Shown in pieces: positions 1 through 64,000 of a DNA stretch of 64,000 nucleotides; the first letter of the stretch is position 1; the number at the start of each line of letters is the position of its first letter. The DNA comes from Membranipora membranacea. Its lineage: Eukaryota > Bryozoa > Gymnolaemata > Cheilostomatida > Membraniporidae. The stretch is from the NCBI GenBank assembly GCA_914767715.1, contig OU612072.1, positions 24,366,001 through 24,430,000 of the forward strand. Direction: 5' to 3'. Below the pieces are notes generated by a model. The model was not told the DNA's origin. It saw nothing but the letters and a program-made list of their open reading frames with translations, and made no database searches. Both the position numbers and the translations under genes were made by a program.

Positions 1-1910
1 TATTGTGCTGGCTGGAGGAGATAATGACTGGAATAAATACAGTTGAGAATAGCATACAGTAATTATGATGATGACTCAGTAGCTGTCACATACACTGTAT
101 GTGACACGCCTAGGTGCATGACTCTACATGAAGTTAGGCATTGTATATTGCACTGTCATGGTTGCCATGGTCTTAATCTGATTAATTGTTATAATCTTCC
201 GCATTTACTTCCATTTTTTGCACATTTAATTACCATCTAAATGCGGAGGTTGGCCATCAAAATAATGACGTATCATCCCACCTGTTTCTATTTTTACGAC
301 CTATTTATACAGGTCAGTATAAAGAACAGTGGTTCTTGCTCTGAAGATTCAGTTACAACTTGGCGTTGCAATTTATCAGTTGCCTGGGGCATTTGCCCCA
401 GGGTGTAGTTCAGTAATAAAATCATCAAACTGCCGAAAAACTGCATTCAGTATTGTAAAGTAATCTCATATGAACTCTGCCAGCAGTGAACTGTCGTGAT
501 CTTTCTCGATCCGACATAGCTATCAATGCAGAAAGCCTTAGTTGAGTGTAATAATATTTTAATTACTACAGGTTGTGTGTAAAAGAAGTATCTCAGGCTC
601 ATGATTCAAGCCTACTCTACTACTCACTGACTGAGAGTCAGAGCAATGTCACTGTGCATATATGTAGAATCTATTATTATGAGTGGCACTCATACATATA
701 CACGACTGATCGCAATGTGGCATGATGATGATAAAACAAGTGTTTGATTACTCACCGATTGGTTAAGTAATGCAAATAGGCATTGTTGTTCCACTGTGTC
801 GTCTAGGTATCCAAAAAAGGGAGCTTCTGCAGTCTCCCTACCAAGATTCCGTGGTATCATCATTGTATTGTATCAAGCATCATTAGTGACCACATGACAG
901 TGATGAATGGCCGAAGGGGTCGCATAGTAACAAGAAATTCTGGATGAATTTACTCCATCAGATGGAGCATGATCAATGTATCATTATCAAGCAAGATGCC
1001 AGTTATGTCAATATAAATATAGGCTACTATTAGTTAGTCCTAAGAACTCATAGTACATGTAGGACTGGATGTCCAGCATTCAAGATATGAAGATGTGCCA
1101 CTCTGTTCTTGCAAGTTATCCTCTTCCTAGATGGGTCGATACTAAACCTCGATCTGAGGGTTTTCTAGACTTGTCGAGGGGACAACTCAGTTACTGGACT
1201 TTTGCAAGCGTTACCACGATAGGAGCCGCTACTGCAGCTGGGGAATGTTGGAAAACCGAATTAGCTTGACAGTTTCCTCTCCTCATTGGGCTATAACGAG
1301 CTACTATTGGGCGAATAAGAAAGAGATGCAAAATGTGAGATCATGAGCAAGGGAATAGTCCCTTGTTCTGAAGATCCCAATTTTGCAAGGGTAATCTGTT
1401 GTGAGTCTAGAAGAGTTGTCTTTCCTCAGAATAAAGGGGCACGACTCCAAGAACCATGTAATGGCTCGTTAGGCTAATCAGGGCTAATTGGGCCAAGGAG
1501 ATGGTGTGCTCGGGGTATGACAACCATGCCTCCTGGCAGTTATTTCCCTTGAACCAAACACTTCATCAACAGGTGGCCCTGTGCTCCAACAGAAAGACCG
1601 GAAACAACCATCACCGAGCTGTCAGCGCTGCCAACGGGTATAGTTGGACGGCATGAACTTTTTGGGATATATAATAATTGAGATACGGAGCTAGTGACGA
1701 CGGCCATCTAGATAGGTTTAAGCCTTCCTGGGTTGGCTGCAGGCGCTACCAGTAAGCAGATCACCGCACTCTGAGTATATTCTTGGATTGAGACCTGCTA
1801 GCCAGCAGCTTAATACAGGCAATCCGACCAGCGCAGAACAGTTGCTATACCGCCTTCGGGAGTGGCTGATACATCGTATCACTTATAGCAGACCTTCTCA
1901 GCAGCAGGTC
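1..1910. other. Intergenic region, no supported gene
   Basis: No open frame here has recognisable motifs or a convincing set of splice sites. The longest plus-strand frame (66 codons near 1069-1269) has no family resemblance I can see. The stretch from about 1,330 to 1,900 is richer in GC than its surroundings and reads like an old dispersed repeat leading into the tandem repeat that follows, but I cannot assign it to a family. Confidence 0.4.
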
Positions 1911-1911
1911 C

Positions 1912-2038
1912 CGGGTTTAGGCCCGAGGTAGGAGACCAGGTTAAATCCTGAGGTAGGAGACTGGGTTTAATCCCGAGGTAGGCGACCAGGTTTAGGCCTG
2001 AAGTTAAGTACCTGACTGGGTTCAATCCCGAGGTAACA
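1912..2038 (+). repeat. 25-bp tandem repeat, about 5 copies
   Basis: Diverged head-to-tail copies of a 25-bp unit beginning GGTTTAGGCCCGAGGTAGG. Successive copies differ by a few substitutions (GGTTAAATCC, GGTTTAATCC, GGTTTAGGCC, GGTTCAATCC), and the fourth is lengthened by a short insertion. There is no coding potential. Confidence 0.75.
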
Positions 2039-2427
2039 GAAGAATACCAGGAGGAATCCTGAAATATCAGGAATCACCATCATTGAAGCAGGTGAGATCT
2101 TTAGTCTCATTCCTTTGACTTTACAAGCTGGAATCACTGTACTTATATCATATGCATATAACCAAGTCGAGTCCTATTTGTAATCAAGGTTTGCTTCTCT
2201 TTTGCAGCTAATGAAGGGTAAAGACCGAAGAACCAGCACAGATAAAGAAAGACAGCACAGACACCAAATAATACACATGTATACGTTGTATCATTTTATT
2301 TTTGAACAGTAATAAAAAGTCTTATTACGAAATACACATCCGGTTTCTGTTTGTTTTCCAGCATCTGAAAAAGAAAATGAACTGCAATTAGCCTCAAACA
2401 AAATCTAACAGTATTTAGCAAAACCTC

Positions 2428-2446
2428 GGGGGGGGGGGGGGGGGGG
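2428..2446 (+). repeat. Poly-G tract (19 G)
   Basis: An uninterrupted run of 19 G. It is the longest of several G homopolymers in the window (others near 13,557, 33,091, 37,320, 41,594 and 44,468). Confidence 0.95.
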
Positions 2447-3097
2447 TAGCCCGGAGCCGAACCACAAGCTTGATCTGAATACTAACGTTTGAACCTAAAG
2501 CAGCTGACATTTCAAACATCAATTCTTCCTGTAAATACTGCAGATGCAATCAATTTCACTTTTTCAAGAAAATACTCAGCCTAGTATTCCAGTCTGCGCA
2601 TGTGCGAACTGTTGAGGCATACGTTCGTCTCTGCAGCATAGGGCTTGAACTAATTCACCTAGTCTGAGTACCAAAATTGGGAAAACAATGGAAACCCATA
2701 TTTTGGAAATATTTGGGCCTAAATGGAACACTGGTTTTGATATCTCATAACCTTGAACCCTGGGAGTTGCGTTTCTTGATGGAAGGCAGTGCCACCACTC
2801 CTGTGCTGCAGAGATAGACTATGTCACAAGGCTATCCTGCAAGCAGAATGCTAGTATTCAGTATTCAGCCTTAGCCTTTAACCAAAACACTTTATCTTCT
2901 TTACACAGAACTTCCAAAATTTCATCCTGTGTTTACCAGTGATTCACTCAACAATTTGCCTGCAAACAGAGGTACTTTTTTCCCATGTTTTAATTTAAAT
3001 AAAATAGAATACTACTACTACTACTTAGGCTCAATATTACTGCACCACTTTAAAGTGCCAAAATCAAAAGACTCAGAAATGGCACCAAATTCAACTC

Positions 3098-3566
3098 TCA
3101 TATGAAACACACTGATTTCGAGATTACACTATTAGTATGTGTATCTCTGATCGATAGAGCTTCTGTCGCAAATATTGAGCACCTACATTTGGCTAAAAAA
3201 GAGGACAACTTTAATTTTATCAAACAGACATGATCGAAACAGATTTACCTAGCTCTGCATAATTAGTTCTCTCTTCTGAGCTTAGGCTAGCAATACACAG
3301 TTTCGATGTCACTTTTCTTGTCAAAAACATGTGTTAAATGCTCTTCTAAAACTGTTAAAAGGTGATATCAGATTTTCTAAATATAAATTAGAATATTTTA
3401 ACAAAGAATGAGAAAGTGATAAGTGTATATCCAAAAGTTTGGGTAATCATCCATACGTCTCCTAAATACTGAATTTCAGCTGCACTCAGGCTAAGTGAAT
3501 TAATTCACTCTCTATCGATCAGAGATATACATGCAATAGTATATCACGTGATCAGTGTGCATATGA
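3098..3566. mobile_element. MITE-like element with ~65-bp imperfect inverted repeats
   Basis: The left arm (about 3,098-3,161) and right arm (about 3,508-3,566) are imperfect reverse complements. They share CATATG, CACACTGAT and a near-exact core TATCTCTGATCGATAGAG. The interior is AT-rich and non-coding. Size and layout suit a non-autonomous DNA transposon or foldback element. I could not identify a clear target-site duplication, so the exact ends and superfamily are uncertain. Confidence 0.55.
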
Positions 3567-4089
3567 AATGCTATTTATAAGTGCTGAATTAATACTTTAG
3601 TGTTTTCACTTTGCTGCTCTGCCACATAAGCTATAGGCAGACTGGGGTACACATTGTTATACAGATGAGTGGTAAATGCAAGGAGAAACAGGAGACTGTT
3701 ACTCCTTGTTGGTAAATAAATGAAAAATAAAATAATAATAATTAATGTACCTCTTGAGCTGTCACTGTTTTCAAACAAGGAGTAACACATTTACTCCTTT
3801 GTTGGAGCAACCTAAGAATGATACTACTTGCTCCAGTGGGCAGTGTGTGGTTGCTAGTGAAAGTCTGGCTGGTCCTAAGCCAAATGCTGCACCCTTGCCA
3901 TCTCTCACTCATTGGGACTACCTGAATTGGGCCAATGAGTATGATGGATGCCCCATTCTGTCTGCAATAAAATTATATAATTGTAATTATTATCATATTT
4001 GTTTCAATTATATAAATATGTAGGCCTAGGCAGTGAAACATTTTCATAGTAATCCACAGCCAGACCTTAAAATCATTCGGGATGGCGAT

Positions 4090-4699
4090 CGCGGTCATCA
4101 AGGGGTGGGAGGGAAGCTAGGCAACTTTATTGTTTGTAATTTATCACTTTTTTGATTTGAGCACCAGTTTACAGCACATTTGTCTCATTCCACAAAGTTC
4201 TAACCCTCATTTTCAGTTTCCTCATACCCATAATAAAATAAAATAAATGTGGGGACTTGTTCATGGTTGTCTTCTCCCTTCAGACACGGCACTTTGTGGA
4301 GACTTGAAAATGAATCTTGTCGATGTAGGCTCGCTAGTAATATACCTTAGGCTATGATCTATGTAGCGATCCCAGATTGTCATCCTTTTGCCTTTATTTT
4401 CCCACGCTTACCTTGACGGTGGAATATGACCGAAACGACAACTCCTAATCAAATATAACAAGTCTCCCAAAACTGCCGTATCTGAGAATGTTCAGACAAC
4501 GGAGAAGACAGACAATAATAAGTCTACACATTTTAATGAGGTAACCACATAGTGGTAAGTTTTAAGGTATGAGGAATCTGAAAATGAGGGTTAGAACTCT
4601 GTGAAATGAGGCAAAAATGCTGGTGCTAAAGTTAAAAAAGTGATAAATTGCAAAAAGACGGAAGTTTCTAGCTTTCCACTCACCCCCTTAACGACCGCC
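4090..4699. mobile_element. MITE/foldback element with ~140-bp terminal inverted repeats
   Basis: The left end (GCGGTCATCAAGGGG...AAGCTAG, continuing through about 4,230) is the imperfect reverse complement of the right end (about 4,565-4,699, reading GGCGGTCGTTAAGGGG...AAAGCTAG inwards). The arms match over about 140 bp, including ATTTATCACTTTTTT and GTTCTAACCCTCATTTTCAG. The interior is non-coding. A target-site duplication is not obvious, so the superfamily is left open. Confidence 0.7.
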
Positions 4700-5217
4700 T
4701 ATGGTCAGTCTTAGTCCTACGGTTGAGTCAGTCTCACTAAATTTCTTTTTCAGTCAGAGTAAGTGAAATTGATTGGAAGGAATATGCCCCCATTTTACCA
4801 CAATTATATAATAAATAGGCATTATACTTTAATCCACTGCAACTTATTTATATAGTAGAAATTATTCTAATATAGACCAATGATATTTGAGACCATTCGG
4901 ACATGTTAAATAGTATCCTACAAAGTGAGTTACCGGGATAACCAGACACACACTCAATGATAGCATGATATTCTGACAGAGTATTTCCGAGAATTCCGGT
5001 CCAAATCTTGATTGTTGGAAATGTCATGAACCCGCCCATTTTTTGATTGATCTTTATTTGGGCCGATCTTATAAAGGTATTTAGGACTTAACGCAGATAC
5101 CTTTATAATGCTAAGGCCTACTCAATAGTGGTGTTGTCGTATTTACGCTATGATGTATTCTCCGAAACAACAAAAGTTGACGCCGTTGACACTAGGATCT
5201 TGCACAGCCAGAAATGA

Positions 5218-5258
5218 AGATAGATAGAAATGAAGATAGATGGATAGATAGATAGAGC
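5218..5258 (+). repeat. GATA/ATAG short tandem repeat at the LINE 5' edge
   Basis: Imperfect tandem GATA units, including GATAGATAGATAG, directly abut the 5' limit of recognisable LINE coding sequence. This may be an older microsatellite or an insertion-site feature of the truncated LINE. Confidence 0.7.
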
Positions 5259-5283
5259 TAACCGATCAGGAGGCGGTGCAGCA

Positions 5284-5922
5284 GTGTACATCAAACAAGA
5301 TCTCCCTGTATCGCAGCTAAACAAGTATACCTACAACGATGATGTCACATCAGCCACCTGGGTGAAAGTCTCCTCAGCAAGTGCAGCACCTGACATCATA
5401 TTTGGCTGTATATATCATCCACCTAATGCTATAGAGGGGACAACTCTCGAGTACCTGTCTAAAACCATCACCGATATCCTTGTCAAACACCCAAACTGTT
5501 CTCTTGTCCTGGGAGGAGATTTTAACACCCTAGATTGTTCCATTCTTGGTGACGTGTTTAATCTGACCAATATTGTAAATTTCCCAACCCGTGTAAACTC
5601 GTTTCTCGATAAAGTGTACACCAATGAGTTGTCGTATAAACATGCCATTGTTACTAAATGCTCTCCCCTTGGTAGATCTGATCATGCCTGTGTTGTTGTA
5701 TCTAGTTGTTTTTTGAGAAAGTCAGAGTATAAGACCATTCACAAACGCACAGTCACCACCACAGCTCGTAATAACATTATGCTAGAAATAGCTAAGGTAG
5801 ATTGGTCGTTATTATCAAATATTAATGACCTTGATACATTGGTGAGAAAGCTATCAGGATATAATCACAACTATTTACCACAAACACTGCCCAAACAGAC
5901 ACCTACGTATCAAGACAGATAG
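5284..5922 (+). pseudogene. LINE endonuclease domain fragment
   Basis: A 212-codon open stretch of the LINE ORF2, covering the C-terminal part of the exonuclease-endonuclease-phosphatase fold. GCIYHPP, GGDFN and GRSDHA are visible, corresponding to the family's metal-binding Asp/Asn and the terminal Asp-His pair. Reading extends upstream without an ATG as RSGGGAAVY, so the first Met is not a real start. The frame stops at 5,920-5,922 while homology continues in a neighbouring frame. Confidence 0.8.
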
Positions 5923-6617
5923 CAAGCCAGCCTGGGAAACCCCCTTGATTCAAAAGCTTCGCCGTGCGAAAGACAAATCCTTCACCCAGGGAAAGCCCAC
6001 TTACACATATCTACGTCAGATACTTGAAATCCTAATATCTAAAGCTAAGCAACGATACTATGACAGTAAGATAAACCATCTGAAAGCAGGCTCAACAAAC
6101 TGGTGACAATGTATCAAGTCTCTCTACCCGACCACAAAATCTGACTCACAATCCAATTACATCGATGGTGATCTCTGCACACCAAATCAGTTCGCTTGTA
6201 ATCTGAACTCCTACTATAACAACATAGCCAGTGTACAACCCCAGCCTACCGTCATAATATCCCCTACCAGTCATAAAGCCGAGGTTATATCCATTGGGCT
6301 AGTTAAATTAGCACTGAAAAATATCAACGCGGGAAAAGCTGTCCACAGCCAAGACTATCCGCCGTGGATAACTAAAAACTGTGCAGAGGACCTTTGTATA
6401 TCTATCACCATCATTGTAAACAAAACTCTGCAGCAATGTAAATTCCCGATGCTATACAAGAGAGCAGAAATCACCCCAATCCCGAAAACAAGATCCGCTG
6501 CCACCTGCAAAGACTATAGACCAATATCGCTGCTATGGCATATTGGCAAAGTAGTAGAAACATTTATTTGTAGAACACTCCGACAGCAACTAACACCTAA
6601 ACTAGAAGACAATCAGT

Positions 6618-7682
6618 ATGCTTACAGGTAAGGTGTCGGGTGTATATCTAGATGATAGCAAAAACATCGGCATGCAGCTAGTCCTCTATGATTTCAGAAA
6701 GGCGTTTGACTTAGTGGACCACTCGATATTATTGTCAAAACTGAAATTCCTAGATGTGTCTGAGGAATTAATAGCCTTAGTAGCACACTATCCGCAAGAT
6801 CGTCAGCACTGTGTAGCCCTTCGACAACATAACACCACCTCTACATACTTGAAGAACAACGTCGGCGTACCTCAAGGTACACTGTGCGGCCCTGTGCTTT
6901 GGTTAGCATTCGTAAACTCGCTTCAATTCCAACATGGAACGACTATTAAATATGCTGACATGATATATGACACTACCACTATCTACCCTCTAGCTAAAGA
7001 ACAAACTAATACCATCAGCAATACGAAAGCATCTGTTGAGTTTGTTGTACCGAACATAGGCCAAGAACTCGTGAATCAGTGTTCTGATTGGGCAATGGCT
7101 AATAAGATGAAGCTTAACACACAGAAAACAAAATCACTAAACATCTCTCTACGGAAAGAATTAATAATGAAAAACAATATCACAATCGATGGCTCCGACA
7201 TAGAAAATGTCACCTCTAGTAGACGCAAGCCGATCAATCGAAAGATACACGGCCTGCTTGTTCTCAAACAGTCAGGTGTAGACCAGGGCTCTCTTATACA
7301 TATGTATAAGTCACAAATCATACCAACGATTAGCCATGCAGCTGCAGCCTGGTTCCCCTTCACTACTGAGCAACAGAGAGCAGAAATAGAGAAATGTCAA
7401 AAACTAGCACTACGCATCATATACAATGAAACAGAATGCTATGAAACGAGACTAGAACTGGCACAGATTCCAGCACTGTGCACGACTCTCAATGAACAAT
7501 GCTCCACCTATATGGCCCGTCTAACAACAAACCATGATCATCCCCTGAGGTCAAGAATGAGAATCAAACAAGCTAGTAGACCAAAGCGTTCATCCAGCTC
7601 CCAGTCTGACTTTTATTTTACCAAAACAAGACCGGTAAAACGCAGTGACTTTATTTTAGCAAATCCTAAATATAGCGAGTAG
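6618..7682 (+). pseudogene. LINE reverse transcriptase fragment
   Basis: A 354-codon frame from RT palm motif A (DFRKAFDLVDH) through motif B (GVPQGT) and a damaged motif C (YADM in place of YADD) to the C-terminal region, which ends in the cysteine-poor tail usual for this group. The upstream RT fingers (KTRSAATCKDYRPISLL) lie in a different frame at 6,449-6,631. The damaged catalytic box means it is not a functional enzyme. Confidence 0.82.
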
Positions 7683-8103
7683 TAGTCCATGTCTATTAAA
7701 GCTTTTACTTTTTGAATATTTTTTGAATTTACCAAGGCACATTTTTAGTTTTCCATTAATATTTTTTCAAACAAAGATTTTTATCTATTGTAAGCATTTT
7801 CGGATGAAAAGCTCCAATTAAAACAAACAAACAGAAATGAGAAGTTCAATTGGGATGAAATTGCCGCTCCGTCTTATGTGATTGGTTACCCCAGTAGTCT
7901 GAACCAAAGTGTTGGCTGAACTGTACACTGCTACTCACACAAATTAAAGATATATACATATGTTATTAAATACAACACGCTATGTTGTTTGTTGTTGATG
8001 GGTGACCGTGAAAGCTCAAAATAACTGTTGCCAATTAAGTGATTGACAATCATATCAATCTCTCGACTATGCATTACATTAAAGTTGCTTGTTTGTTGTA
8101 GAC

Positions 8104-8170
8104 ATGCCGAAGGGAGAGAGAATATGTAAAAAATGCTCAGAAGTAGTGATGGCGGCGGCCAAGAAATGCA
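8104..8170 (+). CDS. Exon 1 of the chromodomain-like gene
   Basis: Begins at the ATG 8104 and ends at a strong donor (A|GTAAGTG). Codes MPKGERICKKC then a second Cys eleven residues later. Reading through the donor would give a second CxxC (KCSKC), so an unspliced or alternatively spliced form would complete a four-Cys ribbon. It leaves one base (A) for the next exon. Confidence 0.6.
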
Positions 8171-11100
8171 GTAAGTGTGCACCACATTTTCTTATTTCTC
8201 ATCGATGCTCTTTTGGTTAATTTCCTGACATGGTGTAAATTTTGTGAGTTTGATGGTAAGATATTTTCTATTTCACCAATGTAATCTCTGTTGCTTTTGA
8301 GAAGGCATTCCAAATTGTTTATAGTTATGTACGGTAGCTTTTGACGCCCTAGTGATTGGTAAGAGAAACAAAATTTCATCTAGTTTGTATCTCAAGGCAC
8401 AAGCTAAGATTATACAGATTGGACTTAAGAATTGTTTTTTCGATTATATGTATTGCCCATGTGTTTATGCAAAACCACCTATCTTTTCCAGAAACTCCAA
8501 TAATTAAGTCGGGGATTCAGGCCCGCAAGGAAGCTGAGAGGAAAAGAGGGGAGGAAATGAGGAGAGACCCTGGAAGAAGGAAGAGGGGACATGCTATGGA
8601 GCAATTCATGCTATCGGTTAGTGACGGTTCACCAATTTATTGCTTCATGTCATCATTCTAGGTTAAATACGAATACAAGATTGTAGTTGGTACAAAGGTA
8701 TAATAAGATTCTTCAGTACAAAATATGATAGTAGTCTGTTTGCCGCTATGTGACTGATTGGTTTCTGGCTGAGTCATGTATTTGTTCACCTTAGTTCTCC
8801 AACTACATGTAACATGGGAGTTGCCTTCACTTGTATGTGGCTGGGCAACTTCAAAGTAATATGTGATGGCCATTAAAATTTGGCCACTAGTCAAAATAAC
8901 ACTGCATAACGGTGCATCAATTTGCATAATTTAGTTTAATATCATTATTGTAATGATGTCCATGACGTTATGTTCCTCAGGTATGTATATAGTGATCCAT
9001 ATTCCTGCACATACAACCATTGGCCAATATTAAAGAGGAACTTAACTTGAAATCCATATTTGCCCAAATTTGCCCAAATGTTCACAGTCATATAGAATGT
9101 CATGTTCCAACTTTGGTCATGTGTGAAATTTCCCGCCTAGTGACATCACTCACCTCATACCTAGCAATTCATCAGAGCTGTGACATCACTCACCTGATCC
9201 TCATAGTATTGATTGTATCATGTGAATGATTCATAGATATTCATATAATATTTTCTCAGTAAATATAGTATTTTTTATTTTGATTTAAAAACTCTGCCAT
9301 AATAGTGAGTATTTTAAATATAATTAAACTAATAATTACTGAAATATCTCAATAATAATACTATTTTGAATTTTGGTGGGCGGAGCTTGGAGTATGAATA
9401 CTAAGCAAAGGTAGTTCCTAACTCATGCTCATAAAAACATGTGTGCAACTGAAAGCAGTGGCATATATTAGCACTCACGGCCCACGGAGTTTCGTGAGTG
9501 CCTGCATAGCTCAGTGTGTAGAGCGTCCGCCTCTAAAAATCGCTGGTAGTAAGATTGTTGTGGGTTCGAATCCCATCAAGGTCAGTTTTTTTTTCAAATG
9601 GGTGCTTTATAACTGGAGCATTTTTACCGTAATCTTCTACTGCTATTGAGTTGTTTTCTGAAAGTACCCAACAGCTCAGTGAGCTATTGAAATACCTCTC
9701 TGCTTGCACTATTTTGCTACCGATATGCAAAAATTTTCGTGGTGGGAGGGCGATTAAGCGCCCCTCCCACACCCTCCCCGCCACGCCTACGGCGTGTGGA
9801 TCGGGCTGCGCCCGATTATTATGCTCATCACTGAAAAGTCAGTGAGTGAAATTTTTTAGAATATACGCCCCTGACTGAAAGTATACAGCATATCAGTGTT
9901 ATAGAGAGCTAACTGAGAGATCAACCTGTATATTGTTGCCGTGAAACTTGAAGCATTTCTTCTTGTAACATTTCCATCTCTAAATGCTATCAATATATTG
10001 GACTGTTCTCATCCATCCACTACTATTACATTATTGATTGACACAGACAGATTTAGTATGTGAACTGTTTAGATGAGCAATAGAATGCATACTGACTCAT
10101 GCTGGGGATATAATGCCCATTAAATTAATGTGTGCGGTGAGCCATAAATAAATTGCCATACTGCTGCGAAATTATACTGCCTGCTTTGAATGAGACAGTA
10201 CATATGCACCAGCAATATTTACTATCTTTGTACTGGAGTTGTCTGCTTTTTCCAATGATGTCACTAATTATTGCTAATTTTAATTCTCCCAAAAAGAAGC
10301 TTTACATTGCACGGATTGAATTTTAATTTTCATAACATCCCTCCCCCATGTCCTAAGTATAGTGTGCAGTAAAATGAAGGTCCAAGGTTGATGCGTTCAA
10401 TCTATGTTAAGTTCCTCTTTAAGCTGTTGGTGTCTCGTGTCTTGTCTTGTGATATTACTAAGCATAGCTTTAGGGTTTGGTAACCTTAAGTACAATGACA
10501 TTTTACCTGACAGTATTTATTTTATTTTGACAGGCAGCAAGACTCTCTGGTTTTGGTATCGAAATTTCATTTTTTGCCTAAGGAGAAAGAAAAGTCCAGC
10601 TGTGGTCCTCAAACCTGGACAATGAAAGAATAAAAAAACTGGCACTTGTTGCCAACGGCCTGGCAGGCTTGCCGGCTAGCAACACAAACTGTAAGTGGTC
10701 AAATAGTGTTTCATTGATCAAGGGAATTTTGCATCGGATTGACTAGTATAAAGCCAGTACCCAAAATTCAATAATATCGAGGTATCAAACTGATTCGAAG
10801 GAATTACTATCTAAAAATTCTGCAACATTTACTTGAAAACCTCGTACAAATATCTGGTATGAACTTGCAACTGGGTGACGAATGCGTTTTAGTGTAGTTT
10901 GGATGTAGACTCTGGTTATGTCTCAATTCAGGTTAAGTACTGGCAACCTAACTGATCAACTGGGGAAAGCTATTAGCTTGCAGATGACCTCTTGTTGCTA
11001 TAGAGCTTTGATAGTTTTAGGCTTGATTGCACATAATTAGTAGTGTTTTTCTTGCTTCAGATTTTCAGATTTATTACCGTATGACTAAAAGGTTTTGTTC

Positions 11101-12583
11101 CACATGCCATGTACATAAAAATTTGTATGTGTTTTTTTTCTTCTTTTTTACCAACAGACGAAATTTTGTGCAAGATTGGGGAGGGTATGGACGTGGGCGG
11201 AAGAGAGACAGAGGAGAGACAGGGGAGAGAGGACGAGAGACAGACGAGGACAGAAGAGAGGTGACAGAGGAGGACATGGAGAACATGATTAGATCATCAA
11301 CATCTGAGAATAATGGTTAGTCTAAGAAGGAAATTTCCCTAAAAGAAGATTCCCTGATCTTTAATCACCTCTAGCCACTAAATCTCCAAAGTCATCCATC
11401 AAATTGTCAACATGTATTGTCATACAAGGCTTGCTTTATGTGAGTTATGATTACCCCTACGGTTTGCAGGTCTTTTATGCAAATACAAAAACCTCATGAC
11501 TATGTTTTTGCGCTGTAGAAATAATGAGATGCTATGTGTCGCATTTAGGACACAAGTCCATGAAGACTCTTTACAAAATCACCACTTCTGGGCAGTTAAC
11601 TCACACAACTCTGATAATGTCTTGCGCTAGGTAACATTTCATCAATCCATTGTGTAGCAGTGTTGAATTTATTTTTGTTAGAGAGTGAGGATGATAGCAA
11701 GAAGGTGGATCAAGAGGAAACATGGAATGTGGAGGTAATCCTCAAAGAAAGAAATGTAAGTTAACATTCTAGATGCGCCGGAGTTTTATTTCCCACATGG
11801 TGCATGCTCATTCGATGGTTGCATTATGCATTCATGGAAAGCCGGAAGGTGAAGCAGTCAAAAATTTGTACTCCATTGTCAGGTCACATGTTGAAATCTT
11901 GACTACTGCTCATGTTGTTGACGGAGGTACGTTTTCCATACATGGATCCCAAAAAGAAAATTTGTATGCCCTTATTTGTAGTTTCTAGGATATATTGTAC
12001 AGGCTGTCTCATTGATAATAAGGTGTATATTGTAATTGAATTGGTGTTTATACTGAAATTATATTGTAGTGGTACCAATACCCAGAATAAAAGAAAGTTG
12101 ACTCCAAACGGCTATTTGGTGTTTGCTCAGTGATTAAAAACAGGAAAGCTGATACTTGTGAATATTTTATTTCCAGAATAAGAAGAAAAGAAGAAGCGAA
12201 TGGTTAGTGCAGTGGGAGGATGAGGGCAGGTTAGTATTAGTAAACAATCTGTCGCTATCAGTTTTTTTGTCACAATTCACACATAGTTTCATGGTAACTA
12301 CAATGAATCTGCAGATCATGTTTGATAGTGTCATATTGTCTCCACTCTGTTCATCTATATGGAAAAGTGAGTCTTCAAGACAAAATTAACGCTCCCTGAT
12401 TTCTCTAAAATTACTTTGGCCATATCATAGTCACTAAGTGTGATAAAGCGTGTAGAATAGGATGACTGGTAAATCGGTATAACAGGTTGCTTTTATTGTT
12501 TTAGCTTTTATCTTCATTGCATCATTGTCTATAGTACCCATGTACTAATCTATGCTATTTTTTTCCCTCTTAGCAAGAGATAA
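8104..12583 (+). CDS. Multi-exon gene: zinc-ribbon-like N-terminus, chromodomain-like C-terminus
   Basis: A hand-built model. Exons 8104-8170 and 8492-8616 join in frame. An uncertain exon 10600-10690 follows. Exons 11158-11315, 11682-11755, 12177-12229 and a terminal piece 12574-12583 also join in frame. The N-terminus (MPKGERICKKCSEVV) has a CxxC and further Cys, like a small zinc ribbon. The next exon is rich in Arg/Lys/Glu. The exon at 11158 is acidic and charged. The exons at 11682 and 12177 together read ETWNVEVILKERN then KKKRRSEWLVQWED, which matches the first two thirds of a chromodomain (x-V-E-x-I-L...E-x-L-V-x-W). The terminal exon as modelled ends before the usual TWEP segment, so the 3' end may be wrong or the domain truncated. 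AATAAA lies at 12,955. The gene converges on the KDZ-like gene downstream. The phase between the third and fourth exons does not match unless a downstream acceptor or an extra exon is used. Confidence 0.5.
8492..8616 (+). CDS. Exon 2 of the chromodomain-like gene
   Basis: Preceded by a pyrimidine-rich acceptor (ATCTTTTCCAG). Joins exon 1 in frame (A+AA) and stays open to a GTTAGT donor. Codes a highly basic, helix-prone segment (ARKEAERKRGEEMRRDPGRR) suited to nucleic-acid contact or nuclear targeting. Ends in phase 0. Confidence 0.55.
9456..9873 (+). mobile_element. hAT-type MITE with 8-bp TSD and internal tRNA-like module
   Basis: Ends are CAGTGGCATATATT at the left and, inverted, CAGGGGCGTATATT at the right. 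The element is flanked by the identical 8-bp target duplication ACTGAAAG at 9,448-9,455 and 9,874-9,881. An 8-bp duplication with CAG-starting inverted repeats is the hallmark of hAT elements. At 418 bp it has no transposase, so it is non-autonomous. Inside are a short hairpin (GCACTCACG / CGTGAGTGC near 9,471-9,509), a tRNA-like Pol III unit, and a GC-rich palindromic segment near 9,740-9,820. It sits in an intron of the chromodomain-like gene. Confidence 0.9.
9499..9592 (+). ncRNA. tRNA-derived Pol III module inside the hAT MITE
   Basis: A box-A-like sequence (TAGCTCAGTGTGTAGAGCG) and a perfect box B (GGGTTCGAATCCC) about 50 bases downstream are followed by a run of T, the Pol III terminator. 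The T arm folds, but the acceptor arms do not pair well and the anticodon arm is longer than usual. It is therefore a tRNA-derived, SINE-like unit and not a working tRNA gene. Confidence 0.7.
10600..10690 (+). CDS. Candidate exon (phase unresolved) of the chromodomain-like gene
   Basis: An open stretch coding NLDNERIKKLALVANG and ending at a strong donor (ACT|GTAAGTGG). It is in phase with exon 2, but its acceptor lacks a good pyrimidine tract. It leaves one base, while the next exon at its best acceptor needs two. Using the later AG before 11,180 would restore phase. An alternative upstream AG exists near 10,533. Confidence 0.3.
11158..11315 (+). CDS. Charged exon of the chromodomain-like gene
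   Basis: A very strong acceptor (TTTTTTTCTTCTTTTTTACCAACAG) and a GTTAGT donor bound this exon. It codes NFVQDWGGYGRGRKRDRG and then alternating Arg/Glu/Asp runs, which look intrinsically disordered. It joins the next exon in phase (G+AG). Confidence 0.55.
11682..11755 (+). CDS. Exon coding the start of a chromodomain-like fold
   Basis: Acceptor TTTTGTTAG and donor AAT|GTAAGT. Codes an acidic lead-in (SEDDSKKVDQEE) followed by TWNVEVILKERN, matching the first beta strands of chromodomains (x-V-E-x-I-L-x-x-R). Confidence 0.55.
12177..12229 (+). CDS. Exon coding the second chromodomain-like strand
   Basis: Acceptor TTTATTTCCAG and donor CAG|GTTAGT. Codes NKKKRRSEWLVQWEDEG. The E-W-L-V-Q-W run corresponds to the E-Y-L-V-K-W of chromodomains, whose aromatic residues form the methyl-lysine cage. 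The exon leaves two bases. Confidence 0.55.
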
Positions 12584-13531
12584 AAACCTACTTGGGAGCC
12601 GTTGAGCAACATCTACAACTGAAGCAAGTTTGCTGAATACATGGTTTGTGCATATACTATTTCACTTATCGTCTATCAGATTGTATCAAGTGCACTCAAT
12701 TCAGTCACAAACTCAATTTTTAGCATCGATTTGCACGTATTGATGTATAGTGATAAAATGTTGTAATTTATCTACAGCTTTGCAACTTTTTTACTTGCCC
12801 ACTGCGCACATCTGTAACCAATAACACGGCCCAAAATATTGGAACCATGCTGATGAGGTACTTCATGTATTGCGTGCATATTTTTTCCTTTTGATACGCA
12901 ATAAACAAGCATCCTCACCTATCCTTACCTATCTCCGGTCTGTACGGATAGCGCAATAAAGAAGCATGTTCTCTGTTTGATAGCTCAAGAATTACGGACC
13001 GAAGAGGTGAAGTAGCCTAAACATCATTATAGAAGTATACTCAAAAAAGCAACAGGTGCCAACACAGTTCATAGTTATTATCTCTAACTGGATTTTAAGT
13101 TTTCTGCATTCATTATAAGGAATAATACTCATTTTTGTAATACCGTCTCATTGTCTCTTTCAACTTACCTCCAGGACATTTTTTTTAAATATTATTTTAC
13201 ATTGCGTAAGCAATCAAAACCAGTTTCAGTTTACTCAGACTTTTTTCTGTTATTAGCAGCTCCAGCATATATAGTTTTGTCAATACTGTTTCCTTCAACT
13301 GTATTTTTGTTGGACAGTTCGGTAAATAAATTTACTTTTGATATAAAACAAAGGCTGACCGCAAATTTTGTTTTGACTAAGTATTTTCGTGAGGCGAACT
13401 CTCCTGTGCACAACAAACATTTAATCCGCAGAAATTGTTTCTCTGTTTTTAAAGCGGTGGCTATTATAAAGCATCGCTGGTAAGTTTTTATGACGTATTC
13501 ATACCTAGATTTTTAGAAGGTATTGAAAAAC

Positions 13532-14090
13532 TACTGAGCAATCGCCCTATGCAGAAGGGGGGGGGACAACTACCAACAAATAATCAACATTACATCCACC
13601 ACCCAAGTTTCTGCCATAAAAATCTAATTAAATCTTGAAGCTCAGATCTAATAGCATTTCCATTAATGCAACCAACGTCCGCAGCGCACAGAATAATTTA
13701 TAAAACTCTGTTTTTAAAACAGTGGCTATTATAAAGTTTCCTTGCTGAGGTTAAGTTAGTTTTTGTGAAAAATTCATCTTTCAAGATTTTCTGAGGGTGT
13801 TGGAAAATGAAATTTTGAATTGCCAGTTGCTGGATGTTATTTTATATTCTTTCTTGCATCACCGGAGCATCATATAAAAATTTTCATGTGCCCCTGATTA
13901 ACCTGCACGGAGATATGAACGATCTCTCTATGCAGAAGGGGTGGACAACTACCAACAAAAAATCAACTTTACATCCACCACCCATGTTTCTGCCATAAAA
14001 ATCTAATCAAATCTTGAAGCTCAGATCAAATAGCATTTTCATTAATGCAACCAACGTCTGGAAAATGAAATTCCGAATTGCCAGTATCTA
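13532..14090. repeat. Direct duplication, ~150-bp copies about 380 bp apart
   Basis: Copies at about 13,532-13,680 and 13,910-14,058 share GACAACTACCAACAAA, TACATCCACCACCCA and TGAAGCTCAGATC. A second shared block (GGAAAATGAAATT..GAATTGCCAGT) recurs at 13,803 and 14,058, and GTGGCTATTATAAAG at 13,456 and 13,724. Together these indicate an old tandem duplication of about 380 bp. It is non-coding. Confidence 0.75.
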
Positions 14091-14441
14091 TAACATAACA
14101 TAGGTAAAGTATGAGTCTTCAATGAGTGCACCCATTCTTCTGTCTAGTTTTAAAGATACACCAGTCACCAAATAAATGTAAATCATTGAACTTTCTTATA
14201 CGATGAGTTTTTCATTGTATTTGGATGGGTAGGTGTTTAATTGTCATCTCGACCTCTCAATTGGGCACCTGATTAGGAAATATTTTCAGAAGAATTGAAA
14301 AGCATTGTTGCATGAGCACACTGCATAGATTTGGTAACAAAAAAACCTGCATCAAATCGTCAAAAGAGGATGATACGCAAAGCAATGATGATGATAAATG
14401 ATGATGTTCTGATAAGTTCCAGTCATTCATATCATATAGTA

Positions 14442-14447
14442 TTTATT
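14442..14447 (-). promoter_or_regulatory. Polyadenylation signal candidate for the KDZ-like gene
   Basis: AATAAA on the minus strand about 115 bases past the stop codon at 14,562. Position and sequence suit a poly(A) signal. Confidence 0.45.
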
Positions 14448-14561
14448 ATTATTATAGTGATTATTTTTTATTACTTCATCTAATCTTCTTCAAAATCACT
14501 TTCTATTTGTGGTTCATCAAAAAACATGTCGTCAAAGTCTTGCTCCGTCATAATGTAAGCG

Positions 14562-14830
14562 TCACACGCATTTGCCAAATAGTTTTTTTAGCCATGAAGC
14601 ATGGTCACCCTCTGACATGTTACACTGTTGGATAGAGTTTTCAGCCAATTTGGCTCTTTGTTTACGCAGAATATCCAGCTCTTCAGCCACCCTCTGTCTT
14701 CGCTGGAAAACGTCCACTGCAGCTAAGACCTCAGCTCGTAGCATCTCTGCCTCAATACTTCCTTCGCTCCATGGAAATTTGAGGGTCGCTTTACATTTGG
14801 TCAGTCTCGCCATTGATATCCCCTTATGAC
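14562..14830 (-). CDS. KDZ-like gene, last exon (coiled-coil C-terminus)
   Basis: Acceptor GTGTTAG; joins the previous exon as A+GT. Codes 89 residues rich in Glu/Arg/Leu heptads (RRQRVAEELDILRKQRAKL) ending in KKLFGKCV and TGA. A coiled coil at this position is usual for KDZ transposases. Confidence 0.75.
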
Positions 14831-17800
14831 CTAACACAATAACTACATCATAAATAAGGGAGTAGGCACATCCTGTCTTGAATATGCATGTCAGGCTCTC
14901 AGCAATCATTCGCATGGCACATTTTTTTATCAATCGCCTGACCCATTCACAACTTTCCCCTTTCAGCTAGACAAAAATATAACCGAAACTGGGTTAACAA
15001 TTCACTGAAACATGAGAGTCTGCTAGATATATGTTTATAAACTACATTGATTATGATACATACTTTTAGCATATTTCTTCATCTCTTCCTTCAAATTCTC
15101 CGTCTGCTTACTCAGTGAGCATCTCATGGTTTGCCTGGATTTTGAAGTATCTAAAATACATCACAGAATATAGGTTAAGTCATTAGAGTGTTTGACTACA
15201 GTCGAGCACATTTTGAGAGGATCAAGGGTTTTGTAAAATTTATTTATAATTAAATTAATTTTTTTGGACGATAACTCAAAATCCAATCTCCATTTTTATG
15301 GATTTTTTTCAACAGTTTATTGCATTTTTATTTTCAATATTAAAGTGATCGCTGGGCAACTGCAATCTCCGTTTTACTATTTTGGAGCGCATCACACTGT
15401 ACTATTTTGGAGCATACCATTCTATACTATTTTGGAGCAATGACGCCTTTTTTTGGAATTGACATATTCTACCCTTTTGCACAGGACACTTTGACGTTAT
15501 GATAGAGCTTGGTTTATTTTTTACGATGACTGTTTAAAATTAAATTCACTATTCATGAAAATTAAGTCTGATTTTGATGCGAAAAGGTATCTCAACGATG
15601 AGTTATTAGTAAATTGAGTTAAAAGCTAAAAGTTCAAGTGCCTGACAAACTTGAGTAGCTAAACAAAACAGCCCCTTTCTTTAACAGGAAGGGGCAACTC
15701 CATACAAAATAAAATTGAATTATGACGCACAAAAGAGGAGTGTCTGTTCTGCTTGGGTATTCTGTCGGTTGAATATCCGACAAACTCCCGTATAAATTGA
15801 CACCATTCTCAAGACATTGCTGTGTTCAAGTCATAGAGGATCGAACTGTCAGAGCAGCCTGGAACCACCCTGCACCTCATATACATTCAAAAACAGCCAA
15901 TTCTCTCCATTCTAACTCCCTTACAATGCCAGATAATATGGCAAAGCTTGACCCATTTCTCTCACTACAGTGAATAATTCTTTCAGCAAAAAATGGGAGA
16001 GTTGACCTCCTGGGGTTTCATCAAATGTTTTTTATTTAAGTAGTTTTTGTGTGTCACAGAAATCATTGCACACTTGATTTTTAGGATAATGTGTACGGGA
16101 CAAGGAGTACAAAGCTTCCCTACCTGCTTCTGTTAACAGTTTCTGCTCCATCCTTTTGCATCTACTTGCAAGCTCTTCAATACACTTCTCGTTTTTTGTT
16201 GTGGCACCTGTAATAATGATGGTTTATATGGGTGCAGGGAAAAACAACAATATTTTAATCTCATAGGCTAGAGTAAAATTTAATGGGTGACAAATATTTG
16301 ACTAAATTCTTCATGGAAATGTTTTTGTGCGGAAACCCTATGTGCTTTTTAGATGATACAGGATGGGGAGGAAGGGGAAAATATGGCTCACTATTCTTAC
16401 AATAGTGAGTTGCATAAGGGGAGGCAAATGAGTGAGGGACACACTATATGACTAAGAGATGACAGGTTCGGAGACAACACAACGACAATGACGAAGCCTA
16501 GCCGGAACACTTACTTTGCCCAATGTTAGCTATGTCACTTGCTGCTCTTGCGAGATACTCTTCATTTTTACCGATTTCTTTAAATGTTGTTTTGAGTAGC
16601 TCCTCTAGGCCTTTCAGTTCTTGTTCCCGCTGCATTTAAATTAAAAAAAGCATTATCTATTATATTGCGGGATGCAAGCAAACCAAACAACAAATAAGTT
16701 TGCTTGGTCTACATATAGAGACAAGAGTGAGAGCAAAGTGAATACAGAGTCTAGTAATGTCAGCACAGAAAAAAGGAAAACAACTCTAAACACTGCCATT
16801 TTGAGTTACCGCAAATGCTCATATACCCAGCTAGAGTTCAACACAGCGGGTATAAATAACATCCATGGTTAATGGCAAATAGAGTATAAATTTTACTTCA
16901 GCGCACCATCATTAATATAATTTACTACGGCAGAACGGCTTAACAAATACCAAAGCCTTGAATAAGTTGCCAATTAGCACCATGCTAAGTCATGATAAGC
17001 TAAATCTCTATTTATTGTTTATCGCCGTACATTTTATCTGAGGATGCTGAAATTTGGAAATCTAAATCAAACCATGAAATTCGACTACCTGAAAATTACC
17101 TAAACCCGAAAGCCGATGGTATCTAGTGATACGGTCACATTTGAAAAATGACTAAACAAAAGCCCTATATATATGATTATATTAAATAGTGGCTGTTAGT
17201 AAGACGGAGAAAACTATAGGAAACTTGAAATTCCAGTTTCCTAAAGGAAGATGAGTCAAACGAATATTGCTAATCAATGGTGCAATTTGAGACTGACATA
17301 AAGAACATTCTGGCCTTCAGGAAGAACTCACCCCCCCCCCATCTAATTAACCAGCGAGAACAAAAGAGATGAGGCTACAATAACAGACGTCATAGAACAG
17401 CAGTAAGCAACACGTGCCGCTATTGCAGACATGCTAGCAACACGTGCTAGCAACCTTGCGAATTCAAATCAGACTCACAATAGGAGTTGCATTACCTTTG
17501 AATAATCAAAGATAACTCCAAATATAATTCTACTGGTTGAACAGTTTTTAAATTACAAATTCTACGCGAAATTTAAAGCGACCTAAAGCTACTCCTGGTC
17601 CTAAGGGGAAGTGGACTGAAGTCTATAACAAACATTCGGTTATAAGGCCTGTGATTCTGATTAAACTGCCTAAGCTACCTAATTGGACTTCCAGGCACTA
17701 TACAAAGATCAGTTTTAGCATTGAAAGTTAGTGATCCATAAAATACTTGAGACTGCAAGATATTTTGAAGTATAAAACTTATCTTCTAAATAGCAGCCTC

Positions 17801-20800
17801 CCCTTTTTAAAATAACCGCACGCTCATAACCCAAAAAGGGTTATTTAAATGCTTTGTGGTGCATGAATATTATTTTCAACTCCACTCGAGTTACTGTTAG
17901 AACAACCAAGGAGTTTTCTGCAGTATATCGGCAGGAGCCACTCTTTGAAAGGCTAGGAGCCAACTTCTTCGAAGTCCAAGAGGGGTCAGACTTATATACA
18001 ATCCTAAGGGTTTCTCTAAACCGGGAACGGGGAGCCAGCTATTCGTCACTTTAGATTTTGTTTAGGTTAATTTGTTACATTTTTAATTTAACGTGCTACC
18101 GAAAATTTACACAGAACCTTAGTAAGTTGTAGTTATCTCCGTTGTCTCAAAAGAAATTTCAAAGAGAATACAACTTCAATTATAATCAGAACTAGACAAC
18201 TTACTCAATAAGTTACGTGTTGGAACCTTGAATATTTTAAGCAATTCAGTATACGATTTTTGTATACTACTATTAATTCCGTTCCTCACAGTATTGACTT
18301 AATAAGACAACACAATCTGCATACAAAAGGATTTGATACAAAATTGGGATCAAAAGTAACAGGCACCAGCACAATGGAAGAGAGAGAAAATTGTAATATT
18401 ATTACCTTTAGATAACATTTGCTTAAATGAGATGGTAGCTCCATCAACTTCCGTACATTCCAGAATGCTGAACTGTGGGTTATCTTCTCCTGTCGACCTA
18501 TATGAACAAATTTATCTTTTAGCCAGAGCAAGGAGTTAGAGACTAACTCCTTGGTAAGAGTAGCTGACTGGCAGCACTGAAGTGTTACAATGAAGTGGGC
18601 TGGTGAAACATTGGTACATACCTGTGATTGGGCTTCAATGGAAAGCCCACAACAAAAATAATAGAGGTACAGTGCACTGTTATATATATTCATTGATTAA
18701 TATTGATCTAATATCTGACACAAAGTTATATACTGATGAAGTTTCTCCTCAAGTAGCCATATGGCCTACTGTGTATTCTGTCACTAATCCATATCAATGT
18801 ACAGTGCCATTGTGAACAATTACAGCACCTATTTCATGAAACAAGCTGACTTTCCCTAGCCTGATTTGGTAATTAGCAGATTGGTTGAGGAGAAGGCAAC
18901 TCTTTGAAGACTGAAGACCATGAGTTTACATGTAATTTGATAAAAGAAAATCTGTGGCTTGAAGAATCGTGTTACCCAAATCTGAATAAAGCATACTGTA
19001 TCGTGGCCCAGAAAAGAAGTTTAATTTTATCCTGCTTTCTGGGCCACGGTAATACTGAATGATTACTAAGAAATCACTTTACCCATTTCAGCCTTCAACA
19101 ACCAAAGAGTTCCCAAAGGCAGCTATGAGCTCACCTGCTTTGTGGCTGTTACGTGCAACAGGACCCGATCTTGAAAGGTAGCTGATGGCCAGCTCTGTAG
19201 TTTCACCAGTTGAGCAGCCAACCCCTCCAACAACTTTTTGGCTCCATTTAACCTGGCAAGAGAGAGAATTTTCATAATTACCAGATCTAACACAATCTCA
19301 TAAAGTATACGAAATTTAAACATAGTCCTGGCTCTATGCAGATCAAAGGGGTGCCTGAACTATTGTTACTCTGCCCAAGGTAAATTACTGAGCGCTTTTG
19401 CTTCCGGTACTGAAATTTCGGAAGGGTGATCAAGTTGGTGTTAATCACACAAGAGCAAGTACCTGGCAGTTCCAGTGGTGTGATTTGGCATGCATCACCG
19501 ACAGCATAGGGGTGTGTCTACGTGCCACCGTACCATCCAGTTTCTCCAGCCTGGGCCAATATCTGCAAATCATATCATGGGCTATATACTTGGCAGTCGG
19601 AAACTCTTTCTACAATAAACACAGGCAAAATAAATGGTGTACATAACATTGTATATGTCAAGCACTCATAAAATGATCGCCGCCAATAAAATAGGAAGCT
19701 CACTGGAGGCTCTGAAGATTAACGTCCTGGGCTGAATACATATTGTTAAATATGTAAACAGCCCAGGATACTGACGACAATGAACTGCTTCAAAATATTG
19801 CCAAGATTTGAAACCTTCAAATGTTGGTGCTGATATTGTGCCCTTAACAGTGCAGATCACATGAATAGACACCCTTTTTTACAAAGGTGCACATGAAATC
19901 AGTGCAAACCGAAAACGCCCCCGATGACATACTAAATATTTCTATGTTGATGTACCAAACAATAACCCATTAATTAACCTACCTGTAGAATATAGTGGTA
20001 TTGGAATATTACTCCTCTCGTCATGTCCAGGGCTTTTAGGACAAACATGTGTCTACAGGTTGCCACCATCAAACCTGTTTCATCTTTATGATGATGGCGA
20101 CGTACAGGTGCAGTTGTATTCGGAGCTTTGGATGTGGTACCTCCACAAGTGTCGGAAGTGTCGGTAACTTCCTACAACAGTATGCATGTTCAAGCTATAA
20201 ATACGCACCTCCCAGTATTTGGTATGATATTGAAAGTCTCAGTCTAATAAAGAGCACCATGGTAACCTTTTTTAATAACCGGTTAAATAACACTGTTGAA
20301 ACAATCATCATTCTTCTCTCAACCACTAAGGTTGTCTCCTCTTTATCACACAAACAATGGGCAAATAACCCTAACACATAAGCTGTGTAGATGGCGGTGG
20401 TGGAATGGACTGTGATGCTGATGGGAGATTGAACGCAACTCTGAGTAGTGAGTAGCGGGCATGCTAATTAGCGCCATCAACCCATTCTTTTTTGGGATGG
20501 TGAGATGCTAGTTATTTTGCCTTAACATCTTTTGAAGATGAGTATAAGGGTTTTCAGAGGTGTATCTGCACCACATCGTCCATGAAAATCCCCACTCACA
20601 ACAACATGGCATCATGCTGAAACCAATATTTTCAGAATCACTGTGTGATTAGCTTTCCAACAATATATAAAATGTCCAAATCGATCAATGTTGGTATCAT
20701 AACCTTATTTTGAGAGCCCTTAGGAAGTTGTAACTTATATAATAGTAGCCATTGAGGTGAGGTGAAAGTAGTTGACGTTACACCCCTCCCTTTATGCGAT

Positions 20801-23800
20801 TAATTGATGGAGAAAGCTGAAAATTTGTCGATGGTTTACCCAGAGCACCACGTAATCAATTTTTATAATCACTTAGTAATATAGGATCTGACAATAAAAT
20901 GAAACTAAAACTTAGCTAGAATCCGAAAATATATGTTATGACACTACCTTGGCAGTTCTGTCAACATTACCTCATTAGATCAGAACCAGTGAGTCATATT
21001 ACCCAAGTACACCAAAATCAGGGTGATCTGTTAGTTTATTACATTTATTTATATAAAGTTTGACCAATGATAAACAGGATATGTTGCACATCCCTACTTT
21101 GCCACCTTTGCCTGTAGCAGTGCCCCAAATCCTCAAAAAACAGCATCAAATAAGTTGTGAATAGTTACCGGAGTGCTTCTCTCATTTCTGAGGCTATCAA
21201 CTTCAGCTTGAACTGATTCCTGGTCCATAATGAGTGGTCCCCTATGGCTATTCTCAGTGATTCTATAAAATGATAAAGTGAAATGTTATGACACACCAAT
21301 CAAACAACTTGAGCTAGGAACCCAGCCCTCCACGCCAAGCAAAGACCATATGATGAAGCACCAACCAGTAGTCAACATGATATTGTCCGTAAATTCAGTC
21401 ATAATTGAAAATTTATGTATTGAATTGAAAAGAATAGAGCCTGTTTTATGTATTGGTACAAAATAAATCTCGAGCTACTGACTTTATTTCACCAATTTTG
21501 TCATCCAAACCAAGATTTTCTATTCATGTTGCCTGAGTGAAAGTTTGGCAGAACAGTAACACAAATGAAGCGAAATAATAATGAGCTCTCATCTAGTCTC
21601 ATCAATGAGTAAGTACAACATACTAGTCAGTTTAAACTAGAAAATTCTTGAATTATAGGCACAGAAAATAACCAACACTCATACGCACCCTCCTGCTTTC
21701 TTGTAGCGATAGAGTTTAGCATTACCGTCGATGTGTATCACATGAGGGGAGTCACCACATGCAGGGCAGTCAAATATCTCCCGCTCATTGCACAAAATGT
21801 TGTACTCTAGTCGCTTCCATTCTCGTATCACAGAGCTGAAGACCTCCGGCCTCATATTAAAAGCCTAAAATGATTATTTCCAATATACGTTATTGAAACC
21901 ATTATTCGACATATGTTTCACAAAGATTCAAATTTTTGTGTCAGTGCAGACCAGTACAAGGTCGCTGTAATTCATGTTCAGCAGTTTTAGAACAACTCTC
22001 ACAGTGTCATTATATTTAGGGTGGGAAGATTAGACATTGACATCCACAGGTCATGTGACAAGAATTGATATAAATTCCACTCACCAGGAATCTCTTTGTT
22101 GATATGAAGTTTAAAGAGTTAGTTACGCTGGCGTTGCTAAGGAGGGGGTTGAAGTTGCTCATGGTTGATATGAGATCCAAGACTTCAAATTCAAGATATA
22201 CATATTTCTTCAGCGATATCGGAAAGACACCACAGCGAATCATGTCTACAGGAAGATCTTGTTTTCCACAGTCAAGGCAAACCATACCAGTTAGCTGCCT
22301 TGTACCTGTAAAAAGAGAGTCAACATCAACACTGTGTAATAATATGGAACAGAACATTTTAGGCCAAAGCTCGGAGTAATTTAACTTATCTATCCTCTTT
22401 GGTTCTCTTAAATGTAGTGCACTGATTTGCAACATTAATATACTCTTGGCGGAGTGACGGTAGCAAATAAATGTTTTCAGTTAATTTGAGCTGGCAACTG
22501 TGAGTATTGCACTAGATAAAAGTTGGAGGTGGCTCAGAAGGTTAGAGCACCGGTCCTCCAGTATCTTCAGCAGTCCATCGACTGACGGGGTCTGGTTGGC
22601 CCCCCATATATGCTCTGACCTGCCAGAGAACAACCCGGCACAGAAATTGCAGCCTAAGGCATCAAATATCTCGCTGCCCATGCTTCGAGTCGAGGCAAGT
22701 GATATGACCATCTGATCATCAAAAATTTTTAATCAACCCTACCGACTCAACAATAAAATGACAGTTCCAGTAGGCATAAACACCATGTTTGGTCTGAGGT
22801 AATGACAGACAACACTCTGAGCCATAAATACACTGACGTTTTGTGCTCAGAGTCGAAAATTTGGTTCGAACTTTACCTTGACTAATGATATAAGCATCTT
22901 GGTCATAAAGCTCAATGTTGCTTGATGCACATCCGTCACATATCATATCTCGATATTCCCATCTATCACCTATGACAAAATAAAGGTGTGCACATAAAAG
23001 CGTCAAGTAAAGAAAACTCTTAGAGGCTCACCATGCCAGCAAACGTTCCCAATAATGTTTTGCCTAGCCTCGGAAACAAATTTAATTATAGAGTGGGCTC
23101 CATATAACTGAGGCAATAGCATTTGGGTAAAGATAGGGATCACTGCTATTTCTTACCACAATACTGGAGTAATCTACCTCTGTAATAAGGTTTGTCTCGC
23201 TATTATTGCTGAAGACAATTGAGCTGACAGTATGACAGCATGAATGACACAGAAATGAAAGCAGCAAGCATAATATTATTGTTATGAGTAAGAGCAGGGG
23301 TACAATGTAGCCAAACCATTACCATGATAATTTTTGGACAGCAGTGGGAAAAGCAACTACACAGAAACCGTACCTAAGTCAGGACATTGCTCAATGGCTT
23401 TCCATCCTTTCTCAAATAATTTGGGTAGATCTTTTCTATGGTCATCCCACTCTGCCTCACTGCTCTCTGTAAAAGTCGGCCTCCGTCTTTTTCTACTACC
23501 GTTAGGTTCTAAAAAGGAAGACAATGAACTAAATACAAGCAAAATCAAAGTATTATTTGTCTTGTTTGTTACCAACTAGGCTTTTGAGGTCTAGATGTAC
23601 TTCAATATATGGACATTTTTTGTATCAATGTTGACAAATAAAATGTTCATACTGCCAAAAGATGTCAGCTGCGGCTATTATGAAATACTGTCACATCTGT
23701 TCAGCTCAATATTGTTTACAAAGACTATCAAGCTTTCTAACCCTGATATAATCATGTATTGCCTAGACTGATTGGAACAATTGTTACATAGTACAATTGT

Positions 23801-25211
23801 CATGTTTAGCAGACAGTTGGAAATTTTAGCTTTTATGCATTGCAATTCCATTCTATCACAATGTCTAATAGACTTTTTCTCTGGAAATAATAGAAGACCA
23901 ATGACACATACCTCCAGGGATTAGTTGAACTAATATTTTAAGCACTGATGTCTAGACCACCAGGTAATGTAAAAGAAAACAATGGGATATGTGTAATCAA
24001 TATTATATTTATCTATAGGGTGGAGAAGGAATGCTTTGTTTCAGAGTTGTCCTTCCATTTTGTATGCATGCACAATTCCTACCTTACATTGCCATGGGAA
24101 GTGAGAGACTCAACCGCCGTAGAGTAATTATCTATCGTTAATGGTCCGATTAAGTTAAAGTTATTCAACTTTGATTTGCTGGTGTTAAAACATGTCAAAA
24201 ATCAATCTGGTGTTGGTTTGTGGTACCGATGCCTTGATATGCTGGCTACAAGGAACAATACACCCATATTTTGAAGCAAAGATACAAGATACAGGTAAGT
24301 ATCTCAGTCTCTGTGCTGAAATTTTTGCTACGGATTCAACATCTCGTGACATGACATTAAAGGAAGCTATGGGCTTAATTTTTTATAAATTTTCAACACT
24401 ATACAATGACAGAATTTGGAAGAATTTCTTTAAATGACTAACTATGGATTATGCTGAGACGCTTTAATTTACTATTCAAACATAATGATGGGTTTTTCAT
24501 TCATTTAAAGTCCGACTTAACATGCTGTGAGTCACACGTGTAAAGTATGGCATACAGTTAACACCTACCTTGCACTCTTTCTGCACCAGCTGGTATGAGA
24601 TAAGCCGGATTCCCTCCATTGCTGGATACCAAGGGCTCTTATCTTTCGGGGACAATGTCTGAAAAGATGACACAAAAATGTAGCTCACAGTAGGTGAGTT
24701 TTTGTCTGCAGATATCAATTGTCTGTTTGTTTTGTACTGTAAGCCCGTTCAATAGACACGGAACAAGGTCGTATGCTTGTTGTATTGACTGGTACAATAA
24801 ATCACGCTGTTATCAAAGAGAACCAAACGAAAACTCTGAATGTCAAACGACATGATATGACATGATAATTTACATTGATAAAAATTATCCTTTTTCTGGT
24901 CAGTGATATTGTTAGTCACTGTACTCAGTAATTTGGGTTAGTATTAGTTGAAAACCCAAAAACCTTTGAGATTAACTTTAACACGGGTAATTAAAGCGGC
25001 CAAACTATGACATGCCAAACTATGTGTTATTGTGTTCCATTGATTGATACAATTGATTGACCCTGAAAGTCAGAGTCTCTCATTTAAATTTGACAAGTAA
25101 TATTGATACCATCAAAGTCTTACCATCATGTAATGTTTGTAAATTGTCAGGCTCCTGGGCAATATCAAATGTGTTACAAAATTCACCCAAAGAATCAGCA
25201 TCAATTTCCAT
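14562..25211 (-). CDS. KDZ-superfamily transposase-like protein, 14 exons, intact
   Basis: Exons in gene order (minus strand): 25211-25124, 23508-23374, 22969-22877, 22305-22085, 21864-21689, 21262-21169, 20171-19983, 19609-19463, 19252-19135, 18497-18406, 16629-16515, 16207-16124, 15150-15064, 14830-14562. All borders are GT-AG and every junction keeps frame, giving about 635 codons with no stop. KDZ landmarks appear in the expected order: a Cys cluster (VCLDCGKQDL, RCGVFP), CPACG...HIDGN, KDETGL..CRH, HDMIC, MLSVMHAKSHHWNC, GVGCSTGETTE..ISYLSR, then LT/IT-HSSAFWN, and a coiled-coil C-terminus. KDZ proteins are RNase H-fold DDE-type transposases; the D of DETG, the D of HDMIC and an E of GETTE are the likely catalytic acids. 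The density of introns and the intact frame are odd for a mobile transposase and suggest a domesticated gene or an intron-rich KDZ lineage. Start uncertain: see the N-terminal exon. Confidence 0.85.
15064..15150 (-). CDS. KDZ-like gene, exon 13
   Basis: Acceptor ATTTTAG, donor AAAA|GTATGT. Codes a helical segment (KQTENLKEEMKKYAK) continuing the C-terminal coiled coil. Phases match on both sides. Confidence 0.7.
15270..15710 (+). repeat. Dispersed repeat, inverted relative to the 45.3-kb copy
   Basis: Shares GATAGAGCTTGGTTTATTTT, ACGATGACTGTTTAA, ATCTCAACGATG and the terminal GGGGCAACTCCATACA with the reverse complement of about 45,258-45,570. Near 15,372-15,450 it carries three diverged copies of a ~26-bp unit containing ACTATTTTGGAGC. 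Lies in an intron of the KDZ-like gene. The family is unknown. Confidence 0.7.
16124..16207 (-). CDS. KDZ-like gene, exon 12
   Basis: Acceptor TATTACAG, donor GCAG|GTAGGG. Codes KNEKCIEELASRCKRMEQKL, a helical Glu/Lys/Leu segment. In phase with neighbours. Confidence 0.7.
16515..16629 (-). CDS. KDZ-like gene, exon 11
   Basis: Acceptor AAATGCAG, donor CAAA|GTAAGT. Codes 38 residues (REQELKGLEELLKTTFKEIG...), a predicted helix following the KDZ core. Phase 0 in, 1 out. Confidence 0.75.
18406..18497 (-). CDS. KDZ-like gene, exon 10 (end of KDZ core)
   Basis: Codes RQEKITHSSAFWNVRKLMEL followed by PSHLSKCYLK. In KDZ proteins the GE..E segment is followed by R-x-x-x-L-T-x-H-x-x-x-W-N, which this matches closely. 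Donor AAAG|GTAATA. Confidence 0.82.
19135..19252 (-). CDS. KDZ-like gene, exon 9 (GE..E catalytic motif)
   Basis: Read in the phase set by the previous exon it gives VKWSQKVVGGVGCSTGETTE then LAISYLSRSGPVARNSHKA. This corresponds to the G-x-G-x-x-x-G-E-x-x-E signature, with a predicted catalytic Glu. A different frame is also open across this exon (66 codons from an upstream ATG), but only this one carries the family motif. Confidence 0.85.
19463..19609 (-). CDS. KDZ-like gene, exon 8 (D..C and H..C motifs)
   Basis: 49 codons, phase 0-0, acceptor TTTATTGTAG and donor CAG|GTACTT. Contains AKYIAHDMICRYWPRLEKL and PMLSVMHAKSHHWNCQ, matching the KDZ Y/H-D-x-x-C and H-A-x-x-H-x-x-x-C segments. 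Confidence 0.87.
19983..20171 (-). CDS. KDZ-like gene, exon 7 (DETG catalytic motif)
   Basis: 63 codons, phase 0-0. A Thr/Pro-rich linker and a His-rich stretch lead to KDETGLMVATCRHMFVLKAL, the diagnostic D-x-T-G-...-C-R-H block that holds the first catalytic Asp. Confidence 0.9.
21169..21262 (-). CDS. KDZ-like gene, exon 6
   Basis: Codes a linker (RGPLIMDQESVQAEVDSLRN) between the cysteine region and the catalytic core. Acceptor TTTTATAG, donor CCG|GTAACT. In phase with neighbours. Confidence 0.7.
21689..21864 (-). CDS. KDZ-like gene, exon 5 (CPACG / DGN motif)
   Basis: 58 codons including EVFSSVIREWKRLEYNIL, FDCPACGDSPHVIHIDGN and KLYRYKKAGG. The C-P-x-C followed by D-G-N-x-x-L-x-R is characteristic of KDZ (CxC) transposases. 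Donor GG|GTGCGT, acceptor CATTTTAG. Confidence 0.87.
22085..22305 (-). CDS. KDZ-like gene, exon 4 (cysteine cluster)
   Basis: 73 codons. LTGMVCLDCGKQDLPVD and IRCGVFPISLKKYVYLEF are followed by a helical region. This matches the KDZ pattern C-x-x-C...x-G-x-F-P...x-F-x-x-L-D. Acceptor CTTTTTACAG, donor CTG|GTGAGT. Confidence 0.83.
22520..22700 (+). repeat. tRNA-related SINE-like fragment
   Basis: A box-A-like start (GTGGCTCAGAAGGTTAGAGC) is followed by CGGTCCTCCAG and a GC-rich body. No box B as clear as in the other two modules. Lies in an intron of the KDZ-like gene on its opposite strand. Several overlapping open frames here are by-products of its composition. Confidence 0.4.
22877..22969 (-). 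CDS. KDZ-like gene, exon 3
   Basis: Codes GDRWEYRDMICDGCASSNIE and LYDQDAYIISQ, adding a C-x-x-C pair to the N-terminal cysteine region. Phase 1-1, consistent on both sides. Donor CAAG|GTAAAG. Confidence 0.75.
23374..23508 (-). CDS. KDZ-like gene, exon 2
   Basis: Codes a basic patch (NGSRKRRRPTFTE), a likely nuclear localisation signal, then AEWDDHRKDLPKLFEKGWKA. Acceptor TTCCTTTTTAG, donor TTAG|GTACGG, phase 1-1. Confidence 0.72.
   Translation of the reverse strand, partial: NLTVVEKDGGRLLQRAVRQSGMTIEKIYPNYLRKDGKPLSNVLT
24569..24658 (-). CDS. Candidate alternative exon of the KDZ-like gene
   Basis: Good splice borders (CATCTTTTCAG, AAG|GTAGGT) and 30 open codons containing PKDKSPWYPAMEGIRLISYQ. 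A P-W/F-P-containing segment is common near the N-terminus of KDZ proteins. Its phase is 0-0 while the exons either side are phase 1, so inclusion breaks the frame unless another exon or border is used. Confidence 0.35.
25124..25211 (-). CDS. KDZ-like gene, first coding exon (start uncertain)
   Basis: From the ATG at 25,211 it codes MEIDADSLGEFCNTFD and AQEPDNLQTLHD, then donor GATG|GTAAGA, in phase with the exon at 23,508. Just upstream, an ATG at 25,276 opens MDCEDPLDALLQECRTDRKT in another frame that overlaps this one. Either that is an upstream ORF, or a small indel has split the original N-terminus. Confidence 0.5.
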
Positions 25212-25329
25212 CCTCTTGTCTTCCTGTCAGTTCTACATTCTTGCAGAAGAGCATCTAATGGGTCTTCACAATCCATCCTTCCTACAAAACGGAAACAAAT
25301 ACAACCTGACAGACCATCATCATTAAACA

Positions 25330-26815
25330 GAGATGGAAAAGCATATTATGACAGATAGAGAACAATGAGATTTAATAGTGGAGGCAAAGAGTTGGATGGG
25401 ACAATGAGTGACTCCCACCACACTAGAGAATCCGAGTTGGCTGCATAGATACTGGATCATTGGGATAGTATTGCTGTCATATTTAGCCTGGATAAAAACA
25501 AAGAGTGTTATTCAATTGATTACCCCGTTAAAATAAAGTCCCAGAGTGATTTGAGTGAGATGGTTGCCTCCAGCTTATGGTAACAATTAAACAAACGACT
25601 GAATTTGGGAATTGTCACCCTCTTTAATATCACCTAATTACAAACCCAGAGGTAGCTATTTCATTATATGCCATCTCTTTTGCTTCCATGCCCTCCATTA
25701 GGCAAGCTAGATGAAAAGACAAGTAACTACACGACTCGGTGCAATTCAAGAGTTGAGGAATCGTTGTATATCTGATTTCCTAATACTAAGATGCCTACGC
25801 CGTTTGACTTGCCCTAACTCATTTGGGGTCTGTGAAGAGAAGAACACTGGAGAAGATATTTATTTTTTATCTCCTCACTATTACTATCTTTCTCTAGCCT
25901 GGAGAGGTGTAATCATTCTCAGATAGGCTGCATGAGGGTCCGTTTTAAAATTGTCCACTCACTCCCTGACAGTAGTAGGCCCTATGTAGAATCTGATCAA
26001 ACGGTTTGATTTTATTCGTCATAAATGATACGCTATTTAAGGGAAGAATGGTATAGCTGATTGAAAGACCCACTGTTTTCTATCTAATCCTAGGCTGTTC
26101 GTTTTCCCACAGAGGCAAATAGCAACTTATTCCCATGCTTGCAGAGAGATATGATTGCTTGTGGTCACAGTGAGTGACTGAAGGCACCCCTTTTGTCTTA
26201 GGCTCTTGATTACACAATGTGTGTTTGGGTTTTATTTTGAGGGCAACAGAGAACTAGTTGGTTAGCCTGGTTTAAATGTCTTTACTAAGTATAATAAGAT
26301 CATCAATGAGACTCTTTGGAAAGACAAAGACAGAGCACAATTTTGGATCTCATCTTTTTTGGTTTACCAAAGACAAAAATACTAAATTTGGGGTTAGCAT
26401 ACACAGGAATACATACAAAGGCCTACAAATAAGTATTTATATACATACAGGCAGGGTTAAGAAGGTCAATGAACAATGTTGTGAGAGTGACACTACTACG
26501 TCTACTGAGTGAGTGGAAGTGTTGTACAAATACAATAATGATAATAAATAAAGGCAAGGGTTTTTACTCCTTGATATAGCCTAGGCCTACTAACTAAGGA
26601 AGCAATCAACTCAATGACTGAATCAGTGAATGAGTTAGATAGTCAGTGATGACACTCCATTTCATGGGCCCATGTCAAAAGTGTTTACCATAATGAAGTT
26701 GTTATGAATATTTTCATTGTTTATTCACACACACTCCCTTCTCTCATGGAAAACAGAAGAGGAGAGTTCATAAGTAATGTAACAGAATGATTGTGGCAAT
26801 CATGTAAAGCCAAAC
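25330..26815. other. Intergenic, nothing recognised
   Basis: AT-rich sequence with scattered short open frames and no paired splice sites, repeats or RNA motifs that I can support. The KDZ-like gene's promoter would be expected in this region. Confidence 0.4.
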
Positions 26816-26820
26816 CTATT

Positions 26821-26979
26821 AAATCACAGACAGCAGGTCACTGACAGTTGATTTGATGAGTTGCAGCCTTGTGTGTGTGTGTGGTTTGTGTTTGTCACCA
26901 CAACAAACACAAACCACACACACACGACACAAGGCTGCAACTCATCAAATCAACTGTCAGTGACCTGCTGCCTGTGATT
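26821..26979. repeat. Near-perfect long hairpin (~75-bp arms)
   Basis: The left arm 26,821-26,895 and right arm 26,903-26,979 are reverse complements apart from a small bulge and about one mismatch, separated by a 7-base loop (CACCACA). The arms contain CAGGTCACTGACAGTTG, GAGTTGCAGCC and a GT-repeat. A transcript from either strand would fold into one long double-stranded stem. Confidence 0.92.
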
Positions 26980-26999
26980 AAATTTGATTACGTTTCTTA

Positions 27000-28690
27000 C
27001 TTACTACTGTAACTATCTATTATCATCATAGATAGAAGTAGGTAGCTACAGCTAAGGACTGGAGTAGGTTAACCTCCTTAGTTGTAGGGACACTTACTAA
27101 CCTCTTTGGCTCCAAGAGTGTTGGCTACAATACTGGTGATTTGTGATATCTTATAAGTAGCCTATATTCTTTACTTCTTTGTTTGCTGTACTCTGAAAAT
27201 TTGCGCACTTAAAATTTTGTAACCAGACCAGATACAGTATATATGGTGCATCCAGTTAACTCCCTGATATCACATGGCAATTTACTCCCTGATCCCACCA
27301 GAGAGACTTAAATCCCTGCTCACATAAGACGTTTAGGACAATAATTAGTCAAAAGGTTTGGAACAAAACTTGCTGTATTCATTTCCTAAGGGTCGAGGAT
27401 GTTAAGCCACACCTTTTGAATGAAAACAGTGCAGTGACTATACTGAACTAAAATGTGACTGGCACTATTATCACACAACATTTTCTGAAAGCTTTAAGTT
27501 GCATTCCCACTAGTAAAGAGGGTATAACTCCCAATTATCTAAACCTATCGGCCCTAAAGCAAACAAGGTAACCTATGAGGTAGAATGAAATTACAAATAG
27601 GGTAAACTGGACTGAAAGAAATAACTCAATTTGTAAACTTTAATTCCACCTCATGAGTAGAATTTTACGCAGTATGGGCTGGTGAGACCTTCCAAAACAA
27701 TAATTACAATTATAATGGTCATTTGGGCAGCATGTTTGACGTTATGCAAAAGGGACGAAAATATAAGCTATAAGCGATTGTCAATTTGTCATAGCAAAAT
27801 AGAACAATAGAACGATAGAGCCAAATAGAATGATAGAACACCAGCCATCCACATCACCATCACCTATATTCACTAGCAACAAATGACAGGCACCATCACA
27901 AAACCACAACCCCTCCTAAATCCAACACTGCTCTTTGCAGAAAAAGCCTTTTTAATAAATACACATAAATACCTCAATGCCTTCTTATTGCCTCTTTTAT
28001 TTTCTGCTGTTTTCACATGGTCTTATTAGCTTCATGCATTGATCGGTGGTTAATAAAGTTCATAAAAGTAATAGCAATATATAAGCTTAATTGTTGAAAG
28101 TCAGTGTGTATGACATTTAAAGGGTACTCTAATGGAAAATCTTAATTAATTTTGTTTCAAGCCTATGATCAGTTCTAAATCAATGATATAAACTTCACAT
28201 ATTTTCGCCATTTCACAAAAGCGAATCACTGTATGACGTGACATAAAAATGCACTTTAGACTAGTCGTTTATTAAACCAAACAATCTATCTATACAATGA
28301 ACTCAATCTCAAAGTATACATTCCACATATTTTGTGAATTTTTTGGAATTGTTTTACTCCTAGTATCAGCAATGACAAAGACAGCGTTTTCCCGCCTCAT
28401 TTCCTAGCTAAAGTGACACCACTTCATAAAAAAAAAAATTTTGCTCAGGTAATCATTATCATTAGCTCAGAAGCTTTCTAACAGTATAATTTTATGACAT
28501 GTTGTTATTCAAATCGGTTTTTGACATAACCTTATACAATTTCTATTAAAGGACTTTGAATTTATTGTTCATGATGATAACAAGTACATTATTTTCCTTG
28601 TCTGGTTGCTATTTCTTTGTTTTATGTTTTGTTTTTTTGGTCACTACTTACAAAAATTCTTAAAATTATTGACATTTATTGTATTTATAA
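27000..28690. other. Intergenic, nothing recognised
   Basis: AT-rich non-coding sequence with a few short local repeats (AATAGAAC/GATAGAAC near 27,800-27,840). No exon set found. Confidence 0.4.
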
Positions 28691-28699
28691 TAATCTGAT

Positions 28700-28876
28700 G
28701 ATTTGTGTCAATTGCGCTTCAGGACCTTCAAAGCTCTTTCAGAGTTTTTTCTCATGACAACGTTCGTCAAAGTGAACCCGATTTCTGCCCACAAAAGAAT
28801 TGTTGACGCTCACATGCTAAGCGAGGGCTTTACCACTTGAGCTACAACCCCGTCGGATACGCCCCTGATTCTGAAC
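28700..28876 (-). repeat. tRNA-like module joined to a hAT-like terminus
   Basis: On the minus strand the sequence starts CAGGGGCGTATCC, the same type of terminus as the hAT MITE at 9.5 kb. It continues into a tRNA-like box A (TAGCTCAAGTGGTAAAGC), an anticodon-arm-like region, and a degenerate box B (GGGTTCACTT). The opposite terminus and a target duplication were not found, so the lower limit is approximate. Confidence 0.5.
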
Positions 28877-28879
28877 AAC

Positions 28880-30015
28880 CTAACAGCACACTAGGAATGG
28901 CCTGCAATAATCACCTGTGAGTTACCAGGGGCTCGGGATGTGCTAATTTTGGGTTCTGAAAATTTATTGTAGCAGCCAGCACCATGTTAAGAGGGTGAGT
29001 AAGCGTAAGCCATCGATACCTTACACTATTTACAGTTTGCTTTAAGAAGAGGAACCTTTTCTCCTAAGAAAATGCAAGTGCTCATAAAGTTTGCCAGTTC
29101 CAACACGCTTGAAATAGCTAAATTTACTGCTAGCGAACATTTGCTCACCCTCTCAACTTTATATAAACTTCCTACTCAGCTTGGCAAAACTAAGTGCTAG
29201 CTAACATTTTATTAACCACCCCAAATAAGCAAATCAAACGTTAGCTTTTGAATACTCTTGTAACTGAGTTAGAGTTTTTGAATGGGGTACACTTTAATGA
29301 TAAGTCAATCATGTAACTGAATTTTTATTAAATTTTGTAATTGTATTGGTTTTTATCAAATTTGCCTGTATTGGGAGTTGCCCCCTCCTCAATATCACAT
29401 GCAACCCAGGTAATTTGTATCAAGCTTGATGACAGATGCCTGATCGCTGCCATGTTTTTTTTATATTCTTCTATGCTTTATTTGGCAGGGATGATTCCTC
29501 CGGAAAAGCTATGAGAGAGCAAGGAGTGACTTCTCTCTCCTCACAACATCCCGAGGATGGACCCGATCACTGCCTGAGTACCTCTTATCTGGCCACATAT
29601 CTAGATTGATTCAGACAAGTACCTGAGTAACTACTTGTCAACTCTCAGGTATGTTTTTGAAGTATTTGTAAGTATGTATGACATGAACAAAAGTTAGCAC
29701 GACAATATCAGGAATTAATTGTGACATTTGGTCTCTCACTATATCAAAGATTGAAACCGCAGATTGAAAATAGTAGCCCCGACCTTTTTTATCACTGACC
29801 TTTTCACCGATGTGTGGCTCATATCAATGTGTGACCGAGGTGAACGGGGACCGAATACCATATCTATAACACAATGACAGTTACATCTATTACAATCACT
29901 ATGAAAATATGAGCACACATTATGGAGGATGTTGTATGTCCTGCTAAAGTTCTTCCAACATGATGAACTACCTCATACTAATCCATAAGTATAATCTGCA
30001 TAACATCATGATATC
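28880..30015. other. Intergenic; one possible isolated exon
   Basis: Mostly non-coding. After an acceptor-like TTATTTGGCAG at about 29,490, a 40-codon frame (DDSSGKAMREQGVTSLSS...) runs to TGA near 29,609. With no partner exons I treat it as unproven. Confidence 0.3.
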
Positions 30016-30019
30016 CCCG

Positions 30020-32875
30020 CTGTACTACAGCCCTGGTCAAACAGTAAGGCATTCTCCCCTGTAGTACACCCCTGATAATATAGTAAGGCATCCTCCCCTG
30101 TAGTACACCCCTGATAATATAGTGAGGCATTCTCCCCTGTAGTACACCCCTGATAATATAGTGAGGCATTCTCCCCTGTAGTACATCCCTGATAATATAG
30201 TGAGGCATCCTCCCCTGTAGTACACCCCTGATAATATAGTGAGGCATTCTCCCCTGTAGTACACCCCTGATAATATAGTGAGGCATTCTCCCCTGTAGTA
30301 CACCCCTGATAATATAGTGAGGCATTCTCCCCTGTAGTACACCCCTGATAATATAGTAAGGCATTCTCCCCTGTAGTACACCCCTGATAATATAGTGAGG
30401 CATTCTCCCCTGTACTACACCCCTGATAATATAGTAAGGCATTCTCCCCTGTAGTACATCCCTGATAATATAGTGAGGCATTTCCCCTGTAGTACATCCC
30501 TGATAATATAGTGAGGCATTCTCCCCTGTAGTACACCCCTGATAATATAGTAAGGCATTCTCCCCTGTAGTACACCCCTGATAATATAGTAAGGCATTCT
30601 CCCCTGTAGTACACCCCTGATAATATAGTGAGGCATCCTCCCCTGTAGTACACCCCTGATAATATAGTGAGGCATTCTCCCCTGTAGTACACCCCTGATA
30701 ATATAGTGAGGCATTCTCCCCTGTAGTACACCCCTGATAATATAGTGAGGCATTCTCCCCTGTAGTACACCCCTGATAATATAGTGAGGCATTCTCCCCT
30801 GTAGTACACCCCTGATAATATAGTAAGGCATTCTCCCCTGTAGTACACCCCTGATAATATAGTGAGGCATTCTCCCCTGTAGTACACCCCTGATAATATA
30901 GTAAGGCATTCTCCCCTGTAGTACACCCCTGATAATATAGTAAGGCATCCTCCCCTGTAGTACACCCCTGATAATATAGTGAGGCATTCTCCCCTGTAGT
31001 ACACCCCTGATAATATAGTGAGGCATTCTCCCCTGTAGTACACCCCTGATAATATAGTGAGGCATTCTCCCCTGTAGTACACCCCTGATAATATAGTGAG
31101 GCATTCTCCCCTGTACTACACCCCTGATAATATAGTAAGGCATTCTCCCCTGTAGTACATCCCTGATAATATAGTGAGGCATTTCCCCTGTAGTACATCC
31201 CTGATAATATAGTGAGGCATTCTCCCCTGTAGTACATCCCTGATAATATAGTGAGGCATCCTCTCCTGTAGTACATCCCTGATAATATAGTGAGGCATTC
31301 TCCCCTGTAGTACACCCCTGATATTATAGTGAGGCATCCTCTCCTGTAGTACATCCCTGATAATATAGTGAGGCATTCTCCCCTGTAGTACACCCCTGAT
31401 AATATAGTGAGGCATTCTCCCCTGTAGTACATCCCTGATAATATAGTGAGGCATTCTCCCCTGTAGTACATCCCTGATAATATAGTGAGGCATTCTCCCC
31501 TGTAGTACATCCCTGATAATATAGTGAGGCATTCTCCCCTGTAGTACACCCCTGATAATATAGTAAGGCATTCTCCCCTGTAGTACATCCCTGATAATAT
31601 AGTGAGGCATTCTCCCCTGTAGTACACCCCTGATAATATAGTGAGGCATTCTCCCCTGTAGTACATCCCTGATAATATAGTGAGGCATTCTCCCCTGTAG
31701 TACATCCCTGATAATATAGTGAGGCATTCTCCCCTGTAGTACATCCCTGATAATATAGTGAGGCATCCTCCCCTGTAGTACATCCCTGATAATATAGTGA
31801 GGCATTCTCCCCTGTAGTACATCCCTGATAATATAGTGAGGCATTCTCCCCTGTAGTACACCCCTGATAATATAGTGAGGCATTCTCCCCTGTAGTACAC
31901 CCCTGATAAAATAGTAAGGCATTCTCCCCTGTAGTACATCGCTGATAATATAGTAAGGCATTCTCCCCTGTAGTACATCCCTGATAATATAGTGAGGCAT
32001 TCTCCCCTGTAGTACATCCCTGATAATATAGTGAGGCATTCTCCCCTGTAGTACATCCCTGATAATATAGTGAGGCATTCTCCCCTGTAGTACACCCCTG
32101 ATAATATAGTGAGGCATCCTCTCCTGTAGTACATCCCTGATAATATAGTAAGGCATTCTCCCCTGTAGTACATCCCTGATAATATAGTGAGGCATCCTCT
32201 CCTGTAGTACATCCCTGATAATATAGTGAGGCATTCTCCCCTGTAGTACACCCCTGATAATATAGTAAGGCATTCTCCCCTGTAGTACACCCCTGATAAT
32301 ATAGTGAGGCATTCTCCCCTGTAGTACACCCCTGATAATATAGTAAGGCATTCTTCCCTGTATTACACCCCTTGCAAAACAATAAAGCATCCTCCCCTGT
32401 ATTACACCCCCTGCAAAACAACAATGCATGCTCCCCTGTAGTACACCCCTTGTAAAACAATAAGGCATCTCCCCTGAAGTACACCCCATGTAAAACAATA
32501 AGGCATCCTCCCCTGTAGTACACCCCATGTAAAACAATAAAGCATCCTCTCCTGTAGTACACCCCATGTAAAACAATAAAGCATCCTCTCCTGTAGTACA
32601 CCCCATGTAAAACAATAAAGCATCCTCTCCTGTAGTACACCCCATGTAAAACAATAAAGCATCCTCTCCTGTAGTACACCCCATGTAAAGCAATAAAGCA
32701 TCCTCTCCTGTAGTACACCCCATGTAAAACAATAAAGCATCCTCTCCTGTAGTACACCCCTTGTAAAACAATAAAGCATCCTCTCCTGTAGTACACCCCA
32801 TGTAAAACAATAAGGGATCCTCTCCTGTAGTACACCCCTTGTAAAACAATAAAGCATCCTCCCCTGTAGTACAGC
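30020..32875 (-). repeat. 39-bp minisatellite array A, ~73 units
   Basis: Head-to-tail 39-bp units. The main type reads TGATAATATAGTGAGGCATT then CTCCCCTGTAGTACA; from about 32,360 a variant (ATGTAAAACAATAAAGCATC...) takes over. The minus strand has no stop in any of three frames, so open frames of up to 783 codons result, translating to 13-residue repeats such as YYRGECLTILSGV. One-base deletions near 30,481 and 31,181 (38-bp units) move the frame without closing it. This argues that the frames are not selected as protein. Confidence 0.95.
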
Positions 32876-32889
32876 TGCCCTTTGCGCGA

Positions 32890-33950
32890 CACTGAATGAT
32901 TTATTTTATTTTATCTCTCACATAAAGTTAGACAGCGTTTGGGAAAAATAATAAAAGTATTGAATAAATTATTCTCGAATCATTAAAGCGCAAAATATAA
33001 AGATACTGGCTAAGTTTGTGAAAAATGAAAAGGTGGCTCACAATAGCAACTCCAAGTAATAGAACTGTAAGGAAGAGGCAGTGTGGGGATGGGGGGGGGG
33101 GGGGTTACAGCGTGGAGTTTGGATTTAAGTGGACTGAATTAGCTTGGCAAAGAGTAGAGTAGTCTCATTTTGTCCTGAAAAATAACCACAGTTTGTTTGT
33201 TTTTGGGTGTCAGGCCAAAAATCTTATCATTAGGACAGCCCTGAGTTCTTATTGATCTGTCTGGTCAGATAAAATAACTCTGTTGTTACTTCGTCTTTTA
33301 TCCAGGTAGGCCTTCGAGGTGTAGCAGGTTTGTAACTAGGGACATACAGAACAGAACCCCGTCATGTGTAAAGTCATTGAATTGAGTCGGGGGTAGAGGA
33401 GAGAGTTTACTTTGCGAGAACTTGTTTACTCTACAATCTTACTGAGGCTGTCTACTCAACCAATCCATCCCTATTTATGTAGTGAAAATCTTATTTTACC
33501 TCAGTAATTTTGACAAAACACAAAAATCTTTCTCTATCCAAGACTTAGTTTAAGCATATATTTTAGATCAGTTGGGCTGTTGGCCTACTCTACCCTCTAT
33601 TGATGACCTTTGTCATCGTGACTAAGTTGAAATCTGGTGAGCGATAATGTTAGTTAGACACAGCTGCTAATTTTCGAGACAGTGACACATTGTCTGGCTC
33701 CATGGTATATTGTACAGTCTATCAAAGCGTCTTATAGTATTGTGGGTGGGACTGGGAAGGGGATAGCGGAGTCATCATCTTCTTCTTTTCAAGAAAGCAA
33801 TTTGAAAATTTAAAAAACTACATTCATTTTCTCAGTATTACCAGTAAAATCAGTCGTTTAACTTGAGAAATATTAAAAAATATAGATTTGAAACGTTCGA
33901 TCCCTAACCAAAAAAGTACTTACAATGTACATTCTCTGATTTTGTGTTGG
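32890..33950. repeat. Segmental duplication block X, copy 1
   Basis: About 33,032-33,250 and 33,600-33,950 match 37,264-37,900 (shared AATAGAACTGTAAGGAAG, TAGCTTGGCAAAG and GTACATTCTCTGATTTTGTG). Copy 1 has about 340 bp more between two ATTGAT motifs. It includes a 14-G tract at 33,091. Non-coding. Confidence 0.8.
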
Positions 33951-33951
33951 A

Positions 33952-34735
33952 AAGTTGCCCCTGTATAACACCCCTTGTAAAACAGTAAGGCACTCTCCCC
34001 TGAAGTATACCCTGGTTAAACAGTGATGTATCCTCCCCTGTAGAACACCCTTATGAAACAGTAAGGTATTCTCCGTTGTATAACATCCCATGTAAAACAG
34101 TAAGGAATTCGCCTCTGTAAAACACCCCCATTCTCCCATGTAGTACAACCCTTGTAAAACAATTAGGGGTGAACCCCTGTATTACACCCCTGGTAAAACA
34201 GAAAGGCATCCTCCCCTGTAGAACACCCCTCGTGAAAAAGTAAGGTATTTTCCCTTGTATTACACCCCTTGTAAAACAGTAATGCATTCTCCATGAAGTA
34301 CACCCCTGGTATAGCAGTAAGGCATCCTCCCCTGTGGAACACCCCTGGTGAAAATGTAAGGTATTTTCCCTTGTATTACACCCTTTGTAAAACAGTAAGG
34401 TATTTTCCCCTGTAGTACATCCCTTGTGAAACAGTAGGTATCCATCCCTGTAGTACACCCCTTGTAAAACAGTAAGGTATACTCCCCTGTATTACAACCC
34501 TTGTAAAACAGTAAGGCATTCTCCCCTGTAGTAAACTCCTTGTAAAACAGTGAGGCATCCTACCTAGTACCTGTAGTAAACCCCTGGTAAAACAGTAAGG
34601 CATCCTACATGTAGTACACCCCTTGTAAAATAGTAAGCTATTCTCTCCTGAAGTATACCCCTGGTTAAACAGTAAGGCATTTTCCCCTGGTTAACACCTC
34701 TTTTTAAACAGTAAGGCATTCTCTTTGGCTTTATC
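33952..34735 (-). repeat. 39-bp minisatellite array B, diverged
   Basis: About 20 diverged copies of the array A unit (CCCTTGTAAAACAGTAAGG..CTCCCCTGTAGTACA) with more substitutions and indels, so open frames are shorter. Older or less homogenised than array A. Confidence 0.9.
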
Positions 34736-35180
34736 TGCTATCATTTCCCCTTACTACAGAGTAATACAGCACCATAGATTACAATGATTATATACTGCCA
34801 TTTACCTTAGCAGCTCATATCACATACAAGGTGTTACCATATGCATGTACACTCAAACCTGATGATAAAGTATTAAATTGTGTCTTATCTCGTTTGTTGC
34901 AAACAAAACCATTTCCATGAACTGTAAAACAAACGGTGACGTGATTATATTTATAGCTGTACATAACTACAGCTCAGTCACATACATTGTGGTCTTGTGC
35001 ACAGTCACCTACAGCACAGGCAACTTCTATCTTTCCTGATTGACTTCCAAGGAGTTGTTTATTACTATATACGGGCACGTATCAAGAATATTCCGGTGAG
35101 TAAGCAATTTCTCTAGGTCTAGATTCTTGCGGGAAATTGTAGAACCTGCTCTAAGAGAGGGAAACACATGTAAACAGTGC
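34736..35180. repeat. Segmental duplication block Y, copy 1
   Basis: Matches about 37,965-38,400 (shared CCCCTTACTACAGAGTAATA, AAGTATTAAATTGTGTCTTA and CTCTAGGTCTAGATTCT). Non-coding. Confidence 0.8.
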
Positions 35181-35403
35181 GGACGTGACGTGTTTAGTAT
35201 TCTAGGTTCAGGATCATGTATGGATCTCCAACGTAACGCAATGGTAATTACGTGTGGATAGTATAGTATTTTGATGGATAAGATGAAGTTTTTGAGCTAT
35301 GAAAGATTACTGCATAAGTCAGGCATGGCTGTACAGGAAATAGAAAAAGAAAAAGCGTTGTACCCATAAACCTGAGGAGGGGAAACGCTTTATCTTTGGG
35401 TAG

Positions 35404-35712
35404 CTAATTAGTAAACGTGAACAGGGAAATCAGGGAAAATCTAAAGCAGTAATTAGGGTTCAAAAATGTAACAATCCATGCTTACAATTTTTTGACACCA
35501 ACCACCTAGTCGTTCGTGACCCAGACGCTGAGGATAATGTGAAACTAAAGGGAACACTCTATGTTCAATGGCTGGTGTACCAGTCGGAGTTCCCAATGTC
35601 GGCGCAGGGGCTGGGGTTCAAGTGTTATGAAGTGAGATGTGCTGGGGAGGTGTTCAGTAACTCTGCCAGATATGTCAATGTCAGGAACATAGACTTGGTA
35701 ATCTCTGTCTAG
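35404..35712 (+). CDS. Unrecognised open frame, possible terminal exon
   Basis: An open frame with no good ATG at its start, running after a possible acceptor (GTGAACAG) to TAG at 35,712. It includes QFFDTNHLVVRDPDAEDNVK, GTLYVQWLVYQSEFP and YEVRCAGEVFSNSARYVNVR. Its composition is more protein-like than neighbouring frames. It lies between minisatellite arrays, next to the gypsy integrase remnant but on the other strand. I do not recognise a family, and it could be a fragment of a repeat. Confidence 0.3.
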   Translation, partial: LISKREQGNQGKSKAVIRVQKCNNPCLQFFDTNHLVVRDPDAEDNVKLKGTLYVQWLVYQSEFPMSAQGLGFKCYEVRCAGEVFSNSARYVNVRNIDLVISV

Positions 35713-35859
35713 TGTTTGTAGTTGCTTAGCATTGTATCGCTTATCATAGGATTTTTCGTTTTGTACATATATTTTTTTCCACCGATGATGTTATGGTAAG
35801 GTGTAGGTGTAGGGCTTGAGGGTACCCGGATCCGTAGGGGGGTCAGTTCAAAGTAACTT

Positions 35860-36130
35860 ACCCATTAGCATCTCAGCTGGAGAAACTCCATTCTGTATAT
35901 ATTCTGTATAGGTGTAATACGGTAAGAGAGTAAAGTCAAACATATGGGTCAGTGGCTTTCCTAGTGAGGTGTTATACCGTTTGTACACATCTCTCTACTT
36001 CACCATTAGCTAGAGGATACAGCGGAGAGCTTGTTACGCTTTGGAAGCAGTAATCAGCTACAAATATCTTGTATTCTTGGCTGGCATGATAAGGTCCATT
36101 ATCTGACATAACAGTTTTAGGTATGCTGTG
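35860..36130 (-). pseudogene. Ty3/gypsy integrase remnant
   Basis: On the minus strand the integrase core is visible: SDNGPYHASQEYK, then SSPLYPLANGEVER, then a degraded stretch and SPAEMLMG-like end. These match the D-N-G, S-S-P-x-Y-P-x-x-N-G and E motifs of Ty3/gypsy integrases. In-frame stops interrupt it. It lies downstream of the RNase H remnant on the same strand, as in the normal pol order. Confidence 0.8.
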
Positions 36131-36239
36131 TCTGGCATCTATAGATTTCAGAGAGTTTATAACAGCTGTACACTATGCTGGTCAGTAGGGAGAATTCTAT
36201 ATATATGAAATTATAATAATACAGCGACGAGGTAATCAT

Positions 36240-36620
36240 CAGTTTTGATGTGGGATAGGTTTGTAGCTACAAATTGCCACGATCTGTCAGGTATCACGAT
36301 CGGTTTGAGATGTTCTATTTCGTTTGAGAGTCACTTATCCTCAGCGTCTGGTTTAGATAGTGGCTGTCTGGAGTGTAGATCGCCTATATTGTTCCGTTTA
36401 CCGGGTACATGCTCTTCTGCAAATGAGCATTTCAGTGTTCTGAGTCATTATCTATGGATTCAGGTAGGTCAATTGCTGCCTTTGAGTTGAAGATTGGTAC
36501 GAGTGGTTTGTGGTCAGTCTCGATTGTCACATTGGTGTGTCCTACATCTCAAACTATGAGCACACCAATGCTCTTCTCATTGCTTCTAACTCGATATCAT
36601 CTGTAAAACTTCTAGACTTT
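36240..36620 (-). pseudogene. Ty3/gypsy RNase H remnant, copy 1
   Basis: Minus-strand reading gives IELEAMRRALVC, TIETDHKPLVPIFNSKAA and EEHVPGKRNNIGDLHSR with frame breaks. These correspond to the RNase H IE-x-E-A-L-A, T-D-H-K-P-L and H-x-P-G-x-x-N-x-x-D-x-L-S-R motifs. Its 5' edge runs straight into minisatellite array C. Confidence 0.82.
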
Positions 36621-37258
36621 GTAGTACAGTCCTGGTTGAACAATAATGCATCCCCCCTGTAGTACACCCCTGATAAAAAGTAATGCATCCTCCCCTCTAG
36701 TACACCCCTTGTAAAAAAGTAAAGTATCCTCCCCTGTAGTACACCCCTGGTTAAAAAACAAGGCATCCTCCCCTGTAGTACACCCCTGGTAAAATAGTAA
36801 AGCATCCTCCCCTGTAGTAAACCCCTTGTAAAACAGTAAAGCATCCTCCCCTGTAGTACACCCCTGGTTAAAAAACAAGGCATCCTTCCCTGTGGTAAAC
36901 CCCTTGTAAAACGATAAGGCATCCTCCCTGTAGTACACCCCTTGTAAAACAATAAGGAATCCCCCCTGTAGTACACCCCTGATAAAAAGTAATGCATCCT
37001 CCCTGTAGAACACCCCTTGTAAAACAATAAGGCATCCTCCCTTGTAGTACACCCCTGATAAAAAGTAATGCATCCTCTCCTGTAGTACACCCCTTGTAAA
37101 ACGATAAGGCATCCTCTCCTGTAATACACCCCTTGTAAAACAGTAAGGCATCCTACCTGTAGTACACCCCTTGTAAAACAGTAAGGCATCCTACCTGTAG
37201 TACAGCCCTGGTTAAACAATAAGGCATCCTCTCCTGTAGTACACTCCTTGTAGAATAA
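36620..37258 (-). repeat. 39-bp minisatellite array C
   Basis: About 16 units of the same family (CCCTTGTAAAACAGTAAGGC..). The long minus-strand open frame here joins repeat translation to the RNase H fragment. That fusion is a consequence of the repeat having no stops and is not a gene. Confidence 0.9.
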
Positions 37259-37263
37259 GGTAG

Positions 37264-38400
37264 CTGACAATGGCAACTCCAAGTAATAGAACTGTAAGGA
37301 AGAGGCAGTGTGAGGATGAGGGGGGGGGGGGTTACACCGTGGAGTTTGGATTTTAAGTGGACTGAATTAGCTTGGCAAAGTGGAGGGTAGTCTTATTTTG
37401 TCCTGAAAATTAACCATAACTTGTTTTAGGGTGTCCTACCAAAAATCAGTTCATTAGGACAGCCCTGAGACTTCATTGATCATGATGACCTTTGTAATCG
37501 TGACTAAGTTGAAATCTGCTGAGTGATGATGTTAGACAAGGCTGCTAATTTTCAAGATAAGGACACATCGTCTCGCTCCATTGTATATATTACAGTATAT
37601 CAGAGCGTCCTATGGCATTGTAATGCTATGTAAACAAAGTTAGATTGAATGTCCTGGGGTGTATCCATAGAGCTGGAGGGGAGGGGATAGCAGAGCCATG
37701 ATCTAATACATCTTAAGAATGCAAATTTTGAAACTCAAAAACTGCATTCATTTTCGCAGCATTACCAGCTTAATCAGTCCTTGATCTTGGGAAATATTAA
37801 GAAATAGGGATTTGAAACAAAGTATGCATTGATCCTGAACCAAAAAGGTACTTACAATGTACATTCTCTGATTTTGTGTTGGAAAGTTGCCATGTTATGC
37901 TGCTATAATAATAGTTGCCGATTGCATTCTTACACTGAAACGTCCTGGAACACCCCCCTCTTTGTCTTTATCTATTAATATTCCCCTTACTACAGAGTAA
38001 TACAGCACCATAAATTACATTGATTTCATACTGCCATTAACCTTAGCAGTTTAACTCACATACATTGTGTTACCAAATGCATCGAACCCTCAAACTGATA
38101 ATAAAGTATTAAATTGTGTCTTATCTCGCTTGTTGCAAACAAAACCGTTTCCATGAACTGTGAAATAATCGGTGATAAGAAATATGACGTGATTATATTT
38201 ATAGCTCAGCCACGTACAACACGGTCATGTGCACAGTAACCTACAGCACAGGCAACCTCTGGATCTTTGCTGATTGACTTCAAAGGAATTGTTTAATACT
38301 ATATACAGGCACATATCAAGAATATTCTGGTAAGTAAGCAATTGCTCTAGGTCTAGATTCTGGCGGGATATTAGAACCTGCTCTAAAAGAGGGAAACGAC
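37264..38400. repeat. Segmental duplication blocks X' and Y', copy 2
   Basis: X' (37,264-37,900) and Y' (37,965-38,400) are directly joined here. In copy 1 a minisatellite array separates X from Y. Includes a 12-base G tract near 37,320. Confidence 0.8.
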
Positions 38401-38404
38401 TCTA

Positions 38405-38815
38405 AACATTGCAATAGGTCTGTAGCTACACGTTACCACAGTCTGTCAGGTATCATAGTTGGTATGAGATGTTCCATTTCTCTTGAGAGTCACTTATCCT
38501 CAGGGTCTGGTTTAAATAGAGACTATCTGGAGTATAGGTCGCCTATATTGTTTCCTCTACCGGGGACATGGTCTTCTGCGAATGAGTGATTAAGTGTTCT
38601 GAGTCATTATGAGTCATTATCTATGGATTCTGGTTGTGAGGTCATTGACTACTTTGAGTTGAAGATCGGTACTTCAAGGGGTTTGTGGTCAGTTTTTATT
38701 GTCATGTTGGTGTGTCCTAAACTGTAAATCTCGAACTATGAGCACGCCAATGCTATTCCCATTGATTCTAGCTCGATAGTCGACCATCTTGATTAAACTT
38801 CAGACTACTAGACTT
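38405..38815 (-). pseudogene. Ty3/gypsy RNase H remnant, copy 2
   Basis: Duplicate of 36,240-36,620 (shared GAGAGTCACTTATCCTCAG, GTCGCCTATATTGTTTCC-like core and the CTAGACTTTGTA junction). It shows the same RNase H motifs with further damage, including a small local duplication of GAGTCATTAT. Confidence 0.75.
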
Positions 38816-38901
38816 TGTAATACAGTCCTGGTTAAATAATAAAGCATCCCCCCCTACAGTACACCCCTTGTAAAATAATAAGGCATCCTCCCCTGTAGTT
38901 T
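38816..38901 (-). repeat. 39-bp minisatellite remnant, ~2 units
   Basis: Two diverged units following the duplicated RNase H fragment, at the same junction as array C. Cut off by the 3' end of a LINE. Confidence 0.85.
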
Positions 38902-39880
38902 TGTATTGTATTGTATTGCATTGTATTGTATTGTATTTTAATGAAACATACACTATCATGACAGAGATGATACAAATCGTATGCTGGTGATAGCTCTCAG
39001 TTTAGGTCTTATACATAAAGCTGTTGTTGTAAAAAGTCATAGAATAGTTGAAAAAGCTAGACTGTCGTTTGTTTAGCAACGTTTTGGTCTGAATCTGTCA
39101 GCATTTCCAGAGGATATCCTTTGGGTTTGGTTAAAAACAATCCTGCGATGTAACGGGTGGCATTCATCATCTAAAATGGTATTAAAATGTTAAGAACAAA
39201 GAGAGAAAATAAAATCATTTAGCTGAGGTAATTGTAAAGCTATACATCGCTCCTCATACTCAAATTCAGGGAGGATAACCCTAAAGGCTGATCTCTGTAT
39301 ACTCCCAAGTCATGCCTTGCTTCCATCAGAGAGAAGTTGTAAAACGCTGGCATAGCATAGCATATAATTGATCTAATATTAGTTATATGAAAAATCTTCA
39401 GCGCCCTTTCATTGAGACTGATTGTTTTAATTTTACACATGAGACGGGTGTTGCATTTGAGACTAGGTGATCAATCTGCTTGATAAAACTGAGCATTTAA
39501 TCAACATAAATTCCGAAAAATTTTACATAAGGCTGGGGTAGTAAGACGTTTCCATTTCCATAAACTGCATGAGAAAAACTGGCATGGGTCGATAGTGAAG
39601 CATTCATAATCACAGTTTTGCTATATTCAGCACCATTGAATTGACTTAAGACCATCGTTGTGTGGCTTCAATTGCTAGTAAAATAGCACTAGAATTGTTT
39701 ACATCAGATACAGCTGTATAAAAATATGTGTCCTAAGCATATTTGACACGATAAAAACTGGGGCCTTTGAGATCATTACAGTAGATAAGCCAGAGTATTG
39801 GGCCCAGTTACGTGCCTTGTGGTGTTCCCACCATTGATGATATATATTGTGTGTTAAACTGCAAGATTGATTACGCTACC
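38900..39880 (-). mobile_element. LINE 3' remnant with pentanucleotide tail
   Basis: On the minus strand: RT motif B-like VGTPQGT and GPILWLIYCNDL near 39,770-39,830, then a degraded thumb, then the conserved C-terminal region (HITNIRSIICYA, later LHRRIVFNQTQRISSG) and a terminal FYNNSFMYKT-like end. The 3' end is an (ATACA)n tail, seen on the plus strand as TATTG repeats at 38,900-38,940. Frame breaks throughout. The tail abuts the minisatellite remnant, which marks the insertion point. Confidence 0.75.
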
Positions 39881-39999
39881 TGAAACGTATTTGTCTGATA
39901 TCAAAATACCATTCTAGACTTTTTTTGTGGTCTGTTGGTATGCTAATGGATGTTGATGATCTGAGAGATGATTACTAAGATCAGGGTCATCACCCTGCT

Positions 40000-41930
40000 G
40001 TTAACTCCCTTTATGAGTCTGAGTATTATTTTGATTTTGTTGGACCGATTTCAGTTTTCAGATATGAACAACCTTAAATACGCCTGACAAAACTTAATTG
40101 TTGTTTACACCTTTTCTTTGAATGTAGAAGAGACGGCTGCGTTACCAGTGAAGGAAAAGGAAACATGACTTGAGAACTCTGACATCACCATCCTACTCGG
40201 TGTGTCGAGGTGAGCATGCGAAAGCGTACTTAGTAGAATTACAGTGTATCATTGTGCCGTTATCATGATGTCCACCTCAATACTACTCTTTTCAGGCATG
40301 AACTAGGGCTTGTCACCATTGACTTGATAATACATTATGTCTAGGTTGCTATTAAGCCTATATCACACAAAAAAGTTATAATAACGTATTCTGATTTAAT
40401 ATGATTTGTCTTCTCCTTGTACATGAGAAGACAATTCTTGATTCACACAATATTTACAATCATTCATGTTACCCAATCTAACCATCTTCTTTAGGTTTCG
40501 TTCACCGCTACATCTCAGGATTACATGCAAATAGAACAACAACCATTTGCCACATTCTAATACATATGATATCTCATGGCACTGCTTGAAAGGTGAATAT
40601 GAAAACATAATATTCACAGTGTACTACTGGGATGTTCGACTATTGGTTTTATGTTCACAGTATTCTACCGGAGGCATTGAGAGAATAACTTACTAGATAT
40701 TTTAAGATAACAATTGGAGCTAATTTATGTTGAGCGGCCTGGCTACACAAAACTAAAGAACAATTAGGGTGAGTAAACCTGGACTTTAATGCGGGTAGTG
40801 TGGTAACACAAACCACCACTTTTTTCAAGTGGTACTAATCATTATTATACTTGAATAGCACTATGGGACCAGTATGATAAGGAGGTTATTGCCGATAGCA
40901 ACCACTAATACCAGAACTGTTTCCTAAACATTGCAAGGCATCATTCCAATTTCCAATCACGGCTATGGCGGTTCATGGCCCCTTAAACTCATTTCTCTAT
41001 CCCACCTGAGAAAGATGAGCTCTTACCCTACCATTGATCACTAGATTCTCGGAAAAGCTGAAGAAGGTGAGGATGATATGAATACCAGAGCAGGAGGCAG
41101 AATTAGACAGCATTCCCAGGCTGATCCTTTTAACATGATTCTCAAGAATTCAGATTTGTCACTGAGTCGAGTTATCTTCTGCGTTGTCAGATTAATTAAG
41201 GTATATGATCTCAAAAGGATGTGGGAGTTGAGTACAATCAAGTCTAATACAGTTATCTACATTTTGAGTTGCTCCTCACACACTCCAAACTGCAACAGTA
41301 TATAAATGTGTATTTACGATCCCTTTGCCTACAATGTGAACATACAAGGGGAAGCAACTTTGAATCAGACCATTGGATACAAAATGATCTAGCCGTCGCA
41401 CTGATGCTTTATTTACATAGTTTTTGCATCCAGGTAGATATTAAACCCAAAGTTAGCCTGTCTTGACAAACTTGTTGTGGAGGCAACCCGGCAAGGCAAA
41501 GCAGGTCAACTCTTGCAATTTCTATTTTCTGATCCAATTTATCTTCAAACTGAATAGAGTATTTTAATTTTTGACAAGCTTTGTTGTCGGGTCGGGGGGG
41601 GGGGAGGGGGAAGAAAGGGGTTGGTTATGATTTGCTATTCCTATCATGTTGGCCTCGTAATGTAACGCAGTTTAAGTTGCCGCTGATTCGCTATCGATGA
41701 TAATAAGGAAATTTGACTACCACAATTTATTACCTTCTTCTGTGCGTAATAGAAAGTTTTAATCTTCTGGTGGCATTCAAAAGAGTTTTTCTAATTTATG
41801 TCATAACCACAAAAGATGTAATGAGAATTATTTACAGTGTGCATCACTTTTATATGAATCTTTAACAAAGCCTTCATTTTGTTGTAGTATTTATAGTGAT
41901 TATTGCTCTGGAGAAGTATTTGCTTGTTTG
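40000..41930. other. Intergenic, nothing recognised
   Basis: No exon set or known repeat that I can support. Contains an 11-base G run near 41,594. It probably includes the promoter of the LRR gene starting at 41,939. Confidence 0.4.
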
Positions 41931-41938
41931 CATTAGAC

Positions 41939-41978
41939 ATGGCTCATGTGTTAGAAGAAGATGTTGGAATAAAACAGA
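41939..41978 (+). CDS. LRR gene exon 1 (start codon)
   Basis: ATG in a fair context (AGACATGGC), coding MAHVLEEDVGIKQ, ending ACAGA|GTGAGT. Leaves one base. Chosen as start because an in-phase join to the next exon gives a long open frame. Confidence 0.6.
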
Positions 41979-44900
41979 GTGAGTTGTCATGTGTCATTAC
42001 ATAGCACATTTATTAGATTCTGTAGTGGGTAAAAGCTGGAGGCACTGACATTCATAATTTGGGTGACACAGGGACACTGAATGGAGATTCCTCAAGGTCA
42101 TCATTGACATACACTTCTGAGTCATGATTTCATGTCAATAACTCGAGCAATTACAATTAGATTCGAGTTTGAATTTTGCAATCTACTCAGAAACTTGTCA
42201 TGATCAATTAGTTAGTATCTTTTGAATATCTTTCAAATTTACATCATATTGGTAAACATGATCAGTTTTAGACAATTTCAGCGTTCTCATGTCACCACCA
42301 TTATGAGCCTCAATGAATCTGCAAAGGATGTACCCACACGCCTGTGTAGCACCTAGAAAAAAGCTGTAGCGTATATGAAAGTATCCCAATCCTATAGAAT
42401 GTACAAGAGACATACCACAATGTTATGAGTTGCACATGCAATTGATTTCCGATATATATATATATATATATAATTATTTATGCTTGATTGATTGACATTA
42501 AACACAGCGCAAAGAGCTCAGCAATACATAGTCGGGCTTCATTTTTGAATAAATACAGTTCCCAATTTGAATGAACAAATGTGAATCAATGCGAACGGAA
42601 GTTGACCTAAATGCTAATTCCATGCATCGATTGGCCCTCAAATCGATGTCACACTGACATATTGGAACATAGTGATTGATTATAGTCTGTTATTATTACA
42701 GGATACAGAGTAGCTTGGGAGGAACAGGGTGACAGTAACTGGGATGATCCTGATGTCCGGAGGGACACCTGGAAGCGGTTATTGAACAGCAGTAGAAAGC
42801 TAACTCTAGTAGAGCTGGAGAGACAGACTGCTTCAGCTGGTCAGATAGCTATGTGCTTTAGAAATGATGTACCTGCAGAGTTATCTGAGAGGCTATCTAA
42901 ATCACTGATATGTCTGATGCTCTCTTATATCCCAGAATACAGCCTTAACAGCTTCAGGTTAGGAAGCCTGGTTATTGATGATAATGATTTAATTTTAGCG
43001 ACCAAATGTTCTTTGTCGTAAATTACATTCCGTTTCATAAATGCAGTAAAATGTTGCTGTCGTTTTCACAAGTTTCAAAAATTTGGTTGATGATATTATA
43101 TTATATTACACAGCTTATCAAAAATGACATCACTGAGACATCTAGCACTATGGGGTTGTGATCTGAGTAAAGGTGAAATGCTGAGTCAGATCCTATCAGA
43201 GCTACCACATCTAGAAACTCTGAGTCTCCGTGGTTGCAGCCTGACTGAGATACCGAAGAGGTGAGTTATTCTATAAATCTAGGCTGACACATCTCACTGT
43301 GTGCTGCTGATATATTAATTTAATAAACCTTTTTAGAGTGTATTTCTAATGCATTGTTGTATTGTTCTGATGTCTTTGTTGTTAAAATAATTATAGAAGA
43401 TTTAAGTCAGCGTTACCCAACAGCATCAGAGATTAACCTCCTTGATTCCTACATATCTCTATATCACAGTTGTTATTTGCTGATTGAAATCCAATCCGTT
43501 GAGACACACCAGCCTGACTGGCAGTATTTTGTATCAATAAGACATGGTTATAACATTAATAAAATTGGGCATCAACCTATACCAAGTAAATCTCGCTTAA
43601 GAAATTTGCTTATGAATTAACACATAAGTGGAACGTTGCAATTTATTTTGGTTTGAAACGTAAATCTTTACTAACTTTCATCAATCATCTTTTGTCTCGA
43701 TTTAGTGGCCACCAAAGAAGTTGACCCTCATAATTATTTCTAGATTACGCTTTCTGTGATGTCAGCATCAGAAAATATAATTTCAATCCTGATGAAGTCG
43801 AAGAGATACAATTTTAGCAACAAACTATGCCAGCTGGGACAATTTAAACTTGTTCATAGCTGCTACACCTTTCCACTACCTCAGTAATCTTATACCTAAA
43901 TTGATAACCTGTAGAATTTGTCACAGCTTCGCCAAACAACATATTATTTGTATTCTTATACCCACTGCAATATCGCCAAATGAAATAAAAGACATCCTAT
44001 TCATTTTAAAATAAGTTTTTGAGCTAGGACAACTTACAAGTCTGGTTTTAGTGGCGGAAAGTGAGAATGATTCTCACTATGTTTTAACTTTAATACCCTG
44101 ATTTCAATTATTCTACAGGGATACAGCAATTTACATAATATATACCATTTTGTTATCCAATTTACATGCAACCTAGCTTATGCCAACCGGGAAAATTTAA
44201 AACGGTTAAATGATTCCGGACATCTTGGAGGTTCAGGACTCTGCAGGGGTAAAAGAATATGAAAAAAATGATGAGAAATAGCATATTTTTGGATGTAGCA
44301 CCAGCTTCTGAGTTGGGCATAGACTGAAAACCTGCTGAATACAGTCAAGAGCCAGCTCAGCCATGATTCAAGTCTGAGTGCCAACTTGATAACTATGAAT
44401 GAGTATGCCTGCTATACTGATGCTCTAAGTAATAAATATCAATGTTTGTAAAACAAACATTAGGTTCGGGGGGGGGGGGGACCCTATTCAATAGCACGGA
44501 TCATCATTGTATACGTCTTAGAAACATAGACAGTTGCAAACTGGTGTTATTGTTGGTTAGCTAGAATGAAGATGGCCCGTTGAATAACTAGAGGCAAACC
44601 CAGCTGAAGGAAACAATAGTGGGATGATACAATAGTTTATTCTCATTTGCCTTGTAAATTTTGGCCTGAACACACATTAAATTAGTAATGGGACCATATA
44701 GAATTTGCATGCTTTGTCGAGGATTCCCAGCATATTGTTGGCCACAAGATTCAGAATATCATCAGAAATGGACTGCGTTTGTTTACCCAAATTTTCCTGC
44801 TAAGACAATACAAATAATAATATTGTTTTGATTGAAAATATTGGCATTTTTATAATCAATGTCCTCCTCTGCTGAAAAATAATCCTCTTTACTGTCTTCA

Positions 44901-47900
44901 GAGTCTGATTGAATGTTCCAGTTAGCAGCCATTTGTTGTGAATTCTACCCAGCAAAGGTGTGGCATAAATGCACTCAATTTATGAAACAGAAATGAATTT
45001 CAAAACAAATTTCTGGTCATAGTCATCAGTCGGTCGGCTGTTTATTTTGCTATGTTTAGGAAATCTGCCCTCCCTGGCGCTCACTGAGAAAGCAGAGATC
45101 AAAGACCCAGGCTTGAAATGTGTCTCTTTGAACCATCACCATTTTCAATTGCTGTTTGCTACCTACGGTGATGTTGTTGTCGCATATTCAACCCACTTGG
45201 GGCCGAATACCCAAGCAGAACAGACACTCCTTTGTTATTCATCATTATTCAATTTAATATTGTATGGAGTTGCCCCTTGCCGTTAAAGAAGGGGGCAACT
45301 CCATACAATAAGTGTTTCGTTTAGTTACTCAAGTTTATAAGGCCTATTTGTTTTTGCACTTTGATCAGTTATTCTACTACCTAACTTCACCAATAAACCA
45401 TCGTTGAGATGCCTTTTCGACATTAAAATAAGACTTTATTTTGATTAATGGTGGAAATAAGCTTAAACAGTCATCGTAAAAAATAAACCAAGCTCTATCA
45501 TACCGTCAAAGTTTCCTGTGTAAAAGGTTATCCTCTTGAAAAAACGGCGATTGGATTTAGATTTTTTGTCTGATAAAAAGGTTTAATATACACATTATTT
45601 TTATGCTTGCGATTGAACCTCCAAAAAAGGCGGAGATGGGATGTCTGATAGCTGACAGTAATTTAATTACGCCTAATACATAACAGATTTCGTCAAAAGA
45701 TAAAACTGAGATAGGTCTCTGATTTGAAGTGGTTGACTTGCTCCCATCTTCTTGGTTTTATTCTCTCTATCTGAGATCTCCTGAGCTGTGAGAACTTGAG
45801 ATCTCACATTGTAACAATGAATGATGTTATACCATCATTGACCTTAGAATGGTTTTCTATTTCGTCTGTATGCACATTGAATGAATCACACTTGTGATGG
45901 TATGAACATAATGCCAACATGTAAAATACATCAGATGCGGTTAAGCATGGAGTAATGTGAGAAACGGACTCGGCCGTGTACACAACAAGGTGTAGTTAGC
46001 TCGCTCCGAGTCTACTCTGATGAACGAGTGGGCTTTTCTTTTTAGTTTTAGGTTCTATTGGTTTCTATTCATACCCTCAAACCACCATGTGGGTCGCTCG
46101 GGTACTTTGCAACCTTTGGCCCTGTTTATGACAAAACAGAGGGTGGGCTGCCCCTAAAGTGGGACCCAAGTTGCCCGGAGTCCTCATACTGAGAGTGTGA
46201 TACATCCTAGTAAACTAAAATGCATCCTAGAGGTGAGGCCATGGTGGACCTCCTAATCGTGAGTGTGCAGCAAGCTGCCAGAAACTGAAACAGGCACTAA
46301 TCAGCCATTGGCCATGACACTTTGATCTTAGCCAATAGGCCGAGAAGCGATCTTTGGAGCATCGCAATGACGTGCAGTATCGTTGTAAACCGAAATCTCT
46401 CACTTTTTCATTTAGATTACTTGGCAAGTATGATATGCTGTTTGGCTAATATTTCCATGCCATTTTTGCTTAATCAAAATAAGTGATGAGTTAGACAGAA
46501 TACGGAAAAAGTTGTTACCTGTGCTGCAGAAGATTGCTGTTGCTATTCTATATCAAATTCTATGAAATTATCTGCATCAAAGGGAGATTACTCCGAAAAA
46601 ACACAATAATCATTGCCTTTTCTACCACAGTGAGATGTCGTTGCGTCGCAGTATTTAATGAGGACACTTTTTAATGCTCAGCGTCCAGTCTAGTGTTGTG
46701 TGTTTTGTCTATGGTTAAACCCCTCTGCAAATAGGTTTTTAAGCTTGACACTAACAACTACAGGCCAATATCAATTTTGACAGCAATTTCCGAAATTTGT
46801 GAGAAAGTATTAGCATAACAACTTGACTCCATTTTGAAACGAACAAATTATTCTATGATGATCAATTCGGTTTTAGGGAAGGAAAAAACACATGTTTGGC
46901 AATCTCGAAATTAATGGAAAGCCTTTATGAGAGTTTCAATAGAAGTGAAATCAAAGAAGGTATATTTCTAAACTTTAGTAAAGCTTTTGATCCTATTAAT
47001 CATGATATTTTATTTAAAAAGCTACCATATTATAATTTTACTTCTGGTGCCATAAATTTAATGACTTCCTATCTAACTGACCCTAGCAATTTGTAAAGTT
47101 GGGTGATTGTTGTTCTTCCACAAAAAAAATGAATATTGGTGGGCATCGGTACTGGGAACAAATTTGTTCTTAATTTTCATTAACGACCTAATCAACTCGG
47201 CTCCTCAATTTGAATACATTTTATTTGCAGATGACACAAACATTTTTAGCTCTTATCCAAAAATTTTAAAAGAAAATTTAGTCAACATTGAACAGTGGTG
47301 CTTGGCAAACCGATTAATTCATAATACCAAAAAGACTTTTCAGGTCCTTTTTAAAGCACCTAACAAACAAAACAAGTAGGCGATCCTGAGGTTTTTAATG
47401 TTAGTATTGGAAACAACATGATAGAATCAATCTCTTCTACTAAGTTCTTTGAATTAGAAATTGATAGCAATACTACTTTTAAAAACCATATATCACAGAT
47501 TTGCAAAAAGTTAAACTTCGCTCTTTAATTATCGCGAAGTATCAGACAGTTTTTAAATGTGCCAACAATGATCAATTTATATTATACCTTCTTCTATCCA
47601 CACCTTATTTATTGCATTGAGTTTCGGGGCCATGCAGCCCAATGTGAATTGAAACAAATTTTACTTTTACAGAAAGCTGCATTTCGTTTGATTTTAAAAA
47701 CACCACCTGGAAAACATGTGTCGTCAAATTTTAAGAAGCTCAAAATCATACCACATTCGATGTTATTTGAATATCGTTATATTCTTTTCTTCGTAAAACA
47801 AGTAAATGAAAAGAAATTATACGCTAAATTAAACAACAACAAAAAAACAAGATCAAGTTTGAAATTTCAATCTCTGAGAGCCAACAACTGCAGAGGGGAG

Positions 47901-50900
47901 CGGTCACTGTTGACAAATGGAGTCAACCTGTTCAACAGTTACCTAATGGAGGAGGGTAGCGGGGTAGGCTGCCGGAGGCTTTGTTGGGGGCTGGTGTGTA
48001 GGGGGCATTTGGTAGATGGGGCTTCCCAGTTGATGGTCGGACCGGGATGGTCTCAGCCTTGTTCAATCGAGTGGTCGCTGCTCTAGTCTCGACCTGTCTG
48101 GCGTAGACTATCAGACCACACCGCTGCATTTTTATCTCAATTTTAATTCATCATTTTACTAAAAAATTTAAAGCAGAAGCCTTACCCAAAAACAAATTTA
48201 AGCTGTCCTGAAGACCCTTTACAATAGCGATAGGCCTGTTGTTAACCGTCCCCTCTACTGTGAACTGTTCGACCCTTATTGTCCACCCTACTGTAAATTA
48301 TCCTCTGTATTGTACTGAATGTCCCATCTCAAAGACCCATCTATTTATGATCATTCTTAAAGGGCCCTTTCATTTAGCTAGTGCATGCCATGATATTCTG
48401 GCTGCCACTGTGACGACCTTGGCTGTATCAGGTGATTGCGGTTGTAACTCATCCACATAATAAATGAGTGTTAAAAGCCTCTCTGACGTAGAATACCTGA
48501 TAGGTCTAGTTCTCGCGCACACTTGTTGTTTTTTGAAGCTCTTATGATTGGAAGAGGTCTAGTTTGTAGAAAGGTGCACTAAGCCAATGGAGAATAGGTT
48601 TGCTTAGCACAGCACAGAACAAACCGCCCTTATAGTGCCTCACCATCAGCTACAACACGTGAAAACAATCGGTGATATCTGAGATGTAACAGGTTCCCTG
48701 AGCAGACTTTTGTTGGACCCACTTTCAAATACTTTTTTGAGCATTCCTGCTCTCTCGACAGCTGACTTTCAGTAATGGTTGAGTTTGAGATCACCTATTG
48801 AGTTCCCTACTTACTTTTAGTATTTTTACATCATCAGTCTCTATTTCTCCCTACTATTTCTCACACCAGTATCATTGTTCTTCGCTCTGCGCTGTCTAAT
48901 CCTATCAAAAAAATATGCTGTCCACCTTTAATCTTGTAGTTGCACATCTGGCCCTCACAGCAAATCCCTCTATCATTTTAATCTTGTATCTCTTAACCTT
49001 TATTTAATCCTTCCTACTTCCTGACCTAGTGGAGAAATCTCATTGCCATTATTATAGTGAAAAATTACATTTACTGTTTGAAGCATTACTGAGATGTCTT
49101 CACTGAAGCAGCTAGTCTACAGTATTTTATCTCCCCTGTCACAGATTCACATTCAAATGATGATCCACTTACAGTATGACATTGAGCCTAGCACGGGTTT
49201 GCCTAAGACAGTAACCAGGCTGCTCTAGTTGCACTAGAAATTATAAAAAAACAGTATTGGAAAACGGTAGCGTAGTCAAAGATATTTTGGTGTTAACCCG
49301 TGACCGGGGAGATAACATACTGTAGACCCTTCTTGACCCTTGATTTTCACACTTCAAATAAGGTTACATCATTCAATAATGTCCTTGTGCGAAAAAATTT
49401 ACTTTTTTTGTTCATTGTAATGGCAAAGCTTTGATATGAACAGTATTTGTTTTTTGCTATCCTAGACACTTTAACATGATAATATTAAAACAAAAATTAG
49501 GGCATCAATCAGTCAACAATAAAAATTTGAATGCAAGTGTACAATGAAGAAAGAGCCTGCACAATTTCCTTACACTGAAAACAAGAACCACTTAAGATTC
49601 TGGTCACATTTCAAGTAACCGCTTAATACATGTGCTTGTTGGACAAATGTGACCCAATTTATTAACTGTATAGCATGGATACCAATGGTGGTGGTAAAAT
49701 ACATAGCATGGTTATTCGGTGAGATATGCAATCAGTATAAGACTTTGTGTCAGGATCTGAATAAAAGCTAAAGATCTGGCAGCTTTTACATTATGCATTA
49801 CACATACACACACACATTTATTTCCCAGTAACAGCATTGAATAACTCAGGCAAGCTGCTTGACAAAAGTCAAGGGTCAGCTATTTATGATTCTGAACTTG
49901 TGGACCGAAAATGACTATTAGTAGGAGTTGCCTGCTTTGTATATATCGCCAGGCAGTTCTAAGTCATGTTCTTTTATTTTTCATTCTGGAAAAATTTGAG
50001 AGGTGTAAATGCAACTATAATATATTTGAACTATTTCAAGTGATTCTCTCAATTGAGGCACACAGTCGTTAGTATTCAGAATAAGATATAGTGAAACATT
50101 GCGTTTTCTGTCTGCAGCATCACTGAGATGTCCTCACTGAAACAGCTAGACTTATTTGGTTATGATCTGAGTGGAGATGATAAGCTGAATCAGACACTTT
50201 CAGAACTGACTAATCTTGAGATACTAAATCTGAGCCGGTGTAAGCTGAGGGAGATACCTGAAAGGTAGTGTGTTATTGTTTGCTTTTTATTTTCTTCAAT
50301 TTCTAATCCCTAATTACTAATTTGATAATGTGGATACTGGTTACACTCGTTGATACAATTATATTGAAACCAGAATTAGAATCAGTCAGGAAGAATGACT
50401 CTATCAATTAATTCAAAAACGTTTGACCAAATTTTTCATTCTGAACACACAATTAAATGTAACTAGAACCACTTAGGATTCTGGTCACATCCACTTCCAA
50501 GTAACTGTTAATTTATTGAGATTTTTGATAATAAGTAACACATTATATTAACTATATACCCTATAGGAGTTTAGTTTTCGCGGCATTTAGGATTCACTTT
50601 TTGCGTTGTTGCCTAGGTTGCGAAATTTATTGTATCTTAAATTAAACTCACTCACGATAATTTCATAAAGAATGTACAGTCATACAGGAATACACCTTAC
50701 ATAAGCATGCAAGCTAGTGTGGTGTAGTGATCTAAGTGTCTGCGTTGCAAATACATGAAGATTTATGCCCTGGGTTCGAATCCCAGCTTGGACATTTTTT
50801 TTAATTTTCACTAGTAACCTACTAGCGAAATTTAGTACTAGTGAAATTTAGTACCAGGTCCAGATAGCGAAATTAAACTCTAGCTAAATTAAACTCCTAT

Positions 50901-53900
50901 AGGGTAGTATTTATGTTAAAGTAAGCTTGGTATCATGATGCATTGTTCCGTTCTGATGGTATTTGTTATCATTACCCTGACTCCTACACACCTGTATACC
51001 ACAAGGGAAGGTTGAATTTCAGCCGTCTGTTTTTATTTTGTCACTTGAATTTTTTTCTTTGTTTTGTGCCATCAGTTGGACACACAAGCCTGACTAGCCT
51101 TGAAAGATAAAGAAGCACGGCTTTGATCAATCTAATCAACACCAAATCAACAATAATAATAACCTGCCGTGAATCGGGCAACATGCGAATTCGAGTAACT
51201 CATGCTGAATAAATAACCTTTTGAATAAAAACAAAATGAAATACTTCAAATTTAGTTAAATATGGTGTGTAAACACATAGTGTTTCATATCAATCTTTCA
51301 GTTTATCTTCAATAAGATTAACTGGCCCCCTTTTGAATTTATTCACCGCTACACAAGTATTTATCCAATTCACCGTTATAATGGTTGTATTGATGCCCAA
51401 TATCAGATCTATGGATATATGAAGATATAATTATAAATATGAGTTGCCTGTCTTGCCGATATCATCGGGTAAAGTGACTCTTTTATGTACTGAACTCTTA
51501 TCACGATGGGAATATGTTATTACAACAAAAAATATTTGAACTTTTTAAAGGGATTCTCTCAGTTTAGTCACACAATCAACAGTTATAAGAGCCAATCATA
51601 AGTCCAGCCACATTGTCTAAATATGTAAGTAAATCACTGAATTATCAATCTCACTGAATAAATAAGAAATAGTGAAACATTGCATTTTCTGTCTGCAGCA
51701 TCACTGAGATGTCCTCACTGAAACACCTACACTTATCTGGTAATGATCTGAGTGGAGATTATAAGCTGAGTCGGACACTTTCAAAACTCACTAATCTGGA
51801 GTTACTAAATCTGAGAGGGTGTTATCTGAGGGAGATACCTGAAAGGTAATGTGTTATTGTTTGCTTTTAATTTTCTTCAATATCTAATCTTTTATTATTA
51901 ATTTGGTAACGTGGATACTGGTTATACTCTTTAATATGATAATATTAAAAAAAAAATTAGGACATCAATCAGTGAACAATATAAATTTGAATGCAAGTGT
52001 ACAAGGTAGAAAGAGCCTGAGCAATTTCCTTACACTGAAAACAAGAACCACTTAGGATTCAGGTCACTTTTCAAGTAACCGCTTAATAAATGATTTATTT
52101 TATTTCCCAGTAACAACCTTGAATAACTCAGGCAAGCGGCTTGGCAAAAGTTAAGGGTCAGCTATTTATGATTCTTAACATGTGGACCAAAAATGGTTAT
52201 GAGTAGGAGTTGCCTGCTTTGTAAAAATCACCAGGCAGTACTAAGTGATGTTCTTTTATTTTTCATTGGGGAAAATTTTGAGAGGTGTAAATGCAATTAT
52301 GATTTGAACTATTTCAAGTGATTCTCTCAATTGAGGCACACAGTTGTTAGTATTCAGAGCCATCCATAAGTCTGGCCATATCTGCTTACAAGTAAATCAC
52401 TGAATTATTAAGCTCATTGAATAAATAAGATAAATAATGAAACATTGTATTTTCTGTCTGCAGCATCACTAAGATGTCCTCACTGAAACAGCTACACTTA
52501 TCTGGTGATGATCTGAGTGGAGATTATATGCTGAGTCGGACACTTTCAAAACTCACTAATCTGGAGTTACTTGATCTGAGCGCGTGTAAGCTGAGGGAGA
52601 TACCTGAAAGGTAATGTGTTATTGTTTGCTTTTAATTTTCTTCAATTTCTAAACCCTTATTTCTTATTTGGTATTATGGATACACTCATTAATACAATAA
52701 TATTGAAAGCATAATTAAGACAATATCTATCAGTCAGGAAGAATGACTCTTACAATTAATTCGAAACCGTTTGACCAATTTTTTTATTCTGAACACACAA
52801 TTGACAGCAACTAGAACCACTTAGGATTCTGGTCACATCCACTTCCAAGTGACTGTTAAATCGTTAAAATTTTTGATAATAAGTAACACATTATATTAAC
52901 TATATAGTATTTATGTTAAGACAAGGTCGGTAGTGTAATGCATTGTTCTATTGAGATAGTATTTGTTACAATTACCCTGATTCCTCTACACATGTATACC
53001 ACTAGGGAATGTCGCATTTCAACTGCCAGTTTTTATTTTGTCATTTGAATTTTTTTCTTTGTTTTGTGCCATTAGTTGGACACAATAGCCTGACTAGCCT
53101 TGGAAGATAAAGAAGCATGAATTTGATCAATTTATTCAATACCAAATCAACAATAATAATGACCTCTTGTGAATCGGACGACATGCGAATCGGAGTAACT
53201 CATGCTGAATAAATAACCTTTTGAATAAAAACGAAATGACACAGTGTTTTCTTTGGAATTTATTCACCGCTACACAAGTATATATCCAATTCACCGGTAT
53301 AAAGGTTGTACTGATGTCCAATATCATATCTATTGATCTATGAAAATATGATTATAAATAGGAGTTGCCTGTCTTGCGGATATCACCAGGTAAAGTGACT
53401 TTTTTATGTACTGAACCCTTTTTCACAAACGAATACTTGAACCTTTCCAAAGGATTCTCTCAGTCTAGTCACAACATCAACAGTTACAAGAGCATATCAT
53501 AAGTCCAGCCACATTATCCGAATAAGTGAGTAAATCACTGAATTATCAATCTCACTGAATAAAAAATACAGTGGGACATTGCATTTTCTGTCTGCAGCAT
53601 TACTAAGATGTCCTCACTGAAACAGCTTGACTTAGCCAATAATGATCTAAGTAGTGACGGTAACCTGAGTCAGACATTGTCAGCACTCACTAACCTGGAG
53701 ATACTAGATCTGAGAAAATGTAACCTGAGGGAGATACCCGAAAGGTAATGTGTTATTTTTTACTTTCCAATTTTTTTGGCTTCTAATCCATTGTATGTAT
53801 GCGGCTATATGGATACTGGTTACACTCTTTTGTATGATACTACTTGAACCAAACTCAGGACATTCAATGTCTATCGATCAACAATAAAACTATGTAAATT

Positions 53901-56900
53901 CAGAGTATAGTATTTTCATAAGTTAGAATGAAACAAGCCTGTAAAAAGATCTTTGAAAGTTTCTGAGCAATTTTCTTAATCTATAGACACGATTGATAGT
54001 AATTAAAACCACTTATGATTCTGGTCACATCCACTTCTAAGTAACTGCTTTATTAATAAGATTTTAGAAATTAAGTAAAACTTTATATTTACTATTTGTA
54101 GTATTGTTACTGTTAAAATAAGTGTAATGCATTGTTCTGTTCATTATAGTATTGATTAAATTTCCCTGATTCCTACACACCTGTATACCACAGGGGAAGG
54201 TCGTATTTCAGCCGTCTGCTATTATTTTGTCATCTGAATTTATTTCATTTTTTTGTGCCATCAGTTGGACACTCAGGCCTGACTAGCCTTGAAAGATAAA
54301 GAGGCACGATTTTTATCAATTTAATCAACACCAAATCAACAATAATAATGACCTCTTGTGAATCGGGCGACATGCGAATCGGAGTAACTCATGCTGAACA
54401 AATAACCTTTTGAATAAAAACAAAATGACACATTTAAAGTTTAGTTAAATATGGTGTGTAAACACATAGTGTTTCCTATCAATCAGTTTATCTTCAATAA
54501 GATAAGCTTGCCCCCTTTGGAATTTATTGACCGCTTCACAAGTATATATTCAATTCATCGTTGTAAAAGTTGTACTGATGTCCAATATCAGATCTATTGA
54601 TCTATGAAAATATGATTATAAATAGGAGTTGCCTGTCTTGCGGATATCACCAGGTAAAGTGACTTTTTTATGTACTGAACCCTTTTTCACAGAGGAATTA
54701 CTTGAACCTTTCCAAGGGATTCTCTCAGTCTAGTCACAACATCAAAAGTTATAAGAGCATATCATAAGTCCAGCCACATTATCCAAATGAGTGGGTAAAT
54801 CACTGGATTATCACTGAATAAAAAATACAGTGGGACAATGCATTTTCTGTCTGCAGCATTACTAAGATGTCCTCACTGGAACAGCTTGACTTAGTCGGTA
54901 ATGATCTAAGTAGTGACGGTAACCTGAGTCAGACATTGTCAGCACTCACTAACCTGGAGATACTAGATCTGAGAGCATGTAACCTGAGGGAGATACCTGA
55001 AAGGTAATGTGTTATTTTTTACTTTCCAATTTTTTTGGCTTCTAATCAATTAGTATGTATGCGGCTATATGGATACTGGTTACACTCTTTTGTATGATAA
55101 TATTTGAACCACACTCAGGACATTCAATGTCTATCAATCAACAATAAAACTATGTAAATTCAGAGTATAGTATTTTCAAAAGTTAGAATGAAACAAGGCT
55201 GAAAAAAGATGTTTGAAAGTTGCTGGGCAATTTTCTTACTCTATAGACACGATTGATAGCAACTAAAACCACTTATGATTCTGGTCACATCCACTTCTAA
55301 GTAACTGCTTTATTAATACGATTTTAGAAATTAAGTAATACTTTATATTTACTATTTGTAGTATTGTTACTGTTAAAATAAGTGTAATGCATTGTTTTGT
55401 TCATTATAGTATTGATTAAATTTCCCTGATTCCTACACATCTGTATACCACAAGGGAATGTCATATTTCAACTGCCAGTTTTTATTTTGTCATTTGAATT
55501 TTTTTCTTTGTTTTGTGACATTAGTTGGACAAACAAGCCTGACTAGCCTTGAAAATTAAAGAGGCACGATTTTGATCAATTTTATCAATACCAAATCAAC
55601 AATAATAATGACCTCTTGTGAATCGGGCGACATGCGAATCGGAGTAACTCATGTTGAACAAATAACCTTTTGAATAAAAACAAAATGACACATTTAAAGT
55701 TTAGTTAAATATGGTGTGTAAACACATAGTGTTTCCTATCAATCAGTTTATCTTCAATAAGATAAGCTTGCCCCCTTTGGAATTTATTGACCGCTTCACA
55801 AGTATATATTCAATTCATCGTTGTAAAAGTTGTACTGATGTCCAATATCAGATCTATTGATCTATGAAAATATGATTATAAATAGGAGTTGCCTGTCTTG
55901 CGGATATCCCCAGGTAAAGTGACTTTTTTATGTACTGAACCCTTTTTCACAGAGGAAATACTTGAACCTTTCCAAGGGATTCTCTCAGTCTAGTCACAAC
56001 ATCAAAAGTTATAAGAGCATATCATAAGTCCAGCCACATTATCCAAATAAGTGAGTAAATCACTGGATTATCACTGAATAAAAAATACAGTGGGACAATG
56101 CATTTTCTGTCTGCAGCATTACTAAGATGTCCTCACTGAAACAGCTTGACTTAGCCAATAATGATCTAAGTAGTGACGGTAACCTGAGTCAGACATTGTC
56201 AGCACTCACTAACCTGGAGATACTAGATCTGAGAATATGTAACCTGAGGGAGATACCCGAAAGGTAATGTGTTATTTTTTACTTTCCAATTTTTTTGGCT
56301 TCTAATCCATTGTATGTATGCGGCTATATGGATACTGGTTACACTCTTTTGTATGATAATACTTGAACCAAACTCAGGAGATTCAATATCTATCAATCAA
56401 CAATAAAACTATGTAAATTCAGAGTATAGTATTTTCAAAAGTTAGAATGAAACAAGGCTGAAAAAAGATGTTTGAAAGTTGCTGGGCAATTTTCTTACTC
56501 TATAGACACGATTGATAGCAACTAAAACCACTTATGATTCTGGTCACATCCACTTCTAAGTAACTGCTTTATTAATACGATTTTAGAAATTAAGTAATAC
56601 TTTATATTTACTATTTGTAGTATTGTTACTGTTAAAATAAGTGTAATGCATTGTTTTGTTCATTATAGTATTGATTAAATTTCCCTGATTCCTACACATC
56701 TGTATACCACAGGGGAAGGTCATATTTCAACTGCCAGTTTTTATTTTGTCATTTGAATTTTTTTCTTTGTTTTGTGACATTAGTTGGACAAACAAGCCTG
56801 ACTAGCCTTGAAAATTAAAGAGGCACGATTTTGATCAATTTTATCAATACCAAATCAACAATAATAATGACCTCTTGTGAATCGGGCGACATGCGAATCG

Positions 56901-59900
56901 GAGTAACTCATGCTGAACAAATAACCTTTTGAATAAAAACAAAATGACACATTTAAAGTTTAGTTAAATATGGTGTGTAAACACATAGTGTTTCCTATCA
57001 ATCAGTTTATCTTCAATAAGATAAGCTTGCCCCCTTTGGAATTTATTGACCGCTTCACAAGTATATATTCAATTCATCGTTGTAAAAGTTGTACTGATGT
57101 CCAATATCAGATCTATTGATCTATGAAAATATGATTATAAATAGGAGTTGCCTGTCTTGCGGATATCCCCAGGTAAAGTGACTTTTTTATGTACTGAACC
57201 CTTTTTCACAGAGGAAATACTTGAACCTTTCCAAGGGATTCTCTCAGTCTAGTCACAACATCAAAAGTTATAAGAGCATATCATAAGTCCAGCCACATTA
57301 TCCAAATAAGTGGGTAAATCACTGGATTATCACTGAATAAAAAATACAGTGGGACAATGCATTTTCTGTCTGCAGCATTACTAAGATGTCCTCACTGAAA
57401 CAGCTTGACTTAGTCTGTAATGATCTAAGTAGTGACGGTAACCTGAGTCAGACATTATCAGTACTCACTAACCTGGAGATACTAGATCTGAGAGGATGTA
57501 ACCTGAGGGAGATACCTGAAAGGTAATGTGTTATTGTTTACTTTCCAATTTTTTTGGCTTCTAATCCATTAGTATGTATGCGGCTATATGGATACTGGTT
57601 ACACTCTTTTGTATGATAATACTTGAAAAAAAACCAGGACATTCAATGTCTATCAATCAACAATAAAACTATGTAAATTCAGAGTATAGTATTTTCAAAA
57701 GTTAGAATGAAACAAGGCTGAAAAAAGATGTTTGAAAGTTGCTAGGCAATTTTCTTACTCTATAGACACGATTGATAGCAACTAAAACCACTTATGATTC
57801 TGGTCACATCCACTTCTAAGTAACTGCTTTATTAATACGATTTTAGAAATTAAGTAATACTTTATATTTACTATTTGTAGTATTGTTACTGTTAAAATAA
57901 GTGTAATGCATTGTTTTGTTCATTATAGTATTGATTAAATTTCCCTGATTCCTACACATCTGTATACCACAAGGGAATGTCATATTTCAACTGCCAGTTT
58001 TTATTTTGTCATTTGAATTTTTTTCTTTGTTTTGTGACATTAGTTGGACAAACAAGCTTGACTAGCCTTGAAAATTAAAGAGGCACGATTTTGATCAATT
58101 TTATCAATACCAAATCAACAATAATAATGACCTCTTGTGAATCGGGCGACATGCAAATCGGAGTAACTAATGCTGAACAAATAACCTTTTGAATAAAAAC
58201 AAAATGACACATTTAAAGTTTAGTTAAATATGGTGTGTAAACACATAGTGTTTCCTATCAATCAGTTTATCTTCAATAAGATAAGCTTGCCCCCTTTGGA
58301 ATTTATTGACCGCTTCACAAGTATATATTCAATTCATCGTTGTAAAAGTTGTACTGATGTCCAATATCAGATCTATTGATCTATGAAAATATGATTATAA
58401 ATAGGAGTTGCCTGTCTTGCGGATATCCCCAGGTAAAGTGACTTTTTTATGTACTGAACCCTTTTTCACAGAGGAAATACTTGAACCTTTCCAAGGGATT
58501 CTCTCAGTCTAGTCACAACATCAAAAGTTATAAGAGCATATCGTAAGTCCAGCCACATTATCCAAATAAGTGAGTAAATCACTGGATTATCACTGAATAA
58601 AAAATACAGTGGGACAATGCATTTTCTGTCTGCAGCATTACTAAGATGTCCTCACTGAAACAGCTTGACTTAGTCTGTAATGATCTAAGTAGTGACGGTA
58701 ACCTGAGTCAGACATTGTCAGCACTCACTAACCTGGAGATACTAGAACTGAGTTGGTGTGGGCTGAGGGAGATACCTGAAAGGTAATGTGTTATTGTTTA
58801 CTTTCCAATTTTTTTGGCTTCTAATCCATTAGTATGTATGCGGCTATATGGATACTGGTTGCACTCTTTTGTATGATAATACTTGAAAAAAAACCAGGAC
58901 ATTCAATGTCTATCAATCAACAATAAAACTATGTAAATTCAGAGTATAGTATTTTCAAAAGTTAGAATGAAACAAGGCTGAAAAAAGATGTTTGAAAGTT
59001 GCTGGGCAATTTTCTTACTCTATAGACACGATTGATAGCAACTAAAACCACTTATGATTCTGGTCACATCCACTTCTAAGTAACTGCTTTATTAATACGA
59101 TTTTAGAAATTAAGTAATACTTTATATTTACTATTTGTAGTATTGTTACTGTTAAAATAAGTGTAATGCATTGTTCTGTTCATTATAGTATTGATTAAAT
59201 TTCCCTGATTCCTACACATCTGTATACCACAAGGGAATGTCATATTTCAACTGCCAGTTTTTATTTTGTCATTTGAATTTTTTTCTTTGTTTTGTGACAT
59301 TAGTTGGACAAACAAGCCTGACTAGCCTTGAAAATTAAAGAGGCACGATTTTGATCAATTTTATCAATACCAAATCAACAATAATAATGACCTCTTGTGA
59401 ATCGGGCGACATGCGAATCGGAGTAACTCATGCTGAACAAATAACCTTTTGAATAAAAACAAAATGACACATTTAAAGTTTAGTTAAATATGGTGTGTAA
59501 ACACATAGTGTTTCCTATCAATCAGTTTATCTTCAATAAGATAAGCTTGCCCCCTTTGGAATTTATTGACCGCTTCACAAGTATATATTCAATTCATCGT
59601 TGTAAAAGTTGTACTGATGTCCAATATCAGATCTATTGATCTATGAAAATATGATTATAAATAGGAGTTGCCTGTCTTGCGGATATCCCCAGGTAAAGTG
59701 ACTTTTTTATGTACTGAACCCTTTTTCACAGAGGAAATACTTGAACCTTTCCAAGGGATTCTCTCAGTCTAGTCACAACATCAAAAGTTATAAGAGCATA
59801 TCATAAGTCCAGCCACATTATCCAAATAAGTGAGTAAATCACTGGATTATCACTGAATAAAAAATACAGTGGGACATTGCATTTTCTGTCTGCAGCATTT

Positions 59901-62900
59901 CTAAGATGTCCTCACTGAAAAAGCTTGAATTAGCCTATAATGATCTAAGTAGTGACGGTAACCTGAGTCAGACATTATCAGTACTCACTAACCTGGAGAT
60001 ACTAGATCTGAGAGGATGTAACCTGAGGGAGATACCTGAAAGGTAATGTGTTATTGTTTACTTTCCAATTTTTTTGGTTTAATCCATTAGTATGTATGCG
60101 GCTATATGGATACTGGTTACACTCTTTTGTATGATAATACTTGAAAAAAAACCAGGACATTCAATGTCTATCAATCAACAATAAAACTATGTAAATTCAG
60201 AGTATAGTATTTTCAAAAGTTAGAATGAAACAAGGCTGAAAAAAGATGTTTGAAAGTTGCTGGGCAATTTTCTTACTCTATAGACACGATTGATAGCAAC
60301 TAAAACCACTTATGATTCTGGTCACATCCACTTCTAAGTAACTGCTTTATTAATACGATTTTAGAAATTAAGTAATACTTTATATTTACTATTTGTAGTA
60401 TTGTTACTGTTAAAATAAGTGTAATGCATTGTTCTGTTCATTATAGTATTGATTAAATTTCCCTGATTCCTACACATCTGTATACCACAGGGGAAGGTCA
60501 TATTTCAACTGCCAGTTTTTATTTTGTCATTTGAATTTTTTTCTTTGTTTTGTGACATTAGTTGGACAAACAAGCCTGACTAGCCTTGAAAATTAAAGAG
60601 GCACGATTTTGATCAATTTTATCAATACCAAATCAACAATAATAATGACCTCTTGTGAATCGGGCGACATGCGAATCGGAGTAACTCATGCTGAACAAAT
60701 AACCTTTTGAATAAAAACAAAATGACACATTTAAAGTTTAGTTAAATATGGTGTGTAAACACATAGTGTTTCCTATCAATCAGTTTATCTTCAATAAGAT
60801 AAGCTTGCCCCCTTTGGAATTTATTGACCGCTTCACAAGTATATATTCAATTCATCGTTGTAAAAGTTGTACTGATGTCCAATATCAGATCTATTGATCT
60901 ATGAAAATATGATTATAAATAGGAGTTGCCTGTCTTGCGGATATCCCCAGGTAAAGTGACTTTTTTATGTACTGAACCCTTTTTCACAGAGGAAATACTT
61001 GAACCTTTCCAAGGGATTCTCTCAGTCTAGTCACAACATCAAAAGTTATAAGAGCATATCATAAGTCCAGCCACATTATCCAAATAAGTGAGTAAATCAC
61101 TGGATTATCACTGAATAAAAAATACAGTGGGACAATGCATTTTCTGTCTGCAGCATTACTAAGATGTCCTCACTGAAACAGCTTGTCTTAGTCGGTAATG
61201 ATCTAAGTAGTGACGGTAACCTGAGTCAGACATTGTCAGCACTCACTAACCTGGAGATACTATATCTGAGTTGGTGTGGGCTGAGGGAGATACCTGAAAG
61301 GTAATGTGTTATTGCTTACTTTCCAATTTTTTTGGCTTCTAATCCATTAGTATGTATGCGGCTATATGGATACTGGTTACACTCTTTTGTATGATAATAC
61401 TTGAAAAAAAACCAAGACATTCAATGTCTATCAATCAACAATAAAACTATGTAAATTCAGAGTATAGTATTTTCAAAAGTTAGAATGAAACAAGGCTGAA
61501 AAAAGATGTTTGAAAGTTGCTGGGCAATTTTCTTACTCTATAGACACGATTGATAGCAACTAAAACCACTTATGATTCTGGTCACATCCACTTCTAAGTA
61601 ACTGCTTTATTAATACGATTTTAGAAATTATGTAATACTTTATATTTACTATTTGTAGTATTGTTACTGTTAAAATAAGTGTAATGCATTGTTCTGTTCA
61701 TTATAGTATTGATTAAATTTCCCTGATTCCTACACATCTGTATACCACAAGGGAATGTCATATTTCAACTGCCAGTTTTTATTTTGTCATTTGAAATTTT
61801 TTCTTTGTTTTGTGACATTAGTTGGACAAACAAGCCTGACTAGCCTTGAAAATTAAAGAGGCACGATTTTGATCAATTTTATCAATACCAAATCAACAAT
61901 AATAATGACCTCTTGTGAATCGGGCGACATGCGAATCGGAGTAACTCATGCTGAACAAATAACCTTTTGAATAAAAACAAAATGACACATTTAAAGTTTA
62001 GTTAAATATGGTGTGTAAACACATAGTGTTTCCTATCAATCAGTTTATCTTTAATAAGATAAGCTTGCCCCCTTTGGAATTTATTGACCGCTTCACAAGT
62101 ATATATTCAATTCATCGTTGTAAAAGTTGTACTGATGTCCAATATCAGATCTATTGATCTATGAAAATATGATTAGAAATAGGAGTTGCCTGTCTTGCGG
62201 ATATCCCCAGGTAAAGTGACTTTTTTATGTACTGAACCCTTTTTCACAGAGGAAATACTTGAACCTTTCCAAGGGATTCTCTCAGTCTAGTCACAACATC
62301 AAAAGTTATAAGAGCATATCATAAGTCCAGCCACATTATCCAAATAAGTGAGTAAATCACTGGATTATCACTGAATAAAAAATACAGTGGGACATTGCAT
62401 TTTCTGTCTGCAGCATTTCTAAGATGTCCTCACTGAAAAAGCTTGAATTAGCCGATAATGATCTAAGTAGTGACGGTAACCTGAGTCAGACATTATCAGT
62501 ACTCACTAACCTGGAGATACTAGATCTGAGAGGATGTAACCTGAGGGAGATACCTGAAAGGTAATGTGTTATTGTTTACTTTCCAATTTTTTTGGCTTCT
62601 AATCCATTAGTATGTATGCGGCTATATGGATACTGGTTACACTCTTTTGTATGATAATACTTGAAAAAAAACCAGGACATTCAATGTCTATCAATCAACA
62701 ATAAAACTATGTAAATTCAGAGTATAGTATTTTCAAAAGTTAGAATGAAACAAGGCTGAAAAAAGATGTTTGAAAGTTGCTGGGCAATTTTCTTACTCTA
62801 TAGACACGATTGATAGCAACTAAAACCACTTCTGATTCTGGTCACATCCACTTCTAAGTAACTGCTTTATTAATACGATTTTAGAAATTAAGTAATACTT

Positions 62901-63820
62901 TATATTTACTATTTGTAGTATTGTTACTGTTAAAATAAGTGTAATGCATTGTTCTGTTCATTATAGTATTGATTAAATTTCCCTGATTCCTACACATCTG
63001 TATACCACAAGGGAATGTCATATTTCAACTGCCAGTTTTTATTTTGTCATTTGAATTTTTTTCTTTGTTTTGTGACATTAGTTGGACAAACAAGCCTGAC
63101 TAGCCTTGAAAATTAAAGAGGCACGATTTTGATCAATTTTATCAATACCAAATCAACAATAATAATGACCTCTTGTGAATCGGGCGACATGCGAATCGGA
63201 GTAACTCATGCTGAACAAATAACCTTTTGAATAAAAACAAAATGACACATTTAAAGTTTAGTTAAATATGGTGTGTAAACACATAGTGTTTCCTATCAAT
63301 CAGTTTATCTTCAATAAGATAAGCTTGCCCCCTTTGAAATTTATTGACCGCTTCACAAGTATATATTCAATTCATCGTTGTAAAAGTTGTACTGATGTCC
63401 AATATCAGATCTATTGATCTATAAAAATATGATTATAAATAGGAGTTGCCTGTCTTGCGGATATCCCCAGGTAAAGTGACTTTTTTATGTACTGAACCCT
63501 TTTTCACAGAGGAAATACTTGAACCTTTCCAAGGGATTCTCTCAGTCTAGTCACAACATCAAAAGTTATAAGAGCATATCATAAGTCCAGCCACATTATC
63601 CAAATAAGTGAGTAAATCACTGGATTATCACTGAATAAAAAATACAGTGGGACAATGCATTTTCTGTCTGCAGCATTACTAAGATGTCCTCACTGAAACA
63701 GCTTGACTTAGTCGGTAATGATCTAAGTAGTGACGGTAACCTGAGTCAGACATTATCAGCACTCACTAACCTGGAGATACTAGATCTGAGTAGGTGTGGG
63801 CTGAGGGAGATACCTGAAAG
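41939..63820 (+). CDS. LRR-array gene, 5' part (15 exons seen, 3' end outside window)
   Basis: Exons: 41939-41978, 42702-42957, 43114-43260, then twelve of 147 bp at 50118, 51699, 52464, 53598, 54857, 56117, 57376, 58636, 59896, 61154, 62414 and 63674. All junctions are GT-AG and in phase, and the frame stays open, giving about 735 codons so far. Exons 1-2 code an N-terminal region I do not recognise (MAHVLEEDVGIKQ; then a WEEQGDSNWDDPDVRRDTWK acidic start and a Leu-rich helix-like end). No signal peptide is visible. Each later exon is phase 2-2 and codes 49 residues, two LRRs: a ~28-residue type (SLKQLDLVGNDLSSDGNLSQ) and a ~21-residue type (LTNLEILDLRGCNLREIPE). Symmetric phase lets exon number change freely. 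Vertebrate NLR and ribonuclease-inhibitor genes also use two-LRR exons (171 bp), so an intracellular recognition role is plausible but inferred. Confidence 0.85.
42454..42474. repeat. (TA)n microsatellite
   Basis: About ten TA dinucleotides in the first intron of the LRR gene. Confidence 0.9.
42702..42957 (+). CDS. LRR gene exon 2 (N-terminal region)
   Basis: 85 residues. It begins YRVAWEEQGDSNWDDPDVRR, continues TWKRLLNSSRKLTLVELERQ, and ends with a Leu-rich SERLSKSLICLMLSYIPEY. It may be a capping helix region before the LRRs. No family recognised; no NACHT, TIR or kinase motifs. Acceptor TATTATTACAG, donor TTCAG|GTTAGG. Confidence 0.7.
43114..43260 (+). CDS. LRR exon 1 (founder-like, divergent)
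   Basis: Codes KMTSLRHLALWGCDLSKGEM and LPHLETLSLRGCSLTEIPK. Same length and phase as the array exons but clearly older in sequence. Separated from the array by 6.9 kb. Confidence 0.85.
43261..46050. other. Left part of the 6.9-kb LRR-gene intron
   Basis: No further LRR exon found between 43,260 and the relic at 49,084. Contains a 13-base G tract near 44,468 and the palindromic dispersed repeat at 45.26-45.57 kb. Short open frames here lack family resemblance. Confidence 0.5.
45258..45309. repeat. Palindrome at the end of a dispersed repeat
   Basis: Arms ATTGTATGGAGTTGCCCC and GGGGCAACTCCATACAAT surround a ~15-base loop. The adjoining 45,310-45,570 matches the reverse complement of 15,480-15,700. 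Confidence 0.85.
46060..46353 (-). pseudogene. U2 snRNA-headed retrosequence or SINE
   Basis: Read on the minus strand from 46,353 it begins ATCGCTTCTCGGCCTATTGG then CTAAGATCAAAGTGT, essentially the first ~34 bases of U2 snRNA, including its branch-site-pairing neighbourhood. The sequence then diverges completely from U2 (no GTAGTATC branch-recognition segment or Sm site). It is therefore not a working U2 gene. It is either a chimeric retrotranscript or a SINE with a U2-derived head; snRNA-headed SINEs are known in some vertebrates. The downstream body limit is approximate. Confidence 0.7.
46739..48190 (+). mobile_element. LINE remnant in the large LRR-gene intron
   Basis: Degraded reverse transcriptase: NNYRPISIL near 46,755, DQFGFREGKNTC near 46,860, NFSKAFDPINHDI near 46,970, then a gap, FADDTNIF near 47,225, AFRLILKTPP near 47,670 and a C-terminal FNSYLM. 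Multiple stops and frame changes. From motif style it belongs to a different lineage from the 5.3-kb LINE. Same orientation as the host gene. Confidence 0.82.
49084..49125 (+). pseudogene. Relic LRR exon (truncated)
   Basis: CATTACTGAGATGTCTTCAC then TGAAGCAGCTAG match the start of the array exons (ITEMSSLKQL), after which similarity ends. The acceptor has decayed from CTGCAG to TTGAAG. The ~900 bp that follow match the intron found at 51.9-52.4 kb. This marks a dead unit at the left edge of the array. Confidence 0.7.
50118..50264 (+). CDS. LRR exon 2
   Basis: Variable cores: QLDLFGYDLSGDD and ILNLSRCKLREIPE. Donor is AAAG|GTAGTG, weaker than the GTAATG of the others. Confidence 0.85.
50569..50904 (+). 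mobile_element. MITE with TA target duplication carrying a tRNA-like module
   Basis: Termini CCCTATAGGAGTTTAGTTTT and, inverted at the right, CCCTATAGGAGTTTAATTT. Flanked by TA on both sides. The paralogous intron at about 52,890-52,910 preserves the empty site (ACTATATAGTATTTATG), showing exactly what was inserted (336 bp) and that TA was duplicated, as in Tc1/mariner-type insertion. No transposase. Confidence 0.9.
50711..50800 (+). ncRNA. tRNA-derived Pol III module inside the TA MITE
   Basis: Box-A-like GTGGTGTAGTGATCTAAG, a tRNA-Cys-like anticodon loop (TTGCAAA), a perfect box B (GGGTTCGAATCCC) and a T-run terminator. The T arm pairs perfectly (CTGGG/CCCAG); acceptor and anticodon stems are degraded. 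Likely a SINE-like passenger and not a functional tRNA. Confidence 0.7.
51699..51845 (+). CDS. LRR exon 3
   Basis: Variable cores: HLHLSGNDLSGDY and LLNLRGCYLREIPE. Confidence 0.87.
52464..52610 (+). CDS. LRR exon 4
   Basis: Variable cores: QLHLSGDDLSGDY and LLDLSACKLREIPE. Preceded by a shorter intron of the older type. Confidence 0.87.
53598..53744 (+). CDS. LRR exon 5
   Basis: Variable cores: QLDLANNDLSSDG and ILDLRKCNLREIPE. First exon of the homogeneous part of the array. Confidence 0.9.
54857..55003 (+). CDS. LRR exon 6
   Basis: Variable cores: QLDLVGNDLSSDG and ILDLRACNLREIPE; uniquely has SLEQL in place of SLKQL. Confidence 0.9.
56117..56263 (+). CDS. LRR exon 7
   Basis: Variable cores: QLDLANNDLSSDG and ILDLRICNLREIPE. 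First half identical to exon 5. Confidence 0.9.
57376..57522 (+). CDS. LRR exon 8
   Basis: Variable cores: QLDLVCNDLSSDG, TLSVL and ILDLRGCNLREIPE. Confidence 0.9.
58636..58782 (+). CDS. LRR exon 9
   Basis: Variable cores: QLDLVCNDLSSDG, TLSAL and ILELSWCGLREIPE. Confidence 0.9.
59896..60042 (+). CDS. LRR exon 10
   Basis: Variable cores: KLELAYNDLSSDG, TLSVL and ILDLRGCNLREIPE; starts ISKM in place of ITKM. Confidence 0.9.
61154..61300 (+). CDS. LRR exon 11
   Basis: Variable cores: QLVLVGNDLSSDG, TLSAL and ILYLSWCGLREIPE. Confidence 0.9.
62414..62560 (+). CDS. LRR exon 12
   Basis: Variable cores: KLELADNDLSSDG, TLSVL and ILDLRGCNLREIPE; differs from exon 10 by a single base (Tyr to Asp). 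Confidence 0.9.
63674..63820 (+). CDS. LRR exon 13
   Basis: Variable cores: QLDLVGNDLSSDG, TLSAL and ILDLSRCGLREIPE. The following intron continues to the window end with the same sequence as its predecessors, so more units are expected. Confidence 0.9.
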
Positions 63821-64000
63821 GTAATGTGTTATTGTTTACTTTCCAATTTTTTTGGCTTCTAATCCATTAGTATGTATGCGGCTATATGGATACTGGTTAC
63901 ACTCTTTTGTATGATAATACTTGAAAAAAAACCAGGACATTCAATGTCTATCAATCAACAATAAAACTATGTAAATTCAGAGTATAGTATTTTCAAAAGT

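Follow-up and report, generated by a model that had tools for sequence, protein, structure and literature searches.

A tandem array of 147-bp leucine-rich repeat exons in Membranipora membranacea and the contrast between its exons and introns

Described systems and the layout of the locus

Among described systems, brown-algal LRR-ROCO genes, first described by Zambounis et al. 2012 as cited in PMC11378527, carry tandem 72-bp phase-2 exons that each encode one leucine-rich repeat (LRR); passages of that paper report alternative splicing and diversifying selection at four concave positions, and the products were proposed to be immune receptors (PMC11378527). According to passages of PMC6564038, the LRR genes of Tetrahymena are made of tandem 90-bp phase-2 exons, with intragenic exon-intron repeats that go back to clonal expansions of recent date; often there is an adjacent LINE-like element, and T. 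thermophila introns measure about 257 bp. The main text of that paper does not use the term 'positive selection'. Zinc-finger units of PRDM9 are described in part of PMC3890296 as homogenised save for the recognition residues, which escape, and the part of PMC3236188 cited here reports that paralogous exons of arthropod Dscam arrays showed no gene conversion and, with power that the study itself calls low, no positive selection.

In the 64,000-nucleotide stretch of Membranipora membranacea DNA analysed here (the window; GC 37.4%), nine 147-bp LRR exons lie on the plus strand at 53,598-63,820 in tandem units of about 1.26 kb (spacing 1,258-1,260 bp). The array extends to the window end, where the gene runs off it. 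Older exons precede it, and the features are as follows.

42702..42957, plus strand: probable exon upstream of the LRR exon at 43,114; open between AG and GT, boundaries set by eye
43114..43260, plus strand: diverged 147-bp LRR exon; 52% amino-acid identity to exon 7
49084..49118, plus strand: 35-bp remnant of an LRR exon 5' end
50118..50264, plus strand: older LRR exon; in frame, splice sites kept, 83% identity to exon 7
51699..51845, plus strand: older LRR exon; open frame, AG/GT, phase 2
52464..52610, plus strand: older LRR exon; open frame, AG/GT, phase 2
53598..53744, plus strand: LRR exon, unit 1; two LRRs in 147 bp, open, flanked by AG and GT, in phase 2 at its junctions
53745..63673, plus strand: stretch holding the eight introns (1,111-1,113 bp) between the nine exons; those of units 2-8 about 1% apart
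54857..55003, plus strand: LRR exon, unit 2; by exon comparison, splice sites and phase
56117..56263, plus strand: LRR exon, unit 3; 1 base from exon 1, the following introns 41/1,112 apart
57376..57522, plus strand: LRR exon, unit 4, mosaic; LRR 1 like unit 5, LRR 2 like units 6 and 8
58636..58782, plus strand: LRR exon, unit 5, type A; by exon comparison
59896..60042, plus strand: LRR exon, unit 6, type B; by exon comparison
61154..61300, plus strand: LRR exon, unit 7, type A; by exon comparison
62414..62560, plus strand: LRR exon, unit 8, type B; by exon comparison
63674..63820, plus strand: LRR exon, unit 9, type A; intron continues beyond the window end

All 12 exons from 50,118 on are 147 bp long, open, flanked by AG and GT and in phase 2, and at their junctions the terminal AG is completed by the first C of the next exon to give Ser. 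An open frame by itself is weak evidence of function, as with 15-25% of neutral substitutions 29-44% of exons would still be open. When joined, the four exons from 51,699 to 54,857 exceed the Pfam cut-offs for LRR_4 (75.9 bits, cut-off 27), LRR_8 (69.8, 27), LRR_1 (61.4, 20.6) and LRR_14 (65, 40), and by these profile scores the array exons belong to leucine-rich repeat proteins. The sequence thus shows a repeat domain built of 147-bp exons with two LRRs each, separated by phase-2 introns, as part of an LRR-protein gene, and exons so uniform allow units to be gained or lost with the frame left intact. A protein database search (8,000 candidates scored) had 915 matches, and the 120 of them that were listed are all generic LRR proteins, with identities of 25-43%; a single LRR exon inside longer proteins had no match among 60 candidates. 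Viral and prokaryotic contigs had no informative match, the sole hits being three distant bacterial LRR loci at 39-50% identity. The probable exon at 42,702-42,957, whose end phase, on boundaries set by eye, equals that of the LRR exons, has no Pfam or PDB match and a poor predicted fold (pLDDT 63.9); it could be a cap or a link to an effector domain.

The array shares with the brown-algal genes, as far as those passages describe them, its uniform phase-2 tandem LRR exons (12/12 here) and positive selection on concave residues, which here carries a tree caveat and is not significant in weaker tests; it differs in having exons of 147 bp with two LRRs rather than 72 bp with one. No ROC-COR domain was found on the plus strand at 20,000-30,000 and 31,000-57,100 at E<=0.1, and the gene extends beyond the window. 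Exact-length tandem LRR exons, phase-2 introns, recent intragenic exon-intron repeats and a nearby LINE-like element are features that the locus has in common with the Tetrahymena arrays as reported, but its exons are 147 bp and its introns longer, in place of the 90 bp and about 257 bp described there. PRDM9 is a coding minisatellite that is not known to have introns between its units. As in the account of PRDM9 given above, the units are homogenised except at the putative recognition residues, but unlike that DNA-binding protein the LRR units contain 1.1-kb introns, which provide a neutral yardstick. Like the Dscam arrays, the locus consists of same-length tandem exons encoding a recognition domain, a putative one here; unlike in that study, as far as cited, both gene conversion and positive selection are indicated. 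Nakashima et al. (1993, 1995) are said to have seen exons changing faster than introns among duplicated snake-venom phospholipase A2 genes, which are whole genes, whereas the LRR array consists of exons within one gene. Lamprey VLR donor LRR cassettes are assembled by copying and not by splicing; unlike these, all 12 exons have an acceptor, a donor and a common phase. The locus thus resembles the ROCO, Tetrahymena and PRDM9 systems, with an exon size of its own, and its kind is already known: the earlier note had proposed a new candidate recognition-receptor diversification locus, but comparable loci (brown-algal ROCO, Tetrahymena, PRDM9) are in print, so that the kind is not new. For a 147-bp LRR exon array as such, no description came up among the papers listed in searches of an open-access library.

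Divergence of exons and introns

The earlier note had compared the neighbouring exons at 61,154 and 62,414, and its counts hold: 15 of 147 bases differ between them, against 10 of 1,113 between the introns that follow (61,301-62,413 and 62,561-63,673), and just one of the 15 is a silent-codon difference (column 82, TTG/TTA, Leu). The tenfold exon excess that it put forward applies to some neighbours but not as an average: the 21 possible pairings within units 2-8 give a mean divergence of 6.4% for exons and 0.98% for introns, a 6.5-fold ratio (range 1.3-22.7). Among adjacent pairs, exon/intron ratios run from 4.0 to 21.2 for pairs 2-3 to 7-8 (Fisher p 0.003 to 3e-10), and the excess is seen in six of the seven adjacent pairs among units 1-8, the remaining pair, 1-2, having none (exon 7/147, intron 46/1,112, ratio 1.15, p 0.66). 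Between units 6 and 8 the exon and the intron have changed to almost the same degree (1/147 and 6/1,111), and in pair 1-3 it is the intron that differs more (41/1,112, exon 1/147). The unit 1 intron lies 3.7-4.8% from the other seven. Because of this exceptional intron and the near-identity of exons 1 and 3, unit 1 was excluded from the main contrast, which covers units 2-8, with figures including unit 1 also given; the unit 9 intron (180 bases in the window) was excluded from intron counts. Variable columns in units 2-8 number 20/147 in the exon and 32/1,113 in the intron, a difference that chance does not explain (Fisher p 3e-7). The exon-intron contrast in the LRR array is real and is hereby confirmed.

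The order A-B-A-B-A of the last units, with 0.5-0.6% intron differences between like units, could result from allelic copies or mosaics placed in tandem by the assembler, for instance from two joined haplotypes. Each of the eight introns is nevertheless separated from every other by at least 5 differences, which speaks against exact duplication during assembly; upstream of the array lie older units whose divergence is plain, and the contrast would persist even with some units allelic. We therefore find an assembly artefact highly doubtful.

A more serious alternative is that ancient exon variants were retained while the introns were repeatedly homogenised by conversion or unequal crossing-over, in which case no faster change of the exons is required. 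Several features of the array fit it: exons 1 and 3 are near-identical although their introns stand far apart; exon and intron distances are uncorrelated (Mantel r -0.05, 0.10, 0.13; p 0.49, 0.26, 0.36); and sharing between units is commoner in exons, where 14/20 variable columns are informative, than in introns, where 9/32 are (p 0.004). Silent exon divergence also exceeds intron divergence over the 28 pairs of units 1-8 (pS 4.6%, intron 1.8%), as the earlier note had named among the findings that would tell against it, while the dN/dS near or below 1 that it had coupled to this is not what we see, pN being 6.9% and pN/pS about 1.5. The evidence on exposed codons and on silent steps given below speaks against this alternative, which we regard as rather unlikely.

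Intron variation is uneven. Of the 32 intron columns that vary in units 2-8, 14 fall within the first 147 intron bases (55004-55150 and their equivalents in later units), a number approaching the exon count, against 3.7 in the mean 147-base intron window; five of the 14 amount to a single difference that sets units 1-3 apart from units 4-8. Raised variation may extend slightly beyond the exon into the start of the intron.

Exposed codons, time scale and exchange

By the standard numbering of the LRR motif, LxxLxLxxNxL, the exposed set was defined as ten positions over the two LRRs (x3, x5, x7, x8 and x10). Variable columns in units 2-8 amount to 15/30 in exposed codons, 5/114 in the rest of the exon and 32/1,113 in introns. 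Non-exposed exon sites are thus about as variable as introns (p 0.38), and exposed codons are not (p 1.5e-14). Expressed as diversity relative to the intron in the same units, the ratio is 24.5 for exposed codons (bootstrap 14.3-42.3) and 1.95 (0.45-4.41) for the remaining exon sites. Amino-acid variation affects eleven codons, eight of which fall within the ten exposed positions (p 1.7e-5), and the alternative usual set (xxLxLxx) likewise contains 8/11; framework positions vary at 0/12 among the nine exons. Of the 20 variable exon columns, 18 sit in amino-acid-changing codons, and both purely silent ones (82 and 142) lie outside the exposed codons. AlphaFold, given the 48-residue exon with an alignment of the 13 window exons, places strands at residues 9-13 and 35-39 (mean pLDDT 82.9, pTM 0.56), in which residues 9, 11, 13, 37 and 39 alternate with Leu 10, 12, 36 and 38, invariant in 13/13 exons. 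Judged from this alternation, residues 9, 11, 13, 37 and 39 would lie opposite the buried leucines. The concentration of changes on the putative concave face that had been claimed from the sequence is therefore borne out by the codon counts, with which the predicted strands agree. A Foldseek search with the exon fold gave a weak LRR-protein match (best E 0.14), and its 131 matches include other folds.

The near-intron variation of the non-exposed exon sites bears on the idea that the exons only seem fast and that the introns are unusually constrained, by RNA genes or splicing signals. Across units 2-8 the 1.1-kb introns do share about 99% identity, but the flanks of the three older exons differ by 12-45% when their 150 upstream and 120 downstream bases are set against those of two recent units. 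RNA genes in the introns are disfavoured, with no Rfam family at gathering score in the window and none at E<=0.1 in 50,000-64,000. We consider constrained introns exceedingly improbable.

The time scale is best seen in the two exon types, A (exons 5, 7 and 9) and B (exons 6 and 8). Between A and B, exposed codons differ by 38%, other exon sites by 2.3% and introns by 0.67% (four pairs, units 5-8), and within type A (units 5, 7 and 9; three pairs) the values are 11.1% for exposed and 0.6% for other sites, with 0.63% for the intron (pair 5-7 only). Old and recent exons differ by 36% at exposed codons and by 15% at other exon sites. Exposed positions thus reach a divergence ceiling while intron DNA barely changes, and the disappearance of the contrast at depth, together with the divergent flanks, argues for saturation and against constrained introns. 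Were ancient variants simply retained, the A-B divergence at exposed codons, which equals that of old paralogues, should not be accompanied by 2.3% in place of 15% at the other sites. At codons 1, 10, 17, 20, 27 and 32, where old and recent exons have silent-only differences, the old codon is present in no recent exon, which makes the three old exons unlikely donors.

Exchange between units is also indicated. The four-gamete test fails for 9 of the 78 pairings of informative columns in the exon, which takes at least two exchange events within it, barring parallel change, and unit 4 resembles unit 5 in its first half and units 6 and 8 in its second. The earlier note had offered conversion that homogenises introns but not exons; its exchange component finds support here, although by itself it does not account for A and B differing at only 2.3% of other sites. 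A plain duplication of an A-B dimer was considered and rejected: it accounts for the alternation of exons but not for the introns, in which an A-B pattern is confined to a single column situated 19 bases ahead of the exon that follows.

Probable selection on a putative recognition surface and its alternatives

Another explanation is targeted mutation, somatic or germ-line, of the beta-strand codons, with purifying selection clearing framework changes. Change is indeed sharply localised and clustered, and includes multi-base codon changes, for example in codons 14, 40 and 42. However, mutation alone should leave 38.6% silent steps in the variable segments, where 2/22 were found (P 0.002), in segments (codons 8-16 and 34-43) picked after inspection of the data, by a count using paths that favour silent steps, and with kappa assumed to be 2.5; a hand-set lower bound of 0/22 gives P 2e-5. 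Weaker tests of silent depletion are not significant (concave codons alone 2/21, P 0.12; all codons P 0.09). In addition, the reverse-transcriptase matches in 41,000-51,001 (plus strand) and the relatives of the match at 6,606 carry the common RVT_1 domain. We judge targeted mutation highly improbable. Retained variants, too, are hard to reconcile with so few linked silent changes in these segments, and selection on amino acids fits best.

Codon models point the same way but are given little weight, since they presuppose one tree, an assumption that exchange violates: M2a against M1a gives 2dlnL 28.4 for the nine exons (sites 14, 40 and 42); for a set of twelve exons that leaves out 43,114 the value is 21.7 (sites 13, 14, 40 and 42). 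Part of PMC3890296 rejects such models for PRDM9 on the same ground of exchange against tree. Path-averaged values at concave codons are pS 12% and pN 26%, and this pS far exceeds intron divergence. At depth, the exposed codons show no dN/dS excess: between old and recent exons the ratio is 0.84 at exposed and 0.37 at non-concave codons, and among the three old exons it is 0.84 at the other, non-exposed codons too.

From the exon-intron and silent-nonsilent contrasts, themselves observed directly, we infer selection, and we do so on one genome copy. We think it likely that the locus is an LRR-gene array in which selection acts on exposed codons, together with duplication and exchange, and not a new mutation machine. 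The last nine units have recently arisen or been homogenised through tandem duplication and exchange, as the roughly 1% distances between introns 2-8 show. Selection in the young units would favour new residues at exposed beta-strand positions, with the framework retained, and exchange between units reshuffles half-exon segments, as the incompatible columns show. Selection would in this way act on ordinary germ-line mutation, together with duplication and exchange, to diversify the concave face. As for function, the most likely role would be that of a putative recognition protein, plausibly in immunity or self/non-self discrimination. Of the three readings that the earlier note had offered, strong diversifying selection appears the best supported, given the exposed-codon excess, the 18/20 columns and the class with dN/dS above 1; exchange between units stands beside it, and targeted mutation is disfavoured. 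To a dedicated, localised diversification process, such as short-tract exchange directed at the beta-strand codons alone, or the use of exons in varying combinations, so that recognition surfaces would differ from one individual to another, we allow a slim chance.

With 1.1 kb of intron in every unit, each exon carries a built-in neutral clock, on which the exposed codons of A and B have reached the divergence of old paralogues (38% against 36%) with less than 1% change in the introns. If confirmed in individuals, this would give a direct measurement of the rate at which selection and exchange rebuild a recognition surface.

Other elements occur in the window. The reverse-transcriptase search returned 42 proteins, and two reverse-transcriptase-bearing remnants resembling non-LTR retrotransposons lie at 5248-7679, where the nearest relative is a protein from mgnify/ena at 66% identity, and at 46827-48083, with an LRR exon on either side at 43,114 and 50,118. 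The tRNA search found none. A 39-bp minisatellite occupies 30020-32873 (about 73 copies, 95% match), with weaker arrays continuing to 37252; because 39 is divisible by three, up to 794 codons can be read on its minus strand with no stop, which is probably fortuitous.
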